From the NCBI RefSeq assembly GCF_014905115.1, contig NZ_CP041235.1, forward strand, positions 1,798,001-1,862,000: a stretch of 64,000 bases of DNA, in the 5' to 3' direction. Shown one piece after another: positions 1 to 64,000 of this stretch. The translations under genes and the position numbers were made by a program. Each line of letters begins with the position of its first letter. Positions within the stretch are counted from its first letter, which is position 1. The notes beneath the pieces were generated by a model. It searched no databases, was not told the origin of the DNA, and saw nothing but the letters and a program-made list of their open reading frames with translations. Source of the DNA: Sulfurimonas sediminis (GTDB lineage: Bacteria; Campylobacterota; Campylobacteria; Campylobacterales; Sulfurimonadaceae).

Positions 1-2313
1 TGTTTCATATTCATTCTTAGGGCATCCTTCGCTTTCTACTTTCTCTATGAAGGCATTTAAAATAGACTTTTGATTGTTACGTAACCTTTGCCATGAGCTA
101 AGATATTTACTATCCGTAATAAGTCTAGCGCAATTTGCACAACTGTCTGCAGTTTGGAGCTTTCCACATTCCCCCATTATTGGATGCCTAACACATTCAC
201 CGTACTCCATTTGACGCTTATGAATATAAAGTTCTACAAACATCTGTTCTTTGTCTTTTTTTGAATATCCACTTAGTAAATTATTATCAAACTGAACTTT
301 AAAATGATCCCTAAAAAAATCGGTATTAAGCTCTTCAGCTTTTTTAGTTCTTACATATGCATATGCTTTTTCACTTGTGTTTAATGTAAGCCAGCCAAAA
401 AATGATTTAATTTCTTCTGGACTATGTCCGTCTTCAACCATAGTTGTAGCTATCATCGCTCTCATCTGATATGGAGTGTAGTGCCATAGATTACTATCAA
501 TATCAGCGCGTATATCATATTTTTCTATTAGAGCACTTATCTCTCTAATTAGCTCCTTAGATGAAACAATATGATATTTGACTTGATGTGCATAGTTGAG
601 ACTTTTACGGACAAATATAGAGTCAATTTTAGATTCCTTTCTAATATTCTCACTAATTAGAATTTGATTTTCTATCGCTTTTATAACATCATTATCATAT
701 AAAGGTATTTTTCTTATCGCCTTTTTCCCCTTTTTAGCATAAGCTTTAGCTTGTTTCTCTATGCTCAAAATTAAAATATGGCAATTTAATTTTTTATCAA
801 ATATTAAAGAATTTTGATTTATTGAAGCTAACTCGGATGGTCTGCATCCTGTAGATGATATAACCAAAAAAGCATTTTTAACATCAACTGAAACTTCATC
901 TATATGATATCTTATTTGTAAATACACTTCCTCTGGTAGGGGCAAGGTAGATTCTTCTTCATTATCTATTATAACAATTTCCGATGAAAGGGTTTTCTGT
1001 ATAACTTTTAACTTCTCTATATTTGCAGAACCGTTAAGTATCGCTCTATTTATTAGATATTTATAAAATGAGCTTATATCATTCTTTACACCTTTTAATT
1101 TTTTATCTTTTGATCTCTTATCAAACCAAGTAACTATATCGTCATATTCGATATCTGAGGCTTTTAGATTGAAACTTTTTTTTCTAGTCTTAACATATTT
1201 AAAAAATGATAAAATTTCTCCTTTTACCGATGTACCTTTAGATACACTATATATCGCGAATTCTTTAATCTCTCTTGCAATTGCATCATCACTAACAATA
1301 CCTAAGCTTATCGTGAAAGTTCTCCATATATTTTGCTTTATGTAGCCTATGATATACTTTTTAGAAACCTTTGAAATAACTATTTTATTAAATACATCAA
1401 AATGTTTCACTTGAGTTTCTTGGTATTTGAATACAATTTTTCTTAATTCCGCATAAGCTTCAAGATGGTACTTCTTTACCTTATGCAATAAATTTGTATC
1501 TTGAGCAATATGAAACTGTAATGCCTTACTAAGCGATATCTCCTCGTTGTTAAGCATTTGATTTCTTAATATTTTTTTTATAGAATTATTAAATAGTTTT
1601 GGATGTATTGCAAGGGCATACATAATTATTATACCTGTACTTACTTCAAAATCTTGAGTTATTGAAGACAATGGATTATGATTAAGCAACTGCTCTTTAA
1701 TTTTTGCGAGAAGCTTTTTTGTTTTTTTTACATTTTTTTCAAGCTTAAAATTATGTTTGCCATCTAATGAAATATTTTTCCATCCATTATTATTAATATT
1801 TATTTTTAGATCATATCTTGTTTCTGGATATATTCGCAAGGGAAGAGAATCATCTTTTACTCCAAAACCGATTATATTTAATATGTGATATTTGACATTT
1901 TCCGGCAAAGTGTCTATTCTATCTAACTTTGTTCTAAAAAAAACACCCTTTGTAATATCAAAACCATGATACTCAAAATAGGCATACCGATGTATCCAGT
2001 ATTGAGAAAAACATAGTTTTGCATGATATTCAAAATATTCTTTTACACCCTTACTGTTCTCTTGCATTAGCATTTCCGTCATAACCCATATGGCTTTTTC
2101 TAATCCGACACTTCTTTCTTCACCAAAAATATCCTCTACTATTTCTAGCATTTTCATTTGTTTTTCAAAAACCAATTTTTTAAAATGTATCCAGCAACTT
2201 GTGTTAAATGAAACGTCTTTTAAAGCTGCTATTCCCTTCATTCCAATAATATATATACTCGAATCAACTTGAACATAAAATTGGCTATTTTTATTTTTAC
2301 TATATTTAATCAT
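1..2313 (-). CDS. Large tyrosine recombinase, 3' end beyond the window
   Basis: An open frame of 771 codons runs from an ATG at 2313 to the left edge without a stop, so the C-terminus is missing. Tyrosine-recombinase motifs are visible: STGCRPSEL with the first catalytic Arg at about residue 491, YQMR at 615-618 (second Arg, with Tyr in place of the usual His of HxxR), FFGW near 637, and candidate nucleophile Tyr at 651 or 653. After this comes a cysteine cluster (Cys, 8 residues, Cys, 8 residues, Cys-Ala-Asn-Cys) that could bind zinc. About 450 residues precede the catalytic core, much longer than phage integrases. It overlaps the upstream recombinase by 8 nt, so the two are probably translationally coupled. 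The short-plus-long pair resembles TnpA/TnpB of Tn554-type elements; that is inference from architecture. Confidence 0.8.
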   Translation of the reverse strand, partial: MIKYSKNKNSQFYVQVDSSIYIIGMKGIAALKDVSFNTSCWIHFKKLVFEKQMKMLEIVEDIFGEERSVGLEKAIWVMTEMLMQENSKGVKEYFEYHAKLCFSQYWIHRYAYFEYHGFDITKGVFFRTKLDRIDTLPENVKYHILNIIGFGVKDDSLPLRIYPETRYDLKININNNGWKNISLDGKHNFKLEKNVKKTKKLLAKIKEQLLNHNPLSSITQDFEVSTGIIIMYALAIHPKLFNNSIKKILRNQMLNNEEISLSKALQFHIAQDTNLLHKVKKYHLEAYAELRKIVFKYQETQVKHFDVFNKIVISKVSKKYIIGYIKQNIWRTFTISLGIVSDDAIAREIKEFAIYSVSKGTSVKGEILSFFKYVKTRKKSFNLKASDIEYDDIVTWFDKRSKDKKLKGVKNDISSFYKYLINRAILNGSANIEKLKVIQKTLSSEIVIIDNEEESTLPLPEEVYLQIRYHIDEVSVDVKNAFLVISSTGCRPSELASINQNSLIFDKKLNCHILILSIEKQAKAYAKKGKKAIRKIPLYDNDVIKAIENQILISENIRKESKIDSIFVRKSLNYAHQVKYHIVSSKELIREISALIEKYDIRADIDSNLWHYTPYQMRAMIATTMVEDGHSPEEIKSFFGWLTLNTSEKAYAYVRTKKAEELNTDFFRDHFKVQFDNNLLSGYSKKDKEQMFVELYIHKRQMEYGECVRHPIMGECGKLQTADSCANCARLITDSKYLSSWQRLRNNQKSILNAFIEKVESEGCPKNEYET

Positions 2314-3472
2314 GTAGTTTCTCTTGCAGTTCTAAAAGCTTTTTGTTTAAACTTTCTGCATGTTTCTTAGCAAAGTCTTTTGAAATTTCTTCATTTGCAT
2401 GATCTACATATGGTCTAATCGATTCAGGAGATTTCCAACCCATAATATGTCTTATTATTTCATCGCTAAGATTTAGTTCTCCTCCAACCATTGCTTTTAC
2501 AAGCTTTGTTGCTTTGTCAGAACGGCCAGAGTGTGTTCTCACATTCCCTTTTATTCCTGCATTTTTAGCTGCTCTAACCAATGAATCTCTGTATGAAGCG
2601 GCTTTATATTCATTAAATAAAATCTCGCCTTCTATAGCTTTAGTATTTACAAAGAGATATTCACTGCTCTTTTTAGACTTTACTTCTGCAGGGTTTCTCT
2701 CATTCAAGATATAGTTCTCAATAACTCCTATTGTCTGATCTCCAAAGAGAATAGTTCTTTTTCTACCTCTTCCTTTGCCTTTAGAACGAGATGGCTTAAC
2801 GGTACACTCTCTAGGATTATAGTCCTTAAGCTTTATGGATAAAACTTCATCTATTCTCATCCCGTGTAATGTAGCTAAGAATATTGCGCGATTTCTATAG
2901 TTTCTAAAATTACTATATATTGCTTTAACCTCTTCATCCGTATATTCCAAAATATATTCTTTTGAACTAGTTTTGTGCTTTGTAACAAATAGATCTATCG
3001 TTGCATCAGCTATACTACTAATATCATTCCATCGCAACGTAAGAGCTGTGCTGTATTCAGAAAGTTTATTATTGTCCCATTTATTTATCTGAAGCACACT
3101 ATGTTCAGAGTATTGCCATAAAAATTTATAAAACTTCACTATAGTTTCTTTATGTTTCTGAATTGTATGATATGTAATTTCTGGTTCAGATATTATCTCA
3201 TTTTTCTTGATATCAAAATTAATAATATACAGCATATATGCTTTTACATCTTCATCTGATGCATTCCAATATTCTACATTCCTATCTAATAGAAAATTAA
3301 AATACTTCACTAATATATACCCTATTCCTTTGCCATAATCTAAAGAATTTTTCGATTTATTACTAACATAGAGACTTGAATAAAAATCAGGAATATTTGG
3401 TTTACAAATATGATAAAACTCATCCGCTCTACCATTTTTGTGTACCTTTTTTCCCTTTTGTAATTTATACAT
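2306..3472 (-). CDS. Tyrosine recombinase/integrase
   Basis: This 388-residue protein has the full catalytic set of the phage-integrase family: Arg206 in HGMRIDEV, His314-x-x-Arg317 in THSGR, His342 in RHIMGW, and the nucleophile Tyr355 in RPYVDH. The first ~170 residues form the SAM-like core-binding part. It would catalyse site-specific DNA strand exchange, moving or inverting a genomic element. A start at 3472 is preceded by TTAGGA at suitable spacing. The stop overlaps the start of the larger recombinase. It lies directly downstream of the BREX operon on the same strand, separated by 177 bp, which makes an island-mobility role plausible; no att site was identified. Confidence 0.88.
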   Translation of the reverse strand: MYKLQKGKKVHKNGRADEFYHICKPNIPDFYSSLYVSNKSKNSLDYGKGIGYILVKYFNFLLDRNVEYWNASDEDVKAYMLYIINFDIKKNEIISEPEITYHTIQKHKETIVKFYKFLWQYSEHSVLQINKWDNNKLSEYSTALTLRWNDISSIADATIDLFVTKHKTSSKEYILEYTDEEVKAIYSNFRNYRNRAIFLATLHGMRIDEVLSIKLKDYNPRECTVKPSRSKGKGRGRKRTILFGDQTIGVIENYILNERNPAEVKSKKSSEYLFVNTKAIEGEILFNEYKAASYRDSLVRAAKNAGIKGNVRTHSGRSDKATKLVKAMVGGELNLSDEIIRHIMGWKSPESIRPYVDHANEEISKDFAKKHAESLNKKLLELQEKLHD

Positions 3473-3649
3473 ATTTTTTCCTAAATACTATCTACTGATT
3501 ATATAATTGAATTAATATAGATTACCTAAAATAGAAATAAGTATATACTCATATTTTAAATTCAAAGATGAATTTACAATTGAATGTATATTTTTTTACA
3601 AAACTTTCCCTACTAACCACTTTTTTTTAATGCATGAAATAACCTTCCA

Positions 3650-5674
3650 TTACTCCACCCCAACAGCCTTAAACACTGCATCAATTGGGTCTGAGTAAAT
3701 AATAAGTTGAAACTTACTCATTAACTCTGGTGGGACTTTCGCCATTTGTGTCATATCAACAGCAGGAAGTAGTATTTTCTTTGCTCCACTATCACTTGCA
3801 ATTTGTAGAGCATCTGGAAGACTTTCTGTACCTGTAATTGTTCCACCAATATTCATACTGCCAAGAACTACCATTTGAGATAGTAATGGTTTTTCAAGAA
3901 CACCACTACATAAAGATACAAATATGGCTAACTCAATATCTTTTGCTTTACCTACACCGTTAAGGTCACTTGCTTTTAAGTGATAATCAAAATCTTTATA
4001 TTTAACACCCAGTGACACACGATGTAAATTTGCTTGTATATAGTTTGCAGCTTCTTTTATCTCTTCTTTTATAGCTGTTCCACTAAATCCAGTAGTATCA
4101 AGTTTTCCACCACCTGCCATTACTTGCAAGTCTAATCTAAACAGACCTTTATGACCGTTATCTGGATTGTATGAAACAGTATATAATGAACCATTTGGAA
4201 GTTGTCCATCTGGAATAAGTGCATTTCCACCACTTTCGGGAACGGCTACTCTTATCTCACTATCATCTTCTATATCAATATAAGAGAAATTTACATCGTA
4301 AAATTCCATGCCACCTATCTTTTTCAGTTGCTCTTTTATGCGTCTTCTACCAACAAGTGCATATTCTAATGCCACTCTTACATCTTCTTTATCATATACA
4401 CCATTTGGGTGCATAAGTTTTAGAAGACCACTTACAGTTTTTTTAACAGCACGGCTGTCTCTTTGGTTCAAGTCCTTACCAAGCTTAAAATACTTATCAA
4501 TAGCATTGGAGTAGTTCATCTTTTGAAGCTCTCTCATCCACTCTGCCATAAAGTCCGTAATGAACCCATACTCATTAGTGAAAAACTCTGTTCTCATCTT
4601 AGGGATTTCCCACCCTGGGAGATAGTTGTGAAAACGGTCAAAAAATGCAGTATCTATCATCTCTTTTGGAAATGGAGAGAGCAAGTGAGAAGTTTTTATG
4701 ATGTTCTCTATACTTCCATCAATATTTCCAACAAACACAAATGAAGCTTTGGCTTGTTTTTGCTCTTTACCCCTTGCAAATGAACCACTTTCCATATAAT
4801 CTTTCATTATTTGTATGCCATCTTTATCTTTGAAGTTAATTCCTGCTACTTCATCAAATGCTACAATATCCCAATTACCAACAAGACCAATAGTTCTACT
4901 ACTCATATTATAAAAGAGATTCGCAACAGTAGTTTGACCACCACTTACAAGTATGGAGTTAGGCGAAATCTCTTTATATACAAATGATTTACCCGTTCCT
5001 CTTGGTCCAAGCTCACACATATTGTAGTTGTTCTCTACAAATGGGATTAAACGAGCTAATAAGTGCCATTTAGTATTTATCTCAAAATTAGTTGGCTCCA
5101 TTCCAGAGCTTCTTATAATTATATCCATCCATTCATCATTAGTGAATTTACCTCTTTGGGCTTGAAACTCTTCCATATCCATATTTGGCATTTGAATGGG
5201 TTTTAGGTCTTGTATATGAAAAGGAGATGCACCTTTGGCATTTTCATCATAGTAGTATTCAAGAGTAACTATGACCCATATACCACCTGCAAGTAACTTT
5301 TGGTATTTTTTTACATACTCTTCATTGATAACTATTTTTTTAATACCAAGGTTAGAGAACTCTGCTTCATACACATCATCTTTTTCATTGAGCTTTACAG
5401 AGACTTTATCTATAACTTTATAACGACCTTTCTCTTTTATACGAGATTTGACAACCTCTTTCTCATCTGGTCTTACATAGTTTTTAGCAAGTATATATTT
5501 AACCTTGGCAACACCTTCTTGTATGAGCTCTTCATTATCAGTTGCACAATACATACCAAGCAAATACTCTAATACATAAATAGGAACATTTGCTCCCTCT
5601 TTAATGCTTTTTGTCAAATCTTTTCTTACTACTTTACCTATAAACTCTTCATTTAGTTTGCTATTCAAATCCAT
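3650..5674 (-). CDS. brxL: BREX protein BrxL (AAA+ ATPase with Lon-like C-terminal domain)
   Basis: Last gene of the BREX operon, 674 residues. BrxL assembles into a DNA-encircling AAA+ ring required for phage restriction in type I BREX. An N-terminal domain (about 1-180) is followed by the ATPase core with Walker A GPRGTGKS at 223-230 and Walker B VAFDEVAG at about 271-278. A C-terminal Lon-protease-like fold covers roughly 540-674 (conserved stretch GSMNIGGTITG). The canonical Lon serine motif GPSAG is not visible; the equivalent stretch reads NGVGKAKD, so proteolytic activity is doubtful. The gene starts 8 nt after pglZ ends. Confidence 0.93.
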   Translation of the reverse strand: MDLNSKLNEEFIGKVVRKDLTKSIKEGANVPIYVLEYLLGMYCATDNEELIQEGVAKVKYILAKNYVRPDEKEVVKSRIKEKGRYKVIDKVSVKLNEKDDVYEAEFSNLGIKKIVINEEYVKKYQKLLAGGIWVIVTLEYYYDENAKGASPFHIQDLKPIQMPNMDMEEFQAQRGKFTNDEWMDIIIRSSGMEPTNFEINTKWHLLARLIPFVENNYNMCELGPRGTGKSFVYKEISPNSILVSGGQTTVANLFYNMSSRTIGLVGNWDIVAFDEVAGINFKDKDGIQIMKDYMESGSFARGKEQKQAKASFVFVGNIDGSIENIIKTSHLLSPFPKEMIDTAFFDRFHNYLPGWEIPKMRTEFFTNEYGFITDFMAEWMRELQKMNYSNAIDKYFKLGKDLNQRDSRAVKKTVSGLLKLMHPNGVYDKEDVRVALEYALVGRRRIKEQLKKIGGMEFYDVNFSYIDIEDDSEIRVAVPESGGNALIPDGQLPNGSLYTVSYNPDNGHKGLFRLDLQVMAGGGKLDTTGFSGTAIKEEIKEAANYIQANLHRVSLGVKYKDFDYHLKASDLNGVGKAKDIELAIFVSLCSGVLEKPLLSQMVVLGSMNIGGTITGTESLPDALQIASDSGAKKILLPAVDMTQMAKVPPELMSKFQLIIYSDPIDAVFKAVGVE

Positions 5675-5682
5675 ATTAACCC

Positions 5683-8154
5683 CTAAAAATCATCATCAAA
5701 ATCATTGAAAAATGATAATGCTAACTTCACTTCAAACTCTTTATATATTGGAGTTTCACTACTTCCCTCAAGAACTTTTTTCGTTACAAGTTTAATGTTC
5801 TGGTTATTATACTCATTTATGTTCTGCTTGAAAGTCATCTTAAATCTTGTTTCTCTATTTGTATCATACTGTTCAGTAGAGTTAAAGGTATGCTTGAACT
5901 CATCAGAGAGCAATACACCATCAAGACTTTGAAATGATATTTTAAGTGTTATCGGTTTAGTCTTATCATCAACTACTTCTGATTGGTAGAGCGATACATT
6001 AACAGTATTGGTAGATATATTTCTCATCGGTATAATATCTACATTTACATCTTTAATATTTGATGATTTGCCTTTTTTAATATTAACCTCGATGAGTGGT
6101 ATTACCAACTCTTGAAGTGAAGCTCCACCGTGTATAAAACGATTGCCTCCACCTTGAACTCTTATTTTACTGATTGACTTTGGTATCAGATACTCATTAT
6201 CTCCACTAATACCTAAATTATCACCGCTATATTTAGCCACACAAGTTCCATCTTCCAAATTTTTACCAATAATAAACCTTCTATTTATTTTTATAGCATT
6301 TTGTATCTCAACCTTGCAAAATTCACTATCAGCAGTTGCTTGGTTGGTATAAAGAAAACCGTGATCACTTGTGATTAATATATTTGATCCATTAAAGTTA
6401 GAAATTTGCTTAATGATTTTAATAATGCTCTTAAATGTACTTTGCACTGCATCAAATGTTTTTATTTCGTTTTTTTCTCCCATTTTATCAATCTCATCAT
6501 GGTAGATATAAACAACACTTGCATTTTTTACTAACTCTCTACCTTCATCTCTTTTATATTTTAAGAAATCTTCATAACCAATAGCCATTGCATTTTCATC
6601 GTATGATTTTAGTATTTTATCTCTATTGGCTATCCCAGATGATGATTTGTCATCTACAAATACAATATCATTTTTATTTTTTATAGATAACTCTTTATGA
6701 GGTAATAGACTTGCCATTCCAAGCTGTGTATATGATGGTAACGAACTTAGCATGCTATTACAAGTTGCACTAAATCTATCTTTCTTTTTGTTCTCTGCTA
6801 AAATTTGTGAAGTTAGTTCGACTCCACACTCATAACGCAAAGCATCAGAGATAATGACAAATACTTTGTTTTTCCTTTGTAAGTATGGTTGCACTTTAGT
6901 GTTATAAAACTGTTGTTGATGTGCAATTGCTGAAGTGGTAGAATAAGTTTGGGCGAAACTTTGCCAGTTGTCATTTAACTCTCTTAAATAAGAGTTTAAA
7001 TAAACATCTTCTACCTTAGAGTTAAGAGGCTTTAATAGTTCAAGGTGTTCAGCTTTGCTTGAATGTATAGAGTAATCTCTATAATATCTATCTGCTTTAT
7101 ACCAATGAGTAGAATACTCATTTATCCCATCTTGAAAACTTTTCATAGTAAGTTTGGTATCTTTTACAAAGTCAAAGAGTAGTGAAGCACTAAGAAGTGC
7201 CTTATAAATATTTTTATAGTTCTTAAACCAAAATGTATGCTCTCTAATATTAATAATTTTAGCCATTTCAGAAGAATTAATACTGTTACTATTTAACTTG
7301 CTAAGTAAATGCGATATAACTACTTGGTCGCACTTTTCATAAGTATCGCAAGAGATTATTTTTGAAATATCTATATCAATAATAATATTACCAATATTTA
7401 ATTCCTCACTAATCTCTTTTGAGATTTGTTCAAAACTATCTTTGTGTTTGCTGCTATCCATCCAACTTTTAACAAAAATTCTTGCATCAGAGTTTAGTAT
7501 GCTTTTGCTTTTGTCAAGTGAGTAATAAAAATGATTTTGAAAGAGTTTATGTAATAAATCTTTAACACTGTCTCCATCATAAGAGTATTTAGTTTTAACA
7601 GCTTTAAAAAATTCATCTGTAAGGTTATATTTGCTTAATGTTTCAAAGTGCTTGTCATTAGAGAATAGTTTTAGCATAATACTATCTATATTATCATCAC
7701 ACGATATGCTTGTAGCCATTATCTTAAGTGCAAGGCTATCTTGACTCTCTTTATCATTAAGCAAAGTTTTAAGGGTATTTAAATGAGTTTTAGAGTTAAA
7801 AAACTTATCAAACTGACTTACAAACTCTTTGAAACTGACATCAAGACCAAGATTTTGTAAAATTAGACTTATTTTATCTGCACTAAACATATAGTTAGCG
7901 ATGTTCAAATCAAGTAGCCAATTATCCTCATCTTTAGGGGGTTTAATAGGAGAATATATAAGAAATTTATCATTTTTTTGCAAACTCAATACTTGTCGTT
8001 TTATGCCAAACTCATTGTTATCTATTTCAAGTTTAGTTACATCATCTAACTTTATTACTTCAAACTCATTTTTTAAAGCACCATTATCATCATACCAAAA
8101 CACCAATCTCTCTTTTTGGAAGATTGTTTTTAATCTTTGTTGTATATCTATCAT
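5683..8154 (-). CDS. pglZ: BREX protein PglZ (alkaline-phosphatase-superfamily protein)
   Basis: An 823-residue PglZ, one of the two signature BREX proteins. The alkaline-phosphatase-like core is visible as ISDALRYE with Asp at about residue 437 and TSDHGF with Asp-His at 597-598, both metal-site motifs of the superfamily. The N-terminal ~380 residues are helical and of the BREX-1 type; the last ~130 are beta-rich. Purified PglZ proteins have been proposed to act as phosphatases or nucleases; the role in vivo is not settled. It lies 1 nt after the 60-aa ORF and 8 nt before brxL, within one transcription unit. Confidence 0.94.
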   Translation of the reverse strand: MIDIQQRLKTIFQKERLVFWYDDNGALKNEFEVIKLDDVTKLEIDNNEFGIKRQVLSLQKNDKFLIYSPIKPPKDEDNWLLDLNIANYMFSADKISLILQNLGLDVSFKEFVSQFDKFFNSKTHLNTLKTLLNDKESQDSLALKIMATSISCDDNIDSIMLKLFSNDKHFETLSKYNLTDEFFKAVKTKYSYDGDSVKDLLHKLFQNHFYYSLDKSKSILNSDARIFVKSWMDSSKHKDSFEQISKEISEELNIGNIIIDIDISKIISCDTYEKCDQVVISHLLSKLNSNSINSSEMAKIINIREHTFWFKNYKNIYKALLSASLLFDFVKDTKLTMKSFQDGINEYSTHWYKADRYYRDYSIHSSKAEHLELLKPLNSKVEDVYLNSYLRELNDNWQSFAQTYSTTSAIAHQQQFYNTKVQPYLQRKNKVFVIISDALRYECGVELTSQILAENKKKDRFSATCNSMLSSLPSYTQLGMASLLPHKELSIKNKNDIVFVDDKSSSGIANRDKILKSYDENAMAIGYEDFLKYKRDEGRELVKNASVVYIYHDEIDKMGEKNEIKTFDAVQSTFKSIIKIIKQISNFNGSNILITSDHGFLYTNQATADSEFCKVEIQNAIKINRRFIIGKNLEDGTCVAKYSGDNLGISGDNEYLIPKSISKIRVQGGGNRFIHGGASLQELVIPLIEVNIKKGKSSNIKDVNVDIIPMRNISTNTVNVSLYQSEVVDDKTKPITLKISFQSLDGVLLSDEFKHTFNSTEQYDTNRETRFKMTFKQNINEYNNQNIKLVTKKVLEGSSETPIYKEFEVKLALSFFNDFDDDF

Positions 8155-8155
8155 A

Positions 8156-8338
8156 TTATTTTTTATACTCTTTTGGTATATCCTGAGTTATCGTTCCATC
8201 TGGTAACTGAAAAAATAGCTGTTTATTTTTACTATAAACATTCGCTATTCCTTTTTTAAAGCTATCTTTTTGAGCATCTTTAACTGCTTTTTTACCAATT
8301 TTAATTATCATCATTTCCAAATTACTCATTTTCTCCAC
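8156..8338 (-). CDS. Small protein paired with the zeta-like kinase
   Basis: A 60-residue basic protein whose start overlaps the last 17 nt of the zeta-like kinase gene and whose stop lies 1 nt before pglZ. Its second half (KQLFFQLPDGTITQDIPKEYKK) has the look of a small beta-rich fold; no catalytic motif is seen. The overlap implies coupled translation with the kinase, so a toxin-antitoxin or ligand-partner relation is plausible. Classical zeta or PezT antitoxins precede their toxin, whereas this gene follows it. Function unknown. Confidence 0.65.
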   Translation of the reverse strand: MEKMSNLEMMIIKIGKKAVKDAQKDSFKKGIANVYSKNKQLFFQLPDGTITQDIPKEYKK

Positions 8339-8879
8339 CTTCTAAAAATAGATTTTTTAACTCTTCATCATAGAGTTCATCTTGATTTTCAACTAACTCA
8401 AAATTATCATCGCCATTAAAAAATAACATCCACTCATCACACAAATCTTTGTATATATTTTGAAACAATTTTCTACTTCTATAATATCGTCTTGCAATAT
8501 CTTCCGCAGGAACATTGTGCCCACCTTTTAAGACTCTATTTTTAACACGATAAATATTTTCAGTATTTGTTTCTAAAAATAGATATATCAAAGATATTTT
8601 AAATCCTTGGTGTTTTGCCTTAGCTATTATTTTAATAAGATACTTACCAGATAGTGTTGTCTCGATGATAAAAGAGTTCTCCTCATCTAACGAGACATAC
8701 AACTCTTCAAAAAACTTTTTCCCAGCTTTCATCTTATACTTTTGAATATCATTTGGATCATACTCTTTTGCAATTTCATCTGCATTTATAAATTTTAAGT
8801 TTTGAAGCTGTGCAAAATTCATAGCAAAGGTCGTTTTTCCACTCCCATTTGCACCTGCAATTATATAAAGTGTTTTCAT
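8322..8879 (-). CDS. Zeta-toxin-like P-loop kinase (COG4185 type)
   Basis: A 185-residue P-loop protein beginning MKTLYIIAGANGSGKTT, with Walker A GANGSGKT at about 9-16, an ADE motif near residue 33, IIETTLSG in the middle and the basic segment GGHNVPAEDIARRYYRS, all typical of zeta-toxin-like predicted kinases. Zeta toxins phosphorylate UDP-N-acetyl sugars; the substrate of this subgroup is not known. The ATG overlaps the stop of the pglX C-terminal gene by 4 nt (ATGA). Zeta-like genes are not core BREX components, so this is an accessory module carried in the operon between pglX and pglZ. Confidence 0.85.
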   Translation of the reverse strand: MKTLYIIAGANGSGKTTFAMNFAQLQNLKFINADEIAKEYDPNDIQKYKMKAGKKFFEELYVSLDEENSFIIETTLSGKYLIKIIAKAKHQGFKISLIYLFLETNTENIYRVKNRVLKGGHNVPAEDIARRYYRSRKLFQNIYKDLCDEWMLFFNGDDNFELVENQDELYDEELKNLFLEGGENE

Positions 8880-10612
8880 TTACAAAGCCCTGTTATAGGA
8901 TAAAGTATATCCCTAAATTTACAATAATTTACCTTAACTCCATCATCTAAGTCTATCTCTGTTGGATTTTGAGCAAAGTGCATCATTTTATCTCTATCAA
9001 ACTCTATAATCTCTTTTAGTTTTGCATCTATAGCTTTCATTTGTTTATCTGCTGATTTTTTATCGGCATTAGATGCTGTATCTGACGAGGTTGTAAGAGT
9101 TAGCGTTTCTTTGTGTGCTTCAAGCTTTGCTATGTATTCTGTTAAGTAAGAGTTTCTTACTCTTGCAAATGTATCTGCTTCATATCTGTGCATATAGATT
9201 AAACTCATAAAGCCTTTTTTTGGAGATGCTACCATCCAATAGATTGGTCTTTTTTTGTATCTTTTTAGGTGGTCTTCATAGAAACCTTTTACAAAATACT
9301 TTCTTAGAGTTGTTCCAAGTGAGTTTTCTATAAACCTAATGTTCTCACTTAAATCTTCTTCTCCAAATGTAGCTTTGACAAACTGCACAAATCTTGAAGC
9401 TATATCGTCTTTGAAGTAGTCATCTTCAAGCACGGGGATAACATTGTCATCATCTATTTCAAATGTAGTAGATGGTGGCACTTCTTGACCAATATTTGCA
9501 ATCAATAGTCCATCACTATCAAGTGAGTATCTACCGAACATCACACCAACACCATAAGAGATAAACTGCTTCATAATCTCATCTGCTTGAAATACTAACT
9601 CATTATCTATTATCTTAGTTTCATTTTTGAGTATCGTTATATCTTTTAGTTCTACATCTGGTGTAAGTTCATCTTGTAGCTCATATATATCTATGAAGAG
9701 TTTGTTTAGTTCTTCTTCATTTTGATGTAGTGTGTTAAACTTCTCCCTCCAATAGTCACAGTAGTTTGAGTATGCTGTTTCTATTTTACTGTCATTTTTA
9801 TGTTTTATGAGTTCATTCTTTGTGAAGTCCCACGATATTTCTCTACTGTCCCATTCTTGTTTTGCAATAGAAATATTAGTTTTCACTATTGTATTTATTA
9901 TTTCTTCTTTGTGCTTAATTAAAGGTATTTTAATTATGTCCCCAACCTTAAAATCCACAGTTGGAGCTAAAATTTCTAAAAACTTCATACCAACACAGCT
10001 ATTAATCAATGCAATAAAGTATTCTATATTTTTATCACTGAAACCCATTGCCCCTTTTGAATCAAACATAAAACCATAATTAGAAAATCTTACAGAAATC
10101 TTAGAACTACTCAGTGCTGCCCAAGTCATTCCTTTTTGAAAAGCAAATTCACCATTATAATTATGAGACCTAAGTCGTCCAGTTTTTTGGTCAATATTAT
10201 TTTTTACTCCATATCCATCATTCTGCCAATCAACAAGATATTCATTGTTTCCATACCATTTTCTAAATTCTCCCCCTTTGTTGTATGGGAACCACCTTTT
10301 ATGTGATTTATTTGCTTCATCTATCGTTTGTAAGTTGAAACCTATATCATTAAAATTAGCTTCATTCCAATATCTTAGAAATCTATCATTATCAGCAGTT
10401 GCCATTCCTTCTCTTGTAATAACTTCATTACCTAAAAAAATATTTTTTGAAAAATGATTAATTACAGTATCACTTAACCAATAAGCAATATAATTTCCTG
10501 GGATATTAGAAAAATCTTCTTGTTTAGCTTTATATCTATTTTCAGGATTAAAAAACTCTTGCTCTTTTTCATCACTACTTTTGTAGTCTGTTAGTCTTAT
10601 GTATGTTGCCAT
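8876..10612 (-). CDS. pglX: BREX methyltransferase PglX, C-terminal half (split gene)
   Basis: This ORF carries the C-terminal half of PglX: it begins MATYIRLTDYKSSDEKEQEF and continues with PGNYIAYWLSD, the target-recognition and C-terminal region that in ordinary PglX follows directly after the AFVLEN strand of the methyltransferase domain. It has no SAM or NPPY motif. An upstream ATG at 10624 is in frame, but GGAG lies 6 nt before the ATG at 10612, so I chose the latter. Together with the N-terminal ORF (530 residues) it makes up the usual ~1100-1200 residues. The separating sequence is a complete reverse transcriptase gene. It is likely to reassociate with the N-terminal half in trans; that is inference. 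Confidence 0.88.
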   Translation of the reverse strand: MATYIRLTDYKSSDEKEQEFFNPENRYKAKQEDFSNIPGNYIAYWLSDTVINHFSKNIFLGNEVITREGMATADNDRFLRYWNEANFNDIGFNLQTIDEANKSHKRWFPYNKGGEFRKWYGNNEYLVDWQNDGYGVKNNIDQKTGRLRSHNYNGEFAFQKGMTWAALSSSKISVRFSNYGFMFDSKGAMGFSDKNIEYFIALINSCVGMKFLEILAPTVDFKVGDIIKIPLIKHKEEIINTIVKTNISIAKQEWDSREISWDFTKNELIKHKNDSKIETAYSNYCDYWREKFNTLHQNEEELNKLFIDIYELQDELTPDVELKDITILKNETKIIDNELVFQADEIMKQFISYGVGVMFGRYSLDSDGLLIANIGQEVPPSTTFEIDDDNVIPVLEDDYFKDDIASRFVQFVKATFGEEDLSENIRFIENSLGTTLRKYFVKGFYEDHLKRYKKRPIYWMVASPKKGFMSLIYMHRYEADTFARVRNSYLTEYIAKLEAHKETLTLTTSSDTASNADKKSADKQMKAIDAKLKEIIEFDRDKMMHFAQNPTEIDLDDGVKVNYCKFRDILYPITGLCK

Positions 10613-10626
10613 TTTATTCTCCATTA

Positions 10627-12264
10627 TTATTGCCCATCATATACCGAAAAAGAAATATCATTTATATCTATTATTTCAGGTGTATTTTGAATTGAACTAT
10701 GATTTACAATTTTATTTTTATTGAAAATTTCAACAATATTTGCTTGTAGCCAACAATTGTTCCATAACTTAATATCTTCTCCATTAACTAATCTACACAT
10801 TTTTTCTTTTAATTGTAATTTTTGATAGTCTAATTTAATTATTGACCGTTGAAGCCATATCTCCATATAACCAGTATTGGGGATAGTTTGAAATTTCATT
10901 ATTGTTTTCTCAGCGATTTCAATAACACTCTTATCCTCAATTAAAGTAAATAATTTATTAATAATTGCAATAGAAATAGTATAAGCTTTTGGATTATGAA
11001 AAGCTATATTGACAACTATACTAATTAAAACATTTATATTGTTTTTTTCTATAAAATTCTTTTTCTTCTTAATGTTAATTTTACATAATTTATCAAAATG
11101 GTATTGATAATCTTCAATAGTAAGAACTCTTTTTTTTATTGTATATTTGAAATTAATTAAAACTTTTTTTATAGTTTTATCTCTTGTCATTATATTAATA
11201 TTAACAAGAATATTTTGAAGTTCTTTTTCTAATGTTCCTGAATTTGGATGTTTATTAGAAAATTGATGTAATACCAAAAGTTGTTTTTGAACTGATATAG
11301 ATTTTTTACCTCTACTCATCCAATCAAGTTTATCAGGTTTAATTGAAGCACCTATTATATCATTTGACATAAATGTTTTATGAGAATTTAGTTTCAATCC
11401 TAATTCTATTAATACTTCTGTTAAATTTTTTATGATTTCATCTGCTATGTTTGGATTATTTACAAATATTCTATAATCATCCCTATATCTTAATATTCTA
11501 AAATCACTTTTATTGTATTTATTCTTTAATTTAACACTTAGAAGTAGGTCAGCATAGCTCAAGACTATTTCTGCAATAAAATCCATAAGAATACTACCTT
11601 GAGGAATACCATTTGTTTGACTATTGGACATTGCTTGTATATGTATATCAATATCATTACCAATAAAATATTTTTTTGATTTTTTAGTCCAATTATATTT
11701 GATGTTATTTTTTGAATGAATTGCCCAAGGAATTGAATGAGTATATATAGACCCATAGCAATCACTGATGTCTGTATGATATATAGAACTAAATTCAAGA
11801 CTTAATTCTAAAGATTTTTGTTCTATATTCTCCCACCAAAATAATATTTGTTCTTTTTTTGAAGATTGTTTTGTTTCAGAAACGATTGGTAGGCTCATAC
11901 ATTCAACAATACTTCTTTTTTTTATTTGAAGAAACCTATCCTTTATTTTTTTCCAATTTTCTTCTTTTGTAATTTGATTTACTAAAGATACATATATTAC
12001 GGGATGAATTAATTGTATCGGTCTCCAATCATGCTTCCCATTTTTATTAGTTAATAACTTATAGTTTATATCTTCATAGTTTTTAGGGTTTTCATTAGGA
12101 TTGGCAAACTTAATAAACTTTTCTTGTTTCAATTCTTTAGATAGTTCCAAAAGTAAATTATTAAATTCAAAGTATTTAGGTAAGTTAGTTGTAATATAGC
12201 TTTCTTGCTTTAATAAAAAGTCTTTTGCCTCTTGAAAATTAAGAGAAAGAATATCCTTAGGCAT
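10627..12264 (-). CDS. Reverse transcriptase inserted within pglX
   Basis: A 545-residue RNA-directed DNA polymerase. Motif A is HTDISDCYGS with Asp165; the next conserved block is NGIPQGSILMDF; the catalytic motif is YRDD at 260-263, in the X-x-D-D form. The polymerase domain ends near residue 330 and is followed by ~215 residues of predicted helices, the layout seen in Abi/UNK-group defence reverse transcriptases rather than in group II intron or retron enzymes. No maturase or endonuclease domain is seen. The ATG overlaps the stop of pglX(N) by one base (TAATG) and the stop lies 2 nt before an in-frame ATG of pglX(C), leaving no room for a retron-like ncRNA. The gene is visibly richer in A/T than the flanking pglX halves, suggesting separate acquisition. 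Confidence 0.92.
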   Translation of the reverse strand: MPKDILSLNFQEAKDFLLKQESYITTNLPKYFEFNNLLLELSKELKQEKFIKFANPNENPKNYEDINYKLLTNKNGKHDWRPIQLIHPVIYVSLVNQITKEENWKKIKDRFLQIKKRSIVECMSLPIVSETKQSSKKEQILFWWENIEQKSLELSLEFSSIYHTDISDCYGSIYTHSIPWAIHSKNNIKYNWTKKSKKYFIGNDIDIHIQAMSNSQTNGIPQGSILMDFIAEIVLSYADLLLSVKLKNKYNKSDFRILRYRDDYRIFVNNPNIADEIIKNLTEVLIELGLKLNSHKTFMSNDIIGASIKPDKLDWMSRGKKSISVQKQLLVLHQFSNKHPNSGTLEKELQNILVNINIMTRDKTIKKVLINFKYTIKKRVLTIEDYQYHFDKLCKINIKKKKNFIEKNNINVLISIVVNIAFHNPKAYTISIAIINKLFTLIEDKSVIEIAEKTIMKFQTIPNTGYMEIWLQRSIIKLDYQKLQLKEKMCRLVNGEDIKLWNNCWLQANIVEIFNKNKIVNHSSIQNTPEIIDINDISFSVYDGQ

Positions 12265-13856
12265 TATTTATTTTTCTCCAAAACAAAAGCTACACTCTGA
12301 ACAACTTCTCCACCAATCTCTTCAAATGCTCTTGCACCCAAATGAACCATAGTGTCTATTCTCTGCTTTTCAATGATTTTAATTCTAAGTTTCTCATAGC
12401 TACTCAGGAACATCCAAGAGTGTTGATTTATCATACTCATAAAACCGTGAGGTTTTGTAAGCTCTAATGTTCTCTCCATAAAAACTGCAAACAAATCAGA
12501 CTTACTATCTGGGTATCTTTTCTTCACAAAATCACTAAGCTCTTTGTTCATACCCTTTGAACCCATATACGGAGGGTTTGTAACTACACAATGAAACTCA
12601 GATGAGAGTATCTTCTTTTGTATCTCATACTCTCTTGTAGATTGACCAAAGATACCATCATCAAATGAACTATCACTATAAGGAACTAAAAGAGAACCAA
12701 AGTTTTTAATCCCTGCAAACTCATCACTTGCATAATCTTCAAGCTCAACTATGTTTGGTTTTACATCTTTTTTGAAAAATCTTTTATGATACTGTCTTGC
12801 TTTCATAGTTAGAGCAAAATTAGCCAATACAGAAGCTCTTTTGTCTATATCGCAACCAAATAGATTATTTTGGAGTATGAGAGATGGGATTTCACTTTTG
12901 TTGTAGCCTTCCTCCTCATAGATTTTTGTTAGTAGATCAAAAGCATAAGTAAGTGTATGACCACTACCACAACAAGGGTCTAAAAAAGTTATCTCCTCTG
13001 GTGAGCTTACTTTTATAAATGTACTTGTTTCTTCTTCATTTTCTATATAGTATTTCATATACTCTTTTAGGTTTGAAGTTGGATTATTTAGCATCCACAA
13101 TTTACCAAGAGAGTTTTCAACCATATACTTCACTATCCAGTGAGGTGTAAAGAGTTGTGTTGCTGCTGGTATATTACTTGGTGTGATTTTTTTGTTCTTT
13201 TTGAGCATTACAAATACATCATCTTTTTTCTCTGAGATGTAGAACTGATACAACCAACCAATCACTTCTATATCTTGACAATCCTCTTCACTCATAGAGC
13301 TTACAACTTTTGCTCTGATGGAGTTAGGACTTAACATATCTTCTGGAAGTAGTAGCTCTGTATAATCACTAATCTTTTCAAACATAGATGACATAAGGTT
13401 TGCATACTCATTACAAGTGGAGATAAAGAGCATTTTATAAGCTTCATTATCACTATCTTTTACACCAGACACCTTTTTATCTATGAGGTCAAAAAACAGC
13501 TCTCTGTTTAGATTTAGAGTATCTTCTATCGTTCCAGACTTAGCTTCTATAAACATTTGAGGTATTGGTTGTTCATCAGATGTAGATATAACTGAACTTG
13601 AAGTTATCTCATTAACATCCATAAACCTAAGAGCCACAAGACGGTTGAACCAAGTATAAGCAACTTCTTCTATGAAATCTTCACTATCCTTTGAGTATCT
13701 CTCTTCTATCAGTTGTATGTGAGCCTTGTTGGTGTTATAAACTGCTAAGTTCTCTTTGTAAGCATCTGAAAGTAAATAATCTATCTTAGTCTTAATCATA
13801 GAGATAAGTTCAAGTCTCATAGATGTGGCGAATTTTTTAAGTGCTGATTTGTTCAT
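12264..13856 (-). CDS. pglX: BREX methyltransferase PglX, N-terminal half (split gene)
   Basis: A 530-residue ORF holding the N-terminal and adenine-methyltransferase domains of PglX, which modifies host DNA at the BREX motif. Motif I is FLDPCCGSGH (Asp293 to His300) and motif IV is NPPY at 427-430. The protein ends AFVLEKNK, exactly the strand after which an intact PglX continues. The stop then overlaps the reverse transcriptase start by one base. All methyltransferase catalytic motifs are here, while the specificity region is in the downstream half. Both halves remain open over their whole lengths, which argues for retained function. Confidence 0.9.
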   Translation of the reverse strand: MNKSALKKFATSMRLELISMIKTKIDYLLSDAYKENLAVYNTNKAHIQLIEERYSKDSEDFIEEVAYTWFNRLVALRFMDVNEITSSSVISTSDEQPIPQMFIEAKSGTIEDTLNLNRELFFDLIDKKVSGVKDSDNEAYKMLFISTCNEYANLMSSMFEKISDYTELLLPEDMLSPNSIRAKVVSSMSEEDCQDIEVIGWLYQFYISEKKDDVFVMLKKNKKITPSNIPAATQLFTPHWIVKYMVENSLGKLWMLNNPTSNLKEYMKYYIENEEETSTFIKVSSPEEITFLDPCCGSGHTLTYAFDLLTKIYEEEGYNKSEIPSLILQNNLFGCDIDKRASVLANFALTMKARQYHKRFFKKDVKPNIVELEDYASDEFAGIKNFGSLLVPYSDSSFDDGIFGQSTREYEIQKKILSSEFHCVVTNPPYMGSKGMNKELSDFVKKRYPDSKSDLFAVFMERTLELTKPHGFMSMINQHSWMFLSSYEKLRIKIIEKQRIDTMVHLGARAFEEIGGEVVQSVAFVLEKNK

Positions 13857-13867
13857 AGTTGGTTCTC

Positions 13868-14608
13868 CTAAAATTTATTATATTCTAAATGTACTGACTT
13901 GACATCAAATTGATCATTATAGCCCAAGAGTATTTTTAAGTCATTGAGCGATTTTATTACATCAGAGCGAGACATCTTCTTTTTTGAATATTTTGGATTT
14001 GATTTAATGCTTTCACCTATTCTTCTATGATGGCATATATCGTTACGAGCATTTCTAACTATTGAAAACAGTCCTTTCACTAAACCTTTGTTATGATACT
14101 TAGGCTTACCATCTTTTGTTAAGATAGCAGCAGTATGAAGCTTTGCTTGAAACACATTTCCAAACCTTGAACCATTGAGATACACCAGTTCTAATGTCCC
14201 AAAAGAGATACTATTTAATGCTTTGGATGGTTTATTTATTTGTTTCATTATTTTCGTTTGAAACTCAGTTAAATCCTGCATTATAGAGTGTTGATGCCAT
14301 TTATTACCATATGCTTTAATCATTTTATGATTTATGTAAGTTCTTAAAAAGGCTTCAAATTGACTAATTTGTATATACATAAAGTAGTATTGATTTGTTA
14401 TCTTATTAACTTCATCAATATATTGTTTAAGGGTATATTTACCATCTTCTGGAAGGATTGTCCTGTTATAAATAAGTGCATTAACTGCATCTTCCAAAAT
14501 AAACTTCTCTTTTTGTGCGATAAGATTGAGAGCTATCTCTTTTTCCCTATCATTTTTAGGGATAATATTATTGCTTAGCAGTATACTATTGTAGTGTTTA
14601 TTGTTCAT
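13868..14608 (-). CDS. Abi_2-family (AbiD/AbiF-like) HEPN abortive-infection protein
   Basis: A 246-residue mostly helical protein resembling the Abi_2 family. The C-terminal part contains VRNARNDICHHRRIG, in which Arg-Asn-Asp-Ile-Cys-His forms the Rx4H motif characteristic of HEPN ribonucleases. The related lactococcal AbiD/AbiF proteins abort phage infection; activity here is inferred. It sits between brxC and pglX, 11 nt before the pglX start, and its start codon lies inside the end of a 40-codon ORF. It is not a core BREX gene. Confidence 0.82.
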   Translation of the reverse strand: MNNKHYNSILLSNNIIPKNDREKEIALNLIAQKEKFILEDAVNALIYNRTILPEDGKYTLKQYIDEVNKITNQYYFMYIQISQFEAFLRTYINHKMIKAYGNKWHQHSIMQDLTEFQTKIMKQINKPSKALNSISFGTLELVYLNGSRFGNVFQAKLHTAAILTKDGKPKYHNKGLVKGLFSIVRNARNDICHHRRIGESIKSNPKYSKKKMSRSDVIKSLNDLKILLGYNDQFDVKSVHLEYNKF

Positions 14609-14720
14609 TTTGTATTCTTATGGTATAATTCATCAACTCCTCAAAGGGTGCCGAATCGTTCAAGATATTTGGCTGTATCAACTTTAAGTTGAAATCCTTT
14701 GGGATTATTTCATTCTTCAT
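14598..14720 (-). CDS. Small ORF wedged between brxC and the Abi gene
   Basis: A 40-residue ORF (MKNEIIPKDFNLKLIQPN, then NDSAPFEELMNYTIRIQNEQ) starts on the base immediately after the brxC stop codon and ends by overlapping the Abi start by 11 nt. This tight fit, and the absence of any other gene in the 112-nt gap, suggest it is translated by coupling to brxC. No family is recognised. It could be an antitoxin or regulator for the HEPN protein, or a leader peptide that tunes its translation; both are inference. Confidence 0.5.
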   Translation of the reverse strand: MKNEIIPKDFNLKLIQPNILNDSAPFEELMNYTIRIQNEQ

Positions 14721-17700
14721 TTATAATAATACCTGTTTCCCATTACCAATTTCATTTAATAGATTTTCTTTTAACTTTTCAATATACTCATTTACATCAT
14801 CACTATTTTTTAGAGTAAGTTTATTACGAGGTGTTAGTTTTGCTATACGAACTGTATCTTGTTTTGGTGGAACAATTACATCTTGTGGGATTAGTTCAAA
14901 TATTTTTTCAAGACCACGGTTTAGTTCATCAGCAAGTGCATCTGCATTACTTCTTTGTTTGATAGTATCTATACTTGAAGTGTGCTTGATAGTTTCTATT
15001 AACTCCTGTCTTGGTCTTATGACTTTATATCTATCTTCTCTTGGTATCTTTTCAAAGTTTTCATTCTCTTGTAGCTCTTTTATCACTGCTTCTATTTTAG
15101 TAATCGCTTCTGCTCTTGTTTGTTCTATAAGTGGTTGTAGCCACTCTTCTACATCTTTTAGTGCTTGTTTTGCTTTTGGTATAGTATTTCCATTATATGG
15201 CTTCTCTAAGGTTAGGAGTGTTTCTATAACAGCTTTTTGAGGACTATCTATATATCTGAGGTTGTTACTATTTTCATCTATAAACTTCTTTACACTGTCG
15301 TATATCTTTCGTTTGTCACCGTTCATAAATTCCATAACAGGGTCTATCAAGTCATCTTTGGCATCAAGTAAGTCATCTTCCATATTTGGAATTTCATCAA
15401 ACAGAGTGTCTGTCGTTAATTTTTCTAATGGAGTTAAAACATCTATAATCTCTTGAAACACATCGTTAAATGGATAGTTCAAGTTCATAAAGTTTCTACA
15501 AGCAGATATAAGCTTGGTTGTTTCACTCTGGCACACATCGTAAATCTCTCTTGTAGATGTAGAGTTAAACGAAGCATTTGGATAAAGCTCAGTCAGTGTC
15601 TCTTTTGTTTTCTTTATCTTGTTGGCATCTACTTCTACTCGTGGTGCTACAATAGTGTTGAACTGTCTGTTATTTGTAAGAGCAGCTAAAATCTCTTTTT
15701 TATTGAGCGGTGTTGAGTTCTGCTTCAAATCAACTTTTTGTTTCATATACATAGAAGCTATTTGAGTGAGTATCGCATTTTGATACCATCCATACGGTCT
15801 AACAGAAAAGTATTCAAGTAAATCTGAAATAGTTAACGTTTTATGTGAAGCCTTTTGTCTCCGGATGTAAGTGTACATCTCTTGTTCAGCAGGAGAGAGT
15901 GCATCATCGCTTCCTGTAAGCAAATCATCGCTTTGATTGAGAACAACACTTATATCTCTCTCTTCATAAACTTTTGGAAGCAAACCAATGTAGGTATATG
16001 TGCTTGTGATAAGAGTTTCAAAAGCATTTTCTATTTTTGTTTTGACATCTTTTGTGGTAATCTCTAAGACTTTACCGTTATGATAAATCTTTGCTTCACT
16101 AATGAAATCTTTTAGATTATTTTGAAGTTTTTCTCTTCTTTTGTTGTTGTCATTAGATTTGTTAAACAGTAGATTTTTTTCATTATCAGAAACACCACCA
16201 CCTTGTTTTTGAGGAATATATTTATTAGTCTTTACCCAGAGTTCCAAATCTGATGAAAAATCGTAAGAACCTGGAAGTGCCAATATCAGACCACTATCTG
16301 CAAGGGATTTATGGATCAATCTCTCTTCATCATAATCTTGTGAGTTTAGAGGAGTAATAATGTTAAGTACCAATTCCTCCTCTCTTCCTTTAACTATAGT
16401 ATCATCAAGCTTTCTTGCAAATGGGTAGTTTTGCTTATTTGGTGCATATCTGATTTTATTGATCTTAATTATGTCATCATAAATCCAACTTACAAGCACA
16501 CTCACAATCTCAGAGTTTTCAACATCAGTAGATTTAATCTCTTTTTCAATATCCTTTTCAACATCAGTTAAGAACTCATATTGTTCCCCAACCTTTTGAA
16601 TATATGTTTGATTAATAAGAGTGTTTAATGCACTTTGAACTTGCTTTTTTAAATCACTTATATCTATGTCTATGATTGTTCCAACAAGTAAAGTCGTAAT
16701 GTTATCTATATTTGGCGTAAATTCCTTGACATACTTAATCATAAAGAGAGTTTTTAATACCTTAGATTCAAACGGTTCAAGTGTATCTGTTGCTTTTTGT
16801 ATCTGCGTTTGAACATCTCCACGAATGATAGAAGAGAGACCATCAAAAAACATATCAAATGTAGCTATTGCTCCTATCGTCTCTGATGATATTCTCTTTG
16901 CGATGTTTTGCACAACATCAAGCATACTTCGCTCACCCGTTGATTGGTGCTTCCCTTGAAATACACTGTGAGCAGACAGCCCTGTGATACAAGACTGAAA
17001 TAAGTCCATCTGATAAGGAACAAATGGGTAGACAAGAGCAAAGTGTTCGCCATCTTTATAGTTTTGATATTGTCTGCTTCTATCTGAGAAGTGAATGATT
17101 GAAGAGAGAGAATTTTTGACTTTGTTGTAGATTACACCTAAGTCACTGTTTCCTCCATCTGTTTTTTCCAAGAGTCTCTTTTGAATAACTTCATTTGCAT
17201 TTTGACTGGTAAGATTTAATTTTACCTTGAAACGACCCATAATCTTAGAGAAGTCATTTTGCATTTGTGAGTTGGCATTTACAAGCATATCAACAGCAGA
17301 TTGAGAAGTAACAATAACCCAAGCTTGCCCATTACAAACAGTTGCAAGTGTTTCTACAATAGTTTGCAGGTTTAACATAAGCTTTGTGTTGTCTCCAATG
17401 TATTGACCAACTTCATCCACAAAAAATACTAATCTAAAATCTTTTTCTTTGGTTTGAATATATTCTTTAACTTCATTAGCAAACTCTTCAATACTGAGTG
17501 AATAATTCTCTTCATATCTATCTATTAAATCTTTTGCACTCTCTTGTGAAATATCATCTACACTTGAAAGTGCTTTGGCAAGATTATCACTCTCTAAAAA
17601 GATGGTCTCACGACCGCTTTCCCAACTCTCTCCACTAAGTTCTTGAAATTTTGCTTTGAAACTATCAAACTTCCCTCGTTTATCAAGGTCACTCTCAAAT

Positions 17701-18203
17701 TTAGCGATATAGCCAAACTTAGGATAATACCCTCGCATCTCGTTAAATACTTTCATAAAAACACCAAGAATAGCATCATCTTGGTTCTTGCTTCCGATGT
17801 CTGATTTTTGGTCAATGTTAAACAGAATAGTCTCTGATGGCGTTACTAATGCTTTTTCAATATTTGCTTTTAACTCAAAGTCATCCGTATCAATCTTTTC
17901 AAGAAACAGCTCTCCTATTAGGTCTGAATGCTCTCGCTTGTTTGTAAGGATATAAGAAAGTATTTTTAAGAGGTGTGATTTACCAGAACCAAAGTGTCCA
18001 GAGATCCATACACCAATATTTTGAGTGCTCTTACCAATAGTAGCAGAATATTCTCCAAAAAATTCATCTAACTTTTTATTTAAGTCATTCGTAATAACAT
18101 ACTCATCAACCTCATTAAAAACAGCTTCGTCTGTTGTGTTGTCAGCTTTTACAACACCTTCAATATTTCTATGTATATCTTTTTTAAATAGTTTTTCAAT
18201 CAT
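14721..18203 (-). CDS. brxC: BREX protein BrxC (large P-loop ATPase)
   Basis: A 1160-residue BrxC/PglY-type ATPase, a core BREX component. Walker A is GHFGSGKS at residues 69-76; the stretch FRLVFFVDEVGQYIG near residue 265 looks like Walker B; VIVTSQSAVDML a little later resembles a sensor segment. The rest is long, helical and charged, as in other BrxC proteins. It acts with BrxB, PglX and PglZ in host-DNA methylation and phage exclusion. Nine bases separate it from brxB. Confidence 0.94.
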   Translation of the reverse strand: MIEKLFKKDIHRNIEGVVKADNTTDEAVFNEVDEYVITNDLNKKLDEFFGEYSATIGKSTQNIGVWISGHFGSGKSHLLKILSYILTNKREHSDLIGELFLEKIDTDDFELKANIEKALVTPSETILFNIDQKSDIGSKNQDDAILGVFMKVFNEMRGYYPKFGYIAKFESDLDKRGKFDSFKAKFQELSGESWESGRETIFLESDNLAKALSSVDDISQESAKDLIDRYEENYSLSIEEFANEVKEYIQTKEKDFRLVFFVDEVGQYIGDNTKLMLNLQTIVETLATVCNGQAWVIVTSQSAVDMLVNANSQMQNDFSKIMGRFKVKLNLTSQNANEVIQKRLLEKTDGGNSDLGVIYNKVKNSLSSIIHFSDRSRQYQNYKDGEHFALVYPFVPYQMDLFQSCITGLSAHSVFQGKHQSTGERSMLDVVQNIAKRISSETIGAIATFDMFFDGLSSIIRGDVQTQIQKATDTLEPFESKVLKTLFMIKYVKEFTPNIDNITTLLVGTIIDIDISDLKKQVQSALNTLINQTYIQKVGEQYEFLTDVEKDIEKEIKSTDVENSEIVSVLVSWIYDDIIKINKIRYAPNKQNYPFARKLDDTIVKGREEELVLNIITPLNSQDYDEERLIHKSLADSGLILALPGSYDFSSDLELWVKTNKYIPQKQGGGVSDNEKNLLFNKSNDNNKRREKLQNNLKDFISEAKIYHNGKVLEITTKDVKTKIENAFETLITSTYTYIGLLPKVYEERDISVVLNQSDDLLTGSDDALSPAEQEMYTYIRRQKASHKTLTISDLLEYFSVRPYGWYQNAILTQIASMYMKQKVDLKQNSTPLNKKEILAALTNNRQFNTIVAPRVEVDANKIKKTKETLTELYPNASFNSTSTREIYDVCQSETTKLISACRNFMNLNYPFNDVFQEIIDVLTPLEKLTTDTLFDEIPNMEDDLLDAKDDLIDPVMEFMNGDKRKIYDSVKKFIDENSNNLRYIDSPQKAVIETLLTLEKPYNGNTIPKAKQALKDVEEWLQPLIEQTRAEAITKIEAVIKELQENENFEKIPREDRYKVIRPRQELIETIKHTSSIDTIKQRSNADALADELNRGLEKIFELIPQDVIVPPKQDTVRIAKLTPRNKLTLKNSDDVNEYIEKLKENLLNEIGNGKQVLL

Positions 18204-18212
18204 TTTTTATCC

Positions 18213-18794
18213 TTACAAATTGAGAGTATCAAGATTAAATGCTCTATAATAGTTGTCATCTTTGAGTCTGCCAAACAAAGATAAGTCAGCGGTATAAGTT
18301 CCAGGAAAGAACATAATAGTGGGTCTGTCTTTGATGTAGTTTTGAAGATTGTTGAGTATTGTATGAGAACGAATAAATGGGAAGACTTGACCGATACCCG
18401 TTAAAAAAAGCATTTTTGACGGGTTCTCTTTTGCTAATGCTTCAATGCGAGGTATGAGTTTAGTCTCACTATCAAGCACACTTTGCAGTGTTTTGAAGAG
18501 TTTTGAATTAGAGAGAGTTTTCTCTTTTTCTATAAGCTTCTCAAGTATGCCTCTCTCTTCGAGTATATTAAGAGATAAATCAAATAGATTGATCTCAAAT
18601 ACGCTAACACCATCACGAGCTAAACGGTCTTTGAGCTGTTTTGTCTTTTTGACAACATCATTCTCTTGTTCAGGATTATATGGCACAATGTAAAACGGTA
18701 TCTCTCCACCCAATGCACTCATAGATAAAAAGCTCTTTTTTTTGAGGTTATTAAAGAGTTTATCGTATTTCACTTCCAATGCTTCTAATTTCAT
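18213..18794 (-). CDS. brxB: BREX protein BrxB (DUF1788)
   Basis: A 193-residue protein matching BrxB (DUF1788) in size, position and the conserved ends: LFLTGIGQVFPFIRSH in the middle and MFFPGTYTADLSLFGRL near the C-terminus. It is small, soluble and without a catalytic motif; it is required for BREX methylation and defence. The start overlaps the end of brxA by 4 nt. Confidence 0.93.
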   Translation of the reverse strand: MKLEALEVKYDKLFNNLKKKSFLSMSALGGEIPFYIVPYNPEQENDVVKKTKQLKDRLARDGVSVFEINLFDLSLNILEERGILEKLIEKEKTLSNSKLFKTLQSVLDSETKLIPRIEALAKENPSKMLFLTGIGQVFPFIRSHTILNNLQNYIKDRPTIMFFPGTYTADLSLFGRLKDDNYYRAFNLDTLNL

Positions 18795-19435
18795 TTATAT
18801 CTCTTTATATGTTCATTTATCTCGTTGTCACTATATAAAAAACTACTAAGATATTTTGGGTCATCTTGGACTATTAGTTTTATAAGTTCTTCTGAAAGAT
18901 ATGGTTTTTGAATATTCTTACTTTTAACACTATCAATCAATCCGGCTTGCTCAAACATCTTAAACATCACTTGTTTGAGTTTGTATTTGGTTCCCTCAGA
19001 AATAGTATTGAGATTGTCGTATGCAATTCGTTTGCTGTCATAAAATGCTTCATAGTCACTGTTGATAAGTTGAAAATCAAAAAGGAGCAGTTTATTTCTC
19101 ATAACCTCAGTTGCAAAATCAGAGATAAAAGCATAGAGCTTAAAGCAACTCAGCATCGTAAGATTTTTAACATCGCAACTTGTTGCCTCTTCATAATATG
19201 CCAGTTGTTCTGATGTTAAAGTTTGAAGTCTTTTTTTGAACTCAATGAATTCTCTTTTTCGTGTAGCAATTGTTCCTTTTTGCAAAGCATCATCATCTAT
19301 AACACTCTTCGCAACACTGTCCCAATCAAGAGTCTCTTTGTAAAGTAAAGCAATAGTTTCAGCTTCATAAGCCTGTAGTGATACGGCTGTATATGATAAA
19401 AGATATTTTAATGTCACGACAATATTACCACCCAT
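18791..19435 (-). CDS. brxA: BREX protein BrxA (DUF1819)
   Basis: First gene of the BREX operon. The 214-residue helical protein with KYLLSYTAVSLQAYEAETIA at its N-terminus fits BrxA (DUF1819), a small DNA-binding protein with a winged-helix fold. The start at 19435 lacks a good Shine-Dalgarno; a GTG a few codons in (VTLKYLL) is an alternative. The IS1182-like element ends about 135 bp upstream. Confidence 0.9.
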   Translation of the reverse strand: MGGNIVVTLKYLLSYTAVSLQAYEAETIALLYKETLDWDSVAKSVIDDDALQKGTIATRKREFIEFKKRLQTLTSEQLAYYEEATSCDVKNLTMLSCFKLYAFISDFATEVMRNKLLLFDFQLINSDYEAFYDSKRIAYDNLNTISEGTKYKLKQVMFKMFEQAGLIDSVKSKNIQKPYLSEELIKLIVQDDPKYLSSFLYSDNEINEHIKRYK

Positions 19436-19510
19436 AGTTACTGTTTATAAATAATTTTATCTATTCTAGCATCAATTGAATGTGAAAATTGTTAAAACAT
19501 AAAAAATATA
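19436..19510 (-). promoter_or_regulatory. Candidate BREX operon promoter
   Basis: AT-rich leader of brxA. On the minus strand TAGAAT at 19468-19463 stands 27 nt before the brxA ATG and could serve as the -10 element; no clear -35 is seen, as is common in Campylobacterota. No BrxR-type regulator gene is present in the window. Confidence 0.35.
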
Positions 19511-19573
19511 CTAATTACTGAAATTTATCAACTCACAAACATTCACTTCTAAAACAAAAGCAATCTTTACTAG

Positions 19574-21184
19574 GAGTCTGTCGGATACCCATCCAAAAAT
19601 ACTCCCTATAATCTCTCATATTTTTAAAAAACCATTTTTAGAGCGATAATGTAGAAAATATTCTCTAAAATCCTTCATATATTGCTCGATATATGCCATC
19701 CCTGTCTCCTGTTATCCCATTATCGTATGCAATCTCTTCAGATTGTATGCCATGCATACCAAACGCCACTCACCTTGTGCCTTTTGAAGCCCTCTGAGCA
19801 TAAATTGCCTAAATCCAATTACCTGTTTGATGATACCGAAGATGGGTTCTATGACACATTTGCGTTGGGCATAAATAGCTTTACCCTCTTTGGTCTGAAG
19901 ACGGTGTTTCATTTTTTCTACTTCAGTAGGATTATCAGGCAAAGGGTCTGCCTCTTTGAATCTCTCTTCAAGTGGCTGATTGTGTTGCTCTTTTCCAAAT
20001 GAGATATAGGGTGTCATTTTGCTTTTTACACATAGCTTGATATTCTCTTCGCTGAAATAGCCTGCATCCGCATTGAATGCAGCGGAAGGTTTGAGTTTTG
20101 GATGTACCTCATACCATTGCAGTGTAGGCTTAACCTCCTGTTTGTCATTGGTGTTTTGTGTAACATGGGTATGGAGTATCAGACGGGAATCATGCTCTGC
20201 TGAGGCTTGGGCATTGTAGCACTGCTCAAACCCTCCGCCTGATGTTTTCATAATACGAGACTCTTCATCGGTCAGGTTGACCTGGTCTTTATCCAATACT
20301 TCTTCGACAGGCTCTTTTGGCACTTTGCCTTTTGTCTTCTTGTCTGTGAGCTTCTCTTTCTCCTTGCGTCTCTTCATCTTCTCATCATAGAGTGCTTTCT
20401 CTTTTGCATAGCGCTCTTTGGCGCGTTGCTCTATTTTTGCTTTGGCTTCCTTAATGACTTCAAGACGCTCTTCTCTTCGTTCCAGCTCCTCAGGGATATT
20501 CACTCCTTCATCGCTTTTACTGTTGTCTGCCTCTTGTGCTTTTTCAAGCAAGGCCTGCACTTCTGCTTCGAGTTGGGATTGCAGTTTTTTTATATGTCCG
20601 TAGCTCAGTGCCTTATGCTTGGAAGCGTTGGCTTTGACTTTGGTACCGTCAAGACTTACTTTGCCTACTTTAAGTACGCCCGACTTCTGTGCTACCTCAA
20701 GTATCTGCACAAAGAGATCGGATATCTGGGAAAGAAAACGTTTGCGGAAGTTGGCAATGGTATCGTGATCGGGATGAGTATTGACAGCAATATATCTAAA
20801 TGGTACAGAATCGTAGGTAGCCTGTTCTATCTTTCTGCTTGAAAAGACTCCTGTTGCACCCCAAGAGTATTTCCTCGCTTCGCTCACCGCACATATCCGT
20901 AAAAGAGAAGCGAAAGCATTGCTTTGGGATCATAGGCATCTTTGCCACCTTCTTTGTAGTGTTTGTAGATATCATTGAGATCGAGTGTTTCGACTATCTC
21001 TACAATGAAGCGTGCCAAATGCCTCTTTGGAAGCCACTCTTCTATACTCGGAGGCATCAGGAATGGCTGATTTCGGTTAGCTGCTATGAAGGGTTTCATA
21101 TCGTCAAAGCCTTATTAGAATATTCTCTTATTTATATTTATTATACCTGATTATTGGTTTTGAGTGGGTTAATCCGACAGGCTC
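19574..21184 (-). mobile_element. IS1182-like insertion sequence
   Basis: About 1.6 kb bounded by inverted repeats gagtctgtcggat at 19574-19586 and atccgacaggctc at 21172-21184 (12 of 13 pairing). Both ends are flanked by CTAG (19570-19573 and 21185-21188). The right flank is ISAs1-family sequence but the left flank is not, so the original target is no longer contiguous: DNA on one side has been lost or exchanged. The transposase within is interrupted. Confidence 0.8.
19712..21099 (-). pseudogene. IS1182-family transposase, split by a 35-nt insertion
   Basis: Two ORFs together make one DDE transposase: 21099-20884 (71 residues, N-terminal part ending LLFYGYVR) and 20887-19712 (391 residues, from TGVFSSRKIEQATY to the DDE region with SLDGTKVKANASKH and CVIEPIFG). 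They overlap by ATGA in different frames. Removing 35 nt at 20858-20892 would join them as FYGYATGVFSSRKIE, the expected family sequence. The extra segment starts with GTGC and is followed by GTGC. The product is therefore probably inactive unless the short overlap permits reinitiation to give two cooperating polypeptides. Confidence 0.75.
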
Positions 21185-21188
21185 CTAG

Positions 21189-21405
21189 TCGGTGTCTTTT
21201 ACCTTGAGGTTTCCGATAGTCTGTCACCTCTGAAAACAATTTTAAAAGTTGATTTGATTGGGCTTGATCTGCATACCCTCTTATAGAACGCTTTTTCGCT
21301 AATTTTTCTCTTGTTTTTGTTGCCATATGTAATCACTTTAGTTTTTTAGAGTTTAAGCAATTATTGTTCTTCTTTTAAATTCCTGTTTTTTTAGGATTGG
21401 GGTGC
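21189..21405 (-). mobile_element. Truncated ISAs1-family copy (copy 1)
   Basis: This ~220-bp segment is nearly identical to 22453-22670, the transposase-start end of the neighbouring ISAs1-family element; the differences I see are one T in a homopolymer and one T/C change. It carries the first ~47 codons of the transposase (start at 21326) before running into the IS1182-like end, which produces a 61-codon chimeric ORF with no function. It ends in the terminal repeat aggattggggtgc at 21393-21405. Confidence 0.8.
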
Positions 21406-21412
21406 AATAGTT

Positions 21413-22670
21413 GCACCACAATCCTCTAAAAACTCAATTTTAATATTTGAGCGATAGAGTCATCCAAATCCCATCTATTGTTGATGAGTTGTTCTTGTAT
21501 AGATTTTGCACCATTAAGGTGTAAAATATTCAAAATCATACTTCTAAGAATAGTCATTAAAAATGGATTTAAATGACAATTATGAGCATCTTCTAAAAGT
21601 GAATTATCTTTGTATTGATGCATGGTTTCCACTTTCCAATGGTGTAAAATTTTATTGTGAAAGAATTCTGCACTTTCATGAAAATTTGCAATACAGAATT
21701 GAATTCTAGTGCTATTAGTAATCTCGCCAGTTTTATGATTTGTTGACTCTACTTTTTTTATAACTTTTATTATTGAGCGAATATGAGTTATGCCATTATG
21801 ATAAAAAGTAGTTGGTTGATATACAAACACCTTCCTATTAATCCATTCATTAGATTGTTGGACAGGTTTAGCCTTGTAAATATTTGTCGGTTTTATATCT
21901 CTTGAAATTTCATCTATTTTATCAAGTAAGGTTTTTTGATTATCTTTTACCTTGGCAATATATTTTGAACCACTATTTTCGATAGCATCAAGAGTTTTTT
22001 TGGGTATTCATTGCATCAAAAGTAAAGATAAATTCATCTCCCAATTCCCCTATCATAGCCTGAAGGGCAGGTATTTCATTCGACTTCTCTGCTATTTGTT
22101 GATGAGCAATTATTACCCCTATCTCAGATAAAACAGCACCAACTACTTCTATTGATCTCTTATCTTTGTATTTGCTGCCATTCATAACCTTGCCATCTAC
22201 GCTCAGGTGCTTTCCTCTTGTATCGACATAGGTTCTTATCCATTTCCTAAAAACAACTTCAACTTCTTGGCTATCAACTTTCGCTAACACATCAGAAACC
22301 AAACTTTTCTTTGGTGTTAATATAAACTCTACACCTAATAATCTTTTAACTTGTTCTTTTTGAATATGCTTCTCTATCCAAATAGATATTTGCTTATAGT
22401 CAGTTGCTCCCATCAATCCAGCCAATACTGAAAGATATAAAATATGTTCTAGTCGGTGTCTTTTACCTTGAGGTTTCCGATAGTCTGTCACCTCTGAAAA
22501 CAATTTTAAAAGTTGATTTGATTGGGCTTGATCTGCATACCCTCTTATAGAACGCTTTTTCGCTAATTTTTCTCTTGTTTTTGTTGCCATATGTAATCAC
22601 TTTAGTTTTTTTAGAGTTCAAGCAATTATTGTTCTTCTTTTAAATTCCTGTTTTTTTAGGATTGGGGTGC
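21413..22670 (-). mobile_element. ISAs1-family insertion sequence (copy 2)
   Basis: About 1258 bp with terminal inverted repeats gcaccacaatcct at 21413-21425 and aggattggggtgc at 22658-22670 (one mismatch). The 7-mer aatagtt occurs on both sides (21406-21412 and 22671-22677). Because truncated copy 1 also ends right at the left aatagtt, copies 1 and 2 form a tandem dimer separated by one target-site copy. Confidence 0.8.
21426..22590 (-). pseudogene. ISAs1-family transposase, frameshifted
   Basis: The N-terminal 200 residues (22590-21988) include the family start (MATKTREKL, then VTDYRKPQGKRHRLEHILY) and the catalytic regions SVDGKVMNGSK and FTFDAMNTQK. Translation then stops early after a run of seven A residues on the coding strand near 21995-22003; with six As it would continue KTLDAIENSGSKYIAKVKDNQ and join the C-terminal ORF at 21830-21426 (KWKVETMHQY-like motif present as HWKVETMHQY). 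A one-base insertion in the A run explains the break; slippage there might restore a little full-length product. Confidence 0.8.
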
Positions 22671-22677
22671 AATAGTT

Positions 22678-23986
22678 TAGGTAAATCCCACGAAAAATAA
22701 AATAAATCTTAATCAATAGATTCAAAAGAACTGGAAGAAATATTGCTTAGACTCCTAAAACAAGGAGTTTACCATCAAATTAACACGCACAAAAGCCTTA
22801 CTTGAATCGCTAAAAAGTATCCCAGACTATAGAGTAGATACAGGGAAGATAGAATATCCATTGCACGAAGTTCTTTTCATGACACTTTTTGCACTTATCA
22901 AAGGAAATACAACTTTTAAGGATATATTTTCATGGATGATATATAACAAAGACAATGCAATACTCAAAGAGATTTTTGATAAAGAAGAGATAACGATTCC
23001 TTCCAAATCAACATATCATCGTTTATTGATAAACACAGATAATAATGCTTTGGAAAAAGTATTTAGAGAGTTCTTTTTTCCATTCATTGCACAAGAAAAT
23101 ATTGCTATTGACGGGAAGTGGCTGAGAGGTAGCGACGTGAATGGTCAATACACACAGGAAAGACATAAAGCAATACTAAATATCTTGGATAAAGATATAA
23201 AAATAGTGTTTGCTCACAAGTTTTTAGATAAAAATAAGAGTAGCGAAATTACTGCACTCAAAGAGGTTTTAAACGATAATATTTTTAGCAATGAAGGACA
23301 GATATTTTCCTTTGATGCACTGCTTACTCAATCAGAGATTCTCAACACTATTGATGAGCAAGGTAACAGATATATAGCAAAACTCAAAGATAACCAGAAA
23401 CACCTCAAAGAGAAAGCTATAAAGACCATAGAAGAGTTTAATCAGCCTACAGATAGAGTTGATGATGAAGATAGCTATTTAACTGAAAACAACAAAAGAG
23501 TCTCTCGAAAAGTAGAAGTTTTTCAAAATAAAAGTGCTGATTTAGTTATGTATCATGAGAACTTTCAAAATATTCAATCACTCATTAAAGTGACGAAAAC
23601 ATTAACAAATGCACAGACTGGTGAAGTTACAATTTCAACTCAATATTTAATGGCTAACTTTAAAACAACTGCAAAAGAGTTTCTTCAAAAGATACTGCAA
23701 CATTGGAGAGTGGAAACATATCACTATCACTTAGATATGCTTACTGAAGAAGATGACCATATAGCATATAAAGAGCCTTTCTCTATAGCTATTCTTAGAA
23801 GTTTTACTGTTAATCTTTATCAGTTGTTTTTAAATGAGAACAAAGATAAAAAGGTACTCCTAACCGGTAAAACTACAATGGCAGATATTAAAAGAAATGC
23901 TCTTTATCGTGATGATTTTAGTGTTCAATTGATTGAATCAAACTATATTGATTAAGATTTGTTTTATTTTTCGTGGGATTTACCTA
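22678..23986 (+). mobile_element. Intact ISAs1-family insertion sequence, copy A
   Basis: A 1309-bp element starting taggtaaatcccacg and ending cgtgggatttaccta, perfect terminal inverted repeats. A 10-bp direct repeat, tgcaatagtt, flanks it (22668-22677 and 23987-23996). It has inserted exactly at the right end of the neighbouring ISAs1-family dimer. A second copy, the same length and apparently identical, lies at 37764-39072. Confidence 0.9.
22774..23955 (+). CDS. ISAs1-family transposase, probable ATC start
   Basis: DDE transposase with IDGKWLRGS, FSFDALLTQSEI, GNRYIAKLKDNQKHL and HWRVETYHYHLD motifs, all typical of the family. The first conventional start, TTG at 22861, would remove the conserved N-terminal segment (SLKSIPDYRVDTGKIEYPLHEVLF). 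Upstream the frame is open to 22759 with no ATG, GTG or TTG, but AAGGAG at 22762-22767 lies 6 nt before ATC at 22774, giving a protein starting (M)KLTRTKALLESLK. I therefore place the start at ATC; a rare start codon would keep transposase levels low. About 393 residues. Confidence 0.75.
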   Translation: MKLTRTKALLESLKSIPDYRVDTGKIEYPLHEVLFMTLFALIKGNTTFKDIFSWMIYNKDNAILKEIFDKEEITIPSKSTYHRLLINTDNNALEKVFREFFFPFIAQENIAIDGKWLRGSDVNGQYTQERHKAILNILDKDIKIVFAHKFLDKNKSSEITALKEVLNDNIFSNEGQIFSFDALLTQSEILNTIDEQGNRYIAKLKDNQKHLKEKAIKTIEEFNQPTDRVDDEDSYLTENNKRVSRKVEVFQNKSADLVMYHENFQNIQSLIKVTKTLTNAQTGEVTISTQYLMANFKTTAKEFLQKILQHWRVETYHYHLDMLTEEDDHIAYKEPFSIAILRSFTVNLYQLFLNENKDKKVLLTGKTTMADIKRNALYRDDFSVQLIESNYID

Positions 23987-24010
23987 TGCAATAGTTGACA
24001 TTACTTATAA

Positions 24011-24190
24011 TATTAAGTTTTCTATAACTTTTATTCAGATAGAATTTACCAAGTCGATAAAGTAAATATGGTTACAGTTCAATTAAATGGCTATAAAACC
24101 ATAAATAAGGGGATGATAAACATGATAAATGAACTATTAATATATAAAACACGTAGAATTCTTAAAGACCGCGTTGCAGCTGGTAAATAA
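24011..24190 (+). pseudogene. Short open frame, probable gene remnant next to the IS
   Basis: Between the IS end and msrB (about 330 bp) the only coding-like signal is an open frame from the stop at 24008 to TAA at 24188-24190. It encodes FYNFYSDRIYQVDKVNM, VTVQLNGYKTINKGM and INELLIYKTRRILKDRVAAGK. It could be the 3' end of a gene cut by the insertions, or a 22-residue peptide from the ATG at 24122, which follows AAGGGG at good spacing. No family recognised. Confidence 0.3.
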
Positions 24191-24323
24191 CCATTAAGAG
24201 TATTGCTAAATAACTGGCGATACTCTTTTCTTTCTTCTTCCCCATAATTTTTTATCAAAATACTCATTTTATACATAAAACTAAATATACTTGATATACT
24301 ATAAAAAAAGTAAAGGAAATTTA

Positions 24324-24710
24324 ATGAAAGTAACAAAAAGCGAAGATGAATGGAAAAAAATTCTGAGTCCTGAAGCTTTTTCGGTATGCCGAAAAAACGG
24401 CACGGAAGCCCCTTTTTCCGGAAAATATTATGATAACAAAAGTGACGGCATTTACAAATGTATCTGTTGTGGTGCCCCGCTTTTTGAATCAAGCACAAAA
24501 TTTGATTCAGGAACAGGCTGGCCAAGTTATTATGAAGCAGTTGAAGGGGCTGTCACTGAAATAAAAGATATGTCACACGGTATGATTCGTACAGAAGTAA
24601 GATGCAGCAGTTGTGATGCTCATTTGGGACATCTTTTTCCTGATGGTCCTGAGCCTACGGGACTGCGATACTGCATCAACTCTGTATGTTTAGATTTTGA
24701 AGAAAAATAA
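24324..24710 (+). CDS. msrB: Peptide-methionine (R)-S-oxide reductase
   Basis: A 128-residue MsrB, which reduces methionine-R-sulfoxide in proteins using thioredoxin. Zinc ligands are Cys46-x-x-Cys49 and Cys94-x-x-Cys97; the GTGWPSY substrate loop begins at 63 and the catalytic Cys117 sits in RYCINS. I chose the ATG at 24324, preceded by AAAGGA. There is no signal peptide. A secreted or periplasmic cyclophilin follows 11 nt downstream and is probably co-transcribed, suggesting a protein-repair pair. Confidence 0.95.
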
Positions 24711-24721
24711 GAAGCTTTTTA

Positions 24722-25267
24722 ATGAAACGAATTTTACTGGCACTGGTATTACTCTATACGACGCTCTTGCTTTCAAGTGAAAACAATCCGCATGTTGTAC
24801 TGCAAACAACACAGGGAAATATAGAACTTGAACTTTTTCCCGAAGCTGCACCTTTAGCCGTTGAAAACTTTCTTACCCATGTAAAAGAAGGCTATTACAA
24901 TGGTATAGCATTTCACAGGATTATTCACAATTTTATGATTCAAGGCGGTGATCCGACTGAAAGCGGCAGAGGCGGTGAGAGCATCTGGCATAAAGAGTTT
25001 AAGGATGAATTCAAAGCAAATCTTGTTTTTGACAAACCCGGTATTTTGGCAATGGCAAACAGAGGCCCAAATACAAACGGCAGTCAGTTTTTTATTACAA
25101 CGGCTCCAACGCCATGGCTCAATGGTGGCTATACAATTTTTGGAAAGGTTGCAGATCAAAAATCCATGCAAACTTTGCAAAAACTAAACAATGTCGCTAC
25201 TTCAGGGCGTTCTGGCGGAAACAGACCGCTGGAACGTCAGGAAATAATCAAAGCATACATAAAATAG
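24722..25267 (+). CDS. Exported cyclophilin-type peptidyl-prolyl isomerase
   Basis: This 181-residue protein begins with a signal peptide (KRILLALVLLYTTLLLSSEN) and is otherwise a single-domain cyclophilin that catalyses proline cis-trans isomerisation, here in the periplasm. The active-site segments FHRIIHNFMIQGGDP, SQFFITTAP and the tryptophan in TPWLNGGYTIFG are all present. Its stop lies 5 bp from the convergent folP stop; no terminator hairpin is evident between them. Confidence 0.94.
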   Translation: MKRILLALVLLYTTLLLSSENNPHVVLQTTQGNIELELFPEAAPLAVENFLTHVKEGYYNGIAFHRIIHNFMIQGGDPTESGRGGESIWHKEFKDEFKANLVFDKPGILAMANRGPNTNGSQFFITTAPTPWLNGGYTIFGKVADQKSMQTLQKLNNVATSGRSGGNRPLERQEIIKAYIK

Positions 25268-25272
25268 ACACT

Positions 25273-26412
25273 TTATGTATGCAAGGCCTGCAACACTTTA
25301 AGGGCCTGAAGATGTTGGGCCACATCATGCACACGTAAAATTGAAGCACCGTTTTTGACGGCTTCAAGATGCAGTACCAATGTGCCTGAGAGCCTCTCTT
25401 CTACAGAAGAAGGTGAAATTTTATCTATCATGGATTTTCTGGAAGCTCCGACCAGCAATGGCTTACCCAGGGTTAAAAAGTGCTCAAGGCTGCTCAAAAG
25501 TTTTATATTGTCTTCTAATCTTTTTCCAAAACCTATGCCTACATCAAGCACAATTTTTTTCACCCCAAAACTCTCAGCTTTTTCTACTCTTTTGATAAAA
25601 AAATCATATACATCTTCTATGACATTTTCGTAATAGGGGTTTTTCTGCATCGTTTGTGGCGTTCCTCTCATATGCATGATTACCGCTGTTGCATTATAAG
25701 CCGCACAAAGCTTGCATACCTCATCGTTTTGCAAACCGGTTATGTCATTTACAATACCAAAACCGCTCTCCAGAGCCTTTTGTAAAACTTTGGGTTCATA
25801 ACTGTCACAACTGAATTTTACCTTTTCATACAGTTTTTCTTCTTTTATAAGTCTCAAAAGCGGTTCTATTCTTGCCAACTCCTCTTCTACACTCACAGAT
25901 GGAGCATTTGGACGAGAAGAGACAGCCCCGATATCTATTATATCTGCACCCTCTTCAATCATAGTCTCTATAGTTTGTATTGCTTCTTTTTCTTTGAGCC
26001 TGCTTTGTGCGTAGAAACTGTCATCATTCGCATTTATAATACCCATAATCTCTACTGCATCCGTCTGACGAACCTGTGCAAACTCTTTGAGTTTTTTTGC
26101 CAGTTCTTTGAGTCCAAAAGGCTGTGCCAGCTCTTTTTTTGCCAAAGTTTTCAACTGTTTTGTATTTGCAATAAGTATGCAGTCAACTTTTGGCCTGGCT
26201 GCGACAACTGTCCCCCGAGGAACAGCCAAATCAGCCCCGATGGAGAGAGCATCCTGTTTCAAAATATTGGCAGCCCCTACATGTAAATCATATATATGTA
26301 AAATATGCATTGTTGCTTTTGACGCCAAAATTGTAATACCGCCCGCATCAACACCAAGCTTTTGCAATGCCTCTTTTATATTTATCTCATTTGACAGTTT
26401 TTCTACTCTCAT
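25273..26412 (-). CDS. folP: Dihydropteroate synthase
   Basis: A 379-residue DHPS, condensing p-aminobenzoate with the pterin pyrophosphate in folate synthesis. The catalytic TIM barrel spans about residues 115-379: MGIINANDDSFY, IIDIGAVSSRPNA, FGIVNDITGLQ, AVIMHMRGTP and LDVGIGFGK. An N-terminal extension of ~110 residues is longer than in the E. coli enzyme; such extensions are usual in Campylobacterota. Its start overlaps the end of holB by 4 nt in the hobA-holB-folP run known from Helicobacter. Confidence 0.95.
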   Translation of the reverse strand: MRVEKLSNEINIKEALQKLGVDAGGITILASKATMHILHIYDLHVGAANILKQDALSIGADLAVPRGTVVAARPKVDCILIANTKQLKTLAKKELAQPFGLKELAKKLKEFAQVRQTDAVEIMGIINANDDSFYAQSRLKEKEAIQTIETMIEEGADIIDIGAVSSRPNAPSVSVEEELARIEPLLRLIKEEKLYEKVKFSCDSYEPKVLQKALESGFGIVNDITGLQNDEVCKLCAAYNATAVIMHMRGTPQTMQKNPYYENVIEDVYDFFIKRVEKAESFGVKKIVLDVGIGFGKRLEDNIKLLSSLEHFLTLGKPLLVGASRKSMIDKISPSSVEERLSGTLVLHLEAVKNGASILRVHDVAQHLQALKVLQALHT

Positions 26413-27053
26413 TGTCTCTCCTGAGCAAAACTCATAAGCAGCATTGCCAAAACACTTTGGGGGCGTGAATTCAGGTCAAGCAATCGATAGGCTTTGTCAA
26501 AATTATCCAGCTGTGATGGAGAGAGTATCAATTTCTCAACAACAGTAGAACGGTAAAAAAGAGCTTCAACCAAAGCTTTTGCTTCTGTTTTAGAGACTCT
26601 GGCATGTTGTTTTAAAAATGCAAAAACCTCTTTGTAGTCGAGTCGAGCCAGTGTAATATCCAACTCCATAACACTGTGATGGAGTTGATTTTTTAAAATT
26701 GGCAGTCGTGAGCGTACGGTAGGCAGCAAATTTGATTTCGTCGGGGAGATAATAATAAACTCTATATTTGTCGGCGGTTCTTCCAAAAGTTTTAGCAGAG
26801 AGTTTTGTGCCACATCAGTAAACTCAGAAGCTGCGATGATGATATACTTTGTCTGTGCTTCACTGATGTATGCTTCAGCCGTTACAAGTTTTGCATGTTC
26901 AATTTTAAAATTTTCTTCTATAAACTTTACAACTCTGAAGCCCTGCAGTTCATTTTCAAGTTTTTCAGCAGCTTCCTCCACATCATTTGCAATGAGGATA
27001 TGCCCTTTTATTGCATCAGGAGCTTGCATCAACCTCTCCAAACATTGCAGCAT
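26409..27053 (-). CDS. holB: DNA polymerase III delta-prime-like subunit
   Basis: A 214-residue short clamp-loader subunit of the type found in Campylobacterota. YIIIAASEFTDVAQNSLLKLLEEPP and NLLPTVRSRLPI match the core of delta-prime, but there is no P-loop, as expected for this non-hydrolysing subunit. It overlaps hobA by up to 38 nt; an internal ATG at 27029 would shorten the overlap. It sits between hobA and folP, the conserved order in Helicobacter. Confidence 0.9.
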   Translation of the reverse strand: MLQCLERLMQAPDAIKGHILIANDVEEAAEKLENELQGFRVVKFIEENFKIEHAKLVTAEAYISEAQTKYIIIAASEFTDVAQNSLLKLLEEPPTNIEFIIISPTKSNLLPTVRSRLPILKNQLHHSVMELDITLARLDYKEVFAFLKQHARVSKTEAKALVEALFYRSTVVEKLILSPSQLDNFDKAYRLLDLNSRPQSVLAMLLMSFAQERQ

Positions 27054-27564
27054 TCAACGAAGCATCAAAAAGTTTGTAAAGCTGTAACAGTTTGATATCC
27101 AAATCCGTATCATAGGATTTGAGTGTAAACGCATTGTTGAAATCTTCATCAAAGATCCAAAAATAACTCTCATCTTTTCTTTTGGCAATATCGCTGCGTT
27201 TATCATCTCCTTTGCCAATGTACCAAAAAAAGTAGTCGCCCTTAAAAGAGAGTGATATCATATCATCTATAATATCTATCATTTCACCACTGCCTACACT
27301 GTTGTAATGCGTATAAATATTGTCAATACTGATGATAGGTATCATAGGGCGTTCAAGCAACACTCCGTTTAAAGAGCTCAAAATGTAATTTTCAAACCAC
27401 TTTCTTTTTTCATCAGTAATTAAAATGATTGTTTTGCCATTGAGAATCTGCTCCAATGCGTATGCAGTTGTTTTGGACCACTCAAACCGGTGTTCTTCAA
27501 GCCAGCTGAGACTACCGCCCTTTTCTCTTATGGCATCCAGGCTCCATTGTGCAAAATCCGGCAT
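27016..27564 (-). CDS. hobA: DnaA initiator-associating protein HobA
   Basis: A 182-residue protein starting MPDFAQWSLDAIREKGGSLSWLEEHRFEWS, matching HobA of Helicobacter and Campylobacter in length, N-terminus and gene order (after lysC, before holB). HobA is a tetrameric SIS-fold protein that bridges DnaA molecules at the origin. It is restricted to Campylobacterota, and so is a good lineage marker for this window. Confidence 0.93.
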   Translation of the reverse strand: MPDFAQWSLDAIREKGGSLSWLEEHRFEWSKTTAYALEQILNGKTIILITDEKRKWFENYILSSLNGVLLERPMIPIISIDNIYTHYNSVGSGEMIDIIDDMISLSFKGDYFFWYIGKGDDKRSDIAKRKDESYFWIFDEDFNNAFTLKSYDTDLDIKLLQLYKLFDASLNAAMFGEVDASS

Positions 27565-27572
27565 GTAATTAC

Positions 27573-28784
27573 TTATTTGTCTAACTCATAAGTATTATGT
27601 AAAGAACGAACAGCAAGCTCTGCATACTTTTCATCAATAACCATGGATACTTTTATTTCTGATGTTGAAATCATATTGATATTGATATTTTCTTTTGCCA
27701 TCGTTGAAAATGCTTTTGCAGCAACACCTGCATGCGATTTCATACCAACACCCACTACAGAAACCTTACAGATATCTTCATTATAAGAGTCATCTTTGAT
27801 TTCACCGCTTTGCACAAAGGTGTCTACAACAGATTTTGCGTCATGTAAATCACTCACAGGTACAGTAAAGTCAATATTTGTTGTATCATCAACCGCCTTG
27901 TTCTGAATAATCATATCCACATTGACCTCGGCATCTGCCAATGCATTAAAAATATCAGAAGCAATGCCCGGTCTGTCTTTGACACCCATTAAAGAGATGC
28001 GCGCCTGGTTTCTGTCTAACGCAATTCCGCTTACTAGTGGTTTTTCCATAATATTTTCTTCCTTTGTAATTAATGTTCCCTCATCATCGCAAAAACTGCT
28101 TCGTGTTACAAGATTGACATTGAGTTTTTTTGCCAGTTCAACAGAGCGGTTTTGCAATACTTTTGCGCCTAATGATGCAAGTTCAAGCATCTCTTCATAA
28201 GAGATTTTATCAAGTTTTTTTGCTTTTGGTTCAATTCGCGGATCTGTTGTAAAAATACCTGTCACATCCGTATAAATTTCACATAAGTCAGCCTCTAATG
28301 CACCTGCAATGGCAACAGCAGAAAGATCACTTCCTCCGCGTCCGAGTGTTGTGACATCTCCGTCAGAATTTACTCCCTGAAAACCGGCAACCACAACAAC
28401 TTTGCCACTTTGCAACGCACTTTTCATGGCTTTGGGATCAATCTCTTCAATACGCGCTTTGGTATGCTGATTGTCGGTGACAATACCCGCTTTTCTCCCC
28501 GTCATTGCCACAGCATCAATTCCCATCTCCTGCAGTGCAATAGAAAGGAGTGCCGATGTCACTCTTTCGCCTGAGCTCAACAGCATATCCATCTCAGCCC
28601 GAGCCGGATTTTTTGAAAAATGTTCGGCATATCCGACAAGTTTGTTTGTTTCTCCACTCATTGCCGAAACAACAACGACTACATCATGCCCGGCTTCTTT
28701 TGTTTTTGCCACACGATTCGCTACATTTTGTATGCGTTCCAAATCACCAACACTGGTCCCACCGAATTTTTGAACTATTAGCAT
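27573..28784 (-). CDS. lysC: Aspartate kinase
   Basis: A 403-residue aspartokinase, the first step of lysine, threonine, methionine and diaminopimelate synthesis. The amino-acid-kinase domain (about 1-245) carries the KFGGTSVG motif at 5-12 and TLGRGGSDLSAV; two ACT domains follow (from about 265 and 345; SLMGVKDRPGIASD, VSVVGVGMKSHAGVA) and would confer feedback inhibition. It follows rppH without a gap and precedes hobA by 8 nt. Confidence 0.96.
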   Translation of the reverse strand: MLIVQKFGGTSVGDLERIQNVANRVAKTKEAGHDVVVVVSAMSGETNKLVGYAEHFSKNPARAEMDMLLSSGERVTSALLSIALQEMGIDAVAMTGRKAGIVTDNQHTKARIEEIDPKAMKSALQSGKVVVVAGFQGVNSDGDVTTLGRGGSDLSAVAIAGALEADLCEIYTDVTGIFTTDPRIEPKAKKLDKISYEEMLELASLGAKVLQNRSVELAKKLNVNLVTRSSFCDDEGTLITKEENIMEKPLVSGIALDRNQARISLMGVKDRPGIASDIFNALADAEVNVDMIIQNKAVDDTTNIDFTVPVSDLHDAKSVVDTFVQSGEIKDDSYNEDICKVSVVGVGMKSHAGVAAKAFSTMAKENININMISTSEIKVSMVIDEKYAELAVRSLHNTYELDK

Positions 28785-29255
28785 TTACAACAGCCCCTCT
28801 CTTTTAAAATGATTTATAACTTTTTCATATACAGACTGCTTAAAATGCGGTGTAAAGTCTAAAACATCCTCTATTGCCACAAATTTATAGTTTATAAACT
28901 CGGGATGCTTTGTATCCAGGTTTATTTTGGCATCTTTTGCAAGTTTGAGTAAAAAATATTTTTGTGTCTGTCCCTTATACGGCTTCATTTTATTCGCAAT
29001 TTTAGGAGGAAAATCATAAGAAATCCACTCTGGATATTCTGCTATTATTTCAGCAGAGTCTGTCCCTATCTCTTCTTCCATTTCACGAAAAAGAGCCTCT
29101 TTGACCTCTTCGCCTTCATCAATGCCACCCTGTGGAAACTGCCAAATGTCAGTCAAATCATTTCTTTGTGCGATAAAAACATCTTTTTTTTGCGGATACT
29201 CATTTGAGACGATTATCATAGCAACATTGGGACGGTATATTTCTTCTTTACTCAT
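28785..29255 (-). CDS. rppH: RNA 5'-pyrophosphohydrolase (Nudix)
   Basis: A 156-residue Nudix hydrolase with the complete Nudix box GGIDEGEEVKEALFREMEEE followed by IG, and the preceding DIWQFPQGG of RppH/NudH. RppH removes pyrophosphate from mRNA 5' ends to start decay, and also cleaves diadenosine polyphosphates. It is first in the rppH-lysC-hobA-holB-folP transcription unit; the gene next to lysC in Helicobacter is the same Nudix enzyme. Confidence 0.93.
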   Translation of the reverse strand: MSKEEIYRPNVAMIIVSNEYPQKKDVFIAQRNDLTDIWQFPQGGIDEGEEVKEALFREMEEEIGTDSAEIIAEYPEWISYDFPPKIANKMKPYKGQTQKYFLLKLAKDAKINLDTKHPEFINYKFVAIEDVLDFTPHFKQSVYEKVINHFKREGLL

Positions 29256-29276
29256 ATAAGCACCTGTAGTTAATTA

Positions 29277-29490
29277 GACTTCTTACATAACTCCTGTATG
29301 CCTCAGAGGATAAAGAAGTGATAAGATTGTGCAAGATTGCTGCTTCTTTATCCTTCCACAGGACACTTTATAGAGAGCTTTACTCTGCGTTAGACAACCC
29401 CAACCGTAGCTATAGCTACGCTTGAGAACATCTGCCTTGATTAAAACTCTCTATAAAATGCTGAAACATATAGGAGTTATGTAAGAAGTC
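29277..29490. mobile_element. MITE-like 214-bp element
   Basis: The segment between rppH and hemW is bounded by long terminal inverted repeats, gacttcttacataactcct at the left and aggagttatgtaagaagtc at the right (19-nt perfect match), and flanked on each side by TA. It contains no ORF. The TA duplication, terminal repeats and small size fit a non-autonomous miniature element mobilised by a TA-targeting transposase such as IS630/Tc1. No matching transposase is in the window. Confidence 0.7.
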
Positions 29491-29538
29491 TATTATCGCG
29501 ATTATACAGCAATAGCAATTAAAATAAGTTTATCCGGC

Positions 29539-29544
29539 TATAAT
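29539..29544 (+). promoter_or_regulatory. -10 box of hemW, leaderless
   Basis: TATAAT (in ggcTATAATttc) ends 6 nt before the hemW ATG, so transcription should begin at or within a base or two of the start codon. There is no room for a Shine-Dalgarno sequence. Confidence 0.6.
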
Positions 29545-29550
29545 TTCACT

Positions 29551-30606
29551 ATGTTAGTTTATATTCATATTCCTTTTTGCGATTCTAAATGTTCTTACTG
29601 TGCTTTTAACTCTTATGTTGACAAGTTTCATTTCAAAGAGAACTACATGTATGCACTTAAAAAACAGCTGCAGTATGAACTCAAAAGATTTCAAGCAAAA
29701 AAAGAGACCATAGAGACTGTTTTTATAGGAGGCGGTACACCTTCAACCGTCGTCCCGCAGCTTTATGAAGAAATTTTTGACCTGCTTAATCCCTATCTTA
29801 TGAAAAACGCAGAAATAACCAGTGAAGCAAATCCCAACTCTGCAACAAAAGAGTGGCTTGAGGGCATGTATAATCTCGGAGTTAATCGTATCAGCTTCGG
29901 AACACAAAGCTTTGACAAAAAAAAACTTAAAATTTTAAACAGGGCACATACTCCACAAATGTCTGTAGATGCTGTTCACAATGCCGCTGCTGTTGGATTT
30001 GAAAACATCTCACTTGATTTGATTTATGCTACCTTGGGTGATACAAAAGAACTGCTTGCAAAGGATATTCAAACGGCTCTGTCTCTGCCAATCAACCACA
30101 TCAGTGCTTATGCCTTAATGATTGAAGAGGGAACTGCATTTGAAAATCGTCCACACATGTCAAACGAACAGCTTTCTCTTACAAAATGGCTCTTTAAAGA
30201 GATTCAAGACCATGGGTTTTCACAGTATGAAATCAGTAATTTTGGAAGCTACCAATCTCTTCATAATCTAGGCTACTGGCAATATAAAGACTATATCGGG
30301 GCCGGGGTCGGAGCTGTCGGCAAACTTGGACTTACAAGGTTTTACCCCTTAACTGATATAGAAGCATATATCAGCGATCCCTTGTCAATCAGACAAGAGA
30401 CGCTCACATTAGAAGACAAAAGACTTGAACAGATATTTTTAGGGCTGCGCTGTGTCATCGGAATAGATCAGGATATATTAAATACACAAGAGAGAAAAAA
30501 AGCGGAAATTCTGTTGCATGAACATAAAATAAAGTTAAAAAACAATACTTTTTACAATGAAGACTATCTTTTGGCAGATGAAATTGCGCTCTTTTTGACC
30601 TCTTGA
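29551..30606 (+). CDS. hemW: Heme chaperone HemW-like radical SAM protein
   Basis: A 351-residue radical SAM protein of the HemN/HemW family. The cluster-binding motif is Cys10-x3-Cys14-x2-Cys17 in FCDSKCSYC, followed by FIGGGTPST and the SAM-binding segment ANPNSATKEWLEGM. The short N-terminus before CxxxCxxC and the FCDSKCSYC sequence fit HemW, which binds and delivers heme, rather than true oxygen-independent coproporphyrinogen oxidase; many databases use the oxidase name. The start lies directly after a -10 box. Confidence 0.88.
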   Translation: MLVYIHIPFCDSKCSYCAFNSYVDKFHFKENYMYALKKQLQYELKRFQAKKETIETVFIGGGTPSTVVPQLYEEIFDLLNPYLMKNAEITSEANPNSATKEWLEGMYNLGVNRISFGTQSFDKKKLKILNRAHTPQMSVDAVHNAAAVGFENISLDLIYATLGDTKELLAKDIQTALSLPINHISAYALMIEEGTAFENRPHMSNEQLSLTKWLFKEIQDHGFSQYEISNFGSYQSLHNLGYWQYKDYIGAGVGAVGKLGLTRFYPLTDIEAYISDPLSIRQETLTLEDKRLEQIFLGLRCVIGIDQDILNTQERKKAEILLHEHKIKLKNNTFYNEDYLLADEIALFLTS

Positions 30607-30665
30607 AGATTTTTTAATGATTCTTTGGATAAAATCTCACTATCAATAAACTATGAAGGCTGAAT

Positions 30666-31052
30666 ATGTTTGGTATGGGTTTTACAGAGATGCTACTCAT
30701 AGCAGTTGTCGCTATTTTATTTCTAGGTCCGGACAAACTACCTAGTACAATGGTCGAAATTGCTAAATTTTTTAGAAATGTTAAAAACACAATAGGCACA
30801 GTAAAAGATTCTCTTGAAGAAGAGATGAATTTAAGTCAGATAAAACAAGAAGCACTTGCCTACAAACAAGAACTTCTGAATGCCAGCGAAAGCCTGAACA
30901 AAGTTACAGATATTCCTGCACAGGCCGGTGCAAAACTTACAAGCCTCACAGATGATATTTTAGAAGATGATGAGAAAACAAAAGAAACACCCAAAGAACC
31001 GCAGGAAGTAACTTTCAAGAAAAAGAAAAAAGAAGATACTAAAAATGTTTGA
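30666..31052 (+). CDS. tatB: Twin-arginine translocase subunit TatB
   Basis: A 128-residue protein with one N-terminal membrane helix (about 5-21, MGFTEMLLIAVVAILFLGPDKLP), an amphipathic helix and a long charged tail ending in lysine-rich KKKKKE. The acidic Glu at position 8 and the length point to TatB rather than TatA. TatB receives folded precursors with twin-arginine signals at the TatC complex. The stop overlaps tatC by 8 nt. Confidence 0.87.
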   Translation: MFGMGFTEMLLIAVVAILFLGPDKLPSTMVEIAKFFRNVKNTIGTVKDSLEEEMNLSQIKQEALAYKQELLNASESLNKVTDIPAQAGAKLTSLTDDILEDDEKTKETPKEPQEVTFKKKKKEDTKNV

Positions 31053-31893
31053 TGAATTAAGACCACACCTTGTAGAACTCCGAAAAAGGCTGGCTATTTC
31101 AGCAGCAAGTTTAATAGTTATGTTTTTTGTCATGTTTTACTTCCATGAACCTATACTTACATGGATGGTACAACCACTCAATGACGCTCTGACAGAAGTC
31201 GGAAAAGTCTCTGTCAATGCGGCAAACGGTATGATTACCACATCACAGGTTGGCGGCGCATTCTTTGTCGCATTAAAAGTTTCATTTTTTGCAGCGATTG
31301 TAGGTGCTTTACCTATTATACTTTCCCAAATCTGGCTTTTTATCGCGCCTGGACTCTATGCACACGAAAAAAAGATGATCATTCCTTTTATAGTTGGTGG
31401 TACAGTTATGTTTCTTGTGGGTGTTCTTTTTGCCTACTATATTGTGACACCTTTTGGATTTGACTTCCTCATTACCTTTGGTTCATTTAAATTTACTCCG
31501 CTTATTAACATCGAGGATTATGTCGGATTTTTTACAAAAATCATGTTTGGGTTTGGTCTTGCTTTTGAACTGCCTGTGTTTGCCTACTTTTTAGCTCTTC
31601 TTGGACTTGTTGATGACAGACAGATGACAGCATTTTTCAAATATGCAATCATTATTATTTTTATAGTTGCAGCCCTGCTGACGCCACCGGATGTATTGAC
31701 ACAACTGCTTATGGCCGGTCCGCTTGTGATACTCTATCTGCTTTCTATTTTGATAGTGAAAATGGTAAACCCTGCTCCACCTCTCGAAGAAGAAGAAGAG
31801 GATGATGAAGAGGAAGAAGATGAAAGCAGTTTAAGCGTTAAACATCATGACGAGTATGATGAGCTTACAGATAAAAAGGATAAAGATGAGTAA
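31045..31893 (+). CDS. tatC: Twin-arginine translocase subunit TatC
   Basis: A 282-residue, six-helix membrane protein beginning MFDELRPHLVELRKRL, the conserved cytoplasmic entry of TatC that binds the RR signal peptide. Conserved segments GLAFELPVFAYFLALLGLV and ALLTPPDVLTQLLMAGPLVILY follow. The last ~40 residues are extremely acidic (runs of Glu and Asp), an unusual tail for TatC. The end overlaps queA by 8 nt. Confidence 0.95.
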   Translation: MFDELRPHLVELRKRLAISAASLIVMFFVMFYFHEPILTWMVQPLNDALTEVGKVSVNAANGMITTSQVGGAFFVALKVSFFAAIVGALPIILSQIWLFIAPGLYAHEKKMIIPFIVGGTVMFLVGVLFAYYIVTPFGFDFLITFGSFKFTPLINIEDYVGFFTKIMFGFGLAFELPVFAYFLALLGLVDDRQMTAFFKYAIIIIFIVAALLTPPDVLTQLLMAGPLVILYLLSILIVKMVNPAPPLEEEEEDDEEEEDESSLSVKHHDEYDELTDKKDKDE

Positions 31894-32914
31894 CCAGGAG
31901 TTACTCACTGCAAGCTATGACTTCACTCTTCCCGATGAACTTATAGCAAACTATCCTGCTTCTCCCCGTGACCATGCAAAACTTTTAGTCTACGACAGAG
32001 CCACTGACACAATTACACACACCTTTTTTTATAATCTTGAAAACTTTCTTTCTGCGGAGTGTGCTCTCATTTTTAATGATACAAAGGTTATAAAAGCAAG
32101 ACTTTTTGGAAAAAAACAGAGTGGCGGAAAAGTAGAACTTCTCATAAACAGAGCCATTACTGCACACAATATCAATGTATATATTCGAGGAAAAGTGAAG
32201 ATAGACACAGAAATATTTTTTGATGAGAGTCTGATGGCAAAAGTGAAACAATTAAATGATGACGGCAGTCGTGAAGTAAACTTTTACCAAAACAACATAC
32301 TGTTACGGTTTGAAGACTTGCTTCCTGTCATAGACAAAATAGGGCATATCCCTCTTCCTCCCTACATTCAAAGACCGGATGAGGATAAAGATGCTGATGA
32401 ATACCAAAGCGTATTTGCTTCGCAAGAAGGAGCCGTAGCTGCACCTACTGCTTCGCTGCATTTTACATCCGAGCAGCATAAAAGGATTTGTAAAAAACAT
32501 AAGCATGCCTATATTACTTTACATGTAGGCAGCGGTACTTTTAAACCGGTGGAAGCTGAAGTGATAACAAACCATCCTATGCATTCGGAGTATTATGATA
32601 TTTCCCAAGAAGCAAAAGAGATTTTGGATTCTGATATTCCTCTCTTGAGTGTAGGAACAACATCGACAAGAACTATAGAATTTTATGCAAGGCATAAAGA
32701 ACAAACGAGGGGTGAAGCAAATCTGTTTTTGCATCCAAACAACAAACCCTTGCGTGTCAACCATCTTTTGACAAATTTTCATCTGCCAAAATCAACACTG
32801 CTTATGCTGGTTGCATCTTTTGTCGGACTCGATAAAACACATCAGCTTTACGCTGAAGCGATAAAAGAAAAATATAGATTTTATTCGTACGGGGATGCGA
32901 TGCTTATTCTCTAA
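31886..32914 (+). CDS. queA: S-adenosylmethionine:tRNA ribosyltransferase-isomerase
   Basis: A 342-residue QueA, which adds the ribosyl moiety of SAM to 7-aminomethyl-deazaguanine in tRNA in the queuosine pathway. Family signatures are YDFTLPDELIANYP, LIFNDTKVIKARL, GHIPLPPYI, ASLHFT, HVGSGTFKP and TNFHLPKSTLLMLVASF. I start it at ATG 31886 within the end of tatC. It converges with the biotin carboxylase gene, 12 bp apart. Confidence 0.95.
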   Translation: MSNQELLTASYDFTLPDELIANYPASPRDHAKLLVYDRATDTITHTFFYNLENFLSAECALIFNDTKVIKARLFGKKQSGGKVELLINRAITAHNINVYIRGKVKIDTEIFFDESLMAKVKQLNDDGSREVNFYQNNILLRFEDLLPVIDKIGHIPLPPYIQRPDEDKDADEYQSVFASQEGAVAAPTASLHFTSEQHKRICKKHKHAYITLHVGSGTFKPVEAEVITNHPMHSEYYDISQEAKEILDSDIPLLSVGTTSTRTIEFYARHKEQTRGEANLFLHPNNKPLRVNHLLTNFHLPKSTLLMLVASFVGLDKTHQLYAEAIKEKYRFYSYGDAMLIL

Positions 32915-32926
32915 GCACCGCTGTTT

Positions 32927-34381
32927 TTAGCTTCTTGTAATTAAATTATTCTCTTTGATTTTTTTGATAATACTGCTTAAAAAAGAGACTTTCTTCTCTT
33001 CATCAGCAAGCAAAGAGACTGCACCAAGATTGAATTTTTCCATTTTGGAATCCAAATAACCTGTATTAAATTTTCCTGCTCTAAACTCATCATCCCGTAC
33101 AATTTCTCTGTGCAGGACTATATTTGTTTTGAATCCTTCAATATAGAACTCGTCCAGTGCTCTTTTGGCTTTTTTGACAGCACCCTCCCAGTCCAGAGAC
33201 CAGACTATGAGTTTTCCAAGCATAGAGTCATAACATGTAGGCAGTTCATAGCCTGCATATAGACTGGTATCAAGACGCACGCCTGGTCCTCCTGGTGTCA
33301 GATATTTTGTAACCGTACCGGCAGTTGGCATAAAGTTGTTTTGCGGATCTTCAGAATTGATTCTAAATTCAATGGAATAGCCTCGAAATTTTATCTCTTC
33401 TTGTAAAAATTTTAACTTGTCCCCACCGGCAATCTCTATCATTCTTTGTATAATATCCACACCTGTAATCGTTTCAGTGACAGGATGTTCCACCTGAACC
33501 CTGGTGTTCATTTCTATAAAATAAATATTATCCTGCTCATCAACCAAAAATTCTACTGTTCCGACACTTTCATAACCCAGTCTGAACATTGCTTTGATGG
33601 AAACTCTGTAAAGCTCTTTTCGAACAGCATCATTAAGGAGTGGCGACGGTGCAATTTCAATAACTTTTTGATGGCGACGCTGAATCGAGCAGTCTCTCTC
33701 TCCCAAATGCACAATATTTCCGTATTTGTCGGCAACAATCTGCACTTCAATATGACGAGGGTTTTCAACATATTTTTCAATAAAAACATCGCCTTTGCCA
33801 AAATATTTCACCGCTTCATTTGTAGCAGATTCAAACATTTTAGAAAATTCTTTTGCCTGTTTGACAATCCTCATTCCTCTACCGCCACCGCCGAATGCAG
33901 CTTTGATGATTACAGGAAATCCTATTTCTTTGGCAATTTTTTCACCCTCTTTGACATCTACAACCGGTGTATCAGTCCCTTCTAAAACCGGAACACCGAT
34001 TTTTTTCATAGCAACTTTGGAAGCCATTTTATCACCAAAGAGTTCAATATGCTCCGGCTTGGGACCTATGAAAATGAGACCGTTCTCTTCACAGGCTCTG
34101 GCAAATTCAGCACTTTCAGATAAAAATCCGTATCCGGGGTGTATGGCGTCACAGTTTGCTTTTTTTGCCATTGAAATTATTCTTTCATAGTTCAAATATG
34201 CTTCAATAGGATTCCCCATTATAGGGTAGCATTCATCTGCCTTGGCAACCCAGACACCCTCCACATCAACCTCTGAAAATACAACAACTGTTTTTATTTC
34301 CAACTCTTTACACGCACGAATAATTCTCAGCGCTATTTCGCCTCTGTTTGCGATCAATATTTTAGATATTTTTTGCTTCAT
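32927..34381 (-). CDS. Biotin carboxylase subunit (acetyl-CoA or pyruvate carboxylase)
   Basis: A 484-residue ATP-grasp biotin carboxylase that carboxylates biotin on a carrier protein using bicarbonate and ATP. ILIANRGEIALRIIRACKEL begins the biotin-carboxylase N-domain, FGGGGRGMRIV is the glycine-rich ATP loop, and ERDCSIQRRHQKVIE and FIEMNTRVQVEHPVTE are catalytic. The start is ATG 34381, after GGAG. There is a ~30-residue C-terminal extension. No accB or carboxyltransferase gene is adjacent, so it could be AccC or the A subunit of a two-subunit pyruvate carboxylase; the sequence alone does not decide. Confidence 0.88.
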   Translation of the reverse strand: MKQKISKILIANRGEIALRIIRACKELEIKTVVVFSEVDVEGVWVAKADECYPIMGNPIEAYLNYERIISMAKKANCDAIHPGYGFLSESAEFARACEENGLIFIGPKPEHIELFGDKMASKVAMKKIGVPVLEGTDTPVVDVKEGEKIAKEIGFPVIIKAAFGGGGRGMRIVKQAKEFSKMFESATNEAVKYFGKGDVFIEKYVENPRHIEVQIVADKYGNIVHLGERDCSIQRRHQKVIEIAPSPLLNDAVRKELYRVSIKAMFRLGYESVGTVEFLVDEQDNIYFIEMNTRVQVEHPVTETITGVDIIQRMIEIAGGDKLKFLQEEIKFRGYSIEFRINSEDPQNNFMPTAGTVTKYLTPGGPGVRLDTSLYAGYELPTCYDSMLGKLIVWSLDWEGAVKKAKRALDEFYIEGFKTNIVLHREIVRDDEFRAGKFNTGYLDSKMEKFNLGAVSLLADEEKKVSFLSSIIKKIKENNLITRS

Positions 34382-34494
34382 GTGATTCTCCAATATTTTA
34401 AACTGCAGTATTATAAAGTTTTAAAAAATTTATCTCTATACTTTAATTGGCATTAAAGTTATCTATTTTTGTGATTTTTATTTTCTAATTTTGC

Positions 34495-34500
34495 TATAAT
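34495..34500 (+). promoter_or_regulatory. -10 box of the AraC-type regulator, leaderless
   Basis: TATAAT lies with only 7 nt (aagcatt) between it and the ATG at 34508. As for hemW and waaC, transcription should start at the initiation codon. Confidence 0.6.
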
Positions 34501-34507
34501 AAGCATT

Positions 34508-35383
34508 ATGAAGAAAACAACTTTAGAAAAAAAGATAAAAATTTCCAATTATATTATGTATTACATCTATACCAATATAGATACAGATATCAATATGGAT
34601 GAACTTGCCCAAAACCTGAAAATCAACAAATTTTACATGCATAAGATTTTTAAAGAGATATTCAACCGAAATATATATGAAAGTATAAAATCCATACGCC
34701 TGCAAAAAGCTTCCAATCTGCTCTTAACCAACAAATACTCCACCATATCCGAAGTTGCAAACTCCTGTGGATATTCTTCGCAGACTTCTTTTATACGCGC
34801 TTTTAAAATCCGCTTTGCCATGACACCCAAAGAGTGGCGAAAAGGGGGCTACAAAAAGTATTCAAGCAAAATCCTCAAGCAGTCTCTCATAGCCACAAAA
34901 TCAAAGGCACAGTTTCATACCATTACACCTGAAATTGTTAAGATGCCTGAACTTTCAGCATACTATATCAGACACAGAGGCTATAACGACAGCATAAAAC
35001 AGACTTGGCAAAAACTCCAAACATGGGTATTTAGCAACAATCTCACCAATTACAAAGAGATTGCACTCCTGCATGACAATCCGGCGATTACACCGCTTGA
35101 TGAGTGCCAGTATGTTGCTTGCATCGTAAATGAGGATCCAGATATTAGCGTAAATGACAGACTGCCAAACTTTAAAATTTCAGGAGGCGTGTACGCAAAA
35201 TTTGACCTGCAGGGAGAATCCGGAGACTTTTTGAAATTTATTCATTGGGTGTATCATGAGTGGTTACCACAAAATGAATATGAAACAACCACAAAACCCC
35301 CTTATGTTATTTATAAGAAAAACAAGTATTTGTCCAAAGATAATACTTTTGACATAACCCTTTATCTCTCAATAAGTTATTAA
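34508..35383 (+). CDS. AraC-family regulator with GyrI-like effector domain
   Basis: A 291-residue regulator. The N-terminal ~110 residues form the two helix-turn-helix AraC domain (NMDELAQNLKINKFYMHKIF; TISEVANSCGYSSQTSFIRA, FKIRFAMTPKEWR). Residues ~125-290 form a GyrI-like/Rob-type small-molecule-binding domain (MPELSAYYIRHRGY, then a Tyr/Trp-rich tail YHEWLPQNEYET). The architecture is that of regulators sensing lipophilic or multidrug ligands; target genes are unknown. It is transcribed divergently from the biotin carboxylase and converges with dprA. Confidence 0.88.
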   Translation: MKKTTLEKKIKISNYIMYYIYTNIDTDINMDELAQNLKINKFYMHKIFKEIFNRNIYESIKSIRLQKASNLLLTNKYSTISEVANSCGYSSQTSFIRAFKIRFAMTPKEWRKGGYKKYSSKILKQSLIATKSKAQFHTITPEIVKMPELSAYYIRHRGYNDSIKQTWQKLQTWVFSNNLTNYKEIALLHDNPAITPLDECQYVACIVNEDPDISVNDRLPNFKISGGVYAKFDLQGESGDFLKFIHWVYHEWLPQNEYETTTKPPYVIYKKNKYLSKDNTFDITLYLSISY

Positions 35384-35395
35384 GCTGCCCTTCAA

Positions 35396-36172
35396 TTAAG
35401 AAGTGGGAAAAACTCTTGCGTTTTTTATAACAATTGTTCCTGCTAGTTCTGCTTCAAAAATTTTGGTCGGATATTTTTGTAAAGCGTCCTCATATGTTGG
35501 ATTACTTTGACAATAGTACAAAAACTCATCCAAAGCCACTTCTTTACATGTAAAGCCTGCAAACTGCGCAACAAAAGCATCGACATTATAGATAGCTTTT
35601 GCCTCTCCTTTTGCAAGTAACTCATTTGTCGCTTCACTCTCTCCTATCCGGTGTGCTAATACATATACTTCTTTTCCCATTTTCAAAGCATACTCAACGC
35701 TGCGCATTGTTCCTGAGTTAAAATCTGCATAAGTCACTACAAGGACATCTCCCAAAGCAACGACTACTTCATTGCGCAAAGGAAAATGATACTTATGAGA
35801 AGGAGTCCCTTCTTCAAACTGACTGAGCACCAAACCCTTTGTCTCAATATCTGCAATAATATTTTTATTGATTGCAGGGTAGCGCTTGTCTAGCCCTGTT
35901 GCTGCAACCATAATGGTGTTTTTTGCACCGGCAGCCTTATGTGCAATGGCATCAACGCCCAAAGCACCGCCGCTAACTATGCAGACACCCGCTAAAGAAA
36001 GTTTGTGAGAAAGTCGGTGTGTCAGTTCTCTTGCATATTGATTTGGTTTTCTGCTTCCTACAATTGCAATTTTCTTTTTATGTAATAATCCACTGTTTCC
36101 TTTGTAAAAAAGTTTCTCAGGATAGTGCTTCATAGCATCAAGTTCGGGTATATGAAAATCTATTTGCTGCAT
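35396..36172 (-). CDS. dprA: DNA-processing protein DprA
   Basis: A 258-residue DprA with the Rossmann-fold core: KKIAIVGSRKPNQYA, IVSGGALGVDAIAHKAA, TIMVAATGLDKRYP, HYHFP-type turn (HKYHFPLRNEVV) and NSGTMRSVEYALKMGKEVYVL. DprA protects incoming single-stranded DNA and loads RecA in natural transformation. It lacks a clear C-terminal winged-helix domain. It follows the YibQ-type gene by 7 nt. Confidence 0.93.
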   Translation of the reverse strand: MQQIDFHIPELDAMKHYPEKLFYKGNSGLLHKKKIAIVGSRKPNQYARELTHRLSHKLSLAGVCIVSGGALGVDAIAHKAAGAKNTIMVAATGLDKRYPAINKNIIADIETKGLVLSQFEEGTPSHKYHFPLRNEVVVALGDVLVVTYADFNSGTMRSVEYALKMGKEVYVLAHRIGESEATNELLAKGEAKAIYNVDAFVAQFAGFTCKEVALDEFLYYCQSNPTYEDALQKYPTKIFEAELAGTIVIKNARVFPTS

Positions 36173-36179
36173 TGCAAAG

Positions 36180-37172
36180 TCAATATATTTTATTTATCTG
36201 CACTAACTCAACATCTTTGAACAAAGCCTTTGATTCAGAGAGTGCCTGCAGTGTATTTTTATGTGGATGGCCTATCGCAATGGCACTGCCATGTGCCTTT
36301 GCAACTGCAATGGCTTTTTTTATCTGTTTTAAAATATAGGGCTTGTCCATGTGATGATCCAAAAAAACATCGCGTGCAACATATTTGAGTCCGAAATTTT
36401 TCAACACTTTGGGTGCCATTGTTTTTGCTGTTGTTCTGCTGTCTATAAAGCGTATGTGGTTTGCGTTTAAAGCAAAAACCAGTCTGTTCATGGCAATTTC
36501 ATTTGAGGTAAATTTGCTGCCGGTGTGATTGTTGATATAGGCGACTTTTGGAAACAGTTTTTTGATATCTTTTATTTTTGCGGAAATTTTTTGCTGAGAA
36601 TCATGTATGCGAAGAGTATGCGGTTCCTCAGCATTAAAGTGCATTGCTTCCATCGGTAAGTGCACCATATAAAACTTTTCATGTGCTGCAAGTTTCGCAG
36701 AGTCGGGCCTAGCTGCACGTGGTGGCAGAAAAGACATCGTAACATTGAGATGCAAACGTTTTACGGCTCTTACCTGTGATGCGGTCTGCATATCATCTAT
36801 GATGATGGCCAATTTCGGTTTGGATGTATAAACCTGCACTTTTTTCGGTTTTTGCTTTGGAGGATTTGCCAGGGTTTCATTATCTATTTCATGTGCGGCA
36901 GAAACATATGTTTTTGTCTCTTTTTTCAGGACCTCCTGCAGTCTTTTGTTGACACTTACAGCCGGTGCTTTTGGAATTGTTTGTACTGACTTGTGCTTTG
37001 TGGTCAGCTTTTCTTTTTTATGCGTTTTTCCATCATTCGCCCCAAAATAATACCCTGTAATTAAAGATATTAAAACAAGGGCTATCAGTGCTAAAAACCA
37101 TGCTGTATATTTTAATAAAGAAGAACCGGTTTTTTTCTTCGTTCTTCGTGTTCTTTTTTTTCTTTTTGCCAT
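36180..37172 (-). CDS. Divergent polysaccharide deacetylase (YibQ type), membrane-anchored
   Basis: A 330-residue protein. A basic N-terminus is followed by one membrane helix (about 24-46, YTAWFLALIALVLISLITGYYFG), a charged linker and, from about residue 120, a divergent polysaccharide-deacetylase barrel: LAIIIDDMQ, VTMSFLPPRAAR, MVHLPMEAMHF, YINNHTGSKF, FIDSRTTA and AIGHPHKNT. The domain would face the periplasm and may act on peptidoglycan or other envelope glycan; the exact reaction is unproven for this family. Its promoter region is next to the IS1-like insertion. Confidence 0.88.
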   Translation of the reverse strand: MAKRKKRTRRTKKKTGSSLLKYTAWFLALIALVLISLITGYYFGANDGKTHKKEKLTTKHKSVQTIPKAPAVSVNKRLQEVLKKETKTYVSAAHEIDNETLANPPKQKPKKVQVYTSKPKLAIIIDDMQTASQVRAVKRLHLNVTMSFLPPRAARPDSAKLAAHEKFYMVHLPMEAMHFNAEEPHTLRIHDSQQKISAKIKDIKKLFPKVAYINNHTGSKFTSNEIAMNRLVFALNANHIRFIDSRTTAKTMAPKVLKNFGLKYVARDVFLDHHMDKPYILKQIKKAIAVAKAHGSAIAIGHPHKNTLQALSESKALFKDVELVQINKIY

Positions 37173-37763
37173 CTACTCTTCATCTTAAACTTAAATTTAC
37201 TGAAACTATATCCTAAAAAAATAAAAATCTTAATTTTATTGCAGTTTGTCATAAAAAGCGGTACTGACTAAATAACCTTATTTACCAATATTTTTATTAA
37301 CAAAGAACCAGGCAAGTCTATTATCAAGCCACTCATAACTTCTGGCATGGGCTTTTGTTCTTCTAACAAGATAAGAGATTTTATCTCTTATCTGAGAATT
37401 AAGGTTTTCAATCACATTGGTTATTTTGGATTTCTCCATACTTGCTTTAGATCCATAAATCTTATCATAGGAGAAACAACCGTCACAGTATATTTTATCT
37501 GTAGACGGGAGTTGTTGATTAAACTCAAAAAGTGCTCCTGCATTTTTATATCTTGAGAGATGATAAAAATAGAAATATTTTCCATGTTGTGTAACAGCTA
37601 TAGATGCCCATAAATAGTATCTTTTTGCCTTTTTACCTATGAATGTATACAGTTCATCCATTATCATGTATGTAAAGACTACAGGTGCCGATTTGATTCT
37701 GTTCGCAAAGTCGATATAAAGATCTTTATATTCGTTGAGTTTTTTTTAAATGGTATTGTACTG

Positions 37764-39072
37764 TAGGTAAATCCCACGAAAAATAAAATAAATCTTAATC
37801 AATAGATTCAAAAGAACTGGAAGAAATATTGCTTAGACTCCTAAAACAAGGAGTTTACCATCAAATTAACACGCACAAAAGCCTTACTTGAATCGCTAAA
37901 AAGTATCCCAGACTATAGAGTAGATACAGGGAAGATAGAATATCCATTGCACGAAGTTCTTTTCATGACACTTTTTGCACTTATCAAAGGAAATACAACT
38001 TTTAAGGATATATTTTCATGGATGATATATAACAAAGACAATGCAATACTCAAAGAGATTTTTGATAAAGAAGAGATAACGATTCCTTCCAAATCAACAT
38101 ATCATCGTTTATTGATAAACACAGATAATAATGCTTTGGAAAAAGTATTTAGAGAGTTCTTTTTTCCATTCATTGCACAAGAAAATATTGCTATTGACGG
38201 GAAGTGGCTGAGAGGTAGCGACGTGAATGGTCAATACACACAGGAAAGACATAAAGCAATACTAAATATCTTGGATAAAGATATAAAAATAGTGTTTGCT
38301 CACAAGTTTTTAGATAAAAATAAGAGTAGCGAAATTACTGCACTCAAAGAGGTTTTAAACGATAATATTTTTAGCAATGAAGGACAGATATTTTCCTTTG
38401 ATGCACTGCTTACTCAATCAGAGATTCTCAACACTATTGATGAGCAAGGTAACAGATATATAGCAAAACTCAAAGATAACCAGAAACACCTCAAAGAGAA
38501 AGCTATAAAGACCATAGAAGAGTTTAATCAGCCTACAGATAGAGTTGATGATGAAGATAGCTATTTAACTGAAAACAACAAAAGAGTCTCTCGAAAAGTA
38601 GAAGTTTTTCAAAATAAAAGTGCTGATTTAGTTATGTATCATGAGAACTTTCAAAATATTCAATCACTCATTAAAGTGACGAAAACATTAACAAATGCAC
38701 AGACTGGTGAAGTTACAATTTCAACTCAATATTTAATGGCTAACTTTAAAACAACTGCAAAAGAGTTTCTTCAAAAGATACTGCAACATTGGAGAGTGGA
38801 AACATATCACTATCACTTAGATATGCTTACTGAAGAAGATGACCATATAGCATATAAAGAGCCTTTCTCTATAGCTATTCTTAGAAGTTTTACTGTTAAT
38901 CTTTATCAGTTGTTTTTAAATGAGAACAAAGATAAAAAGGTACTCCTAACCGGTAAAACTACAATGGCAGATATTAAAAGAAATGCTCTTTATCGTGATG
39001 ATTTTAGTGTTCAATTGATTGAATCAAACTATATTGATTAAGATTTGTTTTATTTTTCGTGGGATTTACCTA
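37764..39072 (+). mobile_element. Intact ISAs1-family insertion sequence, copy B
   Basis: The second 1309-bp copy has the same perfect ends (taggtaaatcccacg and cgtgggatttaccta) as the copy at 22678-23986, and the same orientation. A 9-bp direct repeat attgtactg flanks it (37755-37763 and 39073-39081). It sits inside the IS1-like transposase. The encoded transposases are identical, so the two copies are recent. Confidence 0.92.
37860..39041 (+). CDS. ISAs1-family transposase, second copy, probable ATC start
   Basis: Identical in protein sequence to the copy at 22774. The same AAGGAG (37848-37853) lies 6 nt before ATC at 37860, with no ATG, GTG or TTG before TTG 37947. The complete catalytic motifs, intact ends and target duplication suggest this copy is still functional. 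Confidence 0.75.
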   Translation: MKLTRTKALLESLKSIPDYRVDTGKIEYPLHEVLFMTLFALIKGNTTFKDIFSWMIYNKDNAILKEIFDKEEITIPSKSTYHRLLINTDNNALEKVFREFFFPFIAQENIAIDGKWLRGSDVNGQYTQERHKAILNILDKDIKIVFAHKFLDKNKSSEITALKEVLNDNIFSNEGQIFSFDALLTQSEILNTIDEQGNRYIAKLKDNQKHLKEKAIKTIEEFNQPTDRVDDEDSYLTENNKRVSRKVEVFQNKSADLVMYHENFQNIQSLIKVTKTLTNAQTGEVTISTQYLMANFKTTAKEFLQKILQHWRVETYHYHLDMLTEEDDHIAYKEPFSIAILRSFTVNLYQLFLNENKDKKVLLTGKTTMADIKRNALYRDDFSVQLIESNYID

Positions 39073-39320
39073 ATTGTACTGTACGTAAGTGCACTCCTAG
39101 TGCTCTTGCTATCTTCCTTTGTTCCATCTTCTCTTCAAAGAGTTTATATATAAGTTCTATCTGCTCTTGTGTTAATCGTTTATATGGTCTGTATTTTCTT
39201 TCACTCTCTTTTACTGCCATGATAAAATCCTTCTTTATGAATTTTATCTTTTTAAGCAATTTCTGTTCTAATTAGTCAGTGCCTAAAAAGCATATGTGCT
39301 TTTTTTAAGCAAAACTTATG

Positions 39321-39430
39321 TATAATTTCGGGTTCCTTTCTCTTTGTAATGTCAGAATTGACACTATATTCAGATCCGAAAGGGAAACAAAAGCCTAGAA
39401 TTAGGCAATACCAAGAGGAGATCATACTAT
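39321..39430 (+). promoter_or_regulatory. rpsF operon promoter and leader
   Basis: TATGTATAAT gives an extended -10 box (TATAAT 39321-39326). The leader of about 100 nt then includes paired stretches such as tcggg/ccgaa and the segment cagatccgaaagggaaac. Leaders of rpsF-rpsR operons often bind the S6:S18 complex through a CCG-containing bulge for feedback control; the CCGA here is a candidate, unproven. AGAGGAG precedes the rpsF ATG. Confidence 0.5.
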
Positions 39431-39928
39431 ATGAGACACTACGAAAACCTAGTAATCGTAAAACCTACTTTTACTGCAGAAGAAATCCAGGCCAGCGTCA
39501 AAGCAGTTGAAGAAGTTATTACTTCAAACGGTGGAGAAATTGCAGCGACAAACGCTATGGGAATGAGAAAATTAGCATACCCAATTGAAAAAAACGAACG
39601 TGGTTACTACTATGTAATCTACTACTCAGTAGCACCTGCTGCAATCGCTGAAATTGAAAGACGTTTCCGTATCAACGAAGACCTTTTAAGATTTATAACG
39701 ATCAAATATGATTCAAACCGTGAAATAAAAGCATGGAATGAACTCGTAAAAAAAGCAAACAAAGCATCTGAAGCTCCAAAAGCAGAAGAAGCTCCTGCAA
39801 CTGAGACTCCTGTAGCTGAAGCACAAGCAGAAGAAGCTCCAAAAGCAGAAGAAGCTCCAAAAGCAGAAGAAGCTCCAAAAGCAGAAGAAGCAACAGAAGC
39901 TCCGGCAACAGAAGCAGCAGCTGAGTAA
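39431..39928 (+). CDS. rpsF: 30S ribosomal protein S6
   Basis: A 165-residue S6. The first ~105 residues are the ferredoxin-like ribosomal domain (MRHYENLVIVKPTFT; NAMGMRKLAYPIEKNERGYYY; RFRINEDLLRFI). The last ~60 are a low-complexity acidic tail built of repeats of EAPKAEEAPK type, with a perfect 15-bp DNA period at about 39835-39890. S6 binds 16S rRNA with S18, encoded two genes downstream. Confidence 0.96.
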   Translation: MRHYENLVIVKPTFTAEEIQASVKAVEEVITSNGGEIAATNAMGMRKLAYPIEKNERGYYYVIYYSVAPAAIAEIERRFRINEDLLRFITIKYDSNREIKAWNELVKKANKASEAPKAEEAPATETPVAEAQAEEAPKAEEAPKAEEAPKAEEATEAPATEAAAE

Positions 39929-39958
39929 TAGCATTCGCTATAAAATGAAGGAAAACTT

Positions 39959-40519
39959 ATGTTCAATAAAATAATTTTAGTTGGTAACTTGACACGCGAT
40001 ATCGAGCTTAGATACTCTCAAGGGGGAATGGGAATTGCAAAGACTGCAATTGCTACAAGCCGTAAATTCACCAGTAATGGAGAAAAGAAAGAGGAAGTCT
40101 GTTTTGTAGATATCACATTCTTTGGAAGAAGTGCCGAAGTTGCAAACCAATACCTCAGAAAAGGAAGTAAGATTCTTGTCGAGGGAAGATTAAACTTTGA
40201 ACAGTGGGTTGACCAAAATGGACAAAAAAGATCGAAACATTCTGTTATTGTAGAAACTATGCAAATGCTTGATTCCAAAGGTGACAACCAAGGTGGCGGT
40301 TATAATGCACCGGCACAAAACAGTGGATATAACGCACCAGCTCAGGGAGAACCGCAAGGGTATCAACAGCCGCCTGCGCAACAACAGCAGCAAAGTTACC
40401 AGGCACCACAGCAGCAAAATAGTTACAATAACAATCAAGCAGCGTCCCAGAGTCGTGAAATGCCAAGTAGCAACTCTATTCCTGAAATTGATATAGATGA
40501 AGATGAAATTCCGTTTTAG
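39959..40519 (+). CDS. ssb: Single-stranded DNA-binding protein
   Basis: A 186-residue SSB: OB-fold from 1 to about 105 ([32 protein letters not shown]), a glutamine/asparagine/proline-rich linker (about 110-170), and the conserved acidic tip ending DIDEDEIPF that recruits partner proteins. It lies between rpsF and rpsR, the classic replication-translation operon order. Confidence 0.97.
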
Positions 40520-40545
40520 AAAAAAATAGATACAAAGGGTATACC

Positions 40546-40809
40546 ATGTCAGAAAAAAGAAAATACAAAAAAAGATATTGTAAATACTGTGAAGCAAAAG
40601 TTGACTTCATGGATTACAAAGAAGTAGCAAGTTTACGTTTTTCATTATCAGAAAGATACAAAATTATGCCACGTCGTTTAACAGGAAACTGTAAACGTCA
40701 CCAAGATATGATTACTGTAGTAATCAAACGTGCTCGTGCAGCAGCTTTAGTTCCTTATACTGTAAGCCGTAAGCAAGTTGTAACTGCGCCATTTGAAAAC
40801 CTGAAATAG
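40546..40809 (+). CDS. rpsR: 30S ribosomal protein S18
   Basis: An 87-residue basic protein with the S18 core ([37 protein letters not shown] in the form [15 protein letters not shown]) that partners S6 in the 30S platform. The KYCKYCE cysteines may bind zinc, as in many S18 proteins. It is 26 nt downstream of ssb. Confidence 0.96.
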
Positions 40810-40815
40810 GTTTTC

Positions 40816-40831
40816 TGGTGCTTTTGCACCA
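40816..40831 (+). terminator. Hairpin after rpsR
   Basis: tggtgc-tttt-gcacca forms a 6-bp stem 7 nt after the rpsR stop. No U tract follows, so it may be an mRNA-end stabilising hairpin or a weak terminator. Confidence 0.35.
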
Positions 40832-40907
40832 CATCATCCCCTAAACTTTTCCGACAAACACCACTTAGGAATATTTATTGCTACAGTTTATCTAAAAAAG
40901 CAGTCCT

Positions 40908-42644
40908 ATGAAACTAACTTTACTTATTTTACTACTATTTTATAATTTTTTGCTTCATGCAAAAACATCTGATGATTTTGCACTCATTATTCATAAACCT
41001 TTTCAGTCAGGCTTAGTTGATATCACCCAAAATTACGATGGAACCTTAAGTGTTCTTGGTTTTACATATGATTTCAAAAAGCAAGGTTTGCATGCCAACA
41101 AAACATATAATGATCCTTTTGCATACCTGCAGAGCCTTTCAAATAAATACGGTGCCAAAATAAACCTTATCAGAGTGAATGACAAAGCACAAATCATACA
41201 GTCAAAAATCATTCCTCTTACACAATTTGCAAAACCGGCCTCCTTTGTAAAAACACCCACAAATGGATATATTATAGGTGGATACACAATGGGTGGTTCA
41301 CAACTCTTGGTATTACTCGATGCTGCTTTGCATCTACAGCGATCAGTCTCCTTTGGGACTAAAAATAATAATACAATACATAAACTTGTTGCCTTAAAAG
41401 ACGGCGAAGTATTAGCAATAGGCACCTCTTTTACTTCCAGGTCAACACAAGACAATATGTTCCAAACCGGTTTGGGCAACGATGATGTATGTATAAGCAG
41501 GTTTGACAAAGATGCAAATCTGCTGTGGACGAAAAAATACGGCACACAGTATGATGATCAGGGAATAGATGCTGCAGAAGCCGATGACGGTTCAATAATA
41601 GTTCTCAGCACAACACATACAAAAATGAAAACAGCTGTGAACATCTCAAGATTAACCCAGAACGGCGATAACATATGGCTCAAAGAGATTCCGGGCAATG
41701 GCTTCAATGAACCTGTAAGTTTACTCAGACTGAAAGATCAAAATTTTGTCATATCTTTAGTCAAAACAGATGCCATGCACAAAAAGCAAATACGCCTTGT
41801 AAAGTTTGACATCTATAAAAACATCTTGATTGACAGTGAAATCAGTACAACATACTCAAGCCAAATCAACGATCTCAGGGAGTTCAGTGACGGCACATTG
41901 ATTGGCGTTGGCTTTGTTCAAGACACTTCCAACACTGATGGTCTGGCAATGATAATAAGTAAAAATCTGAAACTTTTAAAACAGGAACATTACGGAGGAC
42001 AAAATTATGATGTTTTTAACAAAGCTGTCATTTTAGCAAACTCCCAGATAGGTGTAGCCGGTATACATACAGACGAAAATTCCAATGAAAACAATATGTG
42101 GATTCTCAAGCTCAACAAGGATGCTACAATTGCTCAGATTGCAATAGACACACTGGATTTCTACACGCAGCTGCGTCAGTTGTTTCAAAAAGAAATAGAG
42201 ACTAAAAAAGTTATCATAAAAAAAGATTTAACTATTGAATTTGCTGCTAAAAATCTTTATTTTAAGGCAGGAGAGTACAAACTTGACAAACAGCAAAAAA
42301 AGTTTTTTAGAGAATTTTTTACAAAACTGGTGAATTTTTTATACACACATAGAATGCAGGTAAAAACTTTAGAGATCAACGGACATACTTCCAGCGAGTG
42401 GGAAAACAGTACTTTTTCAGAGAGATTTTTAAACAATGAGGATCTCTCTATGAAACGCTCCTATGAAGCGTTCAGGTCCCTCTTCTTGGTGCAGGATCCC
42501 ACAAAACAAAAATATTTAACGCATATTTTAAAGGGGAGTGGTCTTAACTACAGAAATAGGATTATAAGTGATCACAGAGAGAATAAAGAAAAATCAAGAA
42601 GAGTCAGTTTAAAAATCATTTTAAACAAGCACTCTCGTCATTAA
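40908..42644 (+). CDS. Exported protein with beta-propeller-like repeats and OmpA-like C-terminus
   Basis: A 578-residue protein with a signal peptide (first ~18 residues, LTLLILLLFYNFLLHAKT). Residues ~20-420 hold repeated units of the form G-T-x2-x-D-D-x-G, for example TKKYGTQYDDQGIDAAEADDGSIIV, resembling beta-propeller repeats. Residues ~440-575 look like an OmpA-type peptidoglycan-binding domain (YFKAGEYKLDKQQKKF, LEINGHTSSEWEN, RRVSLKI). It is likely a periplasmic or outer-membrane-associated protein; function unknown. Its stop overlaps the next convergent gene by 4 nt. Confidence 0.75.
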   Translation: MKLTLLILLLFYNFLLHAKTSDDFALIIHKPFQSGLVDITQNYDGTLSVLGFTYDFKKQGLHANKTYNDPFAYLQSLSNKYGAKINLIRVNDKAQIIQSKIIPLTQFAKPASFVKTPTNGYIIGGYTMGGSQLLVLLDAALHLQRSVSFGTKNNNTIHKLVALKDGEVLAIGTSFTSRSTQDNMFQTGLGNDDVCISRFDKDANLLWTKKYGTQYDDQGIDAAEADDGSIIVLSTTHTKMKTAVNISRLTQNGDNIWLKEIPGNGFNEPVSLLRLKDQNFVISLVKTDAMHKKQIRLVKFDIYKNILIDSEISTTYSSQINDLREFSDGTLIGVGFVQDTSNTDGLAMIISKNLKLLKQEHYGGQNYDVFNKAVILANSQIGVAGIHTDENSNENNMWILKLNKDATIAQIAIDTLDFYTQLRQLFQKEIETKKVIIKKDLTIEFAAKNLYFKAGEYKLDKQQKKFFREFFTKLVNFLYTHRMQVKTLEINGHTSSEWENSTFSERFLNNEDLSMKRSYEAFRSLFLVQDPTKQKYLTHILKGSGLNYRNRIISDHRENKEKSRRVSLKIILNKHSRH

Positions 42645-42979
42645 CCACAGGTCGGGACTTCACCGTCTGCTGCATATTTCCAAACAAAATCATAAAGATT
42701 TTTTACATCTTTTTCTTTCATTTTCTTGATTTTTTTCACGCCATGAGGACAAATTTTCATCCATTCTTCTTGAAGTTTTCCAGACTCTTTTAAAGAAGTC
42801 CAACCTTTACGGTCATGTTTTATCGCAAATACAGCTCCATTTTTCAGTCCGTCTTTCTTACAGATCTTCAGCTTTTTTAAATAAAATCTTTGCCCCTTGC
42901 TTGCATCAGCTGTTGCACTTGTTGTAAAAACTGACCCGGCCACTGCAGCAGCTAATAATAATGAAGTCATTTTTTTCAT
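42641..42979 (-). CDS. Small exported protein of unknown function
   Basis: A 112-residue basic protein with a clear signal peptide (MTSLLLAAAVAGSVFTTSATA, cut after about residue 24). The mature part has three cysteines, in KLKICKKDG, MKICPHG and VPTCG at the very end, and many lysines. There is no CxxCH, so it does not bind heme covalently. Not recognised beyond being a periplasmic small protein. Confidence 0.75.
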   Translation of the reverse strand: MKKMTSLLLAAAVAGSVFTTSATADASKGQRFYLKKLKICKKDGLKNGAVFAIKHDRKGWTSLKESGKLQEEWMKICPHGVKKIKKMKEKDVKNLYDFVWKYAADGEVPTCG

Positions 42980-43045
42980 TTACTTTCCTTTACATGTTAT
43001 AACATTGTGATATGTTACTAGCATCTTCATAAATTATAGATTAAT

Positions 43046-43345
43046 CTATACTCTAAAACTGAGCCTGGTTTTATCCTGAATTAACTTTTTATAGAGCTTG
43101 AATTTTGCTTTTTCCAACTCTTCATCAGTATATGCGAACTCTTTTTTAATTCTCCCTTGAGCAATCCCTGCCGTGTCCATTGCAAAAAGTTTCAGCTCTT
43201 TTTTTGTCAATTTTGCCTTGAGTGCCGCATAAAGCTCTTTGTCATCTTCTATCAGGTCTACAGTATCAAGTTTACAAAACTCTGCAAGTTTTTCTCTAAA
43301 ACTGTTGTCATCATGATACTGTCTCCACACTGTACTCTCTAGCAT
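43046..43345 (-). CDS. Conserved small cytoplasmic protein of unknown function
   Basis: A 99-residue helical, charged protein (LTKKELKLFAMDTAGIAQGRI; EELEKAKFKLYKKLIQDK) without signal peptide or recognisable catalytic residues. Its start overlaps the end of serB by 7 nt, so the two are probably co-translated. Function unknown. Confidence 0.7.
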   Translation of the reverse strand: MLESTVWRQYHDDNSFREKLAEFCKLDTVDLIEDDKELYAALKAKLTKKELKLFAMDTAGIAQGRIKKEFAYTDEELEKAKFKLYKKLIQDKTRLSFRV

Positions 43346-43968
43346 TGTATTTCCTTTAATATTTGTGTTAAATCTTTTGTTTCTATTATTATATTTGCTT
43401 CACGTTTTAAAATGTCTCTTGCGCAAAAAGCAATCCGAGTCCCTGCATGGGCAAACATTGAAAGGTCATTTGCACCGTCACCGCAAACCAATGTCTCTTC
43501 TTCGTTGATACCCAAAATATTTTGAAGTCTTACCAACATATCTCCCTTTGAGAAATTAAACATCATGTCGCCACCGACAAGTCCGGTAAGCTTTCCGTTC
43601 TTTACATGTAAAGCATTGGAAAAATCAGCATCATATCCTAAAATATCTTTTGCATATGAAGTAGCTGTTCTGAAACCGCCACTGAAACAGACAACCTTCA
43701 TTCCTCTGTTTTTCAACTCTGCTATTGTCTCACGTGCTCCTGGCATATAAGGTAAATTGTGGGCTATTTTTTCAACAACTGTATAATCCAGCCCTTTTAA
43801 GAGCCCTACTCTTTGTTGCAAGGACTCAAAAAAATCAAGTCTTCCGCTCATGGCCTCTTCTGTGATACGCGCAACCTCTTCGCCTATCCCGAGTTCCTCC
43901 GCAAAAAAATCAATTGTTTCACCGTCCATTAATGTAGAATCAAAGTCAAATACTGCAAGTTTTAGCAT
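43339..43968 (-). CDS. serB: Phosphoserine phosphatase
   Basis: A 209-residue HAD-family enzyme that dephosphorylates phosphoserine in the last step of serine synthesis. The motifs are FDFDSTL (Asp8 nucleophile and Asp10), VVCFSGGF (Ser/Thr motif) and CGDGANDLSM (metal-binding Asp residues). The short form lacks the ACT domains of some SerB proteins. Confidence 0.93.
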   Translation of the reverse strand: MLKLAVFDFDSTLMDGETIDFFAEELGIGEEVARITEEAMSGRLDFFESLQQRVGLLKGLDYTVVEKIAHNLPYMPGARETIAELKNRGMKVVCFSGGFRTATSYAKDILGYDADFSNALHVKNGKLTGLVGGDMMFNFSKGDMLVRLQNILGINEEETLVCGDGANDLSMFAHAGTRIAFCARDILKREANIIIETKDLTQILKEIQC

Positions 43969-44022
43969 AAATTTTCTCTCTTTTGTATATAATATCGCAA
44001 TTATAGCGAATTAGGATTTTTT

Positions 44023-44934
44023 TTGTTTGACACACTGATACATAAATTAAAAAACGACAGATATATTACTCTCGAAACTACACCCGGACATTCGGCAACT
44101 TTTACACCGACCATAGACAAAATAGAAACACTCGGGCTTGCAGATTTAGTCGATGGATTTTCCACAACAGACAACCCTTTGGCAAAACTCAAGTACAATG
44201 CTCTTTTTGCCGCCAAACTGCTTCAGGAAAGATTTAAAAAACCGGTCATAGCGACCATGAGCATGAGAGACAGAAACAAAATTGCGCTGCAGTCTGATCT
44301 TTTAGGTGCAAATGAATTTGACATCAGAGCGATTTTAGCACTCACAGGGGACCCTGCCACCATCTCTGACCAACCCAATACAAAAGGTGTTTTTGAAGGT
44401 GACAGCTCTTTACTCCTGGACATCATTGCTGCTTTAAACTCCGGTATGGATTATGCAGCAAAACCTTTTAATGTTACACCAAAGCAGATACATCCCTTTG
44501 CAGTTGTCAACTCCTATGCAAAAAACCCAAAAACACTCCAAAAAAAGATGCAAAAGAAAATCAAACACGGAGCAGTAGGCATCATAACACAACCGGTATA
44601 TGATGTTGAAAATGCAAAACAGCTTTTGGAACTCAAAGAAAAAGCAAACAAAGAGTGTTGCCGTGAAAATAAAAACGCAGAACTTATTTTGGGAGTTTTT
44701 CCTATCACGAAGCTGCGCACTGCACAGTTTTTGTCATCCCATGTACCGGGAATCAACGTCCCTCCCTGCTGGATAGACAAACTCCGAGAGGCCAATACAA
44801 AAGGTGCAGAGGAGGAGTATAAAGTGGGATTTGAGCTTAGTAAAAAACTCTTTGAAGAGCTCAAACAACTCCATCCGAAAATTCACCTGATGACAGCGAA
44901 CCAGTTTCAAATAGCCAAAGATATATTAGTATAA
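44023..44934 (+). CDS. metF: Methylenetetrahydrofolate reductase
   Basis: A 303-residue FAD-dependent reductase giving 5-methyl-THF for methionine synthesis. Recognisable segments are [17 protein letters not shown] near the N-terminus, [40 protein letters not shown] and [15 protein letters not shown]. The start is a TTG at 44023 preceded by AGGA at ~8 nt; no nearby ATG is in frame. serS begins 8 nt after its stop. Confidence 0.92.
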
Positions 44935-44942
44935 GGATAAAA

Positions 44943-46193
44943 ATGATTGATTTAAAACTATTACAAAAAGATTTTGACGGTATAAGCAAAAAACTGATGC
45001 GCAAAGGCGTTGATGCAAAGCTTTTGGAAAAAGTGAAAATAAAATTTGAAGAACTCAAAGAAGCAAAAGCCCACTTTGAAACCCTTCAGGCTGCGCAAAA
45101 TGCTATGAGCAAAGAGTTCGGTGTCTACAAACGTGAAGGCAAAGATGTCTCAGAGCTGAAGAAAAAAGTTGACGAAAATAAAATCCGTATTGCTGATGCT
45201 TTGGAAGTGCAACGCCTTCGTCAAGAAGAACTCGAAGCGCTTGCAATGGCTATACCCAATATACCTGATGATGATGTGCCAGACGGTAAAGATGAAGATG
45301 ACAATGTCGAAATAAAAAAAGTGCTCACACCAAGGGAGTTTTCATTTACCCCAAAAGAGCACTGGGAACTGGCAGAACAAAACGGCTGGATAGACTTTGA
45401 ACGCGGTGTCAAACTGGCAACTTCACGCTTTTCTGTCAGCTTTGGCATGGGTGCAAGACTTGAACGAGCACTTATAAACTTTATGCTTGACTTTAACCGT
45501 GAACGCGGATTTGAAGAGGTCAGTGTTCCTGCACTTGTCAACAGAAAAGCCCTTGAAGGTACAGGGCAGCTTCCAAAATTTGAAGATGACCTCTATAAAG
45601 TAGAGGATCCTGAGCTTTTCCTTATTCCTACAGCCGAGGTTCCTCTTACAAATCTCTATCAGGATGAGATACTCACAACAGAGGAACTGCCCAAAACAAT
45701 GACTGCCTATACTTCATGTTTTCGAAAAGAGGCCGGGGCTGCAGGACGGGACACAAGAGGCATGATACGCCAGCATCAGTTTCACAAAGTAGAACTTGTA
45801 AGCATTGCTACACCGGGTGAAAGCGATATAATTTTTGAAAATATGGTTACATGTGCATCTGATTTACTCACTGCTTTGGAATTACCACACAGACTGGTAA
45901 CTCTGTGTACAGGAGATTTGGGTTTTTCCGCGGCTAAAACAATCGATCTTGAAGTATGGCTGCCCGGGCAAAACAAATACCGTGAAATCTCTTCTGTAAG
46001 CAATACAAGAGATTTTCAGGCAAGACGTGCCAAAATCCGTTTTAAAAACGGGAAAAAAAATGAACTCGTACATACCCTCAACGGTTCTTCTCTTGCCGTT
46101 GGCCGCACACTTGTAGCCATTATGGAAAACTTTCAAAATGAAGACGGAAGCATAGATATTCCTGAAGTTTTACATCCTTATCTTGGGATGTAA
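44943..46193 (+). CDS. serS: Serine--tRNA ligase
   Basis: A 416-residue class II synthetase charging tRNA-Ser. The N-terminal long coiled-coil arm (about 28-105) binds the tRNA. The catalytic core has motif 2 [28 protein letters not shown] (split here as [14 protein letters not shown] and QHQFHKVE) and motif 3 [23 protein letters not shown] precedes the ATG. serB, metF and serS lie together, a serine/one-carbon cluster. Confidence 0.96.
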
Positions 46194-46397
46194 ATACTTC
46201 TTTGTTTATATGTACAAATTAAAGTTTATTATCACTACTTGCTTGTTTACCCTTTATATTATAATAAAAAATCCTTAGTTTTAAAAGATTCTAAACTATC
46301 AAAACAATTTTTTATTTTTTAAATTAAAATTTACAACATTAATCACTATTTAACAATATATAAGTCATAATTTGTAAAATTAATATAAAGGCTTAAT

Positions 46398-47111
46398 ATG
46401 AAAAATAAATTCATTAAAATTTCACTTACATTGTTAACAATAATTACATTGTCAGCCTGTAGTGGACATAAAATAGAGACATTGGGTGTGGTACCAGACC
46501 TATACACTGTTGCAAGTGCCAGAAATATGCATAATCAAATAACAAATATTCCAATTGTTCCTACAATAGGACAAGCATCTCTTATTGGAGCCTCTGAATT
46601 TCAAAAACATAAAAATATAATTACAAAAAATATTATTGTTACATCTACTGTAAATGTCAACAACTTTAAACAATCTTCTAATTTTGGAAGACTATTCTCT
46701 GAGTCCATGATTGCTAATTTCAAAAGACTAGGATGGAATGTAATAGATTTCAGAGGACAATTTCCTACAATTGCTGAAAAAAAAGGTGAATTTTATCTTA
46801 GTAGAAAAGATGTTAGTAAACTTCCAATTAATTCAGTCATATTTGTAGCAACATATGGAGAATATAAAGGTGGGCTATTAATTAATATGCGTATATTAGA
46901 TGAACATAACAATGTAATTACAGCATCAAGTGTCCAGTTAAATGATTCCAGTGCTTTAGCATTATCTAAAATAAGCAATTGTGAGAGAATCGCTTGTTCC
47001 GCAAATGCTAAACCCGATACAGATAATTTTACTATATCAATAAAAGAAGATAATTGTGTTAGTGGATCAAGATGTAAATGCAAAAATAAAAATAATTGTT
47101 CAGGAAACTAA
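46398..47111 (+). CDS. FlgO-like outer-membrane lipoprotein with cysteine-rich tail
   Basis: A 237-residue lipoprotein: signal peptide with lipobox LSAC (acylated Cys21). A FlgO-type domain is suggested by VNNFKQSSNFGRLFSESMIANFKRLGWNVIDFRGQ. The C-terminal ~60 residues carry seven cysteines (NCERIAC, EDNC, SRCKCKNKNNC), which is unusual for this family and suggests disulphides or metal binding. It is visibly AT-rich relative to serS. The next gene overlaps at the stop/start region and is a likely partner. Confidence 0.7.
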   Translation: MKNKFIKISLTLLTIITLSACSGHKIETLGVVPDLYTVASARNMHNQITNIPIVPTIGQASLIGASEFQKHKNIITKNIIVTSTVNVNNFKQSSNFGRLFSESMIANFKRLGWNVIDFRGQFPTIAEKKGEFYLSRKDVSKLPINSVIFVATYGEYKGGLLINMRILDEHNNVITASSVQLNDSSALALSKISNCERIACSANAKPDTDNFTISIKEDNCVSGSRCKCKNKNNCSGN

Positions 47112-47112
47112 A

Positions 47113-47685
47113 ATGAAAATAATACTACTAACTTTCTCATTGATTTTTTTTATATCTGGATGTGTAGGTACTAACCCAGCCCTAACTTATAAAAAAACCG
47201 ATATTAAAAAGCATGGATTGTATTCACAAGAAGTTGAAAGTATTTATATAAACTATATAGCTTTCTCAGATGAGTCAGTAAAAAATATTTTTAAAAAAGT
47301 AAAACAACTACCTGCAAAAATAATAGTAACTGATTTTGTTGATATGACATCTTTAAATAATTGCACAAAGCTAGGATATGTCTTTTCAAATAATATTAAA
47401 AATTCAATAATTAATAATTATGATATTGATGTTATTGAAGCAGAAGTTTCTAAATATTTTAAAATCTCAGACAATGGCATTAAAATTTTATCGAGAGATA
47501 TAAAAAAGCTTCGTTCAACAAGTTTCAATATTAAATATGCAGTAGTAGGTACATATACATACAGCCACAATGAATTAATTGTATTTGTTAAACTAATTAA
47601 CTTAAAGACAGGTGTTATTGAAGGTTCTTATGCTAAAACATTTCCAATGGGAGAAGGGACAAAAATGATGTTGTATAACAAATAA
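47113..47685 (+). CDS. Second FlgO-like lipoprotein
   Basis: A 190-residue lipoprotein with lipobox ISGC (Cys17) starting 1 nt after the preceding gene's stop. The middle (IIVTDFVDMTSLNNCTKLGYVFSNNIKNSI) and the end (IKYAVVGTYTYSHNELIVFVKLINLKTGVIEGS) resemble the FlgO/penicillin-binding-activator-like fold that assembles on the outer membrane. A role in flagellar or surface structures is possible; no flagellar genes are nearby. Confidence 0.65.
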   Translation: MKIILLTFSLIFFISGCVGTNPALTYKKTDIKKHGLYSQEVESIYINYIAFSDESVKNIFKKVKQLPAKIIVTDFVDMTSLNNCTKLGYVFSNNIKNSIINNYDIDVIEAEVSKYFKISDNGIKILSRDIKKLRSTSFNIKYAVVGTYTYSHNELIVFVKLINLKTGVIEGSYAKTFPMGEGTKMMLYNK

Positions 47686-47707
47686 CATGGTTATACTAAT
47701 TCATAAT

Positions 47708-47743
47708 CTATCTTTGAATGAAAATTTCTTCATTCAAAGATAG
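47708..47743. terminator. Perfect 15-bp stem-loop after the lipoprotein pair
   Basis: ctatctttgaatgaa and its exact complement ttcattcaaagatag are separated by aatttc. It lies 22 nt after the stop of the second lipoprotein. There is no U run, so it is a hairpin-like end or an RNA stabiliser; the perfection of the stem is notable in AT-rich DNA. Confidence 0.4.
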
Positions 47744-48052
47744 AATACTATATATAGTTTTAACTTTGTTAAAAACATAATATATACATATTATATTGAC
47801 CAAATAATATAAAGTATACGTTTGTATATTTCTCTTCTATATTATATTTCTAAAAAGAATTCTACATATTCCTTGCATTTAAATTTTATTTAAGATATAC
47901 TTCCAACAAGAAAAGATGATTCTAGTTACATCTTTAGATTGCTTTATATTGATAACTTCTTTGTTTCCAGTACATTCACCTAAAAGAAAAACTTTATATT
48001 AGATTTTTATCATCAAAGAAATTTGGTGTACTCAAACAAACAAGGATTTACA
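47744..48052 (+). other. Long AT-rich leader region of the cold-shock gene
   Basis: About 310 bp with no ORF of note. It holds several TATATT/TATAAT-like boxes and AAGGA 9 nt before the csp ATG. Long 5' leaders that refold with temperature are known for csp genes; this stretch is a candidate but I see no clearly conserved structure. Confidence 0.35.
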
Positions 48053-48271
48053 ATGGCAACATTACAAAATGGAACAGTTAAATGGTTCAACAGTGACAAA
48101 GGTTTCGGATTTATCGAAGTAGAAGATGGCGGCAAAGATGTATTTGTACATTATCGTCAAATTAATGACAACGGACACTCTCGTGTTTCACTTGACGAAG
48201 GTCAAAAAGTAACTTTTGAAGTCGGTCAAGGTGACAAAGGTCCACAAGCAGAAAACGTTACAGGTCTGTAA
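48053..48271 (+). CDS. Cold-shock protein (CspA family)
   Basis: A 72-residue cold-shock domain with the RNA-binding motifs [18 protein letters not shown] and [10 protein letters not shown]. It acts as an RNA chaperone. I start it at ATG 48053 (MATLQNG), not at an upstream in-frame GTG. Confidence 0.94.
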
Positions 48272-48280
48272 CATCTTCAC

Positions 48281-48314
48281 AGCGGGCAGTTTATCAAAAC
48301 TGTCTGCTCTTTTT
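48281..48314 (+). terminator. Rho-independent terminator of the cold-shock gene
   Basis: agcgggcagttt-atca-aaactgtctgct pairs over 12 bp (allowing G-U pairs) followed by a T-rich run (ctttttaac). It begins 10 nt after the csp stop. Confidence 0.75.
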
Positions 48315-48338
48315 AACATCCACTTTAGACTCAAATAT

Positions 48339-48415
<77 letters not shown>

Positions 48416-48472
48416 AATCACAAAAATTACAACACTTATGTAGCCAGTTAATTTTACCAAGGATACGCACTA

Positions 48473-49366
48473 GTGAATATAGAAATTATAACAGCAAAAA
48501 ATGAACATTTAAAAGAGAACTCCATCTTACATGCTATCGCATCCCTTGGATATACTGCTGAAGTTCATGAATGCCACACCATACAAGGCCTACACCAAAC
48601 AGTACAAAGAAAACCTCACCTGGCTATCCTTACTCTTAACAATATTGTCACTGAAGACGGAGAAAAAATCTGGCTCTGTGACTTTTTCAAAAAACACAAT
48701 ATTAACTTTACCGGTTCAGATAAAAAAGCTCTGCTCTTTGATGCAGATACAGAACTGGCAAAATCCTATCTTAAAGAAAAAGGTATCAGTACATCAAGAT
48801 ATTTTATTGCCAATGCAGAAAAATATCTGCGTGATTATGACATACCTATTAATTATCCCCTGGTTGTAAAACCAGCCCGTTCCGTACAATGTCAGGAAGA
48901 TAACAAATGTTTTACTGTCAACAGTTTCAGCGAATTTGAAAAAAGCGTTTCTTCTCTTTCTGATACATATAATGTTCCTGTTTTGATTGAAGAGTATCTC
49001 GATGGAGAAGACTATCTTGTATCCATCATAAAAACAAAAGAAGATGATATGCTGATCTCCTCTGTAAAGGTTTTGCGATCAAACAACGGCAATAAAAACA
49101 TTCTGGAAAACATTGAAGACCAAACAATCAAAGAGAGTGTTGAAAATCTTGCAATAGATGCCTATATTGATCTTGGTGTCAGAGATTTTGGACAAATCAG
49201 TATAAGAACAAACCAAAGCGGTCAGTGTTTTTTTATGCAGACAAATCTCAATCCTGATATTACTGACAAAAACAGCTCCTTTATTGAAACTTTTGCTGCA
49301 GGACTTGACCTTGATTATGATGCAATTGTTAAGTATATTCTGCAGGAGTGCAGTAAAAGAGATTAA
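48473..49366 (+). CDS. ATP-grasp ligase (D-Ala-D-Ala ligase-like)
   Basis: A 297-residue protein from a GTG start preceded by AAGGA. It follows the order of D-Ala-D-Ala ligases: N-terminal Rossmann domain with a loop like NFTGSDKKALLFDADTELAK, then an ATP-grasp with PLVVKPARSVQC and EEYLDGEDYLVSIIKT, and the metal site near FFMQTNLNPDIT in place of NxNP. Motif deviations from Ddl suggest another amino acid or peptide substrate. Function unknown. Confidence 0.75.
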   Translation: MNIEIITAKNEHLKENSILHAIASLGYTAEVHECHTIQGLHQTVQRKPHLAILTLNNIVTEDGEKIWLCDFFKKHNINFTGSDKKALLFDADTELAKSYLKEKGISTSRYFIANAEKYLRDYDIPINYPLVVKPARSVQCQEDNKCFTVNSFSEFEKSVSSLSDTYNVPVLIEEYLDGEDYLVSIIKTKEDDMLISSVKVLRSNNGNKNILENIEDQTIKESVENLAIDAYIDLGVRDFGQISIRTNQSGQCFFMQTNLNPDITDKNSSFIETFAAGLDLDYDAIVKYILQECSKRD

Positions 49367-49528
49367 GGTTCCCTTCAATGCTGTTAAGTTGAGCAGTTTT
49401 TTGGAACCCGGACTTCAGTCCAGGCTGAGAGTAGCAAAACTATTGCAACAGCCGGCACTGAAGTACCGGTTCCGAGAAGGCATTAATTTTTTTAAATTAA
49501 TGACGTTGAAGGTGCCCTTAATTAAGAA
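49367..49528. repeat. Nested foldback repeat
   Basis: An imperfect inverted repeat spans the intergenic region. The outer arms are aaggttcccttcaatgctg and its near complement around gacgttgaaggtgccctta; the inner arms ggaacccggacttcagtcc and gcactgaagtaccggttcc pair within it. No ORF is present. It looks like a fold-back or REP/MITE-like element. Confidence 0.5.
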
Positions 49529-49607
49529 CTGCAATTATATTAAAATTATTTATATATATTAAGTTTTTTTGCAATAAGATAGTAGCATATCCTTTAAGGA
49601 GGACGCT

Positions 49608-49799
49608 ATGAAAAAAAGACTCTCAAAATATTTCAACATTTATGTCATCATTGCTTTAATTGGCGGATTTTCCTTTTTATATCTTGCATCTTTTGCCTTT
49701 GTTCTCAATGATGTAGCAACAGGCTCCAGTCTGCAGATGAAAAAAGCAAAAATAGAAAAACAAAGACAAATTTGTCTCAAAGACCCGACACAATGTTAA
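49608..49799 (+). CDS. Small single-pass membrane protein
   Basis: A 63-residue protein with one hydrophobic segment (residues ~12-32, YVIIALIGGFSFLYLASFAFVL), a basic C-terminal half and a terminal Cys. The AAGGAGG Shine-Dalgarno is strong, so it is well expressed. Function unknown. Confidence 0.65.
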   Translation: MKKRLSKYFNIYVIIALIGGFSFLYLASFAFVLNDVATGSSLQMKKAKIEKQRQICLKDPTQC

Positions 49800-49819
49800 A
49801 AGCGTTATAGGCCTTTACA

Positions 49820-50683
49820 TTACTCTTTTGTATTTGAATAACGCATCACAAATATAAAAAGACTCAGTACTGCAACCATGATACCTACCCCTGCTATCAG
49901 ATAAAATGCATGTATCATTTGTTCATAATCACTCAAAGCGATTTTAAATACTACCATTAATGACTCTATAGACAATGCAATAATAATAGACGTTAAAAAC
50001 CTTGCCAAAAGTTTGTTTTCTATATTGTACTCTCTGCTTATACTTTTATAAAACACTTCATGTTCCAAAATTGTTTTTGAAAGATCAAAAATAGCCAAAG
50101 CCAGTGTCAAGGCGATAATAGAACGAAACAGCCCTGACAAAATATCTGTGTCCTGTGCAGCAAAAATCAGCCAAACAGTATAAAAAGCATAAACAATCAA
50201 CGAAAAAGAGAACAAAGAGAGTAAAAATCCGAAAATCCCATAAAAATACTGTGTAAATTTACTGAAATATTCATGCCCCTCTACCAAAGACAACTCTTTT
50301 AAGAGGGTATATAATTCAAAATCATATACAAAATATTCATCATTTACAAAATGCACTGCTGTAATATAAGGTGTTGCGCTTCTTGAATTTACATATACAT
50401 TTGAAATGTAGATATTGTCATCTCTGAACTGTATGCGTTCAAGCAAATGTGATTTATTCAGTCCAAGATATGTTTTATCATCTTCTTGCGGAGTATAAAG
50501 TGGCGTAATCTGTTTTAAATTTTTACTTATTTTATAAGTAGCCTGCAGTGCCGGAAAAAGTGAAAAAAGTGATTCTTTTACTACTGTATCATATGCATCT
50601 GTGTCAACGCTTTCTATCATTGCAGTCAAAGAATTTTCTATAAATGAATATTGCTTTTTGTATATTGAAATAATTTCTTTCAT
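49820..50683 (-). CDS. Membrane protein with sensor-like N-domain and four C-terminal helices (paralogue 1)
   Basis: A 287-residue protein with a strong GAGG ahead of the ATG. Residues ~1-140 form a soluble domain; residues ~145-280 hold four membrane helices, with a conserved signature LTLALAIFDLSKTILEHEV, ARFLTSIIIALSIESLMVVF and AFYLIAGVGIMVAVLSLFIF. The same signature occurs in the protein at 58477-59382, so this is one of two paralogues. Because no helix precedes the N-domain, that domain is probably cytoplasmic. Function unknown. Confidence 0.7.
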   Translation of the reverse strand: MKEIISIYKKQYSFIENSLTAMIESVDTDAYDTVVKESLFSLFPALQATYKISKNLKQITPLYTPQEDDKTYLGLNKSHLLERIQFRDDNIYISNVYVNSRSATPYITAVHFVNDEYFVYDFELYTLLKELSLVEGHEYFSKFTQYFYGIFGFLLSLFSFSLIVYAFYTVWLIFAAQDTDILSGLFRSIIALTLALAIFDLSKTILEHEVFYKSISREYNIENKLLARFLTSIIIALSIESLMVVFKIALSDYEQMIHAFYLIAGVGIMVAVLSLFIFVMRYSNTKE

Positions 50684-50888
50684 AATCTACCTCGCTTCAT
50701 GCATTACATATATGCATCAAATCAGGTAGTTACTGATATAATACTCTTTAAAATATAAGATATAATAATATTATTTTATTAGAAAAATATTTTTATATTA
50801 AAAAGAATGATATTGTTTGAGAGTTCAGAGCATTGGTACTTTTTTTGCTTATTCAATACAAAAGATGCAATATTTAACAGGGTAGTCA

Positions 50889-53228
50889 ATGGCTGATGCA
50901 CAAGAAGAGATAATAATCATAGAAGACAGCGATGCAGTATTGCATTCGCATGAGCAAAATGACGAATTTCTTGATGAAAATGATGAAGAATCCAAACAGA
51001 AAAAAATCATTCTTTTTGGAGGAATTGCTGTTATTGTTGTGTTGCTTATTGCTGTTACTGCACTCTTGCTGATAAAAAAATCCTCTACAAAAAAAGTTGA
51101 CAATTTCAGTCTCCTGGAAAACAAACTTCAAGAAGCAAAAGCACCCGTTATAGAACAAAGTAAACTTGAAAATATGATTGCCAAAGCAAATTATCTCTAT
51201 GCAACAGGCGCAAAAGAAAAAGCTTTGGCTCTTTATGAAAATATTGCCTACTATTCTCAAGCTATATCACAATACAATCTTGGTGTTGCCCAAATGAAAA
51301 ACAAGCAGTATGCACTGGCGTTGAAAACATTTCAAAATGCGATACTCAATGATGAGAAAAGATGTGTAAGCGCTATAAATGCGGCAGTATGTTCATTACA
51401 TGTAAAGGATCAATCTAGTTTTAAATACTACATCGACCTGGCTTATGCCTACTTGCCATATGAGATTAATTCGCCTTTGTACTCATATTACTATACTCTT
51501 ATAAGCTATTATAACAAAAACTATCTCGGTGCTTTAAATGCCCTCAAAAATACAGATCATCCTGCATATCCTGTTATACAGAATCATTTAAGCGCAAAAA
51601 TCAATGCTTTGTATAACAATAACTATGATGCGATTGATGCTTTGGAAAAAATTAATGAAGAGGTAGATGATTTCAGTCTGGCCCTGCTGTATGCGCGTAT
51701 AGGAGACTTTAATCTTGCGATTGAGCATCTCAACACAGCTATCACAAAAAACAATCAGCCACTCAGGGCAAAATTGGCACGCAGTTATATAAATCTTAAA
51801 GCAGGACATACAAAAAAAGCGGCATCACAACTCAAAAAAATTACAGATGAATATCCGAAAAAAGTTTATAAGATTTATCCTATAAGTGTCAAACTCAAAG
51901 ATGCTTTATTTGATCCCCAAAAAGCCCAGACCCTCTACAGGAAAAAAATTCAGGATTCAAAATTTCTTAATTTTCAGAAAATCTTTTATTTTTCACCCTA
52001 TAAAATCTTTAATGCAAATCAGACAATCAGTTACATTAGAAAAGGAAATGCAAATATATATATTGACAATATTCAATCTGCACAGGAATATCTCAAAAAA
52101 AGCTATTCTGCATCAAATGTTGATATAGGAATAACAAAAGCCATTAAAAAGGCTCTTTCTTTAAAAATTCGAGAAGCAAACCAGGATTTGCAAAAACTTG
52201 TTAAAATACAGCCAAAACACTCTATTTTACATTATAATTTAGCCCTGACCTATGCACAAATGGGAGATATGCTCCAGGCGAACAAACACTTTTTACGTTC
52301 CTATCACTTAGATGCCAAAAACTATCTTTCCGGTGTTTATGCTGTTATGACCAGTAAACTGATAAATAAAGATTACACAAAACTGGAATCTATTTTAAAA
52401 GACTCCCTCTCCAGCGAAAACAGCAGTGAAGAGATTGATTTGTACAATACTCTTTTACATATCAACGACAATGACTATCTCTCAGCAATTGAATGGCTTG
52501 ACAAAAACTACAAACAAAGACCTTTGTATCTTATGCTCAAGGTACTTATTGGAATGAAAACAAAAAATTTGGACAGAGCAAAATCTGCTGCATCCAAACT
52601 CACAGTCATCTTTCCTCATGATATCCTGCCGCATATGATCTATATAGATACGTATTTCGGTAACTATTCCATACCAAAATACGCAGAGGAGGTCTTGAAA
52701 TACTTAAACACTCAGCAATTTACCTATACTGATTTATATTATGGCCCCTTCATTACGAGATACACATATATACAGGAACATTTAATTACCGGAAGGCTCT
52801 ACTACCTGCAAGAGCAGCTAAAGTATGTTTTACAGACAAAAGATACTGATATACAGGACATAGAAAGTGCTTTGGCTTTGACACTCCTGTATAACAAAAA
52901 ATTTGAAGAAGCCTATACCCATTACAACCATTTAATTGACGAGTTGAAAGTCCAGGATGCGTATACACTCTATTTGGGAGCGGTTGCCTCAACTGCGGCC
53001 AAACATCATGCCAATGCAATAGCATTGCTAGAGTTGTCAAAAATGAAAAATGAAAATTTTTATGAAGCCAGATATGCACTCGCCCTTTTGTATATGGAGA
53101 TTAAGAACAATGAAGGAGCCGCCATTCAACTGCAAAAAATAGATAATGACAGCTTCGAATCAGAATATTTTGAATTTAATATTGACACAGACAAACTCCT
53201 GTTTATGAAAGAGCATCCCAATGGATAA
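50889..53228 (+). CDS. Membrane-anchored TPR-repeat protein
   Basis: A 779-residue protein. An acidic N-terminus (~35 residues) is followed by one membrane helix (about 38-65, IILFGGIAVIVVLLIAVTALLLI). The rest is a long run of tetratricopeptide-like helix pairs (for example YNLGVAQMKNKQYALALKTFQNAI, LLYARIGDFNLAIEHLNTAI, LALTYAQMGDMLQANKHFLRSY). The repeats would lie in the periplasm and act as a scaffold; a role in motility or envelope assembly is a guess. Confidence 0.75.
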   Translation: MADAQEEIIIIEDSDAVLHSHEQNDEFLDENDEESKQKKIILFGGIAVIVVLLIAVTALLLIKKSSTKKVDNFSLLENKLQEAKAPVIEQSKLENMIAKANYLYATGAKEKALALYENIAYYSQAISQYNLGVAQMKNKQYALALKTFQNAILNDEKRCVSAINAAVCSLHVKDQSSFKYYIDLAYAYLPYEINSPLYSYYYTLISYYNKNYLGALNALKNTDHPAYPVIQNHLSAKINALYNNNYDAIDALEKINEEVDDFSLALLYARIGDFNLAIEHLNTAITKNNQPLRAKLARSYINLKAGHTKKAASQLKKITDEYPKKVYKIYPISVKLKDALFDPQKAQTLYRKKIQDSKFLNFQKIFYFSPYKIFNANQTISYIRKGNANIYIDNIQSAQEYLKKSYSASNVDIGITKAIKKALSLKIREANQDLQKLVKIQPKHSILHYNLALTYAQMGDMLQANKHFLRSYHLDAKNYLSGVYAVMTSKLINKDYTKLESILKDSLSSENSSEEIDLYNTLLHINDNDYLSAIEWLDKNYKQRPLYLMLKVLIGMKTKNLDRAKSAASKLTVIFPHDILPHMIYIDTYFGNYSIPKYAEEVLKYLNTQQFTYTDLYYGPFITRYTYIQEHLITGRLYYLQEQLKYVLQTKDTDIQDIESALALTLLYNKKFEEAYTHYNHLIDELKVQDAYTLYLGAVASTAAKHHANAIALLELSKMKNENFYEARYALALLYMEIKNNEGAAIQLQKIDNDSFESEYFEFNIDTDKLLFMKEHPNG

Positions 53229-53253
53229 GTGCCTGAGTATAATGACTTGTTGT

Positions 53254-53886
53254 CTAAGTAAAATAACCGATTAGAGAGTGCACTGCCTGGACTTCATTGT
53301 TTGGTTTAGTGTCCAGTCTGAAATTCTTTGGAAGATAGAGTTCGGTAACGCTGTTCGTTGCAAACCCGTATCTTGTCCCTTTGTATAAGGTTTCTTTGGT
53401 GGGGATTTCTACAGCAATCGGCGCAAAACTCTGCTTGAGTCTATGGAGAACTTTGATTTTATTGTTATGGGTATCAACAAATAAAAGTTCTGCACGTTCA
53501 TTTAAACCATAAAAGAGCTTTGATTTTTTTGATGTTCTTGCACCTCTGACTGTTTTGACACTCTCAAGATGTCCGCTTAAGGGGATCCGTAATATGCCGA
53601 CATTTCTGTAATCTGATTCTATAACTACTCTATAGGCATACTCACCGCTTTCAAGTGTATCTATAGATTTTACAATACCGTCAACAGGAGAGATTACGGC
53701 TTTGTCATCCAAAAAAGTATTCTCTCTTTCGGGGTTTCTAAAACTGTACATAAAAAACAGTGCAAGAACAAAAGCAGAAAAGGAAAAAAACTCTAAATCC
53801 AAAAGCCCAAATATCAGGGCGGCAAGCAAGGCATAAAGAATATATTTATACCCGTTTTTGCTTACAATAAAAAGATTATTTTTCAT
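53254..53886 (-). CDS. Phosphatidylserine-decarboxylase-like protein, unusual cleavage site
   Basis: A 210-residue protein with two N-terminal hydrophobic helices (about 12-45) and the PS-decarboxylase fold: FRNPERENT, AVISPVDGIVKSID, VGILRIPLSGHLESV and RYGFATNSVTELYLP. In active enzymes the last segment has a Gly-Ser pair that self-cleaves to make the pyruvoyl cofactor; here it reads Asn-Ser. The start at 53886 follows GGAAAAAG and overlaps ftsH by 11 nt. The ftsH neighbour is also a PSD-related gene in Campylobacter. Confidence 0.8.
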   Translation of the reverse strand: MKNNLFIVSKNGYKYILYALLAALIFGLLDLEFFSFSAFVLALFFMYSFRNPERENTFLDDKAVISPVDGIVKSIDTLESGEYAYRVVIESDYRNVGILRIPLSGHLESVKTVRGARTSKKSKLFYGLNERAELLFVDTHNNKIKVLHRLKQSFAPIAVEIPTKETLYKGTRYGFATNSVTELYLPKNFRLDTKPNNEVQAVHSLIGYFT

Positions 53887-55855
53887 CACTTTTTCCGTCA
53901 CTGTTTTCAGTGTCTGTCATAGTGGCATCTGCTTTTAGTTCTTCTTCAATGCTCTCGCTGTTTTCTACAACTTTAGACTCTATGCCATTTTCTTTTTCAA
54001 AATTTATAATAATTTCTCTGACTTCGTCCCCTGTAATATTCTCTTTTTTATAAAGCAGAGCAACCATTGCTTCAATCGCCCCACTGTACTCTTTTAAGCG
54101 GTTTACAACAGCTTTGTAGTGCTCATCCAATGACTTTTTGATGTATTCATCCATCTCCTCTGCCATTCTTTCACTGTACTCACGTGTCGCCTGCTGCGGA
54201 CCGCCCAAAAATGACTGACGGGATTTTTCAAGCACCATGAGTCCTGCAATATCGCTCATTCCGTATGTCTGAACCATTGATTTTATAATGTCTGTGGCAC
54301 GTTCCAAATCATTTCCGGCACCTGTGGAAATTTCACCGATAAATACTTCTTCTGCAGCACGCCCGCCAAGTAAGGTATCTACTTCTGCCCACAGTTCATG
54401 CATCTGCATCATATATTTGTTTTCTTCAGGCTTGTTCAGTGTATAACCAAGTGCTGCCAAACCACGAGGCACTATAGAAACTTTGGAAACTTTTTTTGCT
54501 CCATCTGTTGTCTCTGCCATTAAAGCATGTCCACTTTCATGGTAAGCAACAATTTTCTTCTCTTTCGGATTGATACGGCGGGATTTTTTAGCAAGTCCGG
54601 CCAGGGCACGCTCAACGGCTTCATACATATCCTTCTGTTTCACTGTTTTTTGGCTTTTTCTTCCCGCAAGCAGTGCTGCTTCATTGACTATGTTTGCCAA
54701 ATCCGCACCGGCCAGTCCTGCTGTCAAACGTGCCAACTCTTCCAAATCCACATCTTTGTCTATTTTGACATTCTTTACATGTACTTTTAGAATCTTGACA
54801 CGACCTTCAAAGTCTGGTTTGTCCACAAGCACTTGTCTGTCAAAACGCCCGGGACGCAACAGTGCCTGATCTAGAATTTCAGGTCTGTTTGTCGCTGCCA
54901 AAATTATGACAGGTGTATCTGTTCCAAAACCGTCCATCTCTGCCAAAAGCTGATTGAGTGTCTGCTCACGCTCATCATTACCACCCATAACCCCACCGGC
55001 TGCACGACTTTTACCGATAGCATCAATCTCATCTATAAATATAATACTCGGTGCATCTTTTTTTGCCTGTTCAAACAAATCACGAACACGGGCTGCACCC
55101 ACACCGACAAACATCTCTATAAAGCTTGAACCGCTTACTGAGAAAAACGGTACTTCCGCTTCTCCGGCAACAGCTTTGGCAAGCAGCGTTTTACCGGTTC
55201 CTGGACTACCTACCAACAAAACACCTTTGGGAATTTTTGCACCGATTTCCACATAACGACCGGGATATTTCAAGAAGTCTACAATCTCCTGCACCTCTTC
55301 TTTTGCCTCTTCCACACCGGCCACATCATCAAACTTTGTGTCCGGTTTTTCCGAATTGATCAACTTTTTGGAATTTCCCATTCCAAGCAGTCCTCCGCCC
55401 ATACTCTTTTGCATACGGCCGGCAAAAAACATCCAGATGGCAATGATAATCAAAAACGGGAACAGCCAGCCAAACATCTCGGTAAACCAGTTTGTTTCAC
55501 TGAATCCTGTGTAGTCTATTTTTTCTTTGTCCAAAAGCTTTATGAGTTCATTATCCCCTTTGACAACTCTTGTTGTGTAGATTTTTGAACCGTCTGTTGA
55601 TATCGCTCTTATGTATGTTTGGCCTATCTCAACTTTTTTTACTGCTTTGGATTTCACAAGCGCTTTGAGCTCTGAATAGTCAACCGGCTTAATTCTTGTT
55701 GTTGATGTTCCCATCACAGAACTGTTGCCGGCACCTTCGCCAACCATTACTTTAAACAACAAAATCACTACAACTGAAAATATTGCAAATGTGATCAGTG
55801 GATTTTGATTAAAAAAGTTATTATTATTGTTGTTCTTGTTTTCGTTATCTGCCAT
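53876..55855 (-). CDS. ftsH: ATP-dependent zinc metalloprotease FtsH
   Basis: A 659-residue membrane-anchored AAA+ protease that degrades misassembled membrane proteins. After an Asn-rich N-terminus come two membrane helices (about 22-38 and 125-145), the AAA domain with Walker [16 protein letters not shown] and SRH-region [21 protein letters not shown], and the zinc site HESGH. The start is MADNENKN at 55855, 5 nt after prmA ends; an upstream ATG within prmA is less likely. Confidence 0.97.
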
Positions 55856-55860
55856 TTTTA

Positions 55861-56691
55861 TTATTTCTCTCTTTTTAAAACTAATGTAACCCATTCGTCC
55901 TGGGCTATTCTTTGTGTTATTTTACAGTCTTTGTAAGCATTAAGCACTTTTTCTTCATACTTATCCAGTATACCAGATAAAATTAAGACTCCGTCTTCTG
56001 CCATTACTTTTTTTAAATCATTTGCGATAAATGTCAACACATCTGCAACTATGTTTGCTACAACTATAGTGTACTTTTCATCCAAATTTGAAGCAGAACC
56101 TTCCCAGATAGAGTGAAACTCCAAATTATTCAATTTTGCATTTTTTATAGAATTTTCAACAGATACAGGGTCCGTGTCACAAGCATCCACGACAGCTCCG
56201 AGCTTCATAGCTGCAATACCCAGTATACCACTGCCGCAACCAACATCTAAAACTCTGTCATCTTTTTTCACATATTGAGAAATTGCGCGCAAAGAAGAAG
56301 CAGTTGTCGGATGATGCCCTGTACCAAAAGCAAGTGCCGGATCTATTACGATATTTATCAGGTTTGGATGATTGTCACTCCATGTAGGATGGATGTAAAA
56401 TTTATCTATAACAAGGGGTTCTATACTGTTTTTGTAAGATTCTACCCAGTCATTGTTTTGGAGTTTTTTTTGTGTACACTCTACTTCCACAGATTTGCCG
56501 AGTGCTTTTTGTAAAGCTTCCGCAAACTGCTCAAGCCCCCACATTATAGTGTCAAGTTCTTCTTCACTTCTTATAATGAACCCGTTGTCTGTCTCTTCAA
56601 ACCCGATCGGCAAAGTATCTGCCAAAAAATCGGCAAAGAGTTCATGATGTGAAGAGACTTTCACTACTAATTCGTAGTAATGCTCCTGCAT
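55861..56691 (-). CDS. prmA: Ribosomal protein L11 methyltransferase
   Basis: A 276-residue SAM-dependent methyltransferase that trimethylates ribosomal protein L11. The N-terminal domain (about 1-100) recognises L11; the catalytic part has ALAFGTGHHPTT, VLDVGCGSGILGIAA and VANIVADVL (NxxAxxL-like). Its ATG overlaps the cheY stop by one base. Confidence 0.93.
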   Translation of the reverse strand: MQEHYYELVVKVSSHHELFADFLADTLPIGFEETDNGFIIRSEEELDTIMWGLEQFAEALQKALGKSVEVECTQKKLQNNDWVESYKNSIEPLVIDKFYIHPTWSDNHPNLINIVIDPALAFGTGHHPTTASSLRAISQYVKKDDRVLDVGCGSGILGIAAMKLGAVVDACDTDPVSVENSIKNAKLNNLEFHSIWEGSASNLDEKYTIVVANIVADVLTFIANDLKKVMAEDGVLILSGILDKYEEKVLNAYKDCKITQRIAQDEWVTLVLKREK

Positions 56692-57065
56692 TACTCAGAT
56701 ACACCCATCACTGCAGCAAGTTTTTCTTTTAAAACCTGAGGCGTAAATGGTTTTACGATATAGTTGTTTACTCCGGCTTTAAGTGCTGTAATAACCTCTG
56801 CTTTTCCACCTTCAGTCGTAACCATAATGATAGGTGTGTCTTTAAAGCGCTCATCCGCACGAACTTTTTTGACAAGCTCAAGCCCGTTCATCTCAGGCAT
56901 ATTCCAGTCTGTGATTAGCATATCAATATCAGGATTTGCGTCCATTTGCGCCCAACCCTCAACACCGTCTGCACCTTCAAGTACATCTTTATAACCAAGT
57001 CGAGCCAATGTATTTTTTATAATACGGCGCATTGTAGAACTATCATCAACAACAAGTAATTTCAA
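56691..57065 (-). CDS. cheY: Chemotaxis response regulator CheY
   Basis: A 124-residue single receiver domain: Asp7-Asp8 acidic pocket, phosphoacceptor Asp53 (LITDWNMPEMNG), Thr83-Thr84 and Lys105 (NYIVKPF). It would bind the flagellar motor switch when phosphorylated. It lies upstream of prmA and ftsH, as in Campylobacter. Confidence 0.94.
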   Translation of the reverse strand: MKLLVVDDSSTMRRIIKNTLARLGYKDVLEGADGVEGWAQMDANPDIDMLITDWNMPEMNGLELVKKVRADERFKDTPIIMVTTEGGKAEVITALKAGVNNYIVKPFTPQVLKEKLAAVMGVSE

Positions 57066-57134
57066 TTGAAATCCTTTACATAATATTTTGCATAATTTAT
57101 ATCTAATAATAGCAAAATTCTGTTTGTTTTGCTA

Positions 57135-57845
57135 TTAATTTACCAATTTAAACATTTTGGCTAAATCTAACCTGCCCTCATAATAAGCTTTTCCAATGAT
57201 AACACCATCTACTTCACCCGTGGCTATCAAAGCTTTTATGTCCTCTTCATCTTTTACACCGCCGCTTGCAATCGTACTTATTCCACTTGCTCTGGCAATA
57301 TCAAGTGTAAAATCCACATTGACACCGCTGAGTGTACCGTCTTTGCCGACATCTGTGCATATTATCGCCTCTACACCGGCATTGGCAAACTCTTTTGCCA
57401 GGTCAGTTGCCAGCATCGTGCTCACTTCACCCCAGCCCTCAACTGCCACATAGCCGTCAATCGCATCAATACCCACAGCAATAGGATATTTCGCAGCCAT
57501 ATCTTTGACAAACTGAGGATCTTTTACCGCAATAGAACCTAAAATAATCCTGTCGATTCCGATATCCAACATCTTTTGAATCGTTCCTTCATCACGAATA
57601 CCACCGCCAAGTTCAAGTTTCACATTGGAGTTTTCACGAATTTTAATGATTTGTTCAAGATTTTTAGGCTCTCCCGCAAATGCACCGTTTAAATCAACAA
57701 GATGCACCCACTCGGCACCCATTTCTTCAAATTTTTTCACTAATTCATAAGGCTCGTTTGAGTAGATTTTCGCACTCTCCATCAAACCTTTTGTCAAACG
57801 GACTGCTTTGCCGTCTTTTAAATCTATTGCAGGATATAATGTCAT
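57135..57845 (-). CDS. hisA: 1-(5-phosphoribosyl)-ProFAR isomerase
   Basis: A 236-residue TIM barrel for the fourth step of histidine synthesis. The catalytic Asp8 lies in [14 protein letters not shown], the second Asp in [12 protein letters not shown], and phosphate-binding loops in LGGGIRDE and [10 protein letters not shown]. It follows hisH by 20 nt; the rest of the his operon is not here. Confidence 0.95.
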
Positions 57846-57865
57846 ATTTCTCTCTTCCTTTTCTC

Positions 57866-58477
57866 TTACAGTTGTATAAAGTTTTCTAAAATTTTCAAAC
57901 CGTTTTTATGGCTTTTTTCAGGATGCGGCTGTATTCCCATTATATTACCGTGGGCAACGGCAGAAGTAAATTTATAGCCATAATATGTTTCTCCGATAAT
58001 GTCACTCTCATCTTTACATGTAACATGATATGTATGGACAAAATAAAGATAATGCTCATCATCCAGTCCTGCAAACAAAGGATGCTCTTTTGTAAACATC
58101 CTGTTCCATCCCATATGCGGAACTTTTAAAGGCTCATTGAATTTTTGTGTATCAAATTTTACAACACTGCCTTTTATAAGCCCGAGCCCTTCATGTTTGC
58201 CAAACTCTTCGGAATTTTCAAACAAAAGCTGCATTCCCAGACATATGCCAAGCATCGGTTTGCCACTCTTTGCAAACTCCTTTATAGACTCTACCATATT
58301 CCGTTCATGCAAATGCTGCATCGCATCACCAAAAGCACCGACACCGGGCAATATCAGCTTGTCATACTCTTTAAATTTATCAGGATTACTCTCAACTACT
58401 GTTTCTTGTCCAAGCTTGGCAAAGGCATTTTTCACACTTGCCAGATTTCCCATGTTATAATCAATTATTGCTATCAT
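57866..58477 (-). CDS. hisH: Imidazole glycerol phosphate synthase, glutaminase subunit
   Basis: A 203-residue class I glutamine amidotransferase. The nucleophile Cys is in [11 protein letters not shown] (about residue 78), the His-Glu pair in [13 protein letters not shown]. It supplies ammonia to HisF. It begins with a one-base overlap (TAATG) to the preceding membrane-protein gene. Confidence 0.95.
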
Positions 58478-59382
58478 TAGTCATCTATCTTTAATTTTGT
58501 AAATTTAATATAAACTGCCAAAGAGACTATCAGTATACCTACACCCGCAATAATATACATGGAATAGATCAGCTTGTTTGGATCCGTAATTGCAAACTTG
58601 AACACAAGCATCAATGCTTCAATAGAGAGTGCGATAATGATAGAACCCAAAAAGCGAACCATTGTTTTGTGCGGTCCGGATATGTCATGTTCTTTGTAGC
58701 GTCCTAATATCTCCTCTTCAATGAGGGTTTTGGAGAGGTCAAAAATCGCCAACGAGAGTGTGAGTAAAATGGTTGCTTCAAAGACATCTTTAATCTGAAA
58801 ATGCCCTATGGAAATTCCATACTCAAAAAAGCTCTCTATGCCTTTTACAAACAGTAAAAGTGAAATTGCCACCAAAGCAAATGCAAAAGCAGCATAGGTC
58901 CACTTGAAAAATTCTCCAAAAAAAGTGTCCATTTTATTGAGATGTGAAATTTTCAAGACCTCTTCAAGCGGCATATCAATACATGCAACATACTTAAGTG
59001 AACCGTTTTCATCATATATAGGTGCCGATGCTGTTACAGTCAAGTCACCTGTAATCAAAGACGGATAGGGGTCTGTAATCGTACATCTGCCTTCTCTGAC
59101 TGCACGATAGTAGTATGCACGGTCCGCACGAATCTTTCCTATATCGTCATCTATCTGATCATCTTTTGTAAAAGTCGGACTTACCTGCACGCCCTTGTGG
59201 TCAAGGAGATAGACTCCCTCACAGTTTTCAAGATCTGCTTTTATTTTCAGCAGTCTCGGCATAATCATATCTTCACTTAAAGAAGGAAGTCTATTGGGAA
59301 TATTCTTTGAAAAAAGGTAACAAAAATATGCTCTGGCTTTTGTTCTACCTTCGGCAAAGTGTTGAATATCTATAGGAACCAT
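58477..59382 (-). CDS. Membrane protein with PDC/Cache-like N-domain and four C-terminal helices (paralogue 2)
   Basis: A 301-residue protein from ATG 59382, preceded by AAGGAG at 8 nt. Residues ~40-145 look like a PDC/Cache sensor (LENCEGVYLLDHKGVQVS; RADRAYYYRAVREGRCTITDPY; TVTASAPIYDENGSLKYVACID). The C-terminal half has four membrane helices with the same signature as the protein at 49820-50683 (LTLSLAIFDLSKTLIEEEI; GSIIIALSIEALMLVFK; YIIAGVGILIVSLAVYI). No helix precedes the sensor. Upstream of hisH in the same transcription unit. Confidence 0.75.
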   Translation of the reverse strand: MVPIDIQHFAEGRTKARAYFCYLFSKNIPNRLPSLSEDMIMPRLLKIKADLENCEGVYLLDHKGVQVSPTFTKDDQIDDDIGKIRADRAYYYRAVREGRCTITDPYPSLITGDLTVTASAPIYDENGSLKYVACIDMPLEEVLKISHLNKMDTFFGEFFKWTYAAFAFALVAISLLLFVKGIESFFEYGISIGHFQIKDVFEATILLTLSLAIFDLSKTLIEEEILGRYKEHDISGPHKTMVRFLGSIIIALSIEALMLVFKFAITDPNKLIYSMYIIAGVGILIVSLAVYIKFTKLKIDD

Positions 59383-59459
59383 ACAAGTCACTCCTTCTTA
59401 ATTTTACTGACCTTAGGCAGTAATTTACCTGAATTATATCAAAGATTTACTATTATTGG

Positions 59460-59465
59460 TATAAT
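59460..59465 (+). promoter_or_regulatory. -10 box of waaC, leaderless
   Basis: TATAAT (ggTATAATg) lies 7 nt before the ATG at 59473. The same spacing as for hemW and the AraC regulator supports that ATG as the start rather than the one at 59464, which overlaps the box. Confidence 0.55.
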
Positions 59466-59472
59466 GTCATTG

Positions 59473-60474
59473 ATGAAAAAAGATATTAAAAGTATTGCTA
59501 TTGTCAGACTCTCCGCACTCGGAGATATAATCAACAGCGCAGTTGTGTTGCAGTTTATTAAAAAAGAGTATCCTGATGCAAAAATAGAGTGGATAAGTGA
59601 AGAGATTTTTTCAGAGATTTTACGAGACAACAAACACCTGCATACAGTGCACACTGTCAATCTCAAAAAACTCAAAAAGACAAAAAGTTTTTCCTTGCTG
59701 AAAAAAACATTCTCTGCGCTCTCTATGCTGCCCGATTATGATGTTGTCATAGATATGCAAGGACTTTTAAAATCAGCAGCAGTTGCCAGAATCATAGGAA
59801 AAAATACCCATGGTTTTGATAAAAATTCAATACGCGAATCTTTGGCCGCACTTTTTTATAAAACAACCTCCTCTGTCCCGTATGAAGAAAATATTATAAA
59901 ACGCAACTGTTTTGTTGTTGCTGACGCTCTTGGATTTGAGATTACGGATGCTATGATTTTAAACAAAGAACCCGTTTTTCCACAAAAAAAAGAGTTTTCA
60001 CTACAAGGCGAGAAAAAAAACATTGCTTTTGTGATAGGCGCTTCCTGGTCTTCAAAAATTTATCCCAAAGAGTCTGTTGCAGACATTTGCAACAGACTCC
60101 AAGAACAGTGTTACATTATTTGGGGCAATGCATCTGAAAAAGAAGAGGCACAATGGATATGCCAACATTCAAAATATGCAACACTGGCCCCAAAACTCAC
60201 ACTGAACGAGCTTGTATCTTTTGTATCGAGTATGGATCTGCTGATAGGCAATGACACCGGTCCGACACATCTGGCATGGGCGCAAAATATTCCCTCTATT
60301 ACCCTGCTCGGGCCTACAACAACAAGAATGATCTATGAAACACCGATAAATGTGGGAATAAAATCACCCTCAAACGTCAATATTTTAAAAATAGACAAGA
60401 ACGATTTTTCTATAAAAGAAATTCCTGTAGAAAAAGTCACAAACAAAGCAAAGGAGCTTTTATATGGGCTATAA
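59473..60474 (+). CDS. waaC: Lipopolysaccharide heptosyltransferase I
   Basis: A 333-residue GT9-family glycosyltransferase that adds the first heptose to the Kdo of the lipopolysaccharide core. Features are IAIVRLSALGDIINS near the N-terminus, YDVVIDMQGLLKSAAVARI, IGASWSSKIYP, and the donor-binding LIGNDTGPTHLAWA. It overlaps the acyltransferase gene by 11 nt; the same order occurs in Campylobacter. Confidence 0.9.
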   Translation: MKKDIKSIAIVRLSALGDIINSAVVLQFIKKEYPDAKIEWISEEIFSEILRDNKHLHTVHTVNLKKLKKTKSFSLLKKTFSALSMLPDYDVVIDMQGLLKSAAVARIIGKNTHGFDKNSIRESLAALFYKTTSSVPYEENIIKRNCFVVADALGFEITDAMILNKEPVFPQKKEFSLQGEKKNIAFVIGASWSSKIYPKESVADICNRLQEQCYIIWGNASEKEEAQWICQHSKYATLAPKLTLNELVSFVSSMDLLIGNDTGPTHLAWAQNIPSITLLGPTTTRMIYETPINVGIKSPSNVNILKIDKNDFSIKEIPVEKVTNKAKELLYGL

Positions 60475-61345
60475 ATTTCTCTTACTTCTTGAAAATATTT
60501 TAATGCTCTTGCCGCATGCTGCACGAAAAGCATTTTTTACTTTTTTAGCTTTTATCGGCTATAAAACAGCAAAAAAATACCGTTGCATCGTCAGACAAAA
60601 CCTCAACTATGCCTTTGACAACAGTATGAGTGACGAAGAAATTGATACAATCACCCGATACAGTTTCAAAAATCTGCTCTACAATTTTATGCATCTAATG
60701 GAGATACGCCACCTCAGCAAAGAAAAAATTGCAGGCAAAATTACAGTAATAAATAAAAAAGAAGTTGAGAGAATTCACAAAGAAGGCCGTGCTGTTATTT
60801 ATGTTACTCCGCATTACTGTGCCTGGGAACTTGGTGCGGCAGGGCTTGCTTTACATGTAGAGACCATTGCTCCTGTTTACAAAAAGCTTAAAAACAGAAT
60901 CTATGAAAAATGGCTGCTCGATGCAAGAGCAAGGTTTGGCAATACAAATCTTGAAAAAACAAATGTTGTCAAACCCCTCATACGCCTTATAAAACAGGGA
61001 AAAGCCAGCGGAATTTTAATAGATACCAATATCAATGAAAAAGAAGGTGTTATGGTGGAGTTTTTAGGCAAACCTCTGCGTATGACGGCAACACCTGCTT
61101 ATTTGGCACGCAAATTCAACGCTGCCATAGTGCCCGTACACATACGGACTGATGATGAAGAAAATTATACAATAATTATAGCTGATGAGATAAAAGTTGA
61201 TAAAACAGAAAATGAAAAAGAAGATATACAAAAAGCAACACAGCTTCAAGCCGACTGGCTCACTTCCATCATACAAAAAGAGCCAAAATTCTGGTTTTGG
61301 CTCCATCGCCGATGGAAAAACGACAAACCGGAAATTTACAACTAA
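60464..61345 (+). CDS. htrB: Lipid A biosynthesis acyltransferase (HtrB/WaaM type)
   Basis: A 293-residue late acyltransferase of lipid A. One N-terminal membrane segment is followed by the catalytic HYCAWE (HX4E motif), NRIYEKWLLDARARFG, and SGILIDTNINEKEGVMVEFLGKP. It is the next step after waaC in the endotoxin pathway and ends 4 nt inside the AI-2E-type gene's stop region on the other strand. Confidence 0.88.
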   Translation: MGYKFLLLLENILMLLPHAARKAFFTFLAFIGYKTAKKYRCIVRQNLNYAFDNSMSDEEIDTITRYSFKNLLYNFMHLMEIRHLSKEKIAGKITVINKKEVERIHKEGRAVIYVTPHYCAWELGAAGLALHVETIAPVYKKLKNRIYEKWLLDARARFGNTNLEKTNVVKPLIRLIKQGKASGILIDTNINEKEGVMVEFLGKPLRMTATPAYLARKFNAAIVPVHIRTDDEENYTIIIADEIKVDKTENEKEDIQKATQLQADWLTSIIQKEPKFWFWLHRRWKNDKPEIYN

Positions 61346-62400
61346 GCGGTTTCTTTGTTCTTTGTTTCACACTCTTGCGTTCTGGCTTCAAAAAGTTTTA
61401 AAATTGCAAGAAAAAAAGCTGTTATTGCAGGTCCTAGAATCATTCCCCAAAATCCGAAAGTAGTCAGCCCTGCAATAATTGCAAAGAAAATAACAAGTTC
61501 GTTAAGCTGTGCATCACTCTCTTTGAGCAGTCGATTGTTTATCTCTTTAATTATCAAAGGCTTCACAAAAGTATCCGCTATAATGGAAATCACAATAATT
61601 GAATAGAGTGCTATAAAAACAGCATTTGCATTATGCCCTACCGAAAATTCATAAATCATAAACGGAAGCCACATTAAAACGCCCCCTATAACAGGAAGTA
61701 AAGAAGCAAATCCGTACATAATGCCAAAAAGCAGACCGTTATAGCCCATAAAAGAAACAGCTATACCAAAGAGTGCGCCTTCAAACATTGCCGTAGCGAT
61801 GATGGAGTAAAAAACAACACTCATAACAGCGGAGAGTTCCCGTGCAAGTAAGGTACTATCTTCAACAGACATCTGTACAACACGTTTGAGAAACTCTACA
61901 ATTGTAGAACCGTTATACAGAGCAAAAAAGTAAAAAACAATGACCAAAAAAGCATTTTTCACAAAACCTGCACTGAATGTTCCTATCTTTGCTGCTACAT
62001 GTAAAGCATTTGCAGTCAAACTGTTGATATCTATTCCTTTTAAAGAATCTGCAAGATAAGGTTTTAAAAAAAGCAGAAATTTCGGTGGATTGGTAATCAG
62101 TCCGTTTATATAGAGTTCTATATTTTGCAAACTGCTCGGCTCCAAATTATTCAGCTTGATTGTGAGTGTTGCCAAAAAGTAACCAAGCGGTGCAAAAAAG
62201 AGCATGGCAAGCAATAGACTTGATGCAAACGCCGCCAACAAACGAGAGGAAAACAACTCTTCAAAATAGTTATTGATCGTAGCCGTAGAAATTGCCAACA
62301 AAGCGGCAATAGTCATCACCAGTAAAAAAGGTTCATACAGAAGATACATCCAGTACAGAGAAGTAGCAAACAAAACAGCTATAAAATATTGTGATTTCAT
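61342..62400 (-). CDS. AI-2E family transporter
   Basis: A 352-residue polytopic protein with about eight membrane helices, typical of the AI-2E (TqsA/PerM) family. FYFFALYNGSTIVEFLKRVV, FGIMYGFASLLPVIGGVLMWLP and FWGMILGPAITAFFLAILKL match family segments. Substrate unclear; some members export quorum-sensing molecules or ions. It starts directly after ruvB. Confidence 0.88.
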   Translation of the reverse strand: MKSQYFIAVLFATSLYWMYLLYEPFLLVMTIAALLAISTATINNYFEELFSSRLLAAFASSLLLAMLFFAPLGYFLATLTIKLNNLEPSSLQNIELYINGLITNPPKFLLFLKPYLADSLKGIDINSLTANALHVAAKIGTFSAGFVKNAFLVIVFYFFALYNGSTIVEFLKRVVQMSVEDSTLLARELSAVMSVVFYSIIATAMFEGALFGIAVSFMGYNGLLFGIMYGFASLLPVIGGVLMWLPFMIYEFSVGHNANAVFIALYSIIVISIIADTFVKPLIIKEINNRLLKESDAQLNELVIFFAIIAGLTTFGFWGMILGPAITAFFLAILKLFEARTQECETKNKETA

Positions 62401-63414
62401 CTAAAAAAGTGTCCCGTCTTCATTCACACATGACATATTTAAAACATCATAGGTTGCCGGTGTTGCACGTCTGCCTTTGGCTGTTCGCTCCAAATAACCG
62501 TTTGCAAGCAGATACGGTTCCAAAACATCTTCTACCGTTCCCTCATCTTCACTTAATGCTGCGGCTATAGTGCTCAGTCCCATTGCACGCCCTTTGGCAC
62601 TTGCTAAAAGTGTCAGTAGACGCAGATCCATTTCATCAAAACCGTGTGAATTGATGCCCAGCTCATCCAATGCATACTGAGTACGCTGATGGTTTATATT
62701 TTTTTCATCGGCTACCTCTGCAAAGTCTCTGACCCGACGCAACAGCCGCAAAGCGATACGGGGCGTTCCACGACTTCTTTTTGCAATCTCCAGAGCCGCT
62801 TCATGGATGATTTGACATTCGAGCTTATTCGATGCCTGAACAATGATCTTTGCCAGTTCTTCCTGATTGTAAAAATTCATGCGAAAACTCATACCGAACC
62901 TGTCCCTTAAAGGGTTTGAAAGCATTCCTGCCCGTGTTGTCGCCCCTATAAGGGTAAATCGCGGTAAATCAATCTTGACCGTCTGTGCCGCAGGACCACT
63001 GCCGATGATAATATCTATTCTGTAATCTTCCATAGAAGAGTATAAAATTTCTTCAACGGCAGGAGAGAGCCTGTGTATTTCATCGATAAAGAGAATGTCC
63101 CCCTCTTCCAGGTTTGTCAGGATTGCTGCCAAATCACCGCTTTTTTCTATCATCGGTGCGGCTGTTACTTTGATATTTGCATTCATTTCATTGGCGATAA
63201 TCAAGGCCAAAGTTGTTTTGCCAAGTCCTGGAGGTCCATAAAACAAGACATGATCAAGTGCTTCATCTCTTTTTTTTGAAGCTTCTATAAAAACGGCTAG
63301 ATTTTTTTTAATCTGTTCCTGCCCGATATATTCACTCCACGCATCCGGACGCAATGTAACTTCACTACTCTCTTCTTCAAGAGAAAAAGTTTCAATATCT
63401 ACCACTCTTTCCAT
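62401..63414 (-). CDS. ruvB: Holliday junction branch-migration helicase RuvB
   Basis: A 337-residue AAA+ helicase. Walker A is GPPGLGKT at 60-67, Walker [10 protein letters not shown], sensor 1 [10 protein letters not shown], and the C-terminal winged helix contains [24 protein letters not shown]. With RuvA it drives branch migration. The ATG touches the panB stop at 63414. Confidence 0.97.
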
Positions 63415-64000
63415 TAGTATATATGTTCCTCAGTTGGAAATTGACGATTCTGGACTTCATCTGCATACTCCTGCAAAGCTTTTTTAACAAGAGTAGCCCC
63501 GTCAAGATATTTTTTTACAAATTTTGGAGTAAACTCTTCAAAAAATCCCAACATATCAGAAAAGACCAAAACCTGTCCGTCTACTTCGGCACCTGCACCT
63601 ATTCCTATAACCGGAATCGTCACACTCTGTGCAACCTCTTTTGCGACCTCTGCTTTTGTTCCTTCTATCACCATACAAAAGGCACCCGCTTCTTCAACAG
63701 CCTTGGCATCTTTGAGGAGTTGTTCTCTCTCATCAGCAGTTTTTCCTTTGACTTTGTATCCGCCTTCACTTCTTACCGACTGTGGCAAAAGTCCGATATG
63801 TCCACATACTGCAATGCCGTTATCTGTCAAATGTTTTATAATTCCAGCTTTGTCTTTTCCTCCTTCTATCTTGACACAGTCAGCCGGTGTTTTTTGAAAA
63901 ACTTTTATAGCATTGCGTAAAGCATCTTCTTTGCATGTATAGGTTCCAAACGGCATGTCGCAAATGACAAAACTCTCCGGTGCCCCTTTACAGACGGCAT
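63414..64000 (-). CDS. panB: 3-methyl-2-oxobutanoate hydroxymethyltransferase, 5' end beyond the window
   Basis: The open frame continues to the right edge (ends [20 protein letters not shown] reading inward), so this is the C-terminal ~195 residues of PanB, which makes ketopantoate for coenzyme A. Conserved segments are [26 protein letters not shown] and [22 protein letters not shown]. It is followed by ruvB without a gap. Confidence 0.94.

What the first reader, a model, noticed from the sequence alone, without database searches (positions are those of the whole stretch)
8876..13856. A reverse transcriptase splits the BREX methyltransferase gene pglX into two open halves
The N-terminal ORF ends AFVLEKNK and the C-terminal ORF begins MATYIRLTDY, which in ordinary PglX are contiguous. 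Between them is a complete 545-residue reverse transcriptase (YRDD at 260-263). The junctions are tight: one-base overlap at the front and 2 nt at the back. Each side has a similar short sequence (TGGAGAA-AATAAA at the N-terminal end, TGGAGAATAAAATGG at the C-terminal start), which looks like a duplication that gave pglX(C) its own GGAG and ATG. Neither half is decayed. The result may be a three-protein unit in which methylation or exclusion is coupled to reverse transcription. That would be a BREX variant I do not know of; it could be a domain-split PglX that reassembles, with the RT as a second-line defence triggered when BREX is breached.
Basis: partly seen in the sequence, partly recalled or inferred. 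Interest (0 to 1): 0.92.

Follow-up and report, generated by a model that had tools for sequence, protein, structure and literature searches.

The report
Split BREX methyltransferase carrying nested Abi-polymerase
In this bacterium the DNA-marking enzyme of the anti-virus system BREX is encoded as two separate genes, catalytic half and target-reading half, with an abortive-infection polymerase gene packed between them; relatives keep the same split but carry other defence genes in the slot, so the split is a standing feature and not a broken gene.

Summary
On the minus strand a type 1 BREX operon (brxA-brxB-brxC-abi-pglX(N)-RT-pglX(C)-zeta-pglZ-brxL) has pglX cut into two intact ORFs around a 545-aa reverse-transcriptase gene. 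The supposed flanking duplication is not above chance. The RT is an Abi-P2-family polymerase with catalytic motifs and putative priming tyrosine conserved. Neither half is decayed (dN/dS about 0.08-0.13 outside the specificity region); each folds as its part of PglX. The arrangement is not unique: split loci in Campylobacterota and Deferribacterota start pglX(C) at the same residue, with different genes in the slot (HEPN, KAP ATPase, DUF3644, RhuM). Two loci carry the halves in the opposite order, so they are independent genes. A fused Sulfurovum pglX is the empty-site counterpart at 86-88% DNA identity. Separate splits with Schlafen/AlbA cargo occur in Chlorobi, gammaproteobacteria and archaea. 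RT inside pglX was found only here, but Abi-P2 genes sit at the prrC position (hsdM-hsdS-RT-hsdR) in other Campylobacterota. Best reading: split-PglX BREX with an exchangeable internal cargo slot, here holding an abortive-infection polymerase as probable second-line defence. Reassembly and RT triggering are inferred, not shown.

The parts
18791..19435 (-). brxA
   Evidence: PADLOC BrxA E=5e-62
18213..18794 (-). brxB
   Evidence: Pfam BrxB 1e-42; PADLOC
14721..18203 (-). brxC ATPase
   Evidence: Pfam BREX_BrxC domains; PADLOC E=0
13868..14608 (-). Abi-like accessory gene (cargo slot brxC|pglXN)
   Evidence: weak PADLOC PDC-M34B; same slot holds Abi_2-like L040 4522-5127 and PemK toxin L132 5509-5919
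12264..13856 (-). pglX(N): helical N-domain plus adenine methyltransferase domain up to strand beta6
   Evidence: Pfam Eco57I/N6_Mtase, PADLOC half-length PglX model PDLC02525 1e-213; AlphaFold model matches PglX 8c45, TMq 0.85
10627..12264 (-). Abi-P2-family reverse-transcriptase-like polymerase (internal cargo)
   Evidence: PADLOC AbiP2 2e-182; PDB 7r08 4e-75; YRDD 260-263, motif A HTDISD, conserved Tyr31
8876..10624 (-). pglX(C): target-recognition domain, spacer and C-terminal region; likely start codon at 10612 (M5)
   Evidence: PADLOC half-length PglX model PDLC02516 1e-229; AlphaFold model matches PglX C-half, TMq 0.87-0.89
10613..10629 (-). RT stop and GGAG ribosome-binding site just before the likely pglX(C) start
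   Evidence: sequence
8322..8879 (-). zeta-toxin/AAA_33-like accessory gene (cargo slot pglXC|pglZ)
   Evidence: Pfam Zeta_toxin 5e-8
5683..8154 (-). pglZ
   Evidence: Pfam PglZ 3e-58
3650..5674 (-). brxL
   Evidence: Pfam BrxL_ATPase 9e-146
2306..3472 (-). tyrosine recombinase at the island edge
   Evidence: Pfam Phage_integrase 9e-17

Best explanation
This is a type 1 BREX system whose PglX is a two-subunit enzyme. PglX(N) carries the methyltransferase. PglX(C) carries the target-recognition domain, spacer and C-terminal domain, and in this lineage also the strand that follows the beta6 turn. I infer that the two are co-translated from one operon and reassemble non-covalently into a working PglX, much as HsdM and HsdS do. 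The gap between them is an exchangeable cargo slot that relatives fill with different defence genes. In this genome it holds an Abi-P2 polymerase, which most likely works as an abortive-infection effector behind BREX; it may be held in check by the PglX/BREX complex and released when a phage inhibits that complex, as PrrC is with EcoprrI. Shown here: the anatomy, intactness and purifying selection of both halves, shared split with swapped cargo, both gene orders, and an empty-site counterpart. Inferred: subunit reassembly, BREX methylation, DNA synthesis by this RT, and any coupling of the RT to BREX.
For: Both halves open and conserved: dN/dS 0.08-0.10 for pglX(N), 0.11-0.13 for distal pglX(C) against split and fused relatives. 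Each half models well alone (mean pLDDT 85) and superposes on solved PglX. Same split with other cargo: L132 (94% identical pglX(N) protein, RhuM + 345 aa), L040 (DUF3644 + 348 aa), L037 (DUF6161, HEPN, KAP), L122 (156-aa homologue of the L037 HEPN gene), L044 (164 aa). Swapped order C-cargo-N: L145 and L043. Tree: the split loci of Campylobacterota and Deferribacterota fall in one supported clade (SH-aLRT 99) that includes one fused gene, L041; at least 4 state changes overall. L041 is colinear at 86-88% DNA identity in both arms, with about 20 nt where the window has about 1.66 kb. RT is Abi-P2, with catalytic residues and Tyr31 invariant among nine homologues. Abi-P2 genes lie between hsdS and hsdR in L137 and L139, and beside an HsdR-like remnant in L138, the position of prrC (PMC3014915).
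Against: No expression, methylation or phage data. RT inside pglX seen in one genome only. The isolated PglX C-terminal domain of Salmonella could not be expressed alone (PMC11341690), so reassembly is not guaranteed. One split relative (L039/G036) has no N half left, so some split systems decay. Some Abi-P2 genes (L140, L141, Paracoccus plasmid) have no restriction neighbours.
Confidence: 0.72

Rival explanations
1. The halves are functional split PglX, but the RT is an independent passenger: a stand-alone abortive-infection gene that uses the permissive slot for expression and co-transfer, with no regulatory link to BREX. (This overlaps with the best explanation and differs only in the guard step.)
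For: Cargo in the slot is unrelated from genome to genome; Abi-P2 also occurs alone or in P2 prophages and polymerises DNA by itself (PMC9508834).
Against: Abi-P2 genes repeatedly sit beside the specificity module of methylation-based restriction operons; tight overlapping junctions suggest co-translation.
Confidence: 0.4
2. A recent disruption: insertion of the RT inactivated pglX and the BREX system is dead or dying.
For: RT in pglX was found in one genome only; a related split locus (L039) lacks its N half.
Against: Purifying selection on both halves, own start and ribosome-binding site for pglX(C), same split shared by a clade across two phyla, halves in swapped order in two loci, all other brx genes open and full length.
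Confidence: 0.06
3. The RT is a retroelement (group II intron, retron or diversity-generating element) that retrohomed into pglX or diversifies it.
For: It is an RT inside a gene.
Against: No Rfam intron or other RNA family match; no room for intron RNA or an intergenic ncRNA (1-nt overlap, 2-nt gap); best match is Abi-P2, E=2e-182.
Confidence: 0.02
4. RT and split PglX form one obligate machine in which methylation or exclusion is coupled to reverse transcription.
For: Overlapping reading frames and likely co-expression.
Against: Close relatives have the same split PglX without an RT (L132, L040, L037).
Confidence: 0.07

Closest known systems
Type 1 BREX PglX/BrxX (Salmonella 8c45, E. coli 9ewz)
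   Same: Same gene context and domains; both halves superpose on it
   Different: Known PglX is one chain; [quoted passage not shown] Here MTase and TRD are separate genes.
Type I restriction HsdM + HsdS
   Same: Separate methyltransferase and specificity polypeptides
   Different: Here the halves are the two parts of a PglX-type protein and the system has BREX genes, no HsdR
PrrC in the EcoprrI operon (hsdM-hsdS-prrC-hsdR)
   Same: A toxic effector gene nested inside a methylation-based restriction operon; in other Campylobacterota Abi-P2 takes the prrC position
   Different: Effector here is a polymerase, placed inside the methyltransferase gene; latency control by BREX untested
Abi-P2 polymerase (PDB 7r08, P2 prophage)
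   Same: RT fold, YRDD, putative priming tyrosine conserved; about 33-36% identity
   Different: Located inside pglX instead of a P2 prophage
BREX-associated auxiliary/backup effectors (PMC12839542; PARIS, Schlafen, HEPN, GmrSD-type)
   Same: Defence genes within the core BREX locus
   Different: That survey's main text mentions neither a split PglX nor reverse transcriptases

Membership tests
Type 1 BREX | brxA, brxB, brxC, pglX, pglZ, brxL in one locus | tested here: met
   All six present on one strand, pglX as two ORFs
Type 1 BREX | PglX as a single polypeptide | tested here: not met
   Two ORFs with a gene between; hence filed as a variant of BREX, not an ordinary member
Type 1 BREX | Site-specific N6-adenine methylation and phage exclusion | not testable with these tools
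   Needs native DNA sequencing and plating
PglX methyltransferase | SAM-binding GxG and NPPY motifs | tested here: met
   DPCCGSGH and NPPY present in pglX(N); invariant GSG and NPPY in alignments
Abi-P2 polymerase | RT palm motifs with catalytic aspartates | tested here: met
   HTDISD and YRDD aligned in nine homologues
Abi-P2 polymerase | Priming tyrosine in the alpha2-alpha3 loop (Tyr61) | tested here: met
   Window Tyr31 aligns with residue 61 of the 7r08 chain, provided the paper uses chain numbering; invariant
Abi-P2 polymerase | Template-independent protein-primed synthesis, trimer, abortive infection | not testable with these tools
   Biochemistry and phage assays needed
Group II intron | Intron RNA domains flanking the RT | tested here: not met
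   No Rfam match; junctions of -1 and +2 nt
PrrC-type restriction-linked effector | Effector gene nested in a methylation-based restriction operon | tested here: met
   Window anatomy; hsdS-RT-hsdR in L137, L139
PrrC-type restriction-linked effector | Kept latent by the restriction complex, released by an anti-restriction factor | not testable with these tools
   Experiment needed

The most novel reading that the evidence does not exclude
Split PglX is a distinct BREX subtype in which the methylation enzyme doubles as a tamper sensor: two subunits held together at the methyltransferase sheet, with the gene of a death effector co-translated between them, so that phage inhibition of PglX frees the effector (here a protein-primed polymerase). 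Cargo and specificity region lie side by side between conserved arms, so they could be swapped together by recombination.
Probability: 0.25. Interest if true: 0.9.

Novelty: new variant of a known kind. Interest (0 to 1): 0.74.

Why it matters
It shows that the central BREX enzyme can be encoded as separate catalytic and specificity genes, natural split points that could make target recognition and PglX biochemistry easier to study. It reveals an internal cargo slot that places unrelated abortive-infection genes in the same translational unit as PglX, extending the PrrC arrangement from type I restriction to BREX, and it makes testable the question of whether nested effectors guard the restriction system.

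Tried and rejected
Group II intron or other RNA element: no Rfam match, no room. DRT-type neighbouring ncRNA: no intergenic space beside the RT. Flanking duplication as an insertion scar: not above chance. Close RT relatives by pattern scan in genome contigs and viral contigs: none. Phages and plasmids hold only distant Abi-P2 relatives, all under 60% identity and below 40% in the listed best hits; the four plasmid contexts inspected were not BREX. Second RT-in-pglX case: none in 228 genomes of the family; in the phylum sample of 397 genomes the five other strong intact Abi-P2 genes lie outside pglX. Literature: full-text searches found no paper on a split PglX or an RT in BREX, within an open-licence library only. 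Promoters/terminators in the region: no excess over shuffles. A complex of the two halves could not be predicted, as the folding tool takes one chain.

Full report
Observation. The window carries a complete type 1 BREX locus on the minus strand: brxA, brxB, brxC, a 246-aa Abi-like gene, pglX(N), RT, pglX(C), a zeta-like gene, pglZ and brxL, followed by a tyrosine recombinase. pglX(N) (12264-13856) and pglX(C) (8876-10624) are both open, and the RT (10627-12264) overlaps the first by one base and precedes the second by two. Its claim of a flanking duplication is not: the similarity is reached by 99 of 500 shuffles and by starts of other genes in the operon.

The RT. It matches the PADLOC Abi-P2 model at 2e-182 and the solved Abi-P2 (7r08) at 4e-75. 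Motif A, YRDD and the tyrosine that aligns with residue 61 of the 7r08 chain are invariant in nine homologues. In the published work Tyr61 is needed for priming and the enzyme makes DNA without a template (PMC9508834); that the paper's numbering equals the chain numbering is my inference. No intron, retron or neighbouring ncRNA fits the junctions.

The split looks functional. Against a same-genus split relative (L132), a fused relative (L041) and L040, dN/dS is 0.08-0.10 for pglX(N) and 0.11-0.13 for the distal pglX(C), with a fast-changing target-recognition part between. AlphaFold models of each half have mean pLDDT 85 and superpose on Salmonella PglX with query TM-scores of about 0.85 (N) and 0.87-0.89 (C). 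The first residues of pglX(C) are among the poorly predicted parts, as expected if they need the other half; that is interpretation. The cut falls at about residues 610-619 of Salmonella PglX (read from the alignment), some 35-45 residues before the hinge at 654-659 (PMC11341690), in what I read as the beta6-beta7 turn of the methyltransferase domain.

The split is recurrent. A genome-contig scan with the C halves gave 80 loci; in 63 the pglX is one frame across the boundary, and about ten carry a separate pglX(C). In Campylobacterota and Deferribacterota pglX(C) starts at M-x-[T/I]-[Y/F]-[I/V]-RLT in the split loci, with different cargo: RT here; RhuM plus a 345-aa protein (L132); DUF3644 plus its homologue (L040); DUF6161, HEPN and KAP genes (L037); a HEPN homologue (L122); a 164-aa gene (L044). 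In L145 and L043 pglX(C) comes before pglX(N), with other genes between: the halves are independent genes. L041 from Sulfurovum is fused, 86-88% identical in DNA in the conserved arms, and has about 20 nt where the window has about 1.66 kb. On a tree of 74 C halves the 13 split ones need at least 4 changes of state; the Campylobacterota/Deferribacterota split rows fall in one clade (SH-aLRT 99) with L041 inside, and two other groups (archaea; Chlorobi, Methylococcaceae, Bacteroidota) are separate, with Schlafen/AlbA_2 cargo and a cut nearer the hinge. L037, L122, L132 and L145 were not in that tree, and whether L041 is a re-fusion or the ancestral state is not settled. 'Fused' rows there include a few contig-edge or frame-shifted genes, so counts are approximate. 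The scan favours close relatives of the window, so no overall frequency should be read from it. One split locus (L039/G036) has no N half detectable in its genome.

RT and restriction. Other strong Abi-P2 genes in Campylobacterota lie between hsdS and hsdR in L137 and L139, and after split hsdS frames beside an HsdR-like remnant in L138 (the L138 genes were named by resemblance, not by a family search); two (L140, L141) have no restriction neighbours. In a Pediococcus plasmid the RT is next to a DNA methyltransferase gene. prrC occupies the same place in hsdM-hsdS-prrC-hsdR and is held latent by the restriction enzyme (PMC3014915). This makes a guard role for the RT plausible but does not show it.

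Verdict. A real and recurrent architecture: split PglX with an exchangeable internal cargo slot. The main text of a 2026 BREX survey has no mention of a split or a reverse transcriptase, a 2025 review describes the TRD as integral to the methyltransferase, and PADLOC holds PglX models of half length, so such halves have been collected but, as far as I could find, not discussed. Literature coverage was limited to open-licence full text. Function of the split enzyme and of the RT remains to be tested.

Noticed in passing
L145 7617-8666; L132 8472-9509; L040 8033-9079: A conserved ~345-aa protein without PADLOC match (and no Pfam match where tested) recurs directly or one gene upstream of pglX(C) in three split BREX loci (44-61% identity).
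   Followed up: partly
L137, L138, L139: Abi-P2 polymerase genes nested in type I restriction operons between hsdS and hsdR, the position of prrC.
   Followed up: partly
L055, L062, L066, L074, L101, L105: pglX split near the hinge with Schlafen/AlbA_2-HATPase-type genes (plus DUF1016 nuclease in L062, L101) in archaea, Chlorobi, Methylococcaceae, Bacteroidota.
   Followed up: partly
window 22861-23955 and 37947-39041: Two identical 364-aa transposase-like ORFs; further transposase-like ORFs at 19712-22590 border brxA.
   Followed up: no
L039 (G036): BREX locus with pglX(C) but no pglX(N) detectable in the genome and a transposase-like ORF upstream: probably a decaying split system.
   Followed up: partly
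window 8322-8879 and L062 10824-11381: A very similar 185-aa zeta-like gene follows pglX(C) in the window and in a Methylococcaceae split locus.
   Followed up: no
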